From Dysidea avara (Eukaryota; Porifera; Demospongiae; Dictyoceratida; Dysideidae): DNA of 64,000 bases. Numbering within the stretch: the stretch's first letter is position 1; each line of letters starts with the position of its first letter. Shown one piece after another: positions 1 through 64,000 of this stretch. The translations under genes and the position numbers were made by a program. The stretch is from positions 10,255,277-10,319,276 of the forward strand of contig NC_089281.1 in assembly GCF_963678975.1 (NCBI RefSeq), in the 5' to 3' direction. Below the pieces are notes generated by a model. That model made no database searches and was not told the origin of the DNA. It worked only from the letters and a program-made list of their open reading frames with translations.

Positions 1-2589
1 TCATAAACATGAACCATATAAAAACTTGTACAAGAACACCATGAAATGCACTATATGTGGTGTAACTAATAAACGTGTGCACTATGAAGTAGCTACTTTA
101 AGGTACTTGGTATCGATACTTGTACTTGCAGATACTTCCCAGCTGAGTATTTGGTATTTGAAGTGTCGGTAAAAAGTGGAATCAGTACAGCCCTAATACT
201 AGTGTATGGATTTTATAGTGCTGTCAAAAGTTGTGTTGCTATTTATGTTCTATTAAAATAATTGAAGTATGTAAATCAATGGGGTTCAATTCTAGGAACA
301 AAGACTATAAATGTCCATAGTACTCTTAGTATTGCAGTTGCTCTGTTTTCTTGGCACTAAAATTTCATTCAGGGTGTGGGATCGTACATAAGTAGAGGTG
401 TAATTATTGGACTGTTAACTCCCTCAAACCTCATTTTCTCAACATAATAACAAATTTGCACAAATATTGCGGCATATTGGTTATCAGGGATACTCCTATA
501 TATTGTGGTAGCTATATCAGGACTATTATTAGGAGCCCACCATCAAAGCACTCATTAATTTTTAATACTGACAAGTGTGAGGAATGTTACAAGCTAGTAC
601 AATAAAAAGTACTTAAACAAGTGGGATCATCACTGAAGTGCAAATTTAATTTCTACTTTTGTTCTTCAGATGATGATGATCCAAGCAGTAATGATCCCTG
701 TAACTTGTAAAATTCCTACTTCTTATTGTAAACCTAATTCATCATTAGTGAACATCTATAGCACTGCAGCAAAAGAAAGAGCAATACCAGTGCTAGACAG
801 TTGGAACAGTGATAGACTCGATTTGTACAGCAACAGTACAGCAAATAAATTACGGGTGCTTAAATAGTCAATCATAACTTACAACTGAAACAAGCTACAA
901 AGATGGGACTTGGCTCAATCTGTAAACCATGAACTAGAAAATCTATCAAAGGTATGGTGTTTTCCCTGTACTCCTCCATGTTGACTAAGAAGAAGGCAGA
1001 AATGACAACAGTAAACGTTATTCTACCGCATCATAACTAAGTGCCCATAACTCATGTATGCTTTGCTGTACAAACAAGAAACAAAGATTTTCTTACTCTC
1101 CATGGACAGGTGAATCCAGTGGTATATAGGTTTTATTGATTTGAGCTTCATTTCAGTGCGTACCAAAACAATCATAATTTTTTATGTAACATGCATATTT
1201 TTACCCAGTGTATTTCAATATGTTTTTATAGCAGAGCAGAATTTTCTGAAAACAGCCAGTTTTCACTCAGTGGGACATAATTACTGATAAACAATGTATA
1301 TGTAGCTGTTTTGTACTACAGCTGTATGTTAGTCTACACTGTTGGATGCATGGTGTAGATGATATGTAACATCAAACCAAGAGTACATAATATATCCCTC
1401 CTCTATTATTATGTACTCTTAAATCAAACCAAACCACTGGTATACTACTGCGAATTAACCCTTGTGCTGTCAGCAAAACAAAGTGGGAAGCTTGTGATGC
1501 ATACATTGTACTCTACATAGTACAGCCCATAGACACCTGTTGAATTTAAGCGATGTCTAACAGCAAAAAAATCAGGCTCATAGCCTTAGCAGTTATTGAA
1601 TTATACCTGTCTGAAGGCATTGGTAAGTAAGTCAGTGAGTCAGTCAATAGAAAATTCCAGTAAGTAAAATTTTGCAACAACTTACTGAAAGCTGGTTGCA
1701 CTGAAAGCACTTTAAGCACTTTGAGCTTGATTGTAACTACCAGGGCATAGTGGAGCTGGTTTCTCGTCAATAGTTTTTTTTTGTCGTAAGGTGTGATCTT
1801 CATGATCCCACCATGCGCTGTATGAGCTTTTCCCAATACTTTTGATCATCCTAGTGTACAGTATGGCTTGGGTGTGAGATTGTCTGCTGATTGAGAAGCT
1901 ATAGATATTTGTACCCTTATTAGTACATTTCTAGAGAACCTTTAAATGCTAGTGCTTTTTATTGAAGTTGATTATATATATACAGTACTACATTTCTCTA
2001 AGGCAATTGTTTACAAGAATTCTGAAGGATAAACTCGTCCTTCATATTCCATAAGCTCATGATGTAGGCCCATCATGACGCAAATAAAAATGTTGATATA
2101 GTTTAGAGATTTTGAGGCCCATAAGCTCTATGTGTAGTTTGTGTGTAAGCCATAATTTCTCATTTTATACCACATGCAGTTCTCAAAACAAATACCATAT
2201 AGTTGGAAATTTTCAAGGGACGAAACTTTCACGAATTTTGTGAGTAATGATAGCTTCGTGAAAATATAATTGTGAAATTTTTTAGGTTTATACACATAGC
2301 TAATACTCTACCAAAACCATTTTCTAGACTTTCGTGAATTAAAAACACATTTTATATAGTTTCACAAAAATTTCATCCCTTGAAAACTTCCCACTATACG
2401 GTATACAATAACTATCCAACTATAGTACTGCTCAAGGGTGAACTTTACAATAACAGTCTTATTCACTACTGTAAATAGTATCACACTGCAATAAAGGTGT
2501 ACTTTTACCTAGTTGATGAAATACTGCACATCATTATGTATCTGCATGGATTTGTGTTAATTCTTATACACCATGTACATGTATCACAG
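1..2589. other. No gene seen; scattered repeat fragments
   Basis: No exon with recognisable protein similarity was found on either strand. Bases near 100-200 resemble the terminal part of the GATACC-type MITE seen at 28912-29565. Bases 1571-1658 belong to a dispersed repeat that recurs near 45391. If the MARC copy that begins at 2590 has first and second exons, they are not visible here and would lie left of the window. Confidence 0.5.
1571..1658 (+). repeat. Dispersed repeat with GTCA-type tail, copy 1
   Basis: This segment aligns by eye, same orientation, with 45391-45478. Both contain TAGCCTTAGC, a GTCTGAAGGCAT block, a short run of AGTCAGTC units and AGAAAATTCC. The shared order suggests two members of a dispersed family, probably the 3' part of a transposable element. 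The family was not identified. Confidence 0.55.
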
Positions 2590-5500
2590 TGATAGTGATG
2601 GTTGCATAAGTGGAGAAGGTCAAGATGTTGGTGATGAAGCCAGTCTGTGGTTTAGCAAGTATCTTGGGATAGAGTGTAGAATGTACTATATGTCACCATC
2701 TCATCAACCAAGATACTGATCACAATGTTTACGGACCTCTAGGAAAGCCTGGTGAACAGGTTAGTCTAATGAGGTAGTATTACACCAATAATTGGATCAG
2801 CTATATATCAGGAGAATTCTATATTGTTCCAGTGTATCACATTGGTATATGAGGAAAATAAGCAGTAGATGCAGATATTCAAGAAGTACAAATTTGTATA
2901 CTCCAAAACATATTTATAAACTTTTCTTGGTGTCCAACATTGCTAATGCTGGCCAATTTCTTGAAAAAACAAGTGGTCCTTAATGTATTTGATTAGCTAC
3001 AATTATACTGGTTTGAAAATATTATTTAGTGTCAACTATTGGAATTTTAGCTGAATCTCATGTCGGTGCAACATAGTATATGTACAAATTTCCATCTCTA
3101 AAACACAGTTGTAAGTTTCTTCCTTTTAGCAATGTATATGAATCTTCTTTTTTTTACTGTTAGACATCATTTGCTAACACAAGTTCCTTGCTGGTTGTGA
3201 CAGAAAATGCTCTAGATGATCTCAATTCTCGTCTCCAAACTCAGCTACTACCTATTGACAGGTTCAGAGGTAACATTGTATTGAGACTACCAGAGGATGG
3301 CTCAGCTGCTGGTAGAAAATATCCTGAAGTGAGATGTGCAAAATATTTTGTACTACCCCTGTAGTATTTTAGTGTTTCCTTTATGACAATTGGTATAATC
3401 AAACATAAGTGTGTCTTTAGTGTGATGTGAAATGTAGCTGCAATTAAAATTTTTTCTAACTGACTACCTACCAGATGTTTTCAGAAAAGAGTAGCTTGAT
3501 TTCTTCACTGTTCGATGTCGCTTGGACCCAAGATATGCCTTTTCACCAACATCAGTAGCTACAATGCATTCATTGTGTACCTACCACTGTCCTCCTTTGT
3601 GTGCTATTTCTTTTCTGAAAGGTGTCATTTGTGGTAGTGCATTTTGTATGCCTTCTGTTGCATAGCTGTAGTGGAAACCCCTTTTCAAATAATATTTCAC
3701 CATGTCTCCATATATATATTATATTGTTCTTTGAATGTAGAGCTATGTAATGGAAGAATTGATTAATGATTGTAGAAAAACCTTTTCAGTGGTTTTGTAG
3801 AAAAATCAGATTTAAAAAGCATTGAGTTGTATCAAGATTTTATGTACTCTTTGTTGCATTATTCAAATGTTCTCTCTATATAGAAAAAAAGTCCCAAAGC
3901 CAGCTAAAAATAAAACAAGAATTACCCATAACAGGGGTGTATCCAGGGGTTTCAGGAAACCCTTTGGAGTTTACACACTGCTGAAACATCGGGAAATTTA
4001 AACTTCAGTTTTAGGGCAGATTGTATCGATGGTGGGATTAATCGTAATTGTCTCTGAACATTGTGATGTTTATATGTATTATTAAAATGTGCATTAGTAA
4101 ATTCAAAATGGTGGTGCATGCTGTTGTGGAAGAACACAGTCTGGAAAACAAGCCTACACTTCTGAGACAGTTCAATATGTAAATAAATCTTACTATGTAG
4201 TTAAAAAGCTTACCTGTTAGAAACTGTTGAATTTTTAAGGATATTATTATTCATTATGCTGTTTGTATTAAACAGTAACTACCTTTGGCCTTAATGTGTT
4301 GAACAACTTCACCGTGTGTTGTTAAAATAAATAGCTCATACAAAGTTGCACATACACAATGCTATTGATGTATATGAGTTATAACATCATGATACTTATC
4401 ATAATCGTGGTATGTTGCATCCTACAATCATGAAAGTAGCAAAATGTCATAATTGCTCAGCCCTATTCAGTTTACAGAATCTTAAATCTACTGTACTATG
4501 AAACAGGACACATTTTAAACCTTTATCTTAGTTATAGTTTCTCACATGATAGCAACACTTGTAGCATTGTTCTGAACAATAGTGGATTAAAAGATCAAGA
4601 TACTCTAGTAGGTAATATAACTACTCTAAATAACAGTCACTTGTAGCCTAATTTTAGCTTGCAAATACAAAAGAATCATTGTCTCTACTATAACAACCAA
4701 GCTGTAAATAAGGGTACAGCCATCAAAAAAGCTAGATAGAAAAAGTTGTGAAATTCAATGTGGTGGTCAAGAAATTGCTGTGTTAGTGCTGATAATGACA
4801 GCATCGCATATTGACAATATATCATTGCAGCCTTTTCTTGGCTACCACCTTTTGATTTCACTTCTTTCCCTCTATGGTCACACCTTTTTACAGCTTGGCT
4901 CTTTTGGTAGTGTGTGTATTTATTGCTTAGGACTCTTGGACACATTTTACAGTGGGATCTGTCAAGCTACGTGTTCAGAGACCTTGTACTAGGTATGTAT
5001 ATAGTGTTCACTAATCATTTGTGCATGCAATAATAAGAATAAGGCATGCATTAAATTGAGAAGTCACTAGTAGAGACTATTTAGCGCAATTTGATCATGC
5101 AGTATACTGAAAGGTTGACTGTATGTACTGAGTGCAAAACAATCTTCTATTATCATTATATCAATAAAACAAATTACAAATCTATAATGGATCTCATAGT
5201 GTCTTATGGTTTTTCAGTATAAGGCACAGGCATTTATACCACCAAAGTGATGAGGCTCTAAAGGGCCTGACTACATGATACTATCTGTATTAAAATTCTA
5301 TATTACTTGTACAACAGTATGGTCTGTACTGTAGTGCTGTAATCTGTAGCGTACTAGCCTACCCTCTGCGCATGCAATTATAAATGAAAAGTGATGATTG
5401 CACTATATTTGTTTTTAATTTCTATGGGGGCAGTTGGAAAAGGTGGACATGGTTAGACATGAAACATTTTCAAAATATATTTTTACATTGATAGAATAGT

Positions 5501-6262
5501 TGATTTTCATACCCCATGTTGTTTTGTACGCTAGTCTCTACTTCCAGACCCTGATGTAATGTTGTCTTCACATACTGCATACAGCTCAATCTTAAGTCAC
5601 GTTCTAGGCTAGTTTCAGCTGATTTGATATTGATGCCTTTAGCTATTAACAGTTGAGTAGCTGTATAACTTATCCATTTCTCATAGGCCTTTGCTCAGTT
5701 GTTCACTCAACTGCCAAACAAGCTTCAAAATGTGTATACTCGGCATCTCTATCAGTCAACCTTCTGCTAGTCATAAAATACATAAAACCAGTTAAAGCAT
5801 CATGCACTACAGAAAATATAGCATTTGGATGTGGTGTGGTCTCAAGCCTAGTATTTCCTCATGCTACATTAGTCTCCCTCCCTCATGCTATACTTTGCGT
5901 ATTGCACTTGTTTGCTGTGTTTTAACTAGTATGTAAATATCAATACATAACTTTCCTTAGACTGATCTCACCCACTCGCTTTGTTTACCATACAACTTTC
6001 TATAACTTTTTGTACACTACATGCATTTCAACATATAATAAATGTTGTTTATAGATGTGTAAAAACAACAGTTGACCAGGAAGAAGGAGTACTGAAGGGA
6101 CCAGAGCCACTGAAGACACTGAGGACTTACAGAATGTATAGTAGAAGTAATAAAATACTCCAGAGTAGGCAAAATGGAATATTTGGCATATGCTGTGCTG
6201 TTTTAGAAGGAGGAACCATTTCAATTGGTGATGGTGTATATGTACCATACAGTATATTTTAA
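2590..6262 (+). pseudogene. Broken MARC (MOSC-domain) copy, exons 3-6
   Basis: Four exons match exons 3-6 of the intact MARC gene at 10988-23464: 2590-2759, 3164-3328, 4931-4992 and 6055-6262. The last three have exactly the lengths of their counterparts (165, 62 and 208 nt), with the same phases and conserved donors (GTGAGA and GTATGT). They encode the MOSC core, including the LDDLNSRL block and the Arg-Cys pair that in MARC proteins supplies the molybdenum-binding cysteine. The third exon differs: relative to the intact copy it has a 6-nt insertion near 2590 and a 5-nt deletion at about 2718, which places TGA in frame at 2717-2719. Unless a splice variant skips this, the product is truncated. 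Exons 1-2 were not found in the window. A sequencing or assembly error is the main alternative to a pseudogene. Confidence 0.7.
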
Positions 6263-6956
6263 TTTGTTTTACTTTATCATACAGATTGGGCCTTACGTAC
6301 ATCAACTAATGTATCACTCAGTCTGACCGTAAGAGGGAAAAACAACTTTGCTTGATGCCTTGTATACACATACATAACTAAACACTGTGAAACATTCCTT
6401 TGTGCCTTGGATAAAATGTAGTCTTTCAGGACTGCTATAGGATTGGAAACTAGCTCATTACAATATTGAAGTAATTGACCAGTAATTGCAGCTGTATGCT
6501 TCTTAGCTACTGATTTCATCATATAAACTAGGTATACAGTATGCTTATAGTCAGCTCAAGGAATGATTATAATTATTATTATTGTCAGTAAACTGCAGTG
6601 CACATAATGTGTGTGTCAACAAATCAAACGATGTTGCATTTATGTAGATGATGATTACCCTGCCTATCAAAAAGCTTTTATTATGATAATCACTTACAAA
6701 AAGTTCACAATATACTAACTCTTCACAACACTTGACTTTACCTGTTCATGCGTGTATCACTAGTATTCTGATCTATTATGTCATTAGTAATTGTTACATC
6801 ACATAATATCATCCACCCTACCTGTGGTCTCCTCCCCTTGTCTTGCAAGTTGATTGCCATCTTATTCACTACCATGTGCTCTATCCTTTCCATTCAGTAG
6901 AATGTTTTGCTATTGTGTCCATTATAAAATGATAGCTATACAATATAGCTTCTTAC

Positions 6957-7327
6957 CTCTGGTCTTCTCTTTAACATGGTCATTGATATCTTTACATCAT
7001 TATCATTCTTGTACTCATTATTAACAGTAACTTCTTCACAGATCCCATGATCCACAGCTGACTTTAGAATCAGACAAGCTCCCTCCACAGTAATAGGATT
7101 ACCCATCAAAAATAAAACCCGAAGGCAACTATTGTTGGGTAGCAATGCTTCTGAAAGTGATCTCACTCCAGTAAAAGTGATACCACATCTACTAGCATAC
7201 AATTCACCAATCTGACTACTATCAACTTGCAATATGGCAGCAATTCCATTATCTCCAATGTCATTCCGTGATATGTTCAATTCTTGCAGTGAATACTTTT
7301 GCAACACTTCACAAATACAAATAGCAC
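6957..7327 (-). CDS. Leucine-rich-repeat exon (RI/NLR-type), partial gene
   Basis: An open exon of 371 nt is bounded by an acceptor (CTGCAG, about 7328-7333) and a donor (GAG then GTAAGA at 6956). It encodes about 123 residues with ribonuclease-inhibitor-type leucine-rich repeats. The signatures LQELNISRNDIGDNG and LRVLFLMGNPITVEGA are visible, each followed by a helical segment. Such repeats are common in NLR-like immune receptors and RNase-inhibitor-like scaffolds of invertebrates. No NACHT, death or membrane segment was found nearby, so the parent protein is unknown. If the donor is not used, the frame stays open to a stop at about 6936. Downstream on the same strand, an 81-codon open frame at 6277-6522 could be another exon, but nothing confirms it. 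The gene may be a fragment. Confidence 0.55.
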
Positions 7328-7333
7328 CTGCAG

Positions 7334-8168
7334 TGTGATACAGTGATGACCACTATAGTTACACACTATTAAATTTTTATCCAAACACATGCAAGCAATT
7401 TTAAAATAATTATTTTTATGCTATTTTAAGGTTATTTATTTATACACAGTTTCAGAGATACAGACTTATGGACCACCCATGGTCCCAAGGAGTTTGGATA
7501 ATTGAGGTTCCAGTGTGCCTTGACACATGTCCTGGGGTGATAGAGAAAGGGGACTGTAGCCCCTGTCTAAAAGATTATGGAGCGGTTTGCCCCCTAAAAT
7601 TATCTATAGCTGTCATGATTAAGAGCCTAGCTCAATAGCATCAATAATTCGAGATACTCAAATAGAGCAGTCACAGTATTCTTCAGAGGAGCAGTGTAGC
7701 AAGCTATGATAAATAAGGAGATATAGTGTGGAGGGCAGCTATTGTCAGCAGGTAGTTACCTTTTTTTCAGCCCCCCCCTCCCCCCTAAATAAAGGTGTCA
7801 CTTCCGCCCCTGCATGCACGTGGTGAAGCCATTGGTGATAAAAAGTAAAGCCGGCCATAGGTTTTTTTTCTAAAAAGTAGTTCTATCTACTTCAAGTATA
7901 GGGCTGAAATTTACAGAATGTAAAACTTTAAAGGTGGGTATTGCTATATATAGTAAGGTATGTGTTCCTATTATGAGTCAGGGGGTATTATGGGTCACCC
8001 TTGCAAAACCTAATAAAACGCTTGCTGTAGAAAATAAAGTCTATAACTATCTACCTACGCATTAACTTGAAGCAAGTAAACAAAACCCTATTATGCTCTA
8101 TTTATATGCACGAGCAAGTATTGTTAAATGCTGCATTTTAATTTTCTTTGATAAACAAAGCAAGTGCA
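7334..8168. other. No gene seen; repeat relics
   Basis: This non-coding stretch includes a motif around 7490-7520 (GGTCCCAAGGAGTTTGGATA-like) that recurs in degraded form near 47480. This suggests relics of a pogo/Tigger-like element. One copy of the dispersed ATACTC..ATAGAGCAGTCA motif lies near 7652. Confidence 0.35.
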
Positions 8169-9125
8169 CTGGTGGCGTAGCTACCATTGAGGCAACCGAG
8201 GCAGCTGCCTCGGTAAAAATTCTCAACAACAGGCTGAGCAGGCCCACCCCTGATTTTCTACTCAAACCTTTATACTACTAGACAGCATTGCTGTACCACA
8301 CACGCTCGACCACACATCATCATGATAGAATCTATGGCTGTAGTACTAAGCAGGGCCAGAGCCTACAGTGACACGGTGCTGGACCGCTTTTCAGCTACTT
8401 GAATTTGTAAAAGATTGAGATACTCTAATAGAGCAGTCAACGTAATATACTCTAATAGAGCATTCAGTACAGATTAGCCACTGTTCTCATTACACTGCTT
8501 GGTCTGAATTGTTTACATTTATATTAATTGTATTAAATTACTTTTCAAAAGTTCCAATGAGTCAACTGCATGACATTGCAGTGAGCTAATTGATCATGCA
8601 AATCATGCAGTTACAATAAAAAATAGCCTCCACATGTCATTTCAAAGCATATATTTTTTAAATTTTCCCTGAGGGAGCATGCCCCCAGACTCCCTAGCTT
8701 GACATGCTTAGCACATGCAGTTGATCATCACATGAAAGAGATAATCTCTGACTTAAATATCACATCAGATCAATAAAAAGTATAGTGCGCACGACTATGA
8801 CCTCTGTTGGAGTCCATGGATGGCCTGACCACTCAACAATCTCTGGAGTAATTCAGTTTTTTGTGCTGGTTGAATGCAATTAAACTAGTTTAATAATTGA
8901 AGCATGGTATACTGTATAGCATTAACTAAGCTGGAGCATTACTTATGACATGTAGAAAAACAGTTTCTTCCATCCAACCAGAGTCAACCTGCAAATGTTG
9001 TACCACCCATGCTTGAAAGCATTTGTGAATTACTAGGTAATCAGTTGAGTCAGAAGCAGACCCTTTCAATTAGGTCAATGTGTAAACTTTGCCTCGGTAA
9101 AGATTTATTCCTGGCTATGCCACTG
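8169..9125. mobile_element. hAT-like non-autonomous DNA element
   Basis: The ends are imperfect inverted repeats: CTGGTGGCGTAGC on the left and GGCTATGCCACTG on the right, whose complement is CAGTGGCATAGCC. Flanks AAGTGCAC (8162-8169) and AAGTGAAC (9126-9133) match at 7 of 8 positions, as an aged 8-bp target duplication of the hAT superfamily would. The sequence CAGTGGCGTAGC is a common hAT terminus. No transposase frame is visible inside. A short cluster of the dispersed ATACTCTAATAGAG motif sits at about 8417-8467. Confidence 0.5.
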
Positions 9126-9597
9126 AAGTGAACATGTGGTGGAGACTGTTCTTAACGGAAACAGGTCTTAAAGGAAAAGTGTGAGAACATAACTTATAGG
9201 TAAATGTAGGCATAAACAACTTATGATAATTGCTCAGATAATTGTTACACATGCTTGTCAGCTTTGCTCTCATTCATGTGACTGTAGACTGATCCTCAAG
9301 TGGTGCAGTGTGAGGTGCAGTGACTCCATCGCAAAGGCTTATTATTCGCATTGAAGAAGCCATTTATAATTTACATTTTAAATAAATTTATCAGCCACTT
9401 CTTCAATTATATATGGCGCAGGCGGTGTACATTGTTAAAAGTGATCACTCAGGTTAAGGGTTAAGCCTTACTAATGGCTTAGATATTTGCCTTTGTTTTG
9501 TCTGAATGAAGACATGATTAAGCAGAACCATGCATGAGTCGATCGTGAGTATGCTTATGTGCATAAACACACAAACTTTTATGGTAAACTGAATGTG

Positions 9598-10108
<511 letters not shown>

Positions 10109-10860
10109 TGACCAATTACAATTTCTTTTTATTGATGATACTGGAAGTGAGATGAAAGCTTAAGTGACTCAATATACCCACATATACCTTAGTCAATAAA
10201 AGCATGGAAATTAATATTTTTAATGTAGTTGGAGCAGCACAGCAGCACTGAAGGTCTGACAGCAAAGGAAAGTTATGGTTGTCAAACTCAGTGATATCTG
10301 GAATGGCTATAAAACTGACTGCCCGGGTCACATACCAATGCAGAAATATACCCTGGCACATGGAGGGGCGTACCATATAGCGTAAATATTTCAAGGGGCA
10401 AATTTTTTTGAGGATGAACAATGTTGCTAAAAATAAACTATTTTTACGGATTTGCCAAAATGTAATAGTAATAATTATATGGTTGATGTACATACCTCCT
10501 GAGTGGAGTATTTACTATTGTTGTACATATCTAAATCATATGTGTAATTGTGTATAGCTACATTGGTTGTTACTTAGTTAGTTAGTTAATTACAAGTGTG
10601 TGTGTGTGTGTGTGTGTGTGTAGCTATGTAAGCAATATGTCTTGAAATTTGTTTACTATAACCAAATTTCTTGGTAGAGTGTTCCAGAGTCTGATTGCTG
10701 ATGGTATAAAGGAATATCTATATACATCCACCTTGTGTAAGGTTGACCATGTGTATAATGGTAGAGTATAAGGTCTAAACATTTCAAGGATAAAATTTTT
10801 TTCTCTCCCAAAACCACGAAATTATCAAATTTTGAAATATTTAGGCATGAAGCCCAAAGT
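10109..10860. other. No gene seen; intergenic with a TG tract
   Basis: The stretch contains a (TG)n tract at about 10595-10622 and AT-rich sequence. Segments resembling TTTCAAGG..AAATTTTTT near 10390 and 10780 recall a similar repeat near 2205-2390. No convincing exon was found. Confidence 0.35.
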
Positions 10861-10877
10861 CACGTGAGCTTATAAAA
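10861..10877 (+). promoter_or_regulatory. E-box and TATA-like core promoter of the MARC gene
   Basis: GTCACGTGAG (CACGTG at 10861-10866) is followed by TATAAAA at 10871-10877, about 110 bp before the ATG at 10988. The E-box is of the type bound by USF/TFE bHLH-ZIP factors in animals. The spacing fits a start site near 10900, but no transcript evidence is available. Confidence 0.35.
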
Positions 10878-10987
10878 CAGCGCGTCCTCATCTTTAATTT
10901 TCGAGGCGCGTTCCGTTGGTAACCGCGTAGAAACCGAGGTAAAAAAACCAATAACACTTCGTCTGCTTTTATCTCGTAAGTAAATCC

Positions 10988-13900
10988 ATGACTAGTCGAG
11001 TAATAATAGGAGTGTCCGCTGCCAGTGTAGCGGCAGTCATCGGTGTATATCTATGGGGAAAATGGAAAAGCAGTAGAAAAGTCGCAGAGGTCACACAGTT
11101 ATACACCTACCCTATTAAATCTTGTCACCGTATTGAACTCACGACATCAGAGTGTAGTAGCAGAGGATTAAAATATGACAGGCGAGTTTCTTTAGGCAGA
11201 TTTATATAAAATAAACTGATACTGTGAATGCCAATGTTAGTAATCACATCTATGGTAATTAGCTTTTTTGAATCAATTAATTGTTGTGAACGCTGGGCAG
11301 GGATCAAATCCCAAGTCATGGCGTCTGTTATTATTCCATTATATATACAGGTGCTGGACAATAGCTAAAAAGGTGGAAGATGGGAACAAAATATTATCTC
11401 AGACTCAATACCCAAAGCTAGCAGCAGTGGTACCAGAATTACGGCCACTATCTAATGGGAAGATAGAGCTCCACATTACAGCACCTGGTATGTCATCACT
11501 GGTGGTACCAGAGGAACTTCCACCCAGTAGTCCTACTGTGGTGAGGTAATAATGACATATTGTGAAGTATGTACCAATAGAATACTGGTGTATGTACGAA
11601 ACAGCATGGATGTTTAGTAGTCGAGTGCTCTAAATAGTGTTAACGATTGAGTACTTGCTACTAGACTATCAGCAGGTAAAAACTTCAGGTGATACCAACA
11701 ATACACACTGCATTAAAGTACCAATGACTTCTATGCACGTAAGTGGCAAAGTGCATTAAATTCCACAAATTAAACTCCACAGATTACACACTGTCCTTCG
11801 TAATAAGTGTATTATACATGTGATGATAAATGATGGGATCTTAATGAGTACTTGAATTATACTATCCGTTTACCAAAATCCTTAATGAGCATTTGTAGCA
11901 TTTGTTTCATCCCTGCTAGTAACATGGTTAATCTGTTTTCATGGTACTTTCATTTGTAAAGATAAAGTCCAATTGTAGCATATTGAGTATTAGCGTGAAC
12001 AGATTCCTACTGCTGTACATTATTAACATTATCAGGAGCCCATGTTTGTCTTCTTTGTTGAGCTATGAGCATCACTACACATTGAGAAACCTTTATCAGT
12101 ATATTGTTTGAATCGAACCTATTCAATGAAATAAACTTGTTCTTCAGACTCCATGAGCTCCTGATCCTACTGTTCAGATATCAGAGAGATTTTCTTAGTC
12201 CCAGGAGTGTTGCTCTCAGCTGTATTCCCTCTTCCTGTACCATACAGTACTAATTGAGGTCTGTTACGGTACCATGGTCCAGCTGAGCATTTGGCCAGAC
12301 CACTTTTCAGCTACGTAGTTTTATACTCTAATAGAGCAGTCAGCTGCATTTTATGACAAAATATTCCTTTGAATTTCATGTGGCAACTATTGTACCATTA
12401 ACTTGTTGACTGTTTTGTACTTCCGGCCTGCACTATAATTATGTGTGCAGCATTTAAAAAAAAAAATTATTATTAAGGCTTTACAGCACAAGTGCTGAAG
12501 GTCTGTAGATATACACTTTCATTAGTAGTCTTCGCTTAGTGTCATTTCCAGATAAACTTTCCCATGAGAGCAAAGTATAAAATAAAAATCAGTTTGAACT
12601 AATTGCTACCGTAGCACAAAATTACCAGAACGTATACTCAATGCTTCAGCAAAAAGTTGAAAGAGACTTTATATTGGAAAAGTAGCCATCAGATCTGATT
12701 TCAGAACATCTATCTTTCAAGGGGAGTATGCCCCCCCCCCAAGTTTACATGCTTATTATGCATGCAGTTTGTATTCTGTCACATGAATCCATTAGATATT
12801 AATTTTGACGTAGCCTAGTGCTGAAACAATTATTCGGTTATTTGACTATTCGGTCGGCTTAACACTATTCCGTTCGTTAACACACTATTTGAATAATCGT
12901 TAGCACTTTGTACACTGTATTCAGATGGAAAAGCCAGCCTTGAAACTTAAGATTGTGAATGAAGTGATGTATCTATGCTGTAAAAATTCTATTTTAGAAA
13001 AGATAGAAATAGCTCCTAGGCTTTACCTTTGCAAACTTGTTGTCACGAGTCAATTCTAATTAATGACTAAACATACGTGCGTGCATATTACATTAGTATA
13101 CAGACAAATACTAAGTTAGTAATTTACTTAAACTATAAAGTTCTGTCATGTTACATCTTCTCCTCCTTTGATGAAGCTAGACCCTAGTTTGAGCTTCCAT
13201 CTGTTTCCTGAAAGGGCGTGGATGTCTCCGTAATTGGTAAGGACCCTTGGGTGATCTATCTAGGACTTGCTGCGTGGTAGACTCGGCCTCAGGTGTGGAA
13301 ACTGATCCATCACTACCACTTGAGACTTCTGCTTCTTCTATAGCCTTGTTTGATTCCTTATCAGTTATAACATCTGAAGGTGGCACATCAGTGATTTCCT
13401 CTTCTCTATCAACATCACTAGCTTGTAAACTATCGGGACTGTCTTCTCCATTAGACAACAAGTTCTGCACCCACTGAGGGACCTTGCTTAGCCCCTTCTG
13501 ATTGCCACCATACCAATAAAAGCCAGCAGGGAAAGCTACTGGACAATACTTGACCCTACTCTGGTGTATAGTGATCTGTTTGTCTTGTGGAAAATACACC
13601 TTTGCAACACTAATATCTGGACTGTTTATATCAGTAACGTGATATGGGCCATGCCATGGCCTCGACGATTTCCGGTTCTTACCACTCTCATCAGCAGGGA
13701 AACGTACTAATACCCATTCTCCAAGTTTGTAATTGATAGTCTTAGCCTTACGGTCATATTGGAGTTTGTACCTCTTCTGTGCTCTCTGAATGTTCTTAAC
13801 AGCAGTACTTCTTGCTGTAGAGACAGAGCTGTCGTTACCTGTTCCCTATAATCACTTATGTCTGACAAGTTAGATCTGGTGGGTGGTACAAAAGCTGCTT

Positions 13901-16900
13901 CGGTTGGCATTCTGCAGTCCATCCCAAAGAGAAAGTAAGATGGCTTCTCTCCTGTAGATTCATGGGGTGTGTTACGATATGCATACAGTACACCATACAG
14001 ATACTTATCTCACTGATTACCATATGGCAGCATGTTTCCTTAAGCAAGACTTGAGCTCGCTCAACCATCCTATCACACTCCGGATGGTAAGCTGTTGTAT
14101 TCAGCTTCTTAATTCCAAGCATCTTCCACAAATCAGTCATTAAATGTGACAAGAGATTAGTACCTTGATCTGACAATAGGGATTCAGGCACTCCAAATAG
14201 TGGTACTACCTCTTCAACTAGTAGCTTGGCCAGGCACACAGCCTTCTGACAGGGAAAACCAGGGGGAACTTCGTCAGGTAGTCTTGAAACACTACAACAT
14301 GCCGGTTTCCCGACTTGGTAAGTGGAAGATCCATAACATCCACTCCAACAATCTAGAATGGTCATGATACTGGAATAGGATGAAGTGGGGGCTTGTTCAC
14401 ATGACCTACGGCATTAACAATTGCACACTGAGGACAAGAGACACAATGAGTCATGACATCACTATACATGCCCTGCCACCACCAATGAGTTACTAAAGAC
14501 TTGTACAACTTCTCACCTGCGAAGTGACCAGCCATTGGACCACTGTGGTTCTCTTCCAGTATTTGATTCCTTAAGTGACTTGGCACTGCACATCTCTTAC
14601 GGTGGTCATGTTTCGGATCAACAAAATACAGTATACCATCAACAATAGCGAAACATGAGGACTGACAACTTATTCTCTTAGCAACTTTGTTATCATCAGG
14701 AAGGGATCCATCTTTGAATAATATCTCTCAGTTCTCTATCCTTCTGCTGTTCTGTTCCAAAATTACTTCTCTGGTCAACAACACACTGTGGAACATCACT
14801 ATTTAGTAACTGCTGTATGTCCACCTCACTAGAATTCACTGTAGCCACTTGCACTTCCTCCTCTGGTGGAGAGCTGGGTGCCTCACCCTGAGGGTTGCGA
14901 GAAAAAGCATCTGCATTCAAATTCTCTCTGCTGGATCTGTTCTGTAAACTATCTGGATACTCTTCACACCACTTCCATAAACCTTTGTCCACCATCTAGC
15001 ATGCTTGGCACTTGGGTTGGGTGTCTTGAGAACTGCCTTCATTGCCGAGTGATCTGTGTACACTATCACATCGTGTCCATACAGGTATGCATGAAAGTGA
15101 TTCAAGGCCCACACTACAGCCAAAGCCTCTAGTTCTGTTACCGCAAAACGCTTCTCAAGGTCTGATAGAGCTCTACTTGCGTAAACCACTGGGTGAAGGC
15201 GACCATCTGCTTGTGACTGTGACAATACTGCTCCCAACCCTTGCACACATGCATCAGTCTCCAGTCTAAAACTCTCTGTAAAGTTGGGGTAGGCCAACGC
15301 TGGTGATTCAGTCAGACACTTCTTCAGTGTGTCAAAAGCCTCCTGGCAGCTTGTGCTCCATTCAAACACAGCATCCTTACATGTTAATGCGTGAAGTGGT
15401 TCAGCTATCTTAGCAAATCCTATGATAAATCGCCGGTAGTAGGAAACTAGCCCCACAAACTGTCTAATTGCCTTGACTGATGTAGGTACAGGGTAGTCTT
15501 GCACAGCCACTACACGATCACTGTTAGGTTTAATACCTTGAGGAGTAATTGTATGTCCTAAGTACTTTACTGCTCCACACAAAAAGTGGCACTTGGAAGG
15601 TTTGAGTTTTAGCCCAGCCTTTGCAAAACGTTGTAGTACTAGACGTAAATGCTCTAAATGATCTTCTAGTGTCTCTGAATAGATAATAATATCTTACAAG
15701 TAAACAGATACAAAACTGGGTCACTCATCAGGATTCAAGCCCATCAGTATCCTTTGTTTGCTTCAGTCTCTGAAACACAGCCGGGGCGTTCTTTAGTCCA
15801 AATGGCATGACAGAGAACTTGTACAGGCCCTGGTGAGTAACAAATGCTGTCTTCTCCTGTGAGCCTGGATGGACTTGAACCTGCCAGTAACCTGATGCTA
15901 GGTCTAACGTGGAGAAAACTTGGATTTGCCGAGTTGGTCAAGCAAATCATCCACACACGGGAGAGGAAATGTGTCACTTTTCGTAACAGAGTTCAGGTCC
16001 TGGGAGTCTACACAAAATCTTAAGGATCCGTCCTTCTTACGGACCAACACCACTGGACTAGCGCATGGACTGGATGAAGGGTGAATCACTCCTTGGTCCT
16101 GCATTGAACATAACTGACAAGCTATCTCTTGTCTTGCAGCAAAAGGAATCCGTCTGGCTGGCTGTCTCTTGAGTCCAGAACTACCAGTGTCTATCTCCAT
16201 CTGAACCATCACAGTTTCTCCTCTCTCACCATCTTCTATGGCAAAAACATTGTGGTGCTCACACAACAACTCCTGTAACTTACACACTGTACTTCTGTCC
16301 TCCCAAGGCAGCTCCTTACCAATCTATGCAACTGAGGCAATCAGGTCTCGTTTCCTCTTACTAATGTCATCTGAGGTGACTGCCTTGAGGACCATCATTA
16401 ACGTTTCCATCAGCACTTCTAGCCTGCTCTGACTCTCCAGAAGCTGGGGTGGTGGCCTCTTTAGTTACTGCCTCAAACGCCATCCCAACACACTCTCCTT
16501 TCTCCAGCTTACATGTGGCACCAGATGTGTTAGTCAATAATACCTTCGTACAACCATCATCATTAACATGCACTAGAGATTCACTTATCTGTAACTGACC
16601 ATCATACTACTTAGTAAAATCAAGCACTGGTTCAAGCAACAATGAACCCTTCAGATCTTGAGACTCAACTTGTACACTCATTAATGTTTCCTTAGAGGGT
16701 GCTAGCCTGACTGAACTAACTAAACTAACACGAACACTGCGTGCAAAAGGACATGTTGTACTCTGACTTGTAGTCTGTCTCAAGACACTGGGGTCGTATG
16801 CAACAATACCAAGGTGATGACACACTCCCTCAGATAACAACAGATCATCATGAACATCCATCTTCAGATACATTGCTGTATTCATTGTCTTGTCATTGAA

Positions 16901-19340
16901 ATTAATGTCAAGATGTAAACAACCATCCAGCTTAAACTCATGCCTGTCATAAGTATGTGGTACCTTATCTGCCTTCTTCAGTTCCCTCTTCTTCAGTTTA
17001 GCAACTGATGCAACTCTCTTAAACAGTTCTGGTCCCATAATAGTGATGTCAGCACCTGTGTCTACAATGCCTCTTGCTGGAACACCAGCTAACTCCTCAA
17101 GGGCTAGCTGTGACTTGCTACCCTTATCCTGTACTCGGACTAGTGAAATCTCACTCTCCTCTTCAGAGTCTGATAACAAAAACTCACGTGGGTTCACTTG
17201 TGGTGCTGCTCCCGAAGGATGGCTCTTCTCTAGACTGACCATCTTCGTGCTTGGCTTCTCCTTAACCTTCTTATGTGTATATGTAGTGGTGCTCTCACTC
17301 CTACTCCTCTGTTTGCAGTGCCACCGCATGTGACCTGTCTTGCCACAAATGTAGCGTTTGACATTACTCTTGTCAACGTCACCTGACTTCTGGTTCTGGT
17401 GCTCATTCTGTGAGCGTGTACTACCTGTCTTGTTACTAGATGGGATAAACATTTGTCGTGTTGGACGCCGAGGGGGATTAATATTTTGGCAATACTGTTA
17501 CCTCTTACGAAGTTCTAGCAACCGCTTCTCCTCATTACGAGAAGCCATACAAAGTGCTGCATAATTCTGTGCTCCAGACACAGTGGGGGCCTTCATGATC
17601 TCATGTTTTCAGTGCATCCTGCAGTTGATCATGTAGCAGTGCACTGCGAGTCTCTTGTGACATGGAGTCCCTTCCATATGCCACCTTAAAAGTGTGCTCC
17701 AAGTGCCTTATTAAGTCAGCCACAATCTCTTGTTCACCCTGGAATATGTGGCGAAAATCTTGGGCTGCCAGTGCCTTGTTGACTGGTTCCAACTTTCCTC
17801 AGAGTGCCTGGATTGCTCGAAAATAACCTCCCTTCTCCTCATCCAAGAGTAAGTCCCACTCCTGTCGAGCCCTGCCACGAAGGTGCCCTGCTAACTACAT
17901 CAACTTCTCTTCCTCAGTCCAACCGTACCATGTTGTGGCTGTGTGCAGTGACGGGAGCCAATCATCCAGGGTACTAGTCAAGTTGTCTCCAGTGAAGGGA
18001 TCAACAGGTGGGGCTTTGCCCCTTCGCGATCTAGACTCGCTTATACTGGTTGTGCTAGTGTCCAGTATTGATTCAGCACCTGTTGCAGGTGGAGCTCTAG
18101 GTTGCATATCTTGGATCTGCCTTTTCAATCTCTCAATCTCAGCATCATGGCTGAACAATTCATTATCTAACTCTGTTAAATATTGACAGTTGGTACGTCA
18201 CAACCGTTTTATACGCTCCTTCCCTTCGTCCACCTGGGTCTGTAGAGCAGCAACAGTTGCATTGAGGGCCTCTATCTCAGCTCTCGCCCCTTGTAGCTCT
18301 GTCCTCAGCTGTTCAGCTTCATTGCCAGATCCATCTTGGGAACTGCCTTCACTCTCTTGTTCCTCAGGTTGATCCTCACCGTCGTGGTCGACCGGAATGA
18401 CCATAAATTCCTCCCCTTCGTCCAACAATGACATGCCGCTGGTGGACATGAGTACTTGCACATTTGCTGGCTCGCGCCCCAGCTCTCTCAGCTTACCCTC
18501 AATCATTACACGGACCTCAGTAGCAGCCACTTCTGTTGGCACATCAAGCGCTCGAGTCACACACTTTATCTGTTCAGCGGTGAGGCGCTTGGAGTTGAAG
18601 GGTAGTGGAACACGTGGCCAATCGTGCCCACTACCCGACAGTTGGACGTACACGTCCTCGGACATCATGCAGCATTATGGTATACCAGTATACTCTTACT
18701 ACTTATCACACAACTTAATATGTGACTATATAACAGCTGCAATAATGTGCGACTCCACTACCACCACCACTGCACCACGTGTCTCCTCCTAAAAGTCGAC
18801 TTCCAGTAGCGGTGCTGCTCCAATAACTGCCAACATCAAAAGAATCATCAACCTCTTCGTCTGGAAGGTAGCCTCCTGAAGTCTGCATCCCGATATCCTC
18901 GATTGGAAGGGATCTCGGTGGGATCTCCACTGCAAACTTGTTGTCACGAGTCAATTCTAATTAATGACTAAACATACGTGCACACATATTACATTAGTAT
19001 ACAGACAAATACTACATTAGTAATTTACTTAAACTATAAAGTTCTGTCATTGTTACACCTTGCTCCCTTACAAAAAGTTTCAGTACTTATTTAACAGAAG
19101 TATAAGTTTAAAGAATAATCGAATATTCGGTCGCTTTGTTCACAACTATTTGAATAGTAAAAATTGCTATTCATTTCAGCATTAATATAGATGGCCTGAT
19201 CACTAAAAAATTTGGACTCTGGCCCTGGATATGTATCCCCCACTTTTTGACTTATAGTAATGAAACGATGCTAAGTGAGCCTCCCCTGTGCTATATACAG
19301 TGCTAATTGAGGACACACATGCTATTAGTCAAGAAAAGGT

Positions 19341-19428
<88 letters not shown>

Positions 19429-22400
19429 CGTGCGTGCGTGTGTATGTAATACACCATGTACATCTATCATAGTGATGGTTGTATCAGTGGAGAAGGTCAA
19501 GATGTTGGTGATGAAGCCAGTCAGTGGTTTAGCAAGTATCTTGGGATAGAGTGTAGAATGTACTATATGTCACCATCTCATCAACCAAGATACTTTACCG
19601 ATCACACCACATATGGATCACTAGGAAAACCCAGTGAACAGGTCAGTCACGTGTGATATAACAGAAGTATTGATGTATATACACCTACGCTTCTCAAGTA
19701 AAACTTTAAGAACCATTATTTTTCAACAGTTAGTATGAATTTTCTTTCTTACCCTTAGACGTCTTTTGCTAACACAAGTTCATTGCTGGTAGTGACAGAA
19801 AATGCTCTAGATGATCTCAATTCTCGTCTCCAAGCTCAGACACTACCTATTGACAGGTTTAGAGGTAACATTGTATTGAGAATACCAGAGGATAGCTCAG
19901 TTGCTGGTAGAAAGCATCCTGAAGTGAGATGTGTAAAATATGTGTACCAGTATGTACACAGTTTTCTCAAAGGATTTTAAAATTTTCTTTGTAATTGCAT
20001 GTCTATATAGAAATTTACAGTTTGGCTTCATTAATATTTTCAAATACAAAAATCTTTGTCTTTACCATGGTGTCCTTTAGTGCTTGCAGTATACTTGTAC
20101 ACTAACTGTAAGCCTACCCACTTTACCTTTGTTCTGACACTACATGCTGACCTTACAGAGGTTGTTTCTACATTACATAACAGCATCCTTAGATGGTAGA
20201 CTTACTGCACCTTATGGCTTTGCTATTTGAAACTCCTCCACAACTTAATTATACACGTGTACCTACACAATAGTGCATTGTAACCTTTCCATCATCCTTG
20301 ATTAGAGTCGTTAGTATACATGACTTCTTTCCCTAGTATTTACAGTAACTATTATCAGCTTACAAAGTCTATAAATGTTACAAGAGATCACAGAAGGCAC
20401 TAAGCTACAGTATTTGCCTTGTTTTGCTTTTCCTGGCATACCAGCAAGATACCTTGACTATGGGTATATGGATCTTTGTTTTAAGTTTTAAGTTACTGTG
20501 CTGGATGATAATTTAAACATGATGCTCATGGGTTCCTAGCTACCAAGAGGAATATCCAGTGGATAATTGTGATGTGATAGACAGAATACCCATTATGAAG
20601 TTAGATCAATGAGAGACGTGACCCGTATGCAAGGAAATTTTGAAGTAAGAAAATTTTAACAAATTGACGCTTAATTTGTCAAGTTTACATGTTTTTATCT
20701 ACAAATTCTTGATTTTTTTGTCAACATTTAATCTTGATGAAGTGTGAATTCATCATTTTTTTTATTATGTCAAAATTTCCTTGCGTACAGTAGTGGGATA
20801 GCACTTATGATGATTACAATAAAACTTTCTCTGGTCTAATGTCATAATTATGCTTCCACATTATCTACATTATGTCTTGATTGCACAACATGGTGTACAG
20901 TCAAACCTCTACAATCAGACACTCATTGGTGCCAAAAATATCTTGTCAAATCAGTGAAGATGTTAGATTGTCAAGGAAGAATAATGCAGTAAAGTCTTAT
21001 TAGTGCAGCAAAAATAGTGTCAGATTATAGAGGTACTAGAGTGTAATAATATAAAAATGAACTAGGATGAAAGTGAAACAAGAGATGATGGTAGCTATGG
21101 GGGAATATCCCTACTTGACATTGAATCCCAAAGCCAATTTATATTCCCACATTGCTACAATGCCAAGTAAAGATTTTCCCTCATAGCTACCATCATCTGT
21201 TTTTGCACTACTTTTTATCACTGCAACCCTACTTGGTTTTTAAATTAATGTTTACTTTTTTGTTAGAGCATAGCTATAAAATACACATGTGGTTTTGACC
21301 ACATCTTGATCTCACTACAATACTATGCGGTAGATTAAGCTAGGAGGACTGGTACAATATTTTGTTTTCTACGGAGCTAGGTCGTTGCAGGTTAAGATAA
21401 AAGAAATGGTGAAGTGCAGAAGGTAGACATTTGTCAGAACCACAAAAGGCCCATCCCTGTGATCCCACCAGTGAGTTTAGTGTTGTGGCATAAAATGGTG
21501 GCCGTGCTCAGTTTTGTTTGGCCTCTAGCCTTGTGACTGTGGTCAGACGGTGAGGCAGGCAGACCGAAATACAAATTTAGATGATTTTTAAAAATTCTAT
21601 GTCAGGTCGCCTGTAAGTATTTTCTTGCTTTTAATGCAGTATTTGATGTTGAATGGAGTAAGACTATTCGTTCCATAAAGATGATTTTGTCATATATGAT
21701 ATTTCTGTGATGATTTTTAGACGTGGAATTTATAGCTAGGGGAAATCCTACTAAACAGTACTACTGTACTGTTTGATAACAGAGGTGTCAGATTAGAGAG
21801 GTTGTATGCATTTAACTGGTACGTTGCTACCAGTAATTGTATATGTATTTATTGCTTAGGACTCTTGGACACATTTCACAGTGGGATCTGTCAAACTACG
21901 TGCTCAGAGACCTTGTACTAGGTATATAGTGATAATCATTTGTACATGCAACAATACTGTACACTGTGTGTTTGGGAAATTTCTAGAATGTGTGCTTTCA
22001 TAAAGTACAGTTTTCCAAATCCCTGAGGACCCACCTAGTGCTCAGATAACTGGAAAATCCATACATGTAACTCTGAAATTTTGTATGTAAACTCCACCTC
22101 AAAGATTGTTTCAAAAATGATGCATTTCAACCAGTATTGTAAGTGGGCCGGGTCATTTGGGTCACATTTTGTCCAGGTCAAGTGGATCTTATCCACTTCA
22201 CTGAATATCTGGGTCTGACCCAGATGAGATCATGCATAACTATAAGTTAACAAGCTCGATTGTATTGGTGGAAATGCAGTTGTAAGCACTCAAGAAACTT
22301 ACGTGGAACCACACCTGCCATTCAGGAATATGCTTTGCTGTCTGTGCGGGGTATGTAGAGCCACACCCACTTATCGGAATTGCATCAGCTGTTGTTCTCT

Positions 22401-23464
22401 GTGGGCATGCATGGCATCACTAGATCCGTGTTGCTATATATACTTGAAATGTAGGTAACTAACTTCTGGAAATTCTTAATTGCTGTAGCTGCATGTGCAT
22501 GTGGACTTACATGGAGCCACACCCACTTGATAATACATACGTGAAGCCATGCCCACTTGACAATACGTAGGTACTCACTTCTTGCAGACAATCCTTTCTA
22601 TAGTGTAAAAAAATGCAGGGTCAACTAATGGAACTTGTGGACTTCTAATCTAGCTCTTGAGGCACGCCTCTATTTTAATTAAACCTGATCACATGCGGGA
22701 TCCGGGTTCCATCCGGATTACTTTTCGGGTCAGTGGGTCAAACAGGTCAACAGTAATGACCCACTTACAATGCTGATTTCAACTGCTCTAATAGAATCCT
22801 GTAGTAGAACTATCATTTCAGCATTGGGCAAACTGAACGTTTGAGTTTCAAAAGTGTTGTATGAGAAAATGTTTAAAAGCTTGCAGTGATATTTTATGCT
22901 AACCAAAGTAATCCTAGCTGTTTGTTCTATGAGAAGGAAGAAATTTTTTCCTGGGCTAGATTGAAATTCCCTACCCAGCTTTTGGCTATCAAGATAACAA
23001 AAGTAATGCGTAATAATTTTGATGGAGGTCAAGGTGATTACTAAGACTTCAGATACAGGGTGTATAATGTAATGTAATGTCTTAGATTGTAGTTAAAGTA
23101 CATGCCGTGTTACATAGTAGTAGTATGTCATGGAGTGCTAATATAGATCGTAGAGAAAGTATATACAGTGTAGTAGTATACATGGGTGTATGCATAATAA
23201 CTGGTTTGTCACAATTAATATATGCCTCTAAACTAATGTTGCACTATTTCCGCTAGATGTGTAGTAACAACAGTTGACCAGGAGGAAGGAGTAGTGAAGG
23301 GACCAGAGCCACTGAAGACACTGAGGACATACAGAATGTATAGTGGAAGTAATAAAATACTCCAGAGTAGGAAAAATGGAATATTTGGTGTATGCTGTGC
23401 TGTTTTAGAAGGAGGAACCATTTCAATTGGTGATGGTGTATATGTACCATATAGTATATTTTAA
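10988..23464 (+). CDS. Mitochondrial amidoxime-reducing component (MOSC protein)
   Basis: A six-exon model was assembled from splice signals and matching phases: 10988-11181, 11351-11545, 19473-19641, 19759-19923, 21860-21921 and 23257-23464. It gives 330 residues, close to vertebrate MARC1/2 (about 335). An N-terminal hydrophobic segment (residues about 4-18) followed by basic residues fits the outer-mitochondrial-membrane anchor of MARC. The MOSC-N beta-barrel begins at LYTYPIKSC and the MOSC core follows. Arg262-Cys263 (RCVVTTVD) corresponds to the cysteine that binds the molybdenum cofactor. MARC, with cytochrome b5 and its reductase, reduces N-hydroxylated compounds. Intron 1 appears to use a GC-AG donor (GACAG|GCGAGT). 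Intron 2 (7.9 kb) holds an antisense Gypsy element and a long TG tract just before the exon 3 acceptor. The exon 3 acceptor (TATCATAG) is the least certain boundary. A broken paralogue lies upstream at 2590-6262. Confidence 0.9.
11546..13025. other. MARC intron 2, part left of the Gypsy element
   Basis: Intronic sequence without exons. It includes one copy of the dispersed ATACTCTAATAGAGCAGTCA motif near 12333. A segment near 12472 (AAGGCTTTACAGCACAAGTG) recurs near 61852, probably the 3' tail of a LINE-like repeat. Confidence 0.5.
13030..13155 (-). repeat. Gypsy 3' LTR
   Basis: This is the 3' LTR with respect to the minus-strand element. It is nearly identical to 18931-19057, and the first 50 or so bases are the same in both copies. 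Confidence 0.9.
13177..17452 (-). pseudogene. Gypsy pol remnant (protease, RT, RNase H, integrase)
   Basis: Read on the minus strand from 17452 down. A zinc-knuckle-like [11 protein letters not shown] segment lacks its first cysteine. The aspartic protease keeps [10 protein letters not shown] (about 17060). Reverse transcriptase follows in pieces near 16287-15530. At the catalytic Tyr-x-Asp-Asp site (about 15693) a stop codon replaces the first aspartate, so this RT cannot work. RNase H (15582-14917) keeps [17 protein letters not shown] and YTDHSA. The integrase HHCC finger (14586-14362) and catalytic core (about 14365-13856, with LLSDQGTN and HPECDRMVE) are present but out of frame with each other. 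The C-terminal tail (13599-13177) has no visible chromodomain. Several frame breaks mean no intact polyprotein. Confidence 0.85.
17601..18668 (-). pseudogene. Gypsy gag remnant
   Basis: The start at about 18668 opens a 156-codon frame with an N-terminal domain and a coiled-coil end ([20 protein letters not shown]). After a stop it continues at 18158-17895 with a [16 protein letters not shown] block typical of retrotransposon capsid regions, and at 17792-17601 with a capsid-like helical part. At least two stops separate the pieces. Order and strand agree with the pol remnant downstream. Confidence 0.7.
18912..18929 (-). other. Gypsy primer-binding site, probably tRNA-Gln type
   Basis: Directly inside the 5' LTR, one base away, the plus strand reads ATCTCGGTGGGATCTCCA. 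This has the form of a tRNA 3' end (T-stem, acceptor stem, CCA). From memory it resembles animal tRNA-Gln ends. Comparison with this genome's tRNA genes would settle the identity. Confidence 0.5.
18931..19057 (-). repeat. Gypsy 5' LTR
   Basis: This is the 5' LTR relative to the minus-strand element. It pairs with 13030-13155 and is bordered by the CCTT target duplication at 19058-19061. Confidence 0.9.
19341..19442 (+). repeat. (TG)n tract before MARC exon 3
   Basis: About 100 bp of TG repeats with a few interruptions, ending in GTGCGTGCGTGC. It sits roughly 30 bp upstream of the predicted exon 3 acceptor, so length changes could affect splicing. Confidence 0.95.
20893..21050. mobile_element. 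Possible pogo/Tigger-like MITE relic
   Basis: The left end CAGTCAAACCTCTACAATCA and the right segment TCAGATTATAGAGGT near 21017 form an imperfect inverted repeat (ACCTCTAYAATCWGA). The CAGT..AACCTC start is typical of pogo/Tigger-derived elements. It lies within MARC intron 4. A related motif (GTCAGATTAGAGAGGT) is seen near 21787. Confidence 0.35.
21083..21193. mobile_element. Short palindromic (foldback) MITE
   Basis: GATGATGGTAGCTATGGGGG on the left is mirrored by CCCTCATAGCTACCATCATC on the right. The inner parts (CCCTACTTGACATTG and CAATGCCAAGTAAAG) pair with a few mismatches. The element can therefore fold on itself over its full length of about 110 bp. A related CCCTACTTTGGCATT inverted pair occurs near 44460-44500. 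Confidence 0.6.
21463..21562 (+). repeat. Dispersed SINE-like repeat, copy 1
   Basis: This stretch aligns with the reverse complement of about 61280-61386. Both share GGCCACCATTTTA-type, CAAGGCTAGA-type and CCAGTG-type blocks in the same order. This marks two members of a dispersed family of unknown type. Confidence 0.5.
22137..22772. mobile_element. Inverted-repeat element rich in GGGTCA motifs
   Basis: The left end ATTGTAAGTGGG (about 22137) is mirrored by CCCACTTACAAT at about 22761-22772. Further inside, GGTCATT..GGGTCA on the left pairs loosely with GGGTCAAACAGGTCAACAGTAATGACC on the right. It is a non-autonomous DNA element in MARC intron 5. No transposase frame or clear target duplication was seen. 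Confidence 0.5.
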
Positions 23465-23740
23465 GTTTTCCTCTGTACCCCCCTATTTATAAGTGTGTAG
23501 CTATATTTTATTTAAATGTACAGGTGGATTGACTCAAGTATTTGATTATGTTGTGAGCAAACATATTTTTTTTTGTATGTGGGCATGAAGTAATCAGAAC
23601 CAGTTTTTTTTTTTTTTGCAGATCATGCGTGATGTATATGCACATTCCTCAATCTATTTCCTGTTGATGAGCACCTTGTGATCATTGCATCATCCCTTTC
23701 TAACCACTTGAAATAACCCCACATACCACAGAATACATTT
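23465..23740. other. Short gap between convergent MARC and SelW genes
   Basis: This AT-rich sequence lies between the MARC stop (23464) and the selenoprotein W polyadenylation signal. The two genes are convergent, with about 280 bp between the MARC stop and the SelW signal. It contains a run of T (about 23608-23620) and no exon. Confidence 0.6.
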
Positions 23741-23750
23741 TTAAAAACTT

Positions 23751-23756
23751 TTTATT
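23751..23756 (-). terminator. Polyadenylation signal of selenoprotein W
   Basis: On the minus strand this reads AATAAA, about 245 bp after the SelW stop codon and beyond the SECIS-like element, so the element would be kept in the mRNA. Confidence 0.6.
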
Positions 23757-23829
23757 GTAATAACACAATACAAAAAAAACAACAAATAGTCAGCTCAGTG
23801 TGAGGTAGTTTACTGCTTCAGTACAACAA

Positions 23830-23905
23830 GGATGTTCAGAGTTCAAAGAGATGCTCAGCTAGTTAGCTTTTGTGCTTCTCTCATCATAATAAAATCCAGA
23901 GTTAC
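23830..23905 (-). promoter_or_regulatory. SECIS element candidate in SelW 3' UTR
   Basis: On the minus strand, ATGA (23887-23884) is followed by 12 bases and then AAAA (23871-23868). TGAA lies on the 3' side at 23845-23842. AGAGA and TCTCT can pair between them. GCTA/TAGC gives a small apical stem, and GGAT/ATCC outside can form the basal helix. This matches the eukaryotic SECIS layout: non-Watson-Crick TGA/GA core, unpaired As in the apical loop, about 11-12 nt between them. It lies about 110 bp after the stop codon. The fold was traced by hand and not scored. Confidence 0.7.
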
Positions 23906-24000
23906 ACAAAAACAGTCACCTGAATATATTGGGAATACAATCAACCACTTGCAAAGTGCAGTATGCTACTAACCTAATCACACTGCAATCTAGTAGTTGG

Positions 24001-24498
24001 CTACTTCAACTTAGCCTCGATGGCTGCTGTTATCTTCTTCAGCTTAGCATCAGAATCAACAAAGCCATCACCATTCTATAGTAAGTAACCCAAATTTAAT
24101 ACTCCAAAGCTTACTACACTCTACCTTCTTGGAGTGGACCAAATCGCCTGCAACGTACACTTCAAAATATCCAGTGATGGTAGGAGTAGATTCGCCAATC
24201 TATGAAGAGCGTAACATTAAAACATTTCTTTTTGACATAAAAGGTGAACTTACGACGTTGACGTCCTTGCCGAATTCGTCCGTCAGTGTCCCTTGGAACT
24301 GACGGAACTACAAACAAAAAAGCAACAGATGGCCAATCCTTATATTTACATTAAAAAGAACTTACCCGGGACCCGTACCCTCATCCACCGCTGTAAAGGA
24401 GAAAGAAAGCGATAAACACAGCGATATATCACAAAAAAAAAGACCGCAAATGTAACAACGAATACTTACCAGTATACTATTTTGACTTCTACCACCAT
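24001..24498 (-). CDS. SELENOW: Selenoprotein W with in-frame TGA (Sec)
   Basis: Five exons on the minus strand have matching phases: 24470-24498, 24366-24390, 24254-24307, 24125-24199 and 24001-24075. They give 85 residues, against 87 in the human protein. The start MVVEVKIVYC leads into the redox motif Cys-Gly-Gly-Sec, where Sec is the TGA at 24381-24383. The thioredoxin-like fold continues with GYFEVYVAGDLVHSK and ends in an acidic/basic helix (DSDAKLKKITAAIEAKLK). All five blocks match the SelW/Rdx family. The protein is a small cytosolic thiol redox protein, thought to act with glutathione and 14-3-3 proteins. Exon 2 is a 25-nt microexon that carries the Sec codon. A SECIS-like structure follows in the 3' UTR. 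If the TGA were read as stop, only 12 residues would be made. Confidence 0.95.
24381..24383 (-). other. SELENOW: Selenocysteine TGA codon
   Basis: TGA lies in frame in the CxxU redox motif of SelW, at the position of selenocysteine in animal family members. The frame stays open and conserved for 72 codons after it, which argues against a true stop. Confidence 0.92.
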
Positions 24499-24582
24499 CT
24501 TCAAAGCGAAATAATCCTGTTCTCAGAGAGCGTCAAACAACTGTTGAATGAAGAACCACCTCAATTGGAATTCCTTAGTTTC

Positions 24583-24592
24583 ACGCATGCGT
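24583..24592. promoter_or_regulatory. Palindromic ACGCATGCGT upstream of SelW
   Basis: The 10-bp palindrome lies about 85 bp upstream of the SelW ATG and resembles the NRF1 site family (GCGCATGCGC). A CCCCACCC box lies beside it. Binding is inferred only from sequence. Confidence 0.35.
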
Positions 24593-24644
24593 AAACCCCA
24601 CCCGTTTTATTCATACTTTCCCGCCAATTAGCAAGTTCTTTATT

Positions 24645-25010
24645 TATTTATAGCTAAGGACAACCAATACCAGGACATTGTGAATGATAATGGAGGAGAT
24701 TTTATCCCTCTTGTATGTGAGACCTTTGGTGTCTGGTCACCATATGCCCTATCAATTTTAGGATCCATAGCTGACAGAACAACTGTTAGAAACGGTTTAC
24801 TTCGAAAGTTTGCTATGTGCCAACTTCTCCAGCAACTGTCTGTGACTTTGTGGAGGTATAATGCGAAAATGATACTCCGCCAGTATTCGCTTACTGTTGA
24901 GGACGAATTTCCTGACTTTGACATTGGTTAAGTTAAGTATGTAGGTATATAGTAAAAAGTATATAGTTAGGTAGCTAATAAGTAGTAGTATGGTGTAATT
25001 TTCAGTATGC
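24645..25010 (+). mobile_element. Unclassified retroelement tail 'X', copy 1
   Basis: An open frame to a stop at 24931 contains FIPLVCETFGVWSPYAL and a leucine-rich helix ending in DEFPDFDIG. Segments of the form F.P.V.ET.G.W are found, from memory, at the C-terminus of reverse-transcriptase-like proteins in invertebrate genomes. The stretch 24820-25010 recurs inverted at 26345-27012, where a LINE splits it. This shows it is a repeat rather than a unique host gene. Confidence 0.5.
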
Positions 25011-25017
25011 ACGTGTG

Positions 25018-25321
25018 TTATTTATTTTATTTATTGTTACTGGGAAGGGGGCGATCAACACCCCAAAGAAATCACACATACACATAAGATATACAGCAAA
25101 CCGGGCCCATTAGATAGCTAGACAATAAGTAATTAGTATATGTAGCTATATATCTATGTTTTCTGATTCTATGACAGATACTGGCAAGCTGTTCCAATCT
25201 TTGATTGTTCTTGGAAAAAAAGAATGTTGGTAATAACTGGACCGTGTACTGGGTAGGATAAAGTGGTGAGTGCATGTGGTGGTGTATCCATGGTGGATCG
25301 CTGAGTTGGCAAGAAATATGG
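25018..25321 (-). mobile_element. 5'-truncated LINE fragment, copy 1
   Basis: On the minus strand this matches 26420-26720: an A/T-rich tail on the left (plus-strand TTATTTATT), then the end of a reverse-transcriptase ORF encoding FFPRTIKDWNSLP. It is shorter and more mutated than copy 2. The similarity stops abruptly at about 25321, as expected from 5' truncation. Confidence 0.7.
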
Positions 25322-26060
25322 TTGTTCTTTTCATCAAGCACACATCAACACTTCACCTGAAATCATACCCATGAGGAGAATGCAGTATTACGTGTCATTG
25401 CAAGATTATCTATATGGCTATGCCCTTCAGCTACATTGATTAGTAACTCAATATGCAAGTTCCTTGAAATTTGGCTCATTTTTGCAGTACTGCTTTATGC
25501 GGTCTGACACAATACCTAGCTAGCTACAACCCAATCAAAAGTTTCACCACACTTTTGCACAAGGAAACTATTAAAAGTACATTGTCTGTTACATTCCTTT
25601 CCTGAACTTGTATTGGAATAGAATTGCACACTGATGTACGCTCTTGATAGCTAATCAGCTAATTACAATAGTGTTTCTACACTTGCTGTGTCATTATGTC
25701 ATTATTGTTATACTATTTGTCAAAAACGAAAAAAATACCTTGTCACCTCTATAAATTGGCATAGCTAGAAATGGTTGACTGCAATATTTCTCTTGAGAAA
25801 AATCCACATGCATGCAAAGGTATGGCTAGCTACAACCTAATATTTCAAAGAAATTGTGTGGCCTGAAGTTTATTCATTTATTTATTTATTTGTACTGAAC
25901 AGTCAGCCCTGCTGGTGTCAGTCGTGTGCTCAGGAAAAAAAAAGGTACATTAATTACACAAAACAATTGCTAAAGCATTAGTTATGAGATCATAATGTTA
26001 GCTATATCGTTTGCAGGAGCACTAAAGACTGATCAGGGAGGGAGGCTATGCACATGCACC
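25322..26060. other. No gene seen
   Basis: AT-rich intergenic DNA with a short TTTA repeat near 25876. No exon-like frame was recognised on either strand. Confidence 0.4.
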
Positions 26061-26072
26061 TAGCGGCTATTT

Positions 26073-26191
26073 AGTCTCGTGCCCATGCAGACCGCTTTTA
26101 TTCTTATTGTGTGGGGGCGGAGAAAAAAGGCCTTTTTTTTCCTCCGCCCCCACACAATAAGAAAAAAAGCGGTCTGCATGGGCACGAGACT
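26073..26191. mobile_element. Near-perfect hairpin MITE with 11-bp target duplication
   Basis: The 119-bp element starts AGTCTCGTGCCCATGCAGAC and ends with the exact complement. The two arms of about 57 bp pair almost completely around a short centre near 26132. The same 11 bp, AGCGGCTATTT, flank both sides (26062-26072 and 26192-26202). A long hairpin with a 9-11 bp duplication suggests a Mutator-like foldback MITE. The very high arm identity suggests recent insertion. Confidence 0.85.
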
Positions 26192-26301
26192 AGCGGCTAT
26201 TTGGCTGAGGACCCATAGCTAGCTACACATATTGGCTAACTATTAGTTAATAGCCTTTTCTATTATGATCTACAGGATTTAACCCACTGAATTAATTTCG
26301 A

Positions 26302-26341
26302 TCTCGCGGCGTTCCGCCGACAGACCGCGGGCGCCGCGAGA
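26302..26341. repeat. GC-rich hairpin
   Basis: TCTCGCGGCG and CGCCGCGAGA are perfect inverted repeats with a 20-bp GC-rich loop (26312-26331). This is the most GC-rich spot in an AT-rich neighbourhood. It borders the end of retroelement X copy 2, so it may be part of that element or a separate short insertion. Confidence 0.7.
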
Positions 26342-26344
26342 CTG

Positions 26345-27012
26345 TACATACTGAAAACTACACCATGATACTACTACTTATTACCTAACTATATACTTAT
26401 TACTACCTACGTACTTAACTTTTTTTTTATTTATTGTTACTGGGCAGACGGCAATTGCCGATGCGCCCAGGGGGCGATCAACACCCCAAAGAAATCACAC
26501 ATACACATAAGATATACAGCAAACAATTAGATAGACAATAAGTAATTAGTAAATGTATCTATGTTTTCTGATTCTATGACAGATACTGGCAAGCTGTTCC
26601 AATCTTTGATTGTTCTTGGAAAAAAAGCATGTTGATAATAACTGGACCGTGTACTGGGTTGGATAAAGTGGTGAGTGTGGTGGTGTCTGGTGGATCGTTG
26701 AGTTGGCAAGAAATATGGTGGAATGGATAATCCTGATAAGTTGTTGATTCCTTTATAAAATGTTTGTAGTCGACCAATTCTTCGTCTAGATTCAAGTGAC
26801 GGCCAACCCATAATCTCTAGCATATCAGTTACACTGCTAAGTCTATTATAGTCAGACAGTGCCCACCGAGCAGCTCTACGTTGGACCTTTTCTAGGGACT
26901 TAACCAATGTCAAAGCCAGGAAATTCGTCCTCAGCAGTAAGCGAATACTGGCGGAGTATCATTTTCGCATTGTACCTCCACAAAGTCACAGACAGCTGCT
27001 GGAGAAGTTGGC
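26345..27012 (-). mobile_element. Retroelement tail 'X', copy 2, split by a LINE
   Basis: Read on the minus strand, 27012-26905 matches 24820-24930 of copy 1, and 26419-26345 matches the following 24925-25005. The two halves are separated by the LINE insertion at 26420-26897. Copy 1 shows the uninterrupted state. The right end lies only about 100 bp from the EXT2 start codon. Confidence 0.7.
26420..26897 (-). mobile_element. 5'-truncated LINE (CR1/Jockey-like RT end), copy 2
   Basis: The 478-bp insertion has a poly-A tail on the minus strand (plus-strand T run at 26420). It is flanked by ACTTAAC at 26413-26419 and 26898-26904, a 7-bp target duplication. The coding part (to stop at 26527) has SLEKVQRRAARW, RRRIGRLQTFYK and FPRTIKDWNSLP, the C-terminal region typical of CR1/Jockey-type non-LTR reverse transcriptases. 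The exact clade was not determined. Confidence 0.85.
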
Positions 27013-27049
27013 GACTAGTTGGTACCACGATATTATTGTAGACTAATTA

Positions 27050-27061
27050 GGCGCCTGCGCC
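27050..27061. promoter_or_regulatory. GC-rich palindromic site before EXT2
   Basis: GGCGCCTGCGCC followed by AAA lies about 53 bp upstream of the EXT2 ATG. It resembles an NRF1-type or E2F-type (GCGCCAAA) site. With so little sequence between the retroelement remnant and the ATG, it is the best promoter candidate. This is inference only. Confidence 0.35.
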
Positions 27062-27113
27062 AAATGTTGGTTTGTTCTATTTACCAAGCGTTATGGTTTG
27101 ATTTGTTAGCGGA

Positions 27114-27847
27114 ATGGCCTCAAAGAGTGTTGCTAGAAGACTTGTTACTTTTATACTGATATTATTATTATCTATACTAATTCTTGGAATGTACTTTAAT
27201 CCATTCCGTGCGAGAAGAGACGAGCAAAGTATTTTACGTGTTAAGAACTCAGATGGATCGGGTGTTCAAGTACGTTCCTGTACGGTTCATAAATGTTTTG
27301 AGATCTCCCTGTGCTCATTAAGTATACGAGACAGGGTTGGCGTGTATGTTTATGATGAAATGACGTTTGTGGACAGTCATGGAAATGCATTGAATGTCCC
27401 TTACTCGTTGGAGTATAAAGAGATGTTACAGGCAGTTAAATCAAGTCCTTATTATCAAGTTAACTTCTCAAAAGCCTGTCTGTTTATTCCACCTATTGAT
27501 ACACTAAGTCAACTCAGGATTAATACATCGGATGTTTCAAGGATTTTAGCCAGTATACCTGGGTATGTAACTACTCGTAGGTAGATCCATAGTTTCAGTT
27601 TGTATGTTGTTTGTTTACAGTTGGGAGGATGGGTCAAATCATTTGATAGTTAACATGATTCCTGGCTCCTCACCAGATTTTAATACTACAATAGATATTG
27701 CTTATGGTAAGGCTATTTTAGCCGGAGGTGGATTCTCAGAGAGATCATATAGGAGAGACTTTGATGTTAGTATACCAGTGTATAATGGTATAACTAGACG
27801 AGCTTATACTGAGACATCCACCACAACTTTTAGGTAAGGGGACAACC

Positions 27848-27910
<63 letters not shown>

Positions 27911-30900
27911 TGAGTGAGTGAGTGAGTGAGTGAGTGAGTGAGTGAGTGAGTGAGTGAGTGAGTGAGTGAGTGAGTGAGTGAGTGAGTGAGTGAGTGAGTG
28001 AGTGAGTGAGTGAGTGAGTGAGTGAGTGAGTGAGTGAGTGAGTGAGTGAGTGAGTGAGTGAGTGAGTGAGTGAGTGAGTGAGTGAGTGAGTGAGTGAGTG
28101 AGTGAGTGAGTGAGTGAGTGAGTGAGTGAGTGAGTGAGTGAGTGAGTGAGTGAGTGAGTGAGTGAGTGAGTGAGTGAGTGAGTGAGTGAGTGAGTGAGTG
28201 AGTGAGTGAGTGAGTGAGTGAGTGAGTGAGTGAGTGAGTGAGTGAGTGAGTGAGTGAGTGAGTGAGTGAGTGAGTGAGTGAGTGAGTGAGTGAGTGAGTG
28301 AGTGAGTGAGTGAGTGAGTGAGTGAGTGAGTGAGTGAGTGAGTGAGTGAGTGAGTGAGTGAGTGAGTGAGTGAGTGAGTGAGTGAGTGAGTGCAGTTCTT
28401 GAACTGTATTGATCAGCGTGGGGAGACTGTTTGGATTTGTGTGTGCACATGCACACATGCACACTTGCACACATGCACATGTGTATTGTGTATACACATG
28501 TGCTTTGCGTTTCTTTTTCTGTTGACAGGAAACAGTATTTGACTATATTTAGAAGTCCATATCATTTACCTGAACTAATTGAGATCCTTGAAAAGTTATC
28601 ACACGAGGAGCAAGTAATGAGTTTACACTCTTGTTCCAAAGGATTGTTATCAGATGATCAGCCATCCATACTTCATCAGTGTTTTGGTAGTGAGGTCGTT
28701 GATTATCCAGCCATCCTGATGCAATCAAGATATTGTCTGATAGTTCAAGAGCTTCGTTATGGTTCACATCAATTATTGGATGCCTTGATGACTGTAAGTC
28801 AGTTTGACTGGTCAGCTTTGTATGTATGTTCCGTTTGTCTGAATTGGATATAGGAGGTAATTGTAGTAAACTGTTCTGTGGTCAAGGGGACAGGACAGGA
28901 CATTATTATTAGAGATGGACCGATACCACTTTTTACCGATATTTCCGATACGAGTATTTGTACTGAAATTATTTGCCGATACCGATACCGATACTATACA
29001 TTGAAGCCTAGACAAGTTTATTATAGAAATTTCATTGTTGTGATACATAGTTAGCTATTAAAATATCACAGTAATTGATTGATCTCAGTTCAATCAAGTT
29101 TTAAAATATAACAGCTAAACATGATAAACATCATTGTGGATTACTAATTTCTTGATTTGAGGTAGTTTTCTTGTAAGCTTATTGATAAGGCAATTAATTT
29201 TTGTGGACAGCTGATAATTGTACAATGTTTGTTACAGCTTTTCAACCAAACTTTTTCATGAAAAAGCAAGCCAAGTAGTCATAAACTTAATTCTTGGGGA
29301 ACAACTGCACTACCATTTAATTACAAAGGATTCACGTGCTCTAATATATTAGAATACACACGGAGCAATTGCAGCAATACTTGGAAAAGAGTAACAAAGG
29401 CTTTGTTTCGCTACTTTGTTCTGGAAACTTAGCTAGAGATGGTTTAATAAAAGTGGTGAGTGTCTACTGTGGTATCTGTACCTTGTATTACCGATACCGA
29501 TCCGATACCGATACCACTGGTATCGGCATCGATACCGATACCAGTATCGGTATCGGTCCACCTTTAATTATTATGATGATTGCTTGTGTGCTTGTGTGTG
29601 TGTACAGGATTTAGCTCTAGTTGATCATGGGTATGCAAATGGTGTATAAACCAAAAGTGTGTGCAGAAGTGAAGATTCCTACAAGATTCTAGTTGTTAAT
29701 TGATATACTTTATGGAAAACTATTCTGTTGTAATTTAAAACTCATCCTTGCAAAATTTCTTAAATCCAGAGATTTTATTTGCAGAAATATATTTGCACTT
29801 GACAGTAAGCACTACTGACACTATTGCAATCAATACATTTCTCCATGATTCCTACAATTACATAACTTATTTTGTTTGGCAGTTTTTCTGACCTGTATGT
29901 ATACAGTACAGTAGTACCAAGAGTAAATATTATTTTCTCTTGGTAGTACTTATAATAGGGATCATAATGGTTTGGGTTTTTCTGGCCAACTTTACTTTTT
30001 CCTTCACAACAGCTCTAAACTAAAGAGCCTGAGCAACTCTTAACAATGAACTTAGTAACTATTTTGTAAGCTTTCTGTGCTGTAGAGGACCAAAAACAGA
30101 GCTATGTTGAAACCTTACCCCATACACTGTATGGCTGCATATTAACTGCTAGCACCTGTTAACATAACCAGGCACAGCCCAGGCAATCACTATGTGTGGC
30201 TGCAAAGACATTTCATAAAAGATAGAACACAGTTATATCCCGAGTGTTACGCTCCTTTGCGCCTTGCAGTGTTTATGAGCTCCTGGTAGTATTGGTTAGG
30301 ATTATTCAAACCCAAAATGCCTGCAGAGTGACCCCCAAACCATTTCAATAAGCATTTTTCTATTACACATTGAAAAGTATGTGAATTTGTTGTCTTAAGG
30401 AGATACACATATGCTGATGATGCAGGCGTGTGTATATACAGCATCATTGTTCACTACAGGGTTGTATACCAGTGATTGTCACTGATGGTTATGTGTTGCC
30501 ATTCTCTGAAGTGCTAGACTGGAGTAGAGCATCAATTAGAGTACACTCACATGATCTTAGCAAACTGTTCACTACTATACTGAGTAGGATTTCAACTGAA
30601 CATGAAACTGAACTGAGAGATCAGGTTAGGATGAGTATTAATATAATCGTGGTAGATTGGAGTGATAGTTGTGTAGTACTCTCCAAAACATGCCACAGTA
30701 TGTGTAAAAAGTTTACATGAAATTGTGCACTGTGGACTAAGGAGCTCTGCTGGCATGTTGTTGTTTACATACTGTAGTGTTAACCACAAAGTTCATCATA
30801 GAAACATGTGTTTTTTAAGTGTACCGTAATATATAGCCTGAAACAATTCAAATCAGTTTCTACAATGTTTCCTGCGGTAAATTAAAATCTTCCAAGCTAG

Positions 30901-33900
30901 GTTGCTTTCATGTTATTCACTTATTGCGTCCCAAGTCCAAGTAGTCCAGGGAACTAAAGGACATCCCAAGACAGTCCTGGTATTATTCACCTATAGTCCT
31001 GGTGTTATTCACCTACTATGAGTTTCAGTCTTTGCACATGCACTTAACAACGTGGCTATGACTGGAGTACAATCAGTACAAGTAAGTATTTACATTTGCG
31101 AAGATATTTGCAATGATTAGTTCAATACTACCCTTCCATAAGAAAGCACATATACATAGGTAGCTATCTTTTAAGACAGTGTGGTGGTGGGCATGTCATC
31201 ACAACTATCTTGTTGGTGTATTCAAGTACTATGACAGTTTCTGGCACTGCAATTCTTTAACAAATTTGCTTCAAGGCCTACACTACTTGCATAACTTTAC
31301 TGCAATAGTGACAGTTTGAGATGATTGCATTGCTTGAGTGCTTGCCACTAAACAAAAAAATGCATTGCATAATATTTCAAGGGGAATGCAGTGTATTGTC
31401 ATGAATAGCAATCTATTTGCGATAATTGTGAAAATTTCTCTATAAAAAGAAAAAAACATGCTGTATGGTATTTATTCACTCATCAATGTACACAGGGATT
31501 ATTTTTGTGGGAGAAATATTTCAGTTCAATGGGACGAATTATTATCACAGCCCTTGATATCATCAATGATAGGATATTTCCACATCATGCCAAGACCTAT
31601 GAGGTATGCTATACACTTGGAAGACTTAGACATGTTCTTTTTTTTATTAATAGACATGGAACAATAATCCAGCTGATGTGATGTCAGCTAGTAAATTCCA
31701 GTACAACTATCTCAAATTACCGTTACCTGCTCCAGATGTCTCTCAAGGCTTTACAGCAGTTATTCTCACTTATGATCGTGTTGATATGTTATATCAAGTG
31801 ATTAGAGGGATAGCCAAAGCTCCCAGCCTTGCCAAGGTATTGGTGCTGTATGTGTACACATGCGTGCGTGCGTGTGTGCGTGCGTGTGTGCGTGCGTGCG
31901 TGTGTGTGTGTGCGTGTGTGTGTGTGTGTAGAATTAATTCCCTTACCTATTGACCATTGTGATAGATAGTCTAGAGTTAGTAACGAAACGGAGGTTCGAA
32001 GCTATCCGAATGGACAATCTCGACGATAGCGGATCGATTCAACTTACACGTGTTCACTCTTCATGAAGCGCACTAATCAGCCTACAACAAACGTGATACA
32101 TACACACAATGAATTACGTAATCACTACAACTACTACTAATAATAATAACATTGTCAGCTACTAGTTCTCGACATCCTCCAGGGGGCCACATAGTGTTCT
32201 CGTCCACTTTGAACTTGTTGCCTTCCTCGAATTGCTGCTTGACGGATGGGTCGAGTGTGTTTGGAACTACCACTTGCTGCTTCAACTGTGGGATTCTGGG
32301 CAACACTGTCTGATAACTTTTCCTTATGTTGGTAATTTTGCTTCTGAATGGAACTGGATTCTGCTGTACTGACTTCCAGGGGGTATAACTTGGTTATTGG
32401 ACGGTTTTTCCTGCCAGTTGATGTTCTAATATTCGCAGCTCTGATGAGACCATCTTGTCCAGAAATAGTGTCCTCAACTACTGCAAGACGCCAAGTGAGA
32501 CGGGGAGTATCGTCATGCACTAGAACAATAGCTCCTGACTTGATTGTTTGAACATTGGAGCCACTTGTTTGATGAAACTCTCGAAGCCCAGTGAGATATT
32601 CTTGCCTCCATCTAGTCCAAAAGTGTTGCAACAATGCTCCTTGTTTCTTAGCTCTTGTCTGAATATTGGTGTCTCCAAAGTCAGGATCACTGTAGTCGTA
32701 CTCAGTAGTCACATGGTAGGGCACACAAGCAACTTTCCTGCCATACAGTAGGTGGGCAGGAGTGATGGGGTCTGGGTCATTTATGTCTGTGGGGGCAGTA
32801 GTAAGGGGCCGGTTATTAAGAATACCCTCTATTTCAACAATTAAAGTTTGAAGGCTGTTTAGTGTTGTGAATGCTCTCCCCAGGACCTTCTTCAAGACCG
32901 ACTTTGTTAACCCGATTAGCCTCTCCCAGAAACCCCCAAACCAGGGGGCTCACTTGGGAATAAACTTCCATTCTACCCCAGTCCTAGCTAAGGTGTCTGT
33001 AAGTGAGGGTGAGGAGAATAAGGCCTTCAATTCCGCTGCCGCTGAAAGAAAGGTTGAGCCATTGTCTGACAATACAAGGCGTGGTAAGGACCTCCTGCTA
33101 CTGAAGCAACGGAAGGCCTGTAGAAAGCATTCGACCGTGAGATCTGTTACGATCTCAAGGTGTACTGCCCGACTTACAGCGCAGGTGAATAGACAAATGT
33201 ACACCTTGTGTTCTCCTCCAATGCCTCTCACATACAGAGCACCTGAGAAGTCGATCCCAGTGACTTCAAATGGCATGGATTGTTGTACACGGGCCTTCAC
33301 CAGTGGGGGAGGATCCGGTGCAGAGTATGGTTTACCAGCTAATTTCTTGCAGGTCACGCACTTCCTCAGTAAGGATCTTATTCTTTGCCTTGCACATGGC
33401 ACCCAATACATTTGGCGGAGGGATGTCAGTGTCATGCTAACCCCAGCATGGTATTGTTGCTTGTGTATGTGCCAGATGAGAAGGGAGGTAAATGGGTCCT
33501 TTTGTGGTAGAAGAAGAGGAAATTTAGCTGATTCTGCGAGCGGTGCATTATGTATTCTACCACCACAACGGATCAAGCCAGTGTGATCCACATAGAGTCG
33601 GAGCTGCCTCACCAGTGGCAGTCTTGATGCACGATTAGTCGACCGTAGACAGCTTAGTTCCTCTGGGAAGCACCTGTGCTACACATTACCCACCCATCGA
33701 AGATTGGCAATGGATATTTCAGATGGGGTTAGTGATCCTGTGAGCTTAAAGAGCTTTTGCCTGGTGTTATGGGCAAAACGCAGAACATACGCAGTTACGT
33801 CTAGCAGCTTGGTGTAGCTACTGTAAGCTGAAGGATCAACAATGTTGTGCAAGCCAGTGGTAGGTGGCAATATAGCTGTGTTGTGAACCCCAGCAGTTGA

Positions 33901-36900
33901 TAGCGGGTCATCAGCAGTGACAGCTTGTATAATCATGGCTTCAGAAGGATTCCAGGTGGGCCACTTGGCAGGAGATGACAGCCAAGAGGGGCCATTTCGC
34001 CACAACACTGAATCGGCCAGTTGTGATGCTGTCAATCCACGGGTCAAAAGATCCACAGGATTGGAAGCTGTTGGACAATATTGCCATAGTGATGATTTGG
34101 ACTGAATCTCTTTCACCCTATGTGCGATGAAAGGTTTAAGCTTCTTCTTGCTTTTGAGCCAGCACAGAACTATTTGGCTGTCAGACCAGTAGTAAATGGT
34201 GGCACTAAGCTTGAATGAATCCACCACAAAGGGGCCTAGGCGAGCTGCTACAACTGCGGCCGTAAGTTCAAGCCTAGGCAGCGAGTGTTGCTTGATGGGA
34301 GCTACACGAGATTTTGACATTACAAGTGAAGAATAGTTGCCACATTGGATGTAGACAGCAGCTCCATATGCCTTTGGGCTGGCCTCAGCGAAGACATGTA
34401 GGACAGCAGAAGAAAGGTCTGCTGCTTGGAGCATAGGTATGTACTGTCTTGGAATTTTTTGTTGTAAAGCAGTAGAGATATCTGTTGTTATGGTAGCCCA
34501 TCTGATCTGACAGGGTTTAGCCAATTCCGCATCCCAAGATACATTATCTTGCCAAAGTTCTTGAAGTAACAACTTGGCAGTTATTGTTACTGGAGTGGCT
34601 AGACCAAGTGGGTCAAAGATTGAAGCTGTGTACCGCAAGATATCACGCTTCGTCACTGGAGTGCAAGTGGCAAGATCAGATTTGGAGTAGAGATACAATT
34701 CATCAAGCTGAACATTCCAGCATAGGCCAAGGACCTTGACAACCTCTTCAGTCTCAGCTACACTGTGCTGGTGTGCTAGATTCCTGAGCATTGGACTGTT
34801 AGACGCCCAGGTGCGGAGGTTGAACTTCGATAAGTTCATCAATGAACGTGACTCTAAGAAGTATTGAGTGGCCTCTTGTTCAGTGTCACAGCCAGTGACT
34901 ACATTGTCGACATATAGACTGTCAAGGAGATTGGCAGATAGTGGTGTTTGATGCTGTTGTAGGTGAAAGGTGATAGCTGCATTGAGCATAAACGGTGAGC
35001 AGCTAGCTCCAAACAGGACAACCTTAAAGCGATACAGTTGAAATGTACTGTTGGGGTCAAGCGGGTTAGACAACCAGAGAAAGCGTGTATAGTCTCTGTC
35101 AGACTCATCAAGCTGTACATGAAGGAACGCTTTCTCGATGTCAGCAGACAGACCATACATAAACAAACGAAAGCGTAGCAGTATGGCACACAGATGGTTA
35201 AGAAAGGGTGGGCCTACCTGAAGGCAGTCATTGAGGCTAGGGTAGTGGGATGACTGCTTACAGCTGCAGTCATACACTATGCGGACTGGTGTGGTAGCCG
35301 AGTCCTTCCTAACAGGTCGATGGGGGATGCAATGAGATTGTTTGGTGTTGAAATCATTGACTCTCTCAATGAAGCCTTTGGTCTCTTGGTCAGCAATAAT
35401 CTGGCCATACATGCTCAAGAGTTCTGGGGTCTTAGCTAACCTCTTGGCCAAGGATTTGGTACGCTTGGCACATATGGAGAAGTTGGAAGGCAGAGGGGGG
35501 TGATCCTCCTTCCAAGGGAATTTCAGGGACAAGGCTCCATCCGGTTGGCGCTTGATATTAGATTGCATGTAGTCTTTCAAGAAATGGTTATCACTGTCCA
35601 TGGTAGTTGAGGAAATTCCAGTTGACTCTGTTTTCCAGAAGGTGTCAAGGCTAAGGTCATCTACAGCTGTAAAGTTTACTTGAATCAAGTTAGCAGCTGC
35701 TGATGGCTGCAGTAGAGGGCCAGACAATAAATAGCCTAGATGGGACTTGACAGCTGTAGGGCCATTGCCACGTATGACTTGGTCTTGGACAAATGTCCAA
35801 TAGTAATCGGCACCTACAAGAACATTAATCTCGAAGTTGTCATCCTCTGTGACAGGGTGAGCTAACTGCAAGCCCTTCAAGTAGGGTAACTTGGTAAGCT
35901 CCATCCGCATGGAGTTCTGTAGTGGAGCCGCCAGCTGAGGTACAACCAAAACTGAGATAGGAATGGGGCTCTGACCAATTGTGTGTATTGAGATTGTAGC
36001 TACTTGAAGGAGTCTGGCAGAAGATGCACGGTTTCCAAAGGATGACAAAGATACCCGTTCTCTGTTTGTTGTCTTCAGGCAAAGTCTATCTGCGAGGTCC
36101 TGAGAGGTGAAGGAGCGCTGTGCGCCTTCATCAAGGAGAATGTTTCCTTTCGTGCTATACGGACCTGCAGAGACTGTGGCGATAGCAGTCTTCAGCAGGC
36201 AGGGACTACGAATATACTCAAGGGGGGTTTGGGGCCTAGAGACAGTGGTAAGTGCACTTGTACTAGCAGCAGGGGGGGCCTGCGGAGGAGGCACTGACTG
36301 AATGTGGTTTGCTACAGGGGCAGGGGGTAGCTGAGGGGTGCTAGGGGGTGGTGGCTGTGGATTTCTGGTTGTAGCAATGAGAGAATGACACAAGCTTGTG
36401 TGGTGTTTCTGGTTGCACTGTTTGCAACGTCTGCGGGAGGTGCACTGTGACACTCTATGGTGTGCCAGGCAATTAAAGCACAGACCTGCTCCCTTTACAA
36501 TAGACGTGCATTGCTGGTGGTCTGTAACAACAGTGCACTGGTTGGCTGTGTGCGAGCCCTTGCAGTAGGTGCAAACTGGTTCCCTCTTCTCTCGTTGGCC
36601 TGCAGATTTAGCTGCTCCGGTGTGGAGGGATGCAGCTGTGGAGTGGAACTCTTTGTTAGAGTCATTAGAGTAATGTCCTATTTCAAGGACGCGGATTTCC
36701 TTAAGGATGCAAGCCATGACATCCCTGATGGTCCACTCACCACCACTATTGTCCCTAGCAAACTGCTTTCTAAGGTCAGCAGGAAGCTTTCCTAAGACCA
36801 TGCGGGTCAGCATAGTACTGTAGGTGTCTGGAGACTTTCCCAGAGACATCAAAGCTCTCATGTGGCTTTCCAGCTTGTCATGAAAATTCTGTAGGCTAGT

Positions 36901-39900
36901 CAGGCTATTAACAGGTTTTGGAAGGTGCATTAGGGCATTCATATGGGCATCAACCAACTTATAAGGCTGCCCAAACCTTTCTTTGAGCAAAGCCACAGAA
37001 TGTTCATAGTTCAGGTCAGTGAGCGGGAGGAGGTTATCGATTACATTGTATGCATCCCCTTGCAATTGTGCCCTTAAGTAATGGAATTTCTGGACCCCTG
37101 TTAAACCCTCATCGTTGTGGATAGCCGCCACAAAGGAATCCCAGAAAGTCTGGAATTGAAGTGGTTCCCCGCTAAATGTTGGGAGGGTAAGCTTGGGTAA
37201 GCGGCTTACAAACTGCCCCACAGACTGACCCACATTGCGTGCAACATGTGTGTGCGGCAATGAGTTACTCACCACTCCAGCAGCTGCTGTGTGCCCTGTT
37301 GATGAATAGTCCTGCTCATGATCAGCATTCTCTGGTTGAGTGTTATTGTCCTCTGGCTGTTGATCAGTACTGTTGTCAGAGATAGGACGGTTCTGAGAAC
37401 TTCCTGAATGGGCCTTAGTCTTCGCTAGCAACACAGGAGAAATGGTGAACTTCCGCAAACTGGCCATGCGTTCAGTTAGGTTGAAGTGGTACATCTCAGT
37501 ATCCCCAACTTCGTCTTCCAGTTCTTGTTCTGTTGTTAGTGCTGCTGCGATCGTCTGGTCCAGTTCTTCCAGTTGGCGTTTCTTCGACGAGACTTGAGTG
37601 AGGACGAGTTCTATCCCTTCCCTGTCTTCGGACGAAATCGATTCCCGGGTGTCGTCGGTGTAAGTTTCAGTGATCGCCTGAGCTTTGGTGAGAAGCTTGG
37701 TCACGAAGGAGCGCCCGCCACGTCTGGAGGCACGGGCGTGTTGAAGGGTATCCATTCGAAATCCCTGGTCACAGCACCAAAATGTGATAGATAGTCTAGA
37801 GTTAGTAACGAAACGGAGGTTCGAAGCTATCCGAATGGACAATCTCGACAATAGCGGATCGATTCAACTTACACGTGTTCACTCTTCATGAAGCGCACTA
37901 ATCAGCCTACAACAAACGTGATACATACACACAATGAATTACGTAATCACTACAACTACTACTAATAATAATAACATTGTCAGCTACTAGTTCTCGACAA
38001 CCATTTTATTTTGTTACAGATTCTGATAATATGGAATAACCTGGACAAGTCACCTCCTCCATGTCAGTGCTATTGATATGCGTATGTTATGTTGATTGTT
38101 GTCTCCTGTAGCTACCGAATGGCCTATTATTGGCAAGCCAGTGGAATTGATCCAGAGCAAGGAAAATAAACTAAGCAATAGGTTAGTTAGTTGTGACCAA
38201 ATACCATATATATTGTATGTATGATAAGCAGTAGGTGTTTAAGATATCTCACAAATGATTAGCTTCAGGTATCTGTTACTATGATTTAGATGGGTGAGCT
38301 CAAGTCCAAATGTTTACTTCCAATAAAGTTTTTTCTCTATAGCAACATTGCAAGTCACAGAAGTGAGAGTGTTTTATCCCATCTCTTATAGCAGGATTTT
38401 TTTGAGGGGGGGATTTTCATGGATTGCCACCATCCAAAATTTTGAGGGGGAGAAAGATTTTCTCTTCTTCAGGGTCCATTATGCATTTAAAAGACCCTGA
38501 AACAAACAATACAATACAAACAATACTATATAATTGAGCTGCAAATTTCAAAGGGGATGTTTTTTTGTGAAAAATGTTTCCTGGAAAAGAATGCTGCTAT
38601 ACGAAATTTTGTCTATACAGTTGACAAAGTAGTTTACAAGTACTAGCAAATTTTAAGTTTGATTAGGGATCAAAGAAATAGGGGATCACCTACACCTGAA
38701 GATACACTAGTGGACACTTAATCCCTAATTCAGTTTATCATACAGTACAGTAGTACTGTATAGTAGGGATCTCACTATTGTAAAGAGCAACCGCACAAAT
38801 TTGTATGGAATTTTAAAAAATTTCTATTTAACTGAATTTCCTACTAACTGCCTTCAGCCAAGCATAACTTGGATGAAGAGTTACATGTAGGGATTCAGTG
38901 ATGGTCATGAGTTCAGTTATGAGCCTAAAGTCATATAAAATTAAGTACCAAGTATATTTAATTTGCAAAAACAGAAAAAAAAATCCTAGCAGGCTATAAA
39001 GCTAAAAGTATGCCCATGGGTTGGTGCAGCGAGGAGCTCATAAGCTGGTGCTGCAGATGCAAGCTTTCATAATTGTGGAGGATTCTTATAGTGTTACAAT
39101 ATACATAACATGTGGTGATTATTCTATTAGAGTATTTTCTGGACTGCTCTATTAGAGTACTGTATTTACTACCGTACCTTTAATAGTAGCTGCACTTGAG
39201 TTGTACCACAATCAATTTTGAAAATAAGGGCTTCAACGTTGTTTTTGAGTATCGAGTGGTGGTCAAATTTGAATATTTGCCGCAATGATTTTATGAATGA
39301 AGGTAATGAATGCCGCAGAGTAAATACAGTATCTCAATCTTTAGATTTTTTGGGGGAGGGAGAGGGAGGGGACATGCCCCCCTCTAGATCTGCCACTACA
39401 CAATACTGTAATTACTTATGTCTGTTACTGCCTATAGTGCCATACACTTGTATCTGTTTTGTTACCTTAACCATTTAGCTCTTTTTTGCATGCTTTTTTT
39501 TATTTGAATATCATTTTTACTTGAATATCACTTAATTTACAAATACTTGTTTTTCACACAGGTTTTATCCTTACCCTCAAATAACAACTGATTGTGTCCT
39601 GTCTATTGATGATGACATTATCATGTTGACCCCTGATGAACTGGAGTTTGGCTATACTGTAAGAACACACATTACACAATACTACAGATAGCACATTATC
39701 AGGGGTCTTTTGTAATATACTTATTTGCATAGTTTGAAGCAGTTAGTTATATTTATATGCATACATGTTTAGTACAATGGTTTGTGTAACCACCTCATAA
39801 CGTTCTGTATGTGTACAACAGGTGTGGACGGAGTACCCTGATCATTTGGTTGGGTTTCCTGGCAGAGTCCACTTTTGGTCACACACAGAGAACACTTGGA

Positions 39901-42900
39901 AGTACAACTCAGAATGGACTAATAATATTAGTATTGTATTGACAGGAGCCGCATTTTATCACAAGGTGTTGTTGAATGTGATCATGATTGTGTTATTACA
40001 TGTGTGTTAAAATTGTAGTTTTACAATCACCTATATACACATCATCTTCCTAAGTCAATGAAAGATTGGGTTGATAAGAATATGAACTGTGAAGACATAG
40101 CTATGAATTTTGTGATCTCAAATTACACTGGAAAAGCTCCTATCAAAGTCAGTATAAAATATATGTGTGTGTATGTATGTAGGTATGTATAGTACTAGTA
40201 TTCTGATTTGTTTCATATTCCTACTGTACCCTAGTTGTGTTATAAAAGCAGGCCTTAAGGCTGGTTTTCATATAGCCACAGACTGCCTGCATTATTGCCT
40301 GAGTCAGAGTGTCTATGGTAGCCTGCGACTTATTGCAGTTGGCCTGCAAAGGTATGCCTTATTTTGTTGCAACATGGCACGTTACAGGTGTTTTAGTAAC
40401 ACTCCATGAAGCATGGCATACTTGTAGGCGCCATACTTGGCTTCTTCATGTTGAACATTGCTGGTGTTTGCCTGCAGTGTTTGTTTCCATTAACAAATCG
40501 TCCTGCCTGTGATGCCAGAAGAGCCAGGAATAACTTATGGTGGCTGCGGCACAGTTGTTGCGATACCTGCAAGGTATGTTTACATATTGGTTAAAGTGCC
40601 CCCGTCATGACCCCGGCAATTATCGCAGACAATGCACAGGCAGTTGGCGGCTATATGGAAACCAGCCTTTAGAACATGAGCTTTTCATATATGTGGGTTT
40701 GTTTGTTTGTATATTTGTTTGTTTTTCCGTGAGCAAAATGTTCAGCTAAATATTGTATGCTAATAGCAGCCTGTATGTGAGCCATATAGAACCTGTATTG
40801 AATTTCTAAGTATATGGCATATGGTGCTTTATTTTGTGCCAGTTTTAAAAATGAGTGAAACAACTTTCTGAAGATATTGTGAATACTTTTCACAATGGTG
40901 AAAATCAAAATACATATTGCTAAGTGTGATTGCACAACCAAACATGGCACTTGAAATTGGCATCGTTATTATGAAGTCCTTTTGTCACATTTATGAGAAG
41001 TATGTATACGATAGTACTGTACATTAGGGATCATGAAGATTCTTGGGCTTTTCTGGCCAAATATATCATCTCAAAACTCACAATACCTTATGGTGCCTTG
41101 CCAATATTGGTATAACCAAGCCCAAAACTGCCTTTAGTGTGATCCAAAGTACTTCCAGTAGGTTTCTACAAAATTTCAATATTTTTTTTTATTTAATGGA
41201 ATTTCTGCTGTTTGACTAGTTGACTTATAACGTACGTATAGGAAAACTACAAATTAAAAAATGTCATACAGTACATGTATCTCATGGCCTATGTTTTAAG
41301 ATGGGAGAGATTACTTCAGACATACAGACCTACAAGTAATGATTGTTAGGGGCAACAGTTAATTATACACCTTATGAAATTCATATCTATATTTTTAATA
41401 GGTTGCAATTGGTGAGCCAGTGCCCCATCTCTTCCATCTTTTAAAGGCACTGATGTATTCTTAGCAGTGCTATCAGCCCGACTATGCAACACTGTATTTG
41501 GCAACCTGCTAGCAAGGTCTTTTAACTCAGGGTTTTCTGTTTCATTGATCAACTTCCAGCACCCATGTGTTAACATATGTACAGAACAAGATAACATGAA
41601 CACATTGTCTTGAATATCACAGTAGGTTTTCACGGCCTATGTACACGCTAGTGCCCTTTGCCTTCTGTGACTATCCCAGGTATTAACACTGGGCTTTGAA
41701 TTTAAGTTGTGACCCACAACACTGTAGCTCTTGAACTGTGACCAACACTGCACTACAACCCAATGAACTGTGGCCCAACACAGCATTACACTTCTGATTT
41801 GTCAGTATAGCGATCCAATGAACTGTGACTGACACAGTATTGCAACCCAATGAACTGTGGTCTACACAGTGTTTCACCTCTGAACTATGACCAACACAGC
41901 ATAGTAATGCATTGAACTGTGATATGTAGCACCTCTGGGCTATGACTGGCACAGCACTGTACTGTTCATCTGAACTGTGGCCAACATAACACTACACCTC
42001 TGTGTTGTGACCAAAGTGTTTATTATTACATTATTTTATGACTACCTTGTGGCGCTTATGGGCTCATGTGTTTATTTATTTTACTTTTTAAATTTTTTGT
42101 TGATAATGTAGCTAGGGGCTTTATCTACTCAGCGTTGCATTGGAACCAGATAGTTAGGACTGGTTTGTTGGGCAATCCATGAAATAGGCTTGCACCTGAG
42201 CTCCCACGTAAAATTAGTCCCATCACCACAGGGCAATTCAAGATAAAGTCTGCTGGCTCAGTACCATTGAGAAACAATATGGGCCTGAATGGGGAAGACA
42301 GCCAGTGGGGAACAATGAGTGCCTTTGGCTCCTAATGTATGTCTAATCACTCTAGGGATCAAATTGACAGGTAGAAATAACCAGTTATTGTTCGTGCTCA
42401 AGTTACAGCTTTATCCACAGCTTCAGAACCCGGGGCCCGAAATCTTGTGTTGGATCTCTCCAGTTGAGTATTTACTGGGCTAGCAAATATATTGATACTG
42501 TGTGGACCCCAAATCTCATCTATCCAGGCAAATATGGACGGTTAAGCATGTAATCATCATAGCCTGTAGAACTGGCATCTGAGTATACCACACCATAGTA
42601 GCCACCACTTGGCCCTGGGAAATCATACCAGGAAGGAGGATTACCAGGAAGTAGGATTCTGGTACTGGATGCATCTTCTCCTTCTCTGCATCCTTCTTAA
42701 CATCGTTTTAGCACGGAATTTGGCCCAGTCAATCTCCTTTTCATCTTCAGGGCCAGATGCTAACAGGTCCTCCTGACAATGGTTCTGTAATTTAAATGAA
42801 TTATTGCTGTAGCCCAATTTTGCTCACTCACGTTAATGTGTCTATTTTACACTTTGGGCTCTTCAACACAACCTGCCATCTCCTTACTGGCATCCATGAA

Positions 42901-45900
42901 AACAGCCTACTGTATGTGTCACATAGACATCTATCTGGCTGGGGAATCTGTTTGTCATTCCTCTTTAGAGGAGGAGGGTACCACCACAAAGTAGCTTGTT
43001 CTTGGCCACAAACAAAGCCTCACCTATCCACTGCTGGACAGACTTAGTTCACGGAATTCTCCTGGTGCATGAGCGTAAGCCTTTCCATCAGTCTTAACAG
43101 GCTTAAATCTCCAGAGATACTCCATCTCTTCCTGTAGAAATTACAATCAGCACCACGTACTACCAAATGGTACACTCATCTTACCGTGAATTTGAGGTTT
43201 TCTTCATGTCCAGCAGTGGAGGGTTTGGCAATATCCACATTCAGTATATTCTACATACTCAGTACCTTGTAGTCATACTTTTATGATGGGTGTTTCAATA
43301 CCTTTGCTGTGCTGGGCATAGTTACCACAGGAAGGGAACTGCTGCTGTCATGGGGATAAATTGACTGCACCATATGTAAATTTGGACAATGTCCTAACAG
43401 AATTAACAAGTTGTATGGTTTGAGATACTCTAATCGTTCAAGGATGGTCAAGAATTTTTTTAGGGCCATAGCCACTACATGGTAGTGGCTGTAGCAGAAT
43501 TTTGTTTCTACCCCTAATACTACATTGTCATTTTATTAGGGCCTATAAGAGTTGCACCAACAGACAAGCACAGTTTTTTCCTATGGAAATATAAACATAT
43601 AGAATATTTAAATATTCAAAGTTATTTGGTTCAATAGCATTTAGACCATTTGTTTTAGCCCTAATTTTCAGCGATAATATGATCAAGAGTTAATAATAAG
43701 AGAGGAGAGTGTCTAACGCTGTATAGTCCTGTAATAGATGATTGTGCAGAAGTTAAACGGCTTCCTTTCCGTGTAACATATAGGGTTCTAGTATTTGTTT
43801 GTTTCCTTACCGCAATTAGTTTAGCCGTACCGTGATGAATCCTCGAGAATATTCGAGGACTGAACTAAAGACTGAGCTGTATGTACAGGGAACAGTGCTC
43901 CTTCAATTCAAGATGCTCAATGGTAGGGTAACATGGCGACGCAGTGAAAATTCGAAGCGATACTCCGCCTTTGGTTCGTGTTTATTGGTTTCTCAGACGC
44001 TCTCCCCTAGAGTTATCTTCGAGGTTAACAGCTACACTTCTTTATGAAACAGAGCAATGCTCTTCGTGGTGAACTTGAACATCGAGTTGAACGCACGCCC
44101 TTGTGTCAGGGATAGCCTTTGTGGTTAAATGCGAAAATATACTAGCCAGTCTGTACGTTACACGGAAAAGAAGCCGTTTAACTTCTGCACAATCATCTAT
44201 TACAGGACTATACGGCGTTAGACACCCTCCTCTCTTATTATTAACTCTTGATATGATGGTTAACAAAAAAAACACATAATTATATTAATACATTTGTACA
44301 ACTGGTATTCCTGTCCATTATGATAATTCACTCCGTGAGTTCATATTCTCAACCTTGTCATGTGTACTTCAAAATGGCTGTCATATGTCACTGTATTTAG
44401 TCAATTTCATGTTGATAAGGAACCTTCTGCTACTTGACATTGTAGCAATGTGGGAAATTCCCTACTTTGGCATTACTCCACAATGCCAAAGTAGGGATTA
44501 CATATTTTCTGGTGGTTGAATAAGAAAAGCTTTGCAGTATTACAAAACAAACCCATGATAGTGTACGAAGGATCTGATTATCCCAGAAACAGGACCTCTA
44601 TGGACGTGCCCATTTCGGGTAAGCACATTATACTATAAAATGCATGATAGAAGTGGTAGCACATTAGAATTATTCTCGGAGCATCTTTTATTGCGTCGTA
44701 CCAGATAAATCCGGTTGTAGCTATGAAAGGATTAACGCCATGTGTAAATGTCAAAAGTATAATAGCATGACTGGCCTACACCTGTATTAAAATCTGCAGC
44801 TGACTGTTTTATTAGGAAATTTTAAAGAGAAAAGTAGGAATTACTGTAGGAATTACTGTGCTCAAGATACCATTACAGTATGGATATATCACTTCTTATT
44901 GTTTTACTGTGATTTAAATATCATGCACTACTCCAGCTTGTTTCAGTACTTTTTATCAATGTGCTATGGTCCCTACTCTAGTTGAAAATTTCAAAAAATT
45001 TTGTGTACTTGTTTGTTAACTTTAAAAAAATATATAATTGTAATGACTGGTGAACCAAAGAAATGGCACCGCACGCCCCAGTTATATCAATTGTCGTCTG
45101 AAAAGTGAAGCATCCATTATGCTTCGTTGCCAACTATGTTCATTACACAGCAGTACGAATCAAGAACTGTTTGAATAGCGTAATCAAAGCAGCCACTATG
45201 AAAAATACGGACAATTTCCGTTACGAAGGGAAGCCATCACATGCTACCGCCAAATCGACACTTTTCGCTGTCAGCCAAGAGGAATGGGACACAAAGGAGA
45301 ACACTGGTAAGTCCACGAAGAATGCATTGTACGCACTGTGGTATGCCAAAAGGCACCTTTCGGGCTGAAGCAACATCAAACAGTGAAAACATCAAGCCCG
45401 TAGCCTTAGCTGTTATCGAGTTACGCTTGTCTGAAGGCATCAGTCAGTCAGTCAGTCAGTCAGTCACTAGAAAATTCCGTTAAGGTTACGGGATAGTGAG
45501 CAACTGTCAAACAAAAATTTTATTACGTAATTAAGTTGATGTTGTGTTGTGTATCAGCTGGTAACAGGCTTAAATTGTTGGGAGAATAAGAGCATGCTGA
45601 CTGGACAGTTACAAGGTACAAGAAAACACATGTAACAGTACAAGATAACAGAAACAACACACTTAGCAACTTTAAGCCATGCGTAATTTTGCTGACTAAT
45701 GGTGATATTTTCCTGAACCAAAAATTAGGACTGTCAAACTAGTTGTTAACATTTTGTATAAACAGACTACTAGTTTGGTTTCTTGTCTAGGGCTTGATGG
45801 AGCCATTTGTTAGAAATAATGTTTCTAGTGCTTGTGATATCAATTTAAAAATTAATTTTGTGACCACAGTGTCTTGCTTTAGGCCATATTGTAGTCATAT

Positions 45901-47829
45901 TTCAGCAACTATACACATTATTGGGGACCACCTATAGTATGTTCACGTTGAGCTGAACCCTGAAAAACAGTTAAAATTAAAAGTGGATTTTATCTCAACA
46001 GAGTTAACATTTCAGCCAACCAGATGATTATTGGTAACAACAAAGGTGTTAACAACAGACACATACAGTTTGACTCCATCAAAAGTTCGGGAAAACGCTG
46101 TAATAGACACTGTATTTATATGGCTTCTCCATAGGAAATGTATTGTGAAAATTTTTAATGGCCATAAATATGATGTCAAACATTTGAACAAAAAGATTTT
46201 GAAACATTTTTAGCGGGTCAAGCAGTACTACAAATGAGCCAAATTTCAAAATGGTGTGTAATTGCACCCATGAGTTATTAAATGTTTTTGAGGATTCAGC
46301 TCAACATGAACATACTATAGTACAGGCTAACTAGCCTTTTGTGGAACCCTTCTTTGGAAAAATTGATAATAAATAAAAATAAATAAATAATTCACAAATC
46401 CTCTTGATAGTCCCTCACAAGTGATGTTCTTCAGACCTCAGAATGGTTAGTAAGTTCTCATGGTTCTTCATTGGTCTGATTTTTAGTTCACAGTTTTCAC
46501 TAATTGGCATGGGAACAACTCATGTTTCCATAACAACATTTGAATTCCATGTCGATTAATGAGAAGTTAAGAATGCATAACAATGCATTAAGAAAAATCA
46601 AACCCCTAATCATGAAAAATGATTGATAGTGTACATGTGGGGTTTACAGTATCCCGTAACCTTAAATAATATTTTTTTAAACTCCATAACAACTTGTTGA
46701 AAGCTTTTCAGGTCGATCTGAAGGCTTGTTTGGGCTTAGTTTACCTTACCAATACTGTCGTCTAGAAAAATTGAGGCTGGTTTTTGGGTGATGTTTTTTC
46801 ATGGGACACGCCCACACCTTTTGTGGTCCCTACTATACAGTACTATCGTACTGTATGATTAGTGTTATAGTGAAATCTGTATAGAACCTTGGGACCAACC
46901 AAAAGTATCCTGATTATCTAAATGTCCTAAATTTCCAAGTCATTAGTTAGAATGGCCAAAAAGGTTTCTACACTATTTAAATACCAAAGGATGATGTGGG
47001 TGAGGATACCCATAAGCTTAACTACTGAAGCTACATGCTGAGGTAATTATCTGAGTAGCCAAGCTCTCATTGTCTGAAAGGCTCTAAAAAGCATAGAAAC
47101 CAATTTCCGGCCCGTTCTAAGTGTTTTAGAGGTAGGGAAAGAGACAAACTGTGCATGCTAGCATTGGGATTTATCCTTAAGTCAAGTTGATTGTGTCAGT
47201 GCCACTGCACTGGCATGACATTCATAACTTTACGTGACAATAGTACCAGTATCAAGTAGTTATTATGTCGGGCAAGAATGACACTTGTCTTGTCCAGAAA
47301 GTAAGTTTTTAAGAGATCTCCACCCTTTCAACAATGTCACTAGTACATATAGAGTACATGGTTGTACTACCTCCATTATCCGGCCATCGATTATCCATTA
47401 GAGTAATTGAACAGGGCTAGGGCTATATATATATAGATGAATGGACTTCTATTATCCAAAATTTTTGATTATCTGAACACCCTTGGGGCCCAATGAGTTC
47501 GGATAATAGAGGGGCCATTGTAGGTTGGTGTATTTTTAACTTTTGAATACTTGTATAAAGCTTCTACTATACTCACTTTTACTAATGTACTTTACTGTTA
47601 CATGTAGGTCACACCTAGAAAGAAGTTTAAATGTGCGGATTGTTCACCAGTTGGTTCTTTATGGTCAGATCCTAACCACTTCTTGGAGAGACATGAATGT
47701 CTAAAAGTATTCACTAATATCTATGGTAACATGCCACTGAAGTCTGTGCAGTTCAGAGCAGACCCAGTTTTGTACAAAGATGATGTTTCTACAGTACCAA
47801 AGAAATTTTCAGATATGGGCAGCATGTGA
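27114..47829 (+). CDS. EXT2: Exostosin-2 heparan sulfate co-polymerase
   Basis: Twelve exons join in phase: 27114-27562, 27621-27833, 28529-28793, 30460-30624, 31496-31603, 31654-31836, 38020-38062, 38112-38181, 39562-39658, 39822-39965, 40019-40147 and 47608-47829. They give 695 residues (human 718). An N-terminal membrane anchor (residues about 10-26) shows a Golgi type II protein. The GT47 exostosin domain follows, with [27 protein letters not shown] and [11 protein letters not shown]. The C-terminal GT64 domain starts near [12 protein letters not shown] and holds the Asp515-Asp516-Asp517 metal-binding motif, the block [18 protein letters not shown] and, at the end, [10 protein letters not shown]. 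With EXT1 it forms the polymerase that alternates GlcA and GlcNAc on heparan sulfate. All key blocks are present and no stop interrupts the model. Intron 6 contains a BEL/Pao element and intron 11 is 7.5 kb of repeats. Assignment as EXT2 rather than EXT1 rests on the exon-by-exon similarity recalled for EXT2. Confidence 0.95.
27850..28392 (+). repeat. EXT2: (TG)n followed by about 120 TGAG units, EXT2 intron 2
   Basis: A TG tract (27850-27907) passes directly into an uninterrupted TGAG/GTGA tetranucleotide array to 28392, about 485 bp. The junction suggests that the tetranucleotide grew out of the TG tract. The array occupies most of intron 2, which lies between exons ending at 27833 and starting at 28529. 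The long Thr-His-Ser-Leu frame on the minus strand is an artefact of the array. Confidence 0.97.
28912..29565. mobile_element. hAT-like MITE with GATACC arrays, EXT2 intron 3
   Basis: The left end GAGATGGACCGATACC and the right end GGTATCGGTCCACCTTT form inverted repeats. Flanks TATTATTA (28904-28911) and AATTATTA (29566-29573) agree at 7 of 8 bases, like a hAT target duplication. Near both ends CCGATA/GATACC units are tandemly repeated. There is no transposase frame. A related fragment lies near 100-200. Confidence 0.65.
31860..31931 (+). repeat. GTGC/GTGT tract in EXT2 intron 6
   Basis: This is a microsatellite of mixed GTGC and GTGT units, directly after EXT2 exon 6 (donor at 31837). It lies about 25 bp left of the BEL/Pao insertion. 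Confidence 0.9.
31958..32174 (-). repeat. BEL/Pao 3' LTR
   Basis: This LTR is identical to 37783-37999 except for G versus A in the CTCGACGATAG segment (about 32025). A G-rich purine tract on the minus strand (just right of 32174) fits a polypurine tract. Confidence 0.93.
32155..37755 (-). pseudogene. BEL/Pao gag-pol, nearly intact, two nonsense codons
   Basis: The frame probably starts at the ATG at 37753-37755, because the longer upstream part runs into the LTR. It stays open for about 1,360 codons. In order it shows: a gag-like region with [15 protein letters not shown]; cysteine-rich knuckles ([39 protein letters not shown]); a protease with [12 protein letters not shown] with [14 protein letters not shown] and [10 protein letters not shown]; and RNase H with [18 protein letters not shown] at about 33676-33678 ends this frame. 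The integrase resumes in the same frame with its HHCC finger ([19 protein letters not shown]) and core ([17 protein letters not shown]). It is interrupted by TGA at about 32947-32949 and finishes with [10 protein letters not shown] and a C-terminal domain. With only two point stops in 5.6 kb the copy was recently functional. Confidence 0.9.
37783..37999 (-). repeat. BEL/Pao 5' LTR
   Basis: This is the 5' LTR relative to the element, bordered by ACCAT at 38000-38004. EXT2 exon 7 begins only 20 bp further right (38020), so the insertion landed just before that acceptor. Confidence 0.93.
41690..42012. repeat. Degenerate minisatellite, period near 35-40 bp
   Basis: Units of the form TGAACTGTGACCAACACAG followed by an ACACCTC or CAACCCA ending recur about eight times with substitutions and indels. 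It lies in EXT2 intron 11 and has no coding signature. Confidence 0.7.
42060..42500 (-). mobile_element. Decayed retroelement with RNase H-like/YR-associated remnant
   Basis: Minus-strand fragments such as [28 protein letters not shown] and [13 protein letters not shown] appear in different frames. From memory they resemble the C-terminal region of DIRS-like or related reverse-transcriptase proteins (pattern GTLVVP.W.SAPFWP). Multiple stops and shifts mark an old relic. Family assignment is tentative. Confidence 0.35.
42530..43240 (-). pseudogene. Exon-like fragments of an unrecognised gene
   Basis: On the minus strand there are peptide-like blocks with splice-like borders. One reads [12 protein letters not shown] before a GTAAG donor (about 43184). 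One reads [20 protein letters not shown] after a TTCTACAG acceptor (about 43133). Another reads [14 protein letters not shown] (about 42740). A last one, [18 protein letters not shown], precedes a stop near 42536. At least one frame shift separates the third and fourth blocks. The sequence looks like a transposed or degraded intron-containing gene copy inside EXT2 intron 11. The family was not recognised, and a transposable-element origin is equally possible. Confidence 0.3.
43684..44250. mobile_element. MITE with long, nearly identical inverted repeats
   Basis: Arms of about 98 bp (43684-43781 and 44153-44250), starting CAAGAGTTAATAATAAGAGA, are complementary with only about three mismatches. 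The same 7 bp, ATATGAT, flank both ends (43677-43683 and 44251-44257). The 370-bp centre carries short open frames on both strands but no recognised protein. High arm identity suggests recent mobility. The superfamily is uncertain (hAT- or P-like by duplication length). Confidence 0.85.
45060..45483 (+). repeat. Dispersed repeat with GTCA-type tail, copy 2
   Basis: The right end (45391-45478) matches 1571-1658 and includes six AGTC units. The left part carries an 87-codon open frame (45105-45368) with no recognised domain. Because the family is dispersed, the frame is more likely part of an element than a host gene. The element lies inside EXT2 intron 11. Confidence 0.45.
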
Positions 47830-48011
47830 AACTCCACCCATCAAATTATTTCTTGTATATATAAATCAGACTATTTCCAGTCATACATTCTGTACTCATT
47901 TCATCACTCACTGTATTTTATCCATTACAATATACCATACCCATGTACGTGACATTCAAAATTCAGCGTGAGAAAAATATTGCGTATGTATCCATACTTA
48001 TGATTAGGACG
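47830..48011 (+). other. EXT2 3' flank
   Basis: Short 3' untranslated/intergenic sequence between the EXT2 stop and a palindromic element. No strong AATAAA was located here, so the poly-A site may lie within or beyond the palindrome. Confidence 0.35.
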
Positions 48012-48616
48012 TTTTTACACATGGTTGGATTTATTGAGTCTTACCAGTTATTGGCCATTTGGTAGCCTGCAGCCCACTATTAAACACTAAATACGGGGTT
48101 ATGCTGCTATACAGCATAGGGGGCTCAATACAGCACTTACTTCTTACCCTGTAATGCTGCTATGTGACAGTGATAGTTAATCAGTGATCATCTTTCCAGT
48201 TGATGAAGAGCTGGCTCAATGATCAAGCTGTGTAGTCTTTCGTGGCCAGATGTCTATTTCAACACTGGGGCTTAACAATTAGAAATTATAATCGCCAGTG
48301 CTGAAAAGGCTAAGCCCCTATAGATGCCACAAAAAACTACACAGTTTGCTCGTTGTGCTTGCTCTAAGGATGTCATAGTCAACTGAAAAGATGATCACTA
48401 TCACTGTCACATAGCAGCATTACAGGGTAAGGAGTAAGTGCTGTATTGAACCCCATGCTGTATAGCAGCACAACTGAACAGTAGCATAATTATTAAAAGA
48501 TAATTTTTGTACATTTATTGCCCGTATTCAATGTTTATTAATAGTGGGCTGCAGGCTACCAAATTGCCGTTAACTGGCGAAACTCAATAAATCCAACCAT
48601 ATAATGTGCAAAAACA
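48012..48616. mobile_element. 600-bp palindromic foldback element after EXT2
   Basis: The left half, starting TTTTTACACATGGTTGGATT, pairs imperfectly with the right half, ending AATCCAACCATATAATGTGC. Internal matching blocks include GTAGCCTGCAGCCCACTATT and its complement near 48535-48562, and CATAGCAGCATTACAGGGTA near 48411 with its complement near 48147. The whole sequence can fold into one long hairpin centred near 48290. A clear target duplication was not found. Confidence 0.75.
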
Positions 48617-50503
48617 AAAAATATATCAGTCCAGTCCAGTATTCCAGTACAGTAGTCCAGTCCACTAAATAGTATTGCCCTGTCTTGAGTAGACACCACA
48701 AGCATATGGGCATACATCAAACAGAATGTCTTATATAGTCTGTAGCACAATCTTGTGCATAGTTATAATTTGCAGCAATTCTGATTTACAAGAATCAAGA
48801 CCACACAGTGTAAGTGTTGTATTGCTCCAAGAAGACTACTGTATTGGGGCAGGGGTTTAGTAATGCAGATTAATATTTCCTAGAAGTTTTTAATGACTGA
48901 TTGTAGACCTGAAACACTACAAGTATTCATTCATTCATTCGTTAATCAGTCTTTTACCTTTAAAAGCTGTTGAAACTGAAGCTGTCATTTTAAACCTGTC
49001 ATTCATTCATTGTCATTTTAAAAGCAAATTAAGGACTTTTCATTGCATAACAACCAAATTGCAGCGTGAATTTGTCCCTTTCAAACACCTAGTTATGCAG
49101 AAACTCTTTAAGAAAAATTTCTTTGTTAACTCAGATTATTTTGTTTCCAAATTTTTGTATTCATTTCACCCCTAACTGACTTTAAAAGTAATTATAAATG
49201 TTGTTAAGATCTACTACAAACTGCCATACAATAGTTTTGTGTAATGATGTAGTGTGGCAAAAAAAAACAAAAAAAAAACAGTGCAACATATTGCAAAGAC
49301 TTGCTCATACATTCCCCAATTGGAACTTCTTTTGCAATGACGTTTCCTACCGTGTAGGGAAGGCCACACACTATATGTGAGCGAAATTACCTGGAAGCAT
49401 CCTAACTTTCTTTTTTTTCTCCCTTTTCTGTGTTTCTTTTGTTTGCACTCTTCATAAACACCCAAATGTGCTTTCGACTTGCCTTGAAATTATTGTAAAG
49501 TCAAATTTACAAAACAAGAGATAAGAGACCAAATTTTTGTCATGTCTACATGGTAAGGGAAAAGTTGAAATCACTGGGTACCCATTTTAGCTCAAATTTT
49601 GTCGGAAGAAATTGGCTACAAAAAAACAACCAACAAATGTGGGTTGAGATGCTCTAATAGAACAGTGACTTGAAAATAGTTTTTAAGTGTATATATACCA
49701 ATTTGAACCATTTACCTAAGAGTCATAACCATAACTGCCAGCTATCCACTTCCTTCAGTTTCTACCTTATAAATGAAAGTTCTATATAGCTTATGAGTGA
49801 CAGTAAACATTTAAAGGCAATAAAAATTAATGAAGTAAAGATGCTATCATGAATATATGTAGACAAAATGTAAGTCCCATGCTATTACAAAAAATTAAAA
49901 TGGCATTCATTCTATGCTTTAGTAGTCACAAGGTAATTATTATTTTGAATCTTATTAGAACAGTAAATCGTTGGATACTACTATAAAGTATACAGATATG
50001 CAGTTCCATGTCACAAGATATGTTTACTATTATGGTGGATTAAGTGTAATTTTATGATTGACACTGGTAAATCAGTATTATGTAGCATAATAAAGGATTG
50101 CATTATTTGCATGTGTGATGATAATGAGTTCTATCATGATATATTATATTGTCACACACAGCTCAGCTTTTTTGTTTTAATCAATGTAACATCTAACACA
50201 GTTTAGCTGAACAAGAGCTGGTAGACTATAATGTGCTACATGTTGAAGTATTTTGGTCATTGTATAAAAGAATACATGTGCATACAAGAATGCATTACTA
50301 TAGGAATGTATTTCAATCAAAATAATATGCCACAAGTATTTGATATACAAAGCTAACTGAAGTAGTTAAAACATGGTATATACAACAAGTGATATATTGT
50401 TGTAAACAAATATATATGTGGTCTGTCTCTATAAGGCAGTCAATTAAGGTCACTGCCTACAAGGGGAACACCTTCATGTTTCTTTTGTGCACATAGTTGC
50501 ACA
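48617..50503. other. No gene seen
   Basis: AT-rich intergenic region between EXT2 and the ITIH-like gene; the two genes are convergent. One copy of the dispersed motif (GAGATGCTCTAATAGAACAG) lies near 49647. No exon was recognised. Confidence 0.5.
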
Positions 50504-52842
50504 TCACTGACTGTTGCTTGGTGGTGTAAAATTATCTTCCATTATAGATTCCATTGTGTAGTCCAATATCTTGCCTTCTATTAGTCCTTCTCCTTGATTG
50601 CCATGAGTTATTGCATGCCAGCATGATTTCTGTGGCTTCAGTGCATCGTTACTAGTGTTCTTTGTAACTGAAACTGGATTGTTTCTTGGTCGAGTTAACA
50701 GTTTATTTTCTGGATCAATCTTCACTCCTTCAGCCATAAATTGCCCTGTAGAATAGAGTTGCAATGTACACAAGACGTGTGGAGAACAATGATTTAAACT
50801 AACCCATTAATCCATGTATATTTGAGGTGGCCTCATAATGCATGTTCCAGTCAACATCTATTTTATTGTGAAGTAAGTGTACAGTGAAGCTAGCCTTTGG
50901 TTTATCATATACAACGTTGACTGTGGATTGTGCATCTTTCTGTTTCTTAGCACTGCTCATTGCTAACTTAAAACTAACTGACTGATTCTTTTTAAATACA
51001 ATTTGGTTAATCATGGATGCCTTGAAAGTTCCTTGTCCAAGTATGTTAACCTCTTGAGTGATGGAGTCAAATAGGACTGCTTGTGATTTGTTCACATTTC
51101 GAGGGATTACAGCCAACTTTCCAATCCACGTTGACTCAGTGGTATCTTCTTCACTGTCAATGAACATGGCGTTGATGAAGTAGTCCTCATTACTAATCAG
51201 ATTAAATGCCAGTCCAGCATACCCTTGTATAGAATAACATAGTGTCTGGTTGGATAACAGCGGTACTACAAAATGAGGATCACCGACTACCTTAGGCTGG
51301 TCACATGTTACTAAATCTAAACAAAAACACAGCATTATAGTAACGTGTGATATGACTATCAAAAATTATATGTAGCAATTACACACTAAGAGATGAAACC
51401 TTGTACAAACGGCATTCACCATACTATAGTAAAACCAGCTGCAGAATTGAATATTTGCACCTGTTGATTAATTGTATGGACTCTGCATGTGTCATGAAAT
51501 AAAACACTTATTGACAGTGCTTTAAAGGGCTTCATTGTCTCTAAACATGGCTTTATATGTTAGTCAAATATCCCTTGATGCATGCAGGTGTGCTAAAGGC
51601 AGGCTAGCTGAAGGTTACATAACAAGCTTGTATACCAGACTCACTTGGTGAATTAATGATATTAACAGTAACTATATTGGCTAGTCCAGTGGTGACCTCA
51701 TCTTTCAGCGATTCAGGTATAGTAAAGTTGACGGTGAACATCTCAGTTGTTTCATTATCGCAATCACTATACAAGGGAATGACAACTGAAGTTTCCTCTT
51801 CACCAATGTGTATCATTGTTGTAATTGAAGCAGCGTCATAGTCGATGTATCCTATAAATTTGTAAAATACACAATATAGGCAATTTTTATATATGAAAAT
51901 AATTACATGTGTTTGCTTAGAAGACAAACTCTTCAAGTAAGAGTATTTTGGTGTTTGCCTTACTTAAAGCAGCTGCAGATGTTGGAGATGATGGTTGATC
52001 TGTCATCATCAATGTAATTGGAATATCGATATTTGCTGGCATTGTAGTGAAGAGGGTCACTTCTACTTTACCATCATCTTCAGTACCAGTGAATTTCGCA
52101 GAAGAGAAATCAACAACAGGTACTATGAAAAACAATTATACATACCTCAACATGTACAGTCACATAGAAGACATACCATGATCTGTAATCTCTACAATGT
52201 GTTTGTCATAGTAGCCATTGTCATTATCATTGACAATACAACAGTCAGTATATACAAATGACAACTCCAAGCTGGATACATCAGATGGTATGTGGTCCAA
52301 ACGTACTGATCCTCTTGCTACTGTATTGCCAGTCACTAACGCAAGCTCAATATCTGGATGGTCAAGTAATCTGTTACGTTGTGCTGTAGTAATGTAAAAG
52401 TATTCATTTCAATACGTATATTAGCTATATATATCACAGTAAGACACATACAGCTGCTACTGTGTATATACACACTGACTTTTCTTCCAAGTCACTCGAG
52501 CTACGAGACTCAATGCTTCAATCACTGCTTCGCTGATGTGCACATTGAAGTAGTAGTGTGAGCCAGATCTCACCACCACACCATTAGTTGTACTGAAGCC
52601 ATACTTTACTGTATGGGAAACTGTGTAAAAAACAATACTGTAATGAATCCATACAAATAAAATCCACTAGATCTGGATCTGTGACTGTATATAGAACAAT
52701 ATAATGTATGCACCATATCTATGCATGTTATATTATCACAATATCTGTATACTTTCATTTCTATGGTATATTTACCTGGTAATGGTTGGCTGATGGTGAC
52801 TGTTAGCAGTAGAATAAAGCAACATAGTTTATCACAGGCCAT
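50504..52842 (-). CDS. Secreted Calx-beta plus ITIH C-terminal domain protein
   Basis: Seven exons join in phase: 52776-52842, 52480-52620, 52177-52383, 51964-52122, 51636-51851, 50804-51310 and 50504-50745. All introns are phase 1. The product is 512 residues. Residues about 1-18 form a signal peptide (LCCFILLLTVTIS). Residues about 23-138 are an unrecognised domain with two adjacent cysteines. Residues about 140-260 look like a Calx-beta domain (VDFSSAKFTGTEDDGKVEVTL, then a DYDAASITTMIHIGEEETSVVIPL and DNETTEMFTVNF pair). From residue about 264 the sequence matches the ITIH C-terminal domain: GDPHF at 273-277, LCYSIQGYAG, HGLMGQFMAEG and CWHAITHGNQGEGLIEG. Vertebrate ITIH heavy chains have VIT and vWA before this domain, and neither is seen here. 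A secreted matrix-type role is likely. Function is unknown. Confidence 0.85.
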
Positions 52843-54502
52843 GACTATCACTGGATCACACAAAACACTACAACCACCATCTCTTGTAGACAATACTGAG
52901 AGTTTGTATTGGCTATACTTGTATTAATACATATGAGGTTGTGCACTTGAATGTTTGTATTGGTGTTGGTAGTCTTCAATCAAGCATGCACACACAGGCT
53001 AACTGCCTTAGTTGGTTTCCAAGATAAACATCCCGATGTACATACAAGCTTTGAGCCTCCATAACTTTTTCTGTTTCTTTTAAATATGTGTGGTGTAGCT
53101 CAGATCAATACTTCGTTGTTTTGAGTACATGACAATGTATATGTGTACTATTAATCCTACATTTTTCCTGGTGTTAATTATTACTGGCTAAATAAATAAG
53201 AACCATACCTTATGTGAGTTATGAATGGGTGCATCCTGCTTAAATTGTCTGCATTATTTAGTATTCTTGTTTGATAGAAAAAAAAAGGCTAGTATGTTAA
53301 GGAAACAGGAGAGAATTAGTTTTCAATAGAATCCAGGCTTAAATACTCATACAGTGTTAAGCTATATGAGATGAACAGTCAATCTTATACTAAGCTATGG
53401 TTTTTATTTGTAGAATATTTTAAAGCTGTGAATTCTGTGATATAGTGGAACCCATCTGCATGGTCCCAAATTTCTAATAAGCAGGTGACTACATTTTATA
53501 CAGGTGCATGGATTACTGTATAAATTTCTTATTAAAGGATGGCCTGTTAAGAGGCTGGCCTTTCTAGTACATGGCTGCTAAGTTTAGCTATCAAATGATT
53601 CTACAGAAAAGATGCATGATCAATCAATCAATTAATAATAATATTTTCCTACCTGATTATTCACCACCTTCAATCGAAAGTTTAATCTTAAACAAGTAAC
53701 TTGATTAGGTAGTTTTGAAATGAAATATTATATGTGAGCATAGGTAGTTATGAAATGAAACATTGTATATGAGCATGTTTAATCTTATTATAATCAACAG
53801 TATCTATTTTTCACAAGTGTTGAAATTCTAAGGGAAGTGTTGAAATTCTAAGGGAAGTGTTGCTGCTGTTATGTATGGTCTTATTTCATAACTACCAATG
53901 TAAGTTAGCCTTAGAACCGACTAAAAAAAACTTCCAGTTTCATATTCTTCTCACATCTTCCTACAACACACCTGCACAAGTATAATTATGTTGAAACATA
54001 TATTTATTAGAGTAGCAATATTAATTTATTTATCCATGGATGCATTGCAGATATTTGTGTACGGAAGGTTGAAGTATTTTTCCATCCATGCACTATGATA
54101 GGGATGAGTGTACCTCTCTTTATATGCTCAGTAGAGGATAAAATAAACTTCAGGTGTAACCAATTGTATTATAAGCATATGGTAGCGGAAAAATGGAAAG
54201 AGAAAAAAATGAAGGGCTAAGCTATTCTAAGAATGAAAGAAAGATTTTCAAAGTTATGCTTTAGGAGTATAATAGCTCTACAGAACAATATAATATGCAT
54301 ACATTATATTGTTCTATAATTTATACAGTCAAATTTTAAGACCCATCAACAACTCTAGTCACTAAAGCTATTTGGCACAATAATGAGATAACAGTCCACC
54401 AGAGGTCAAGAAGATATCCATACTCAGTTCCTTACAGTCTAGCAGAGCTTGCCAGGACACCACTGTTTCTCTACTGGTGTTTGGGTAAGAATTTAGCAAG
54501 AT

Positions 54503-54562
<60 letters not shown>

Positions 54563-56909
54563 ATATGCGTACTCTTTCAACTACTAAGTGACAAAGCTAG
54601 CTACTTGCAACATCTCCACACCAAATACAGTGGTAATTATAAAGTATCTATCCTTGTTTCATTTTCTATAAAGTATCTATATCCTTCCTGTGTTCAACTA
54701 TACACATCAAGTTCAAGCACACCTGCACATATTTCAACTGACAGGGACTAATACTACACTATGTATTCATAATCAAGTAGTTCCTGAATAGTTGTATGTT
54801 GTGTGGTTTTGATTAACTTGAGGTGCTGACTTCTTGGAATAGAAAAAGAAACATTGCACACACAAGCCATGTACATTACAGCACAACCACGTGCCGATAG
54901 TTGTGTATGCATGTGATATAGTCATGAAAGGCATATTAGGAATCTGCATAGTTAATAATATTGTTGGTGAACACCTGTATTCTAAAGATGAACACAGTAA
55001 TGTTATGTGCATCATAGGTAGCAAATTGTTAAAGTGATAGTCATAGTTGTATGCTTAGCTACCTGCAGCTGCATGTAGTTAAATACCATGCACTGTAGCA
55101 AGATGGTATCAATGCAACATAACATTAATTGTCCTACAATTATGTATAGTTAATTGAAGCTATCAGTTAAGAATTGAATTGATTAGTTATACAATACCAC
55201 AATGTCATGTTAGACATTGTCATCAGGACCTCAAACACTTTATTATGCATTTTTTATAATCTACGTGAAAATGACTCAGACAAGTTTTGGGTAACTGGTA
55301 GAAAGTTCTTCAAACATTTTCATTTGCTGTAAAGTATCACATGGCACTAAGGCCACGTAGTAAGAGATTGGTGATTTTCAATACTTCATGGGTTGATTGA
55401 AAGTACTTTTAATGAAATGAATTCTGATGAAGGCAATATGTTTCACAGAAACGAATGTACACCTATACCTGGGTGTAGGAAGTAAAAAGAAATGTACCTG
55501 GAGAGCTTTCATTAAGTTGCCAAAAGTGGTAACTTTTGTTTGCAAGAAGTAGCCAAAATTGGCAATTTTTAGGCTGTCCAATAATTTCCAAAATTGGCCT
55601 TGTAACATACCTGGACAAACAAGGCCTTGCATGATCAGTTACATGTAGTACTATTACCCTTTATGTAGAATATTCTAATTCAATTGATTTCTTAGATAAT
55701 TGAACTGATTTGCAGCAGCATTCTAAAAATGAATCTACCTACGTGATTGCCAAACATACTAGAATGCTATAACAGTACATTACTTATAATCCTACCAAGA
55801 GTTTATAATGGTGTAGGCATTATAAATTCTTGATCCTACAAGTGTAATTGTGTAGCTTGCAAGAAGATGCTACTACATATAGCTACTACTACAAAGCTCA
55901 AAGCTTACACAAATGCCAAATGATAATTACAAAATACACAGTCAGTCCATCTCCTGTTTGATTATGGCAATGTTTAGGTGGATGTTCATTTCATGTTTAT
56001 GGCATGAAATATTTCCCATGTATCTAACTGAATTGTGGAAACATTGTCAAACATATATCCACTTGTAGTATCATTTACATACATTATCCCAGAAACTAGT
56101 TCTTATATGGCACATGTTTATTATTGATCTATGCCATATGAACTTACAGAATGTAGCCAATGTACACAGTATAATTGGGATACTATAACATTGTGTGACA
56201 TAATAGGCTGAAGGAGAAAATGATACTTACACTTTCATTACTTTGTTTGCACAATTTTTGGATAATGTGTGGGTGAAGCATGTAGATGATACTGCAAGTG
56301 GGTATGTTTGACAGTGTTTAGTCATAATTCAGTTAGATATGTGGGAAAAGGGAGTATGCTGGACCCATATAGGGGTCAGCCACTTGGTCTATACTGTGTC
56401 CATACATACATATATAGCTAAGACATCTGAATGGATTAGCTACTAACACATATGTCCATTGAAATTTGTACTAATGTACACACAGAAGCTATAGCTAGTA
56501 GACACACAGCACATACCATAATATATAGGAACTAATTTAGTCTATGACACTGCAAACTGCCAATCCTCAATAGCAAAAGTTTGCTGACATTTGCAAACAA
56601 CAATAGCCCCACAAATGTACGTGGCCTGCCAACAAGGCAACACATAAAAGTTACAGTCAACAAATAATATTGACATTATAATTAATTACTAGTGTCCCAA
56701 GTATTTGAAATTAAGTCTGGAATAATAGTGGTAGCATAACCAGTGAAGCTGGTAAAGGAGTGGATTGAATTCTGTTGACATAATATTGATACTACCTGAA
56801 ACCTTTTAAAAGATTCCTTACAACCACCTTAAAACACAAGATATTTCCCTACAGAATCATTTACTCTAGTTACCAGTACTGATAGTAGCTACAGCCTGTC
56901 ACTAGTAAA
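52843..56909. other. Divergent intergenic region between two ITIH-C genes
   Basis: About 4 kb of AT-rich sequence separates the two divergently transcribed genes. It contains a duplicated TGTTGAAATTCTAAGGGAAG unit near 53818-53860, a (TG)n tract at about 54507-54562 and dispersed repeat relics. No exon was recognised. Shared regulatory sites are possible but none stands out. Confidence 0.5.
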
Positions 56910-57975
56910 ATGAAATCTCTTGCAGTGTGGATGTTACTTACTTTTCTTTATCAAGGTAAGGGATGTATATATTGTAGAACATTTAAGTCATATTAACTGC
57001 ATTTAGCTTATTATCTAGTAAATTTTAACACTATATGTTTTGTGCTGTGTAGCAAACGGTATGCCTGGATCAGGAGATGAAGATAACAATCGTAAGTTGC
57101 ACTGATAGCTATAATTAATTTGCAATTAGAATTGTAAATATACACAACCAACAAAATTTTGTTATTTTCTTATACAGCTGGTGTATCAGGAGATCCGCAT
57201 TTTACAATTCCGTTGATGGGAAATGAAACTCTTTGTTATTCAATTCAAGGATATGCTGGACTAACTTTTAACCTAATATCTAACCCACACCTTACCGTCA
57301 ATGCCCTATTTATTGACAGTGTTAATGATTCCACTGAGGCAACATGGATTGGAAAGCTTGCTGTCATACCACAGAATATGCAAAAGGCACAAGCAATCAT
57401 ATTTGACTCTGTCAAACAAGAAGTAGTGCTACCCAACCAGGGTAAGCTAAAAGCTTCAGTTATCAGACAAATAACAATACAGGCTAGTGGACACATCAAC
57501 ATCAAGTTCACAAAAGGACTAGTCCCTAAACAGGGCCCCATAGCCAACCTCATCAAAGTATCACATGAACAGCTAAAGGCAAAGTTTGATGTTACATTCC
57601 ACCCTGACCATCTTGATGTTGACTGGAAAATCCAAGATCAGTTGATTCCACATTCTCATGGCTTAATGGGTAAGATAAAATGGCCTATGCAACATATAAG
57701 ACTTATTATTATTACCTTCTTTATCAGGTCAATTTATGGCTAATGGAGTTACTGTTGATAGAGTCAAACAGATTTTGATACGACCCGATCTTCCACCTGT
57801 TCCAGTACAACTCGGTGAAGTGTGGAGCTACAACCCTGTGATCAACAGCACTTCCCCTTGCTGGCATGCTAAGAACTATGGACATCAAGGAGAGGGACTA
57901 ATTGAAGGAAATATTTTTGACTACATAGTCACCAGTGTATTACAAAAGAACTTCGCTTTTGTAAAACATAAATAA
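56910..57975 (+). CDS. Secreted protein consisting of an ITIH C-terminal domain
   Basis: Four exons join in phase: 56910-56955, 57053-57091, 57178-57669 and 57728-57975. All introns are phase 1. The product is 274 residues. A signal peptide (MKSLAVWMLLTFLYQG) is followed by a 39-nt exon encoding an acidic linker with GSGDED. The ITIH C-terminal domain then fills the rest: GDPHF at residues 33-37, LCYSIQGYAGLTFNLIS, SHGLMGQFMANG and CWHAKNYGHQGEGLIEG. The last two introns cut at the same positions as in the paralogue at 50504-52842, so the two share ancestry. In vertebrate ITIH the Asp of DPH becomes the ester link to chondroitin sulfate after cleavage. Here almost nothing precedes that site except the acidic linker. 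Function is unknown, and an extracellular location is expected. Confidence 0.88.
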
Positions 57976-60719
57976 TTTAAAGTATATAATCATTATGTAG
58001 TTTTAAATAATTATTTAAACATCAATGTTTTAAAGCATGGCAATTATCACAGCATTTTTTACAATCATACATTTTGTAGGTGTTTTTATATATACATAAC
58101 CACATATAATTGTATTTGAAATATCATTTTAAGAGATTTGCAAGAACATACTATATCACTGACTAATTGTTCACTTCATTTGAGTTGTCTTAAAGTCTCC
58201 ATAGTTAGGTGATCCAAAGACTTCATGTAGCATAAATTGCTGTCAAACCTTCAGTCCTGTTCACTGTAAAGCTCTAACAATTAAACAGTAACACAGTAAG
58301 TGATACCTCATGCATGACAATGCATATGATGTACAATTATATTACACCGTATAACAATATAAAACACATGCAGAACTACATGCAATGCATATATCAAGGT
58401 ACATCTAATACTTTCAGTGTGCCTATATACTATATGAGTAACTTTTATGTGCATGTTTTACCTTACACTGCAAACATTATTATACATAGTTCAATCGTAA
58501 ACAGAATCAGTTGTTACAAGATATTGGATCACATGGCGATGTAAAACTTCACAATGTACAGGTGTACACCACAAATTCCTCAAGAATCAGTATCAGGTTT
58601 ATAGGATACACAGGATGTAAAAATATATTTCCTTTACACTGTAGTTCCAAAAGAAGGGTGCAAAACAATGAAAGGCTGCTCTGTAAAGTACCACTTGCAC
58701 TGATGCAGTGGATCAAGTCCAGGTAACATGTCACTGCATCTTCAAGGAGATAAACCTCACAGCAATTAATGTAGTTGATACATACAATAAGCTAACACAT
58801 TTACAGTATCATAGAGTAGATGGACATGCATAATATAGCAAGTACCTTGCACAACAAGCATAAATGCAATGTACAAAATTAATACAGATTGCACAATTTT
58901 TATATTGCAGGTTGCTAAATTCTGTGTGAAGCACAGAAGGTCTCTATCTCTGTATGAATGGTATAAGGGAAGTTTGTACTAATGGCCTCTATTGAATGTG
59001 ATATATTCTGGTAAGGTATATAGTACAATTTGATGAATACCATGCACTGCTTCTGTTTAAATTGTAACTAACTGCTTTTCTGTTAAGCAAATTTGGTGAA
59101 TAATTTTGTCCGTTCCTATATATGAGGAACACAAACAAGATTTGCCATTTTGTGGAATCAGTTAACAACAGACAAAACACTGACTTTCACAACATGGAGC
59201 GGTACTGGGTTAGGGGATGTGCAAGTATCACACCTTACAGGTGATCTGACGTTATAATTACTATAAACAGCATAAATTTGTCATCTGGTGACCATGCACA
59301 GGCAATAATCACATTGTATCTGGAACTATACTTAGTTAATCTCTAAAACTATGAATTTTATAATTTGTCTGGGCTTGTTCGATGCCCAGTATATAAAAAG
59401 AAGTTATTTGGATGTTTTGTATAGCTACCTATATGCTTGACGTGCTGATTAAAAAAGTTGTTACTGTGTATGCAATATATACATTCAAAAACCAATACTT
59501 TACCTATTGACCATGATCATTATAAGGCCACTCCAAAAAAATTCTGTTTCCCATCCACCGCCACATCTGGTTTCTGTCAGTTCTAAATGTTATTCCATAT
59601 TCTTCCACTATTTTCTGGTTATACTTGCATACTGTACAGGCTTGGTAAAAGCCCATCTTGTAACAGTATCAGCAGTGCTATCAAATCAGCACAAACTCAC
59701 ATTTCATGTATAAGCATTTTAATGTAAATTTTTTATGGTTGTGCCAGGCAAATTACGGCTTGAAAAACTTTTAAGTATAATGGAAATTGACCCCGCCTGC
59801 TTGCAACTATTCTAGAGTCCAGGACGGCAAACAGAGAATTTATTTGGAGTAGCTTAACATTGTGCAATGGTCTGTTTTATAAATCACAGAATTTCATGTT
59901 GACATTCTTCTACCAGTATCTATTACACTGAAAGCAAACAGCTGTGTGGCAACTACATGTGATTTTAGCCCCAGCATGTATATACCACTACAGCTGCACA
60001 TTGTTGTACAAACAAATCTAGTTGCTTAGTAGTATGACATTTAAGAAGTTATTGAACCCACACAAGTATTGGTAAATTATACTTGTGTATATGTGTAAGC
60101 AAAATATTGCTATTCTCATCACCTGATATACCCATGTAAAAAACAAAACAATAAGAGACTGGGATGCTATATTCCATCACAATGATCTAGCTGATCGGCT
60201 GGATTTTGCCTTTCTATTAATGTTGGATTTTATGTTCAATAAATTGCTATCCAATGCATGTTGAACTATACATTAAAATCCACAAAATCAAATTCCACAG
60301 CCTTGTGGTTTCACTTCTTGAAGACAAGTACATCACGTCAGCTAATCAATATGCAATGTCTTACAAGAGACCCCATGTAGGAATACATCATACTGATGAC
60401 ATTGGGTCACATGATCTTAACGAGAATCAGGTACCAATTCTGAATACCAAAATCCTATACAGGTATTTGTTTTAGTGCTAAAAATGACACTGCAATAAAA
60501 CGAAAACCGGCTATTCTCTGTGGCAATAAGTCAGTTGTATAGTTAGAAACGACACCAAATAATACATGCTTAAAATTACACACTACATGTTCATGTTCAC
60601 ATAAGTCATAATGTAGTTACAAACATGTTACAATGCAATTACAATTCTATTTGAAATATGCTCAGCCTATAAAACATTAAATACACATATATTAATAATT
60701 AATGAAATAATTGGAGTAT
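57976..60719. other. No gene seen
   Basis: AT-rich intergenic DNA between the plus-strand ITIH-C gene and the minus-strand atlastin gene. Short open frames (for example 60254-60475) show no recognisable domain or splice borders. Confidence 0.5.
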
Positions 60720-63130
60720 CTACTGACTCTTCTTTAAAGCAAGTTTAGCAGCATGTTGTATACCTTTGTTCATCAGCTGACCAGACACAGGAGATAACAC
60801 CTAAGTCAAATAAATATATGTCAAGGTGCATAGTACTCCAAAGTGGGGTGGGGCAAATCATATGGGGTGGCTGTCAGTTACAAAGTACTTAAAAATCATT
60901 AATTGTACACGTGAAACACAGCATGCCAACACTACAGGGGGTTGAAGGCATGCCCTTTACAGAAAAATTCTGAAACTTGAATGCTCTGAGATTGATTCTG
61001 AGTGCATTTTCGGTGGTACATGTGTACTTGGAATAGGGTACAACATGTAGTAACGTGACTGTTCTATTACAGTATCAAATGGTAGTACTGTTTAAGTAGG
61101 GATCACCCTGCATGCCACCCAAAATTCCACCTTTAAAAGTGATCCTAGAGACATTTTACGCAAAGAAAATCACCTTTACGGAATAGTACTAGTCCATAAA
61201 ATATACAATACAGCATTAAATGTAACAAAACACTTACAGGTGGCCGGATATAAAATTTTTAAAAATTGCCAAAACTTGAACTTTGGTCTCACTGCCTGAA
61301 TGATCACAGTCGCAAGGCTAGAAGCCAAACGGAGCAGCACACAGCCACCATTTTACACCACAATAACAAGCTCACCAGTGGGATGTGCTTTTTTGGGGGT
61401 CCCAACAAGTGTAGGCCCTCTACGCCTTGTGTTTTCTTTTATCTTCAATCAGGCTGCTTGCCTTCTTCTTCATCCAACGAAACCATACCGAGGCATTAAT
61501 TTTCCGTATCAATACTTTCTTTCAGCAGCATAATAGATGCCATAGAATCATTTCAGAGCTGGATTTCAGAAGCGCTTCAGTCTTGGCACTACTATAAAGA
61601 GATATACTAGTTAGATATCTGCAAGTTCATGATTGGATCCCGTTCATGATAGGTTCGCAACCACGTCCATCAATAAAGATCTAGGTGGACTAATAGCGAT
61701 AGAGTATGGATACCACACCTTACCTTCTTAATAATCTAGCTGTTTACTTAACAGTAAACAAAATGACCTCATCCCTTATTGGTCTAGCTAGCTGCACACC
61801 CCTTGGCTGACTCAAGATATACTTTTTATTTATTTATTTATTTATTTATTGAGGCTTTACAGCACAAGTGCTAAAGGCCTGTAGGACACCTGGTCCTACA
61901 GCCTGTTTAATACAACAGTCACTCTAATACAACAGTCACAAGTTACATTGTAGCTAGCTGTGCTACAACAAAAACTAAACAAACTAGTATATTTTTACAA
62001 AATTGTACGAAGGGACTTTCCAACTGAGCTATGCTGTAATACCATCATTCATCTCTTGTTTCACTACTTTTTATTGCATTAGCTAGATCCCTACTTCATT
62101 TTTAAATTAACAATTTTTTAAAATAGTTTTGATACAATGCACCCCAATACTGATTCATGCAATGTTCAAATCCTACCATTGGTTAACTGGCAGCAACTGG
62201 GAATTGAGAAAAGTGAGGGGGCAATGGGGTGCAGTGACCCCTATGCCCCATTTCTTCACCCCCGACAAGGTGACAAATACTACAATGGTATCAAGCTCAA
62301 AAATGTTATACTGCCCTTCTGTGCTTCAATTAGGAATGTATGGAAGTAATAAGTAATAATCAGATGAATTCTTGGAAAAAATATAAATACCTTTTCAATT
62401 TCTGATGCACCTCTTAAACACTGTGAGCAGCTTGAAAGTTTGAGATACTCTAACAGAACAATCACTCTAATAAAGCAATCAATATCTGTAGTGGTCACAT
62501 ATATTTTTCAAAAACTCCAGCCAATTTGCCTATATTTGGCAAAACTTCAGGAATATAGCCTTGAAAATAATAAAAGAATTTTCAGAAAGAATAACAAAGA
62601 TTTTGAAGCATACTGTAACAACATTTCATTCAAATTGTACATGTACATTCAGTTGGATTTGTACATTAGTGATCATAAAGGTTGGCAGAAAATACAGTAC
62701 ATATATGTAAAGAATATGTCACGAAAACAATCCCACTCAGACAGCAAGAATGACTATGTGTGTGGCATTGTAAACTGTTAAAAGCAGTTTGTTCTACAAT
62801 TAGCTATAGATCACATGAACACTTACTGATGGTGTGGTCACTGAAAATTGAAACAGTTCTAGCACTCGAGTTGAATATATGGACGGTAAGGAGGTGTACC
62901 AAATAGTGTCTACACTTTAATGTTTTATGCAATAAAATGTTTCAAATAGTGGACACACCCATTTTTTGAGATTGGGCTCTTAGTAGGCATAGCATCAACT
63001 ATGGTATTTGAAAAGTCCCACTACAAGTCAATAACATAACCGTGTCATTCGTCACAGTAGGTAAACACCGTTGAGACCATTGATATCACTGATTGTCCAA
63101 CGAGACAATAATACATATAAAAGATTTACT

Positions 63131-63176
<46 letters not shown>

Positions 63177-64000
63177 TACCTTGTCCCATATCAATTCTGT
63201 AATGCTGTCAATCCTACTACCCATTTCACGGTACTCTCCACTATATCGGATATAGGACCAGGCCAGTAACAAGAGTATGGAGATGCCTAGGCAGTAGTTG
63301 GCAAGTGATGATATCACTTGTATTCCTATAAACCCAACCAGATAGGATATCAAATAAAAAACTACCATCAGTGCAAACAGAACAGCTGGAGTCCTTGCAG
63401 CATGGAAAATATTCTTGCTGTTGTTCATGCTAACAAATTCTTCATATTCTGTTTCAATTTCTTTTGATAATTGTTCCTCATATTTCTGACTAAAGGTTTG
63501 CCCGCCCATTTTCTTAGTTGCACGGAACTTATCAATAGCATTTTCCTTGTTCTCAAGATGCTGTCTTTCTAGCTCAGATTCTGCCATATATGGTGTGTTT
63601 CCTCCACACAGCTAAACATAGACAGCTATTAATAAACTGGTTTTATTATAATGTTTACCTCGTTCATTTCTCTTTTGTAGTATTCTTTAGCTGCAGCTAA
63701 TGCAGTGAGATTGTTTCCTTCAGCAGTTGCCTATGGAGAATACATATCTATCATCTATCATCATATTATTATTGTAACTGTGATTTCATTAATTATTTCA
63801 AGCACTACACACCCAAAATAAATATACCCCATAACTCACTTCCAACATTGATTTCGGTTCAGGTAGATCTTCTCCTTGATATATCTTCATATACACCTAT
63901 GTACACAACATGTACTTCATATACACAATCTATTACACCACCGGTACTAGTTACCTTAAAGTATTCTAGCAAGTCCTTTCCAGTCACGGAGTTACCATTG
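60720..64000 (-). CDS. Atlastin GTPase, C-terminal part (gene continues right)
   Basis: The visible minus-strand exons are 63955-64000 (cut by the window), 63840-63896, 63659-63730, 63180-63611 and 60720-60800. They join in phase 0 and end at TAG. They encode the middle helical bundle (GNSVTGKDLLEYFK, VYMKIYQGEDLPEPKSML, ATAEGNNLTALAAAKEYY, LCGG) and a second helical part with KKMGGQTFSQKY and SKNIFHAARTPAVLFAL. Two close membrane segments follow (about FALMVVFYLISYLVGFIGI and SLANYCLGISILLLLAW), then the YIRYSGEYREMG motif and a short C-terminal amphipathic tail (SGQLMNKGIQHAAKLALKKS). This is the atlastin layout: the protein fuses endoplasmic-reticulum tubules, and the tail helix perturbs the membrane. 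The N-terminal GTPase domain lies outside the window. A CA tract (63135-63172) adjoins the donor of the membrane exon. Confidence 0.93.
60801..63134. other. Atlastin last intron with repeats
   Basis: This long final intron contains the second copy of the SINE-like repeat (about 61280-61386, minus), a TTTA tract near 61830, the LINE-tail-like segment near 61852 and copies of the dispersed ATACTCTAA motif near 62442. The open frames at 61266-61533 and 62129-62356 overlap repeats and are not supported as genes. Confidence 0.5.
61280..61386 (-). repeat. Dispersed SINE-like repeat, copy 2
   Basis: The reverse complement aligns with 21463-21562: GCAAGGCTAGAAGCC here against GGCCTCTAGCCTTGT there, and GCCACCATTTTA against TAAAATGGTGGC. 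It lies in the final atlastin intron. Confidence 0.5.
63135..63172 (+). repeat. (CA)n tract beside an atlastin donor site
   Basis: On the minus strand this is a TG tract that starts a few bases after the donor (AAG|GTAACTC) of the exon encoding the membrane hairpin. Such UG-rich tracts near donors can act as splicing-factor binding sites. No effect is proven. Confidence 0.9.

Follow-up and report, generated by a model that had tools for sequence, protein, structure and literature searches.

Inter-alpha-inhibitor (ITIH) heavy chains, proteins that carry GDPH in some von Willebrand (VWD) domains, and the sponge aggregation factors, which carry Calx-beta, VWD and 'Wreath' domains, are the described systems closest to the locus considered here. 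The canonical heavy chain is a secreted protein with a VIT and a vWA domain ahead of a C-terminal ITIH-C domain, and to our knowledge heavy-chain transfer is known only for the inter-alpha-inhibitor heavy chains. According to PMC7170535, the pro-domains of human HC1 and HC2 have 239 and 244 residues and are removed in the process that leaves the C termini of the two chains ester-linked to GalNAc of chondroitin sulfate. The GDPH motif is also found in VWD-domain proteins such as FCGBP, MUC2 and MUC5AC. In VWD domains it is the site of autocatalytic cleavage, cleavage stabilised an FCGBP VWD fragment, and in some of these domains strand 1 stays bound by a disulfide afterwards; in ITIH3, ITIH5 and ITIH6 the motif lies between strands 1 and 2 of a predicted sandwich of VWD topology and may be cut (all from PMC10880436).

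The stretch of DNA analysed here (the window) is 64,000 nucleotides long and comes from the demosponge Dysidea avara. On its minus strand lies a gene, here called gene A (50504..52842), with seven exons (52842-52776, 52620-52480, 52383-52177, 52122-51964, 51851-51645, 51316-50804 and 50745-50504) that encode a signal peptide, an unassigned domain, a Calx-beta domain and an ITIH-C domain. All junctions are GT-AG and all six introns are in phase 1. Exon 1 (52776..52842) holds the start codon and the signal peptide, which was judged by eye from its hydrophobic core. Exons 2-3 (52177..52620; 141 + 207 nt) encode the unassigned domain of 116 residues, exons 4-5 (51645..52122; 159 + 207 nt) the Calx-beta domain at about residues 137-258, and exons 6-7 (50504..51316) the ITIH-C domain, assigned from Pfam together with a paralogue. 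The GDPH motif (51273..51284, minus strand) occupies residues 272-275, with 238 residues after its Asp. A preliminary description of this DNA had proposed the same complete seven-exon model and the same order of parts with an intact GDPH; the gene model and Pfam bear out that order, and the proposed length of 512 residues has to be corrected to 511, as the reading frame is 1536 nt long including the stop. Exons 2-5 contain no in-frame stop in 238 codons, while the other two sense frames contain 20 and 26 and shuffled sequences (n=2000) have a mean of 15.2 and a minimum of 4, a comparison that flatters the model since the exon ends were picked to preserve the frame.

The preliminary description had also named the middle region as Calx-beta, and the comparisons support this identification. 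Pfam matches residues 137-258 at E 3.3e-4 (21.1 bits), and in a second scan at E 2.4e-4 (21.5 bits) with nearly the whole profile covered, both significant yet under the curated cut-off of 27. The module also resembles the two clear Calx-beta domains of another locus of the same genome (L039) beyond what shuffling gives, with 7 and 5 of 1000 shuffles reaching the score, and a weaker module at locus L035 (2 of 1000 shuffles, 4 of 1000 in another run). A genome search for Calx-beta had 1575 first-look candidates, of which 150 were scored, and returned at least 151 matches. By eye, those listed are mostly single stretches of about 204 nt that cover profile positions 52-119, the second half of a two-exon module, and exons 4-5 of gene A fit this two-exon pattern.

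The domain encoded by exons 2-3, for which Pfam has no match up to E 10, has an exon layout that resembles the two-exon Calx-beta module. Its 207-nt second exon, together with a pair of adjacent cysteines also seen in L039, prompted the idea of a decayed second Calx-beta domain. Comparisons leave this idea unsupported: the score is reached by 223 of 500 shuffles against domain 2 of gene A, by 617 of 1000 (600 of 1000 in a further run) against the L035 module, and by 117 and 68 of 1000 against the two L039 modules, and hmmsearch gives -1.4 bits.

For the ITIH-C domain of gene A, the direct Pfam match to ITI_HC_C (residues 317-474, E 0.079, 13 bits, under the cut-off of 27) is worthless alone, because reversed copies of both gene A domains, in which neither Calx-beta nor ITI_HC_C was matched, still gave best unrelated matches at E 0.11-0.13. 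What secures the domain is the ITI_HC_C match of a second gene in the window, the similarity between the two genes, and tblastn matches that connect gene A with loci above the cut-off. This second gene, gene B (56910..57972, plus strand), has four exons (56910-56955, 57053-57091, 57178-57669 and 57728-57972) and encodes 274 residues: a signal peptide, again judged by eye, the product of a 39-nt exon, and ITIH-C. Its GDPH motif (57189..57200, plus strand) occupies residues 33-36, with 240 residues after the Asp. The two genes are divergently oriented, their start codons separated by 4067 bases (4.07 kb), and their products are 47% identical over 243 residues (E 2e-79). The genes have in common a phase-1 intron before ITIH-C and a 58-nt intron within HGLMG|QF. 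In gene B, the Pfam match to ITI_HC_C reaches 20.9 bits (E 3e-4), short of the cut-off of 27, and tblastn from either gene reaches loci scoring over that cut-off; in both genes the assignment thus comes through homology, their own scores lying under the cut-off. In a tree of ITIH-C domains with 12 rows and long branches, the ITIH-C of gene A and gene B group together with 100/99 support and the canonical heavy chain of the same genome falls elsewhere; apart from this pair and some near-copies, little in the tree is resolved. The preliminary description is right about the domain order of gene A and incomplete as an account of the locus, as it omitted both gene B, with ITIH-C alone 4 kb away, and the genome-wide family to which the two genes belong.

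Genes A and B are like ITIH heavy chains in the homology of their ITIH-C domains, in the DPHF motif, in the roughly 240 residues after the scissile Asp and in secretion. They differ in lacking VIT and vWA, in place of which gene A has Calx-beta and the unassigned domain. The absence of VIT and vWA from gene A, stated in the preliminary description, is confirmed by Pfam, which matches neither in the 511-residue model. Upstream, on the minus strand of 52843-56909, 47 of the 48 open stretches of at least 25 aa were compared with Pfam at E values up to 5 and none matched, which speaks against hidden VIT or vWA exons; one His/Thr repeat stretch was left out, two others were shortened, and short exons could go undetected. 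The suspicion may arise that gene A is a fragment or a mis-model, either a heavy-chain gene stripped of its VIT and vWA exons or a dying copy, given that its Calx-beta and ITI_HC_C scores lie under the Pfam cut-offs and that the family includes damaged copies (L018, L043). We consider this highly improbable. The gene has a signal-peptide exon, an open frame, clean junctions and phase-1 introns common to gene B; over 236 codons, A and B differ at 92, 63 and 136 first, second and third positions; no trace of VIT or vWA was found upstream in the stretches scanned; and the tree places its ITIH-C with gene B, apart from the canonical heavy chain.

A tblastn search of the flanks, 20 kb before the window and about 59 kb after it, found no further members of the family. 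Within the window, a glycosyltransferase-64 (EXTL-like) gene has its last exon at 47608-47823 (plus strand; E 2.3e-11). This gene is of a type involved in glycosaminoglycan synthesis and ends about 2.7 kb from gene A; its earlier exons may be the exostosin-like open frames seen by eye between 27102 and 31950. Long open frames on the minus strand at 13180-18960 and 32158-37863 look by eye like LTR-retrotransposon polyproteins (Ty3/gypsy-like and BEL/Pao-like), and a trinucleotide run at about 9600-9950 has more than 100 codons free of stops in each of three readings, poly-Gln, poly-Ala and poly-Ser.

The family itself becomes visible when the 551-Mb assembly that holds the window (at G000:C10:10255277-10319276) is searched. 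With the Pfam profile of the domain (PF06668), 15 exon matches were found, all over the cut-off, and genes A and B are not among them. With protein B as the query, 164 matches were reported (210 first-look candidates, 141 scored), and at least 87 places, A and B included, match from query residue 34 or earlier, that is, from the motif onward; this is a hand count of places among the matches listed, some with internal stops, and not of proven genes. Besides A and B, 27 loci were read: all 15 found with PF06668 (L010-L024) and 12 picked from the protein-B matches for contig spread and long open frames (L033-L044). When the ITIH-C exons of L033, L036, L037, L038 and L039 and the L035 stretch were scanned singly, no ITI_HC_C match was found up to E 1; L033 and L035-L039 were recognised through their similarity to B, and L039 is incomplete in the stretch fetched. 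Searches of separate collections of genome contigs and viral contigs gave no relatives, with the exception of one match in Shewanella gelidii (L001) that lies, by eye, inside a methyltransferase-like open frame and was rejected as chance.

What precedes ITIH-C varies from locus to locus, with about nine kinds of N-terminal neighbour, or none; outside the window, the joins between neighbour and ITIH-C are predicted from strand, distance and phase. One locus would be a canonical heavy chain: in L020, a VIT (1.7e-7) and a vWA domain (1.3e-18) precede ITIH-C on one strand. Most of the vWA frame of L020 can be aligned with L022 and L023, and a short part of it with L021 within the stretch fetched; the canonical gene, with copies, is present in the same genome as gene A. 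A stronger vWA match (3.6e-36) precedes ITIH-C in L034 (G000:C8:26361300-26365800), where an Asp/Lys-rich tract of about 450 residues with DDK-type repeats lies downstream of the vWA and shares one open frame with the GDPH domain. In L037 the neighbour is NIDO (1.4e-32), in L038 IgGFc_binding (5.5e-43), and in L024 (G000:C1:3575312-3584740) a series of VWD (1.3e-30), C8 (2.2e-19) and TIL (4e-12). The VWD of L024 has its own GDPH and is followed on one strand by C8, TIL and an ITIH-C with GMDPH, possibly giving two Asp-Pro cleavage sites. Reeler domains (1.2e-6 and 7.2e-6) precede ITIH-C in L014 and L016, the two members of their cluster that were included in the Reeler scan (L015, L017, L018 and L019 lay outside it), with a putative join that spans about 2.5 kb and no exon shown between. 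EGF domains (3e-13 and 4.3e-11) were matched in L040 and L041, in each case with a Cys-rich exon seen by eye, and small Cys-rich repeats without a Pfam name, again by eye, are the neighbours in L010-L013 and L042. In L013 one Cys-rich exon stops 56 nt short of the ITIH-C exon and is in phase 1 at both ends, the phase having been a condition of the search. A small Cys-rich module with a pattern like CC..GG.SF....G.C adjoins ITIH-C in L040, L041, L042 and L010-L013, and where it was scanned (L010, L013 and L040) it matched no named Pfam family. In L033, finally, a short Thr/Ala-rich lead is all that comes before ITIH-C in the open frame. No neighbour was assigned to L036, L043 or L044.

Calx-beta too is found more than once in this position. 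L039 has two such domains before ITIH-C (2.2e-7 and 6.9e-12, both over the cut-off, joined by eye). In L035 the match is weaker: at 19.9 bits (E 8e-4) it falls below the cut-off, and it covers the first half of the profile only. The arrangement in gene A, put forward in the preliminary description as unfamiliar and perhaps undescribed, is therefore real and not a one-off, and it appears to be one case of a broader shuffling of ITIH-C. In the literature searched, which covered few subscription papers, no description was found of an ITIH-C/Calx-beta fusion or of such an ITIH-C family; since most subscription papers and the domain-architecture databases lay outside the search, this absence is weak evidence.

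A known architecture that has to be considered is the sponge aggregation factor. If gene A belonged to that family, its ITIH-C would be the Wreath or VWD part and the arrangement would already be known. The demosponge aggregation factors contain a Calx-beta domain (PMC10815962), Calx-beta is very abundant in this genome, and it precedes ITIH-C in gene A, in L039 and, weakly, in L035. Gene A and the aggregation factors are alike in being secreted and in joining Calx-beta to a GDPH-type domain. Against this, Pfam VWD has no match to the ITIH-C of A or B up to E 10, and ITIH-C in this genome also follows many domains other than Calx-beta, unlike in the aggregation factors; membership in that family is quite unlikely in our view.

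The Asp of the motif is retained, as Asp-Pro-His-Phe, in 27 of the 29 genes read, the exceptions being L018, which has His and a stop, and L043, which has Glu and has also lost the cysteine of LCY. Gly stands before the Asp in 12 genes (A, B and L033-L042), while in 15 of the 27 its place is taken by Gln, Lys, Ser or Met, so the spelling 'GDPH' is no rule of the family in this genome. In an alignment of nine rows, with pairwise identity down to 19%, DPHF, the LCY cysteine, HG..GQF and a later cysteine are invariant. The rows are A, B and seven loci; L011 (incomplete), the near-copies L015, L017 and L019, the unjoined L018 and L021-L023, and L033-L044 are not among them. In 25 of the 27 genes (all except L033 and L041) there is an AG, at most 35 nt upstream of the Asp, that could serve as a phase-1 acceptor, a count that has no chance control and includes several loci that are copies of one another. 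If these AGs are real acceptors, the shuffling boundary would lie almost at the motif, as expected if everything that precedes it is exchangeable.

Taken as a whole, the position of ITIH-C behind many different secreted proteins suggests a reusable part, more than the tail of a heavy chain. The reading that we prefer, at a probability of roughly 0.6 and on the grounds of sequence comparison, is that ITIH-C is a shuffled, VWD-like C-terminal module that cuts itself at Asp-Pro. Gene A would then encode a secreted extracellular protein assembled through phase-1 exon shuffling, with two two-exon modules, one of them recognisable as Calx-beta, placed ahead of a self-contained ITIH-C. By analogy with the published statement on human proteins, ITIH-C would be a VWD-like beta-sandwich; of three PDB sequence searches one gave no match and the best of the two others, at E 1.1 and 1.8, were taken as chance. 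The Asp-Pro bond after Asp273 is probably cut by ITIH-C itself, a likely event in view of the published autocatalysis at GDPH in VWD domains and the removal of the pro-domain from HC1 and HC2, and the cut would leave Asp as the last residue of the N-terminal piece, with a C-terminal domain of 238 residues as the other product. The pieces might then stay associated, come apart, or be coupled to a matrix polymer. Conservation of the motif would, however, equally suit a role that is purely structural.

One possibility is that the cut merely hardens the domain. As in VWD domains, the first strand would stay in place, either by packing or through Cys265, and the domain would gain resistance to proteases. 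NIDO, VWD-C8-TIL and IgGFc_binding are the usual companions of VWD domains, and these are found ahead of ITIH-C in L037, L024 and L038, respectively; a difference is that ITIH-C is not followed by C8 or TIL. In gene A an additional cysteine, Cys265, precedes Asp273 by eight residues; in L010-L013 (CGQDPHF) the spacing from cysteine to Asp is three. The stabilising effect itself has been measured for a VWD domain of FCGBP (PMC10880436). Gene B fits less well, having no cysteine before its motif, so that its first strand could be held only without a disulfide. We give this possibility somewhat less than even odds.

The alternative suggested by the heavy chains, and raised in the preliminary description, is that the activated Asp273 is esterified to glycosaminoglycan, so that the Calx-beta piece becomes covalently anchored to matrix polysaccharide. 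Motif and prodomain length are the same as in human HC1 and HC2, which are ester-linked to chondroitin sulfate (PMC7170535), and ITIH-C is common to many different N-terminal neighbours. In gene A, four cysteines lie between the signal peptide and the cleavage point (117, 118, 222 and 265) and two in the C-terminal piece (287 and 473), an arrangement in which disulfides could form within each piece and leave the two free to separate. On the other hand, conservation of the motif cannot tell hydrolysis from transfer, and in gene B and L033 there is almost nothing before the motif, which means that transfer of a cargo cannot be the purpose of every member. On balance we see such a transfer in gene A as unlikely. 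A wider version is rather unlikely in turn: ITIH-C would be an old, freely shuffled self-cleaving module that activates the C terminus preceding it and attaches cargo to matrix polymers, present here in dozens of genes whose cargo includes Calx-beta, vWA, nidogen-like, EGF and Reeler domains; the heavy chains would be one surviving use of it.

Under the preferred reading of a shuffled self-cutting module, the sponge genome would use ITIH-C as a general C-terminal unit, with the VIT-vWA heavy chains as one user among many. The same C-terminal domain behind about nine N-terminal kinds, or none, would make the domain, and not the heavy chain, the unit of evolution.
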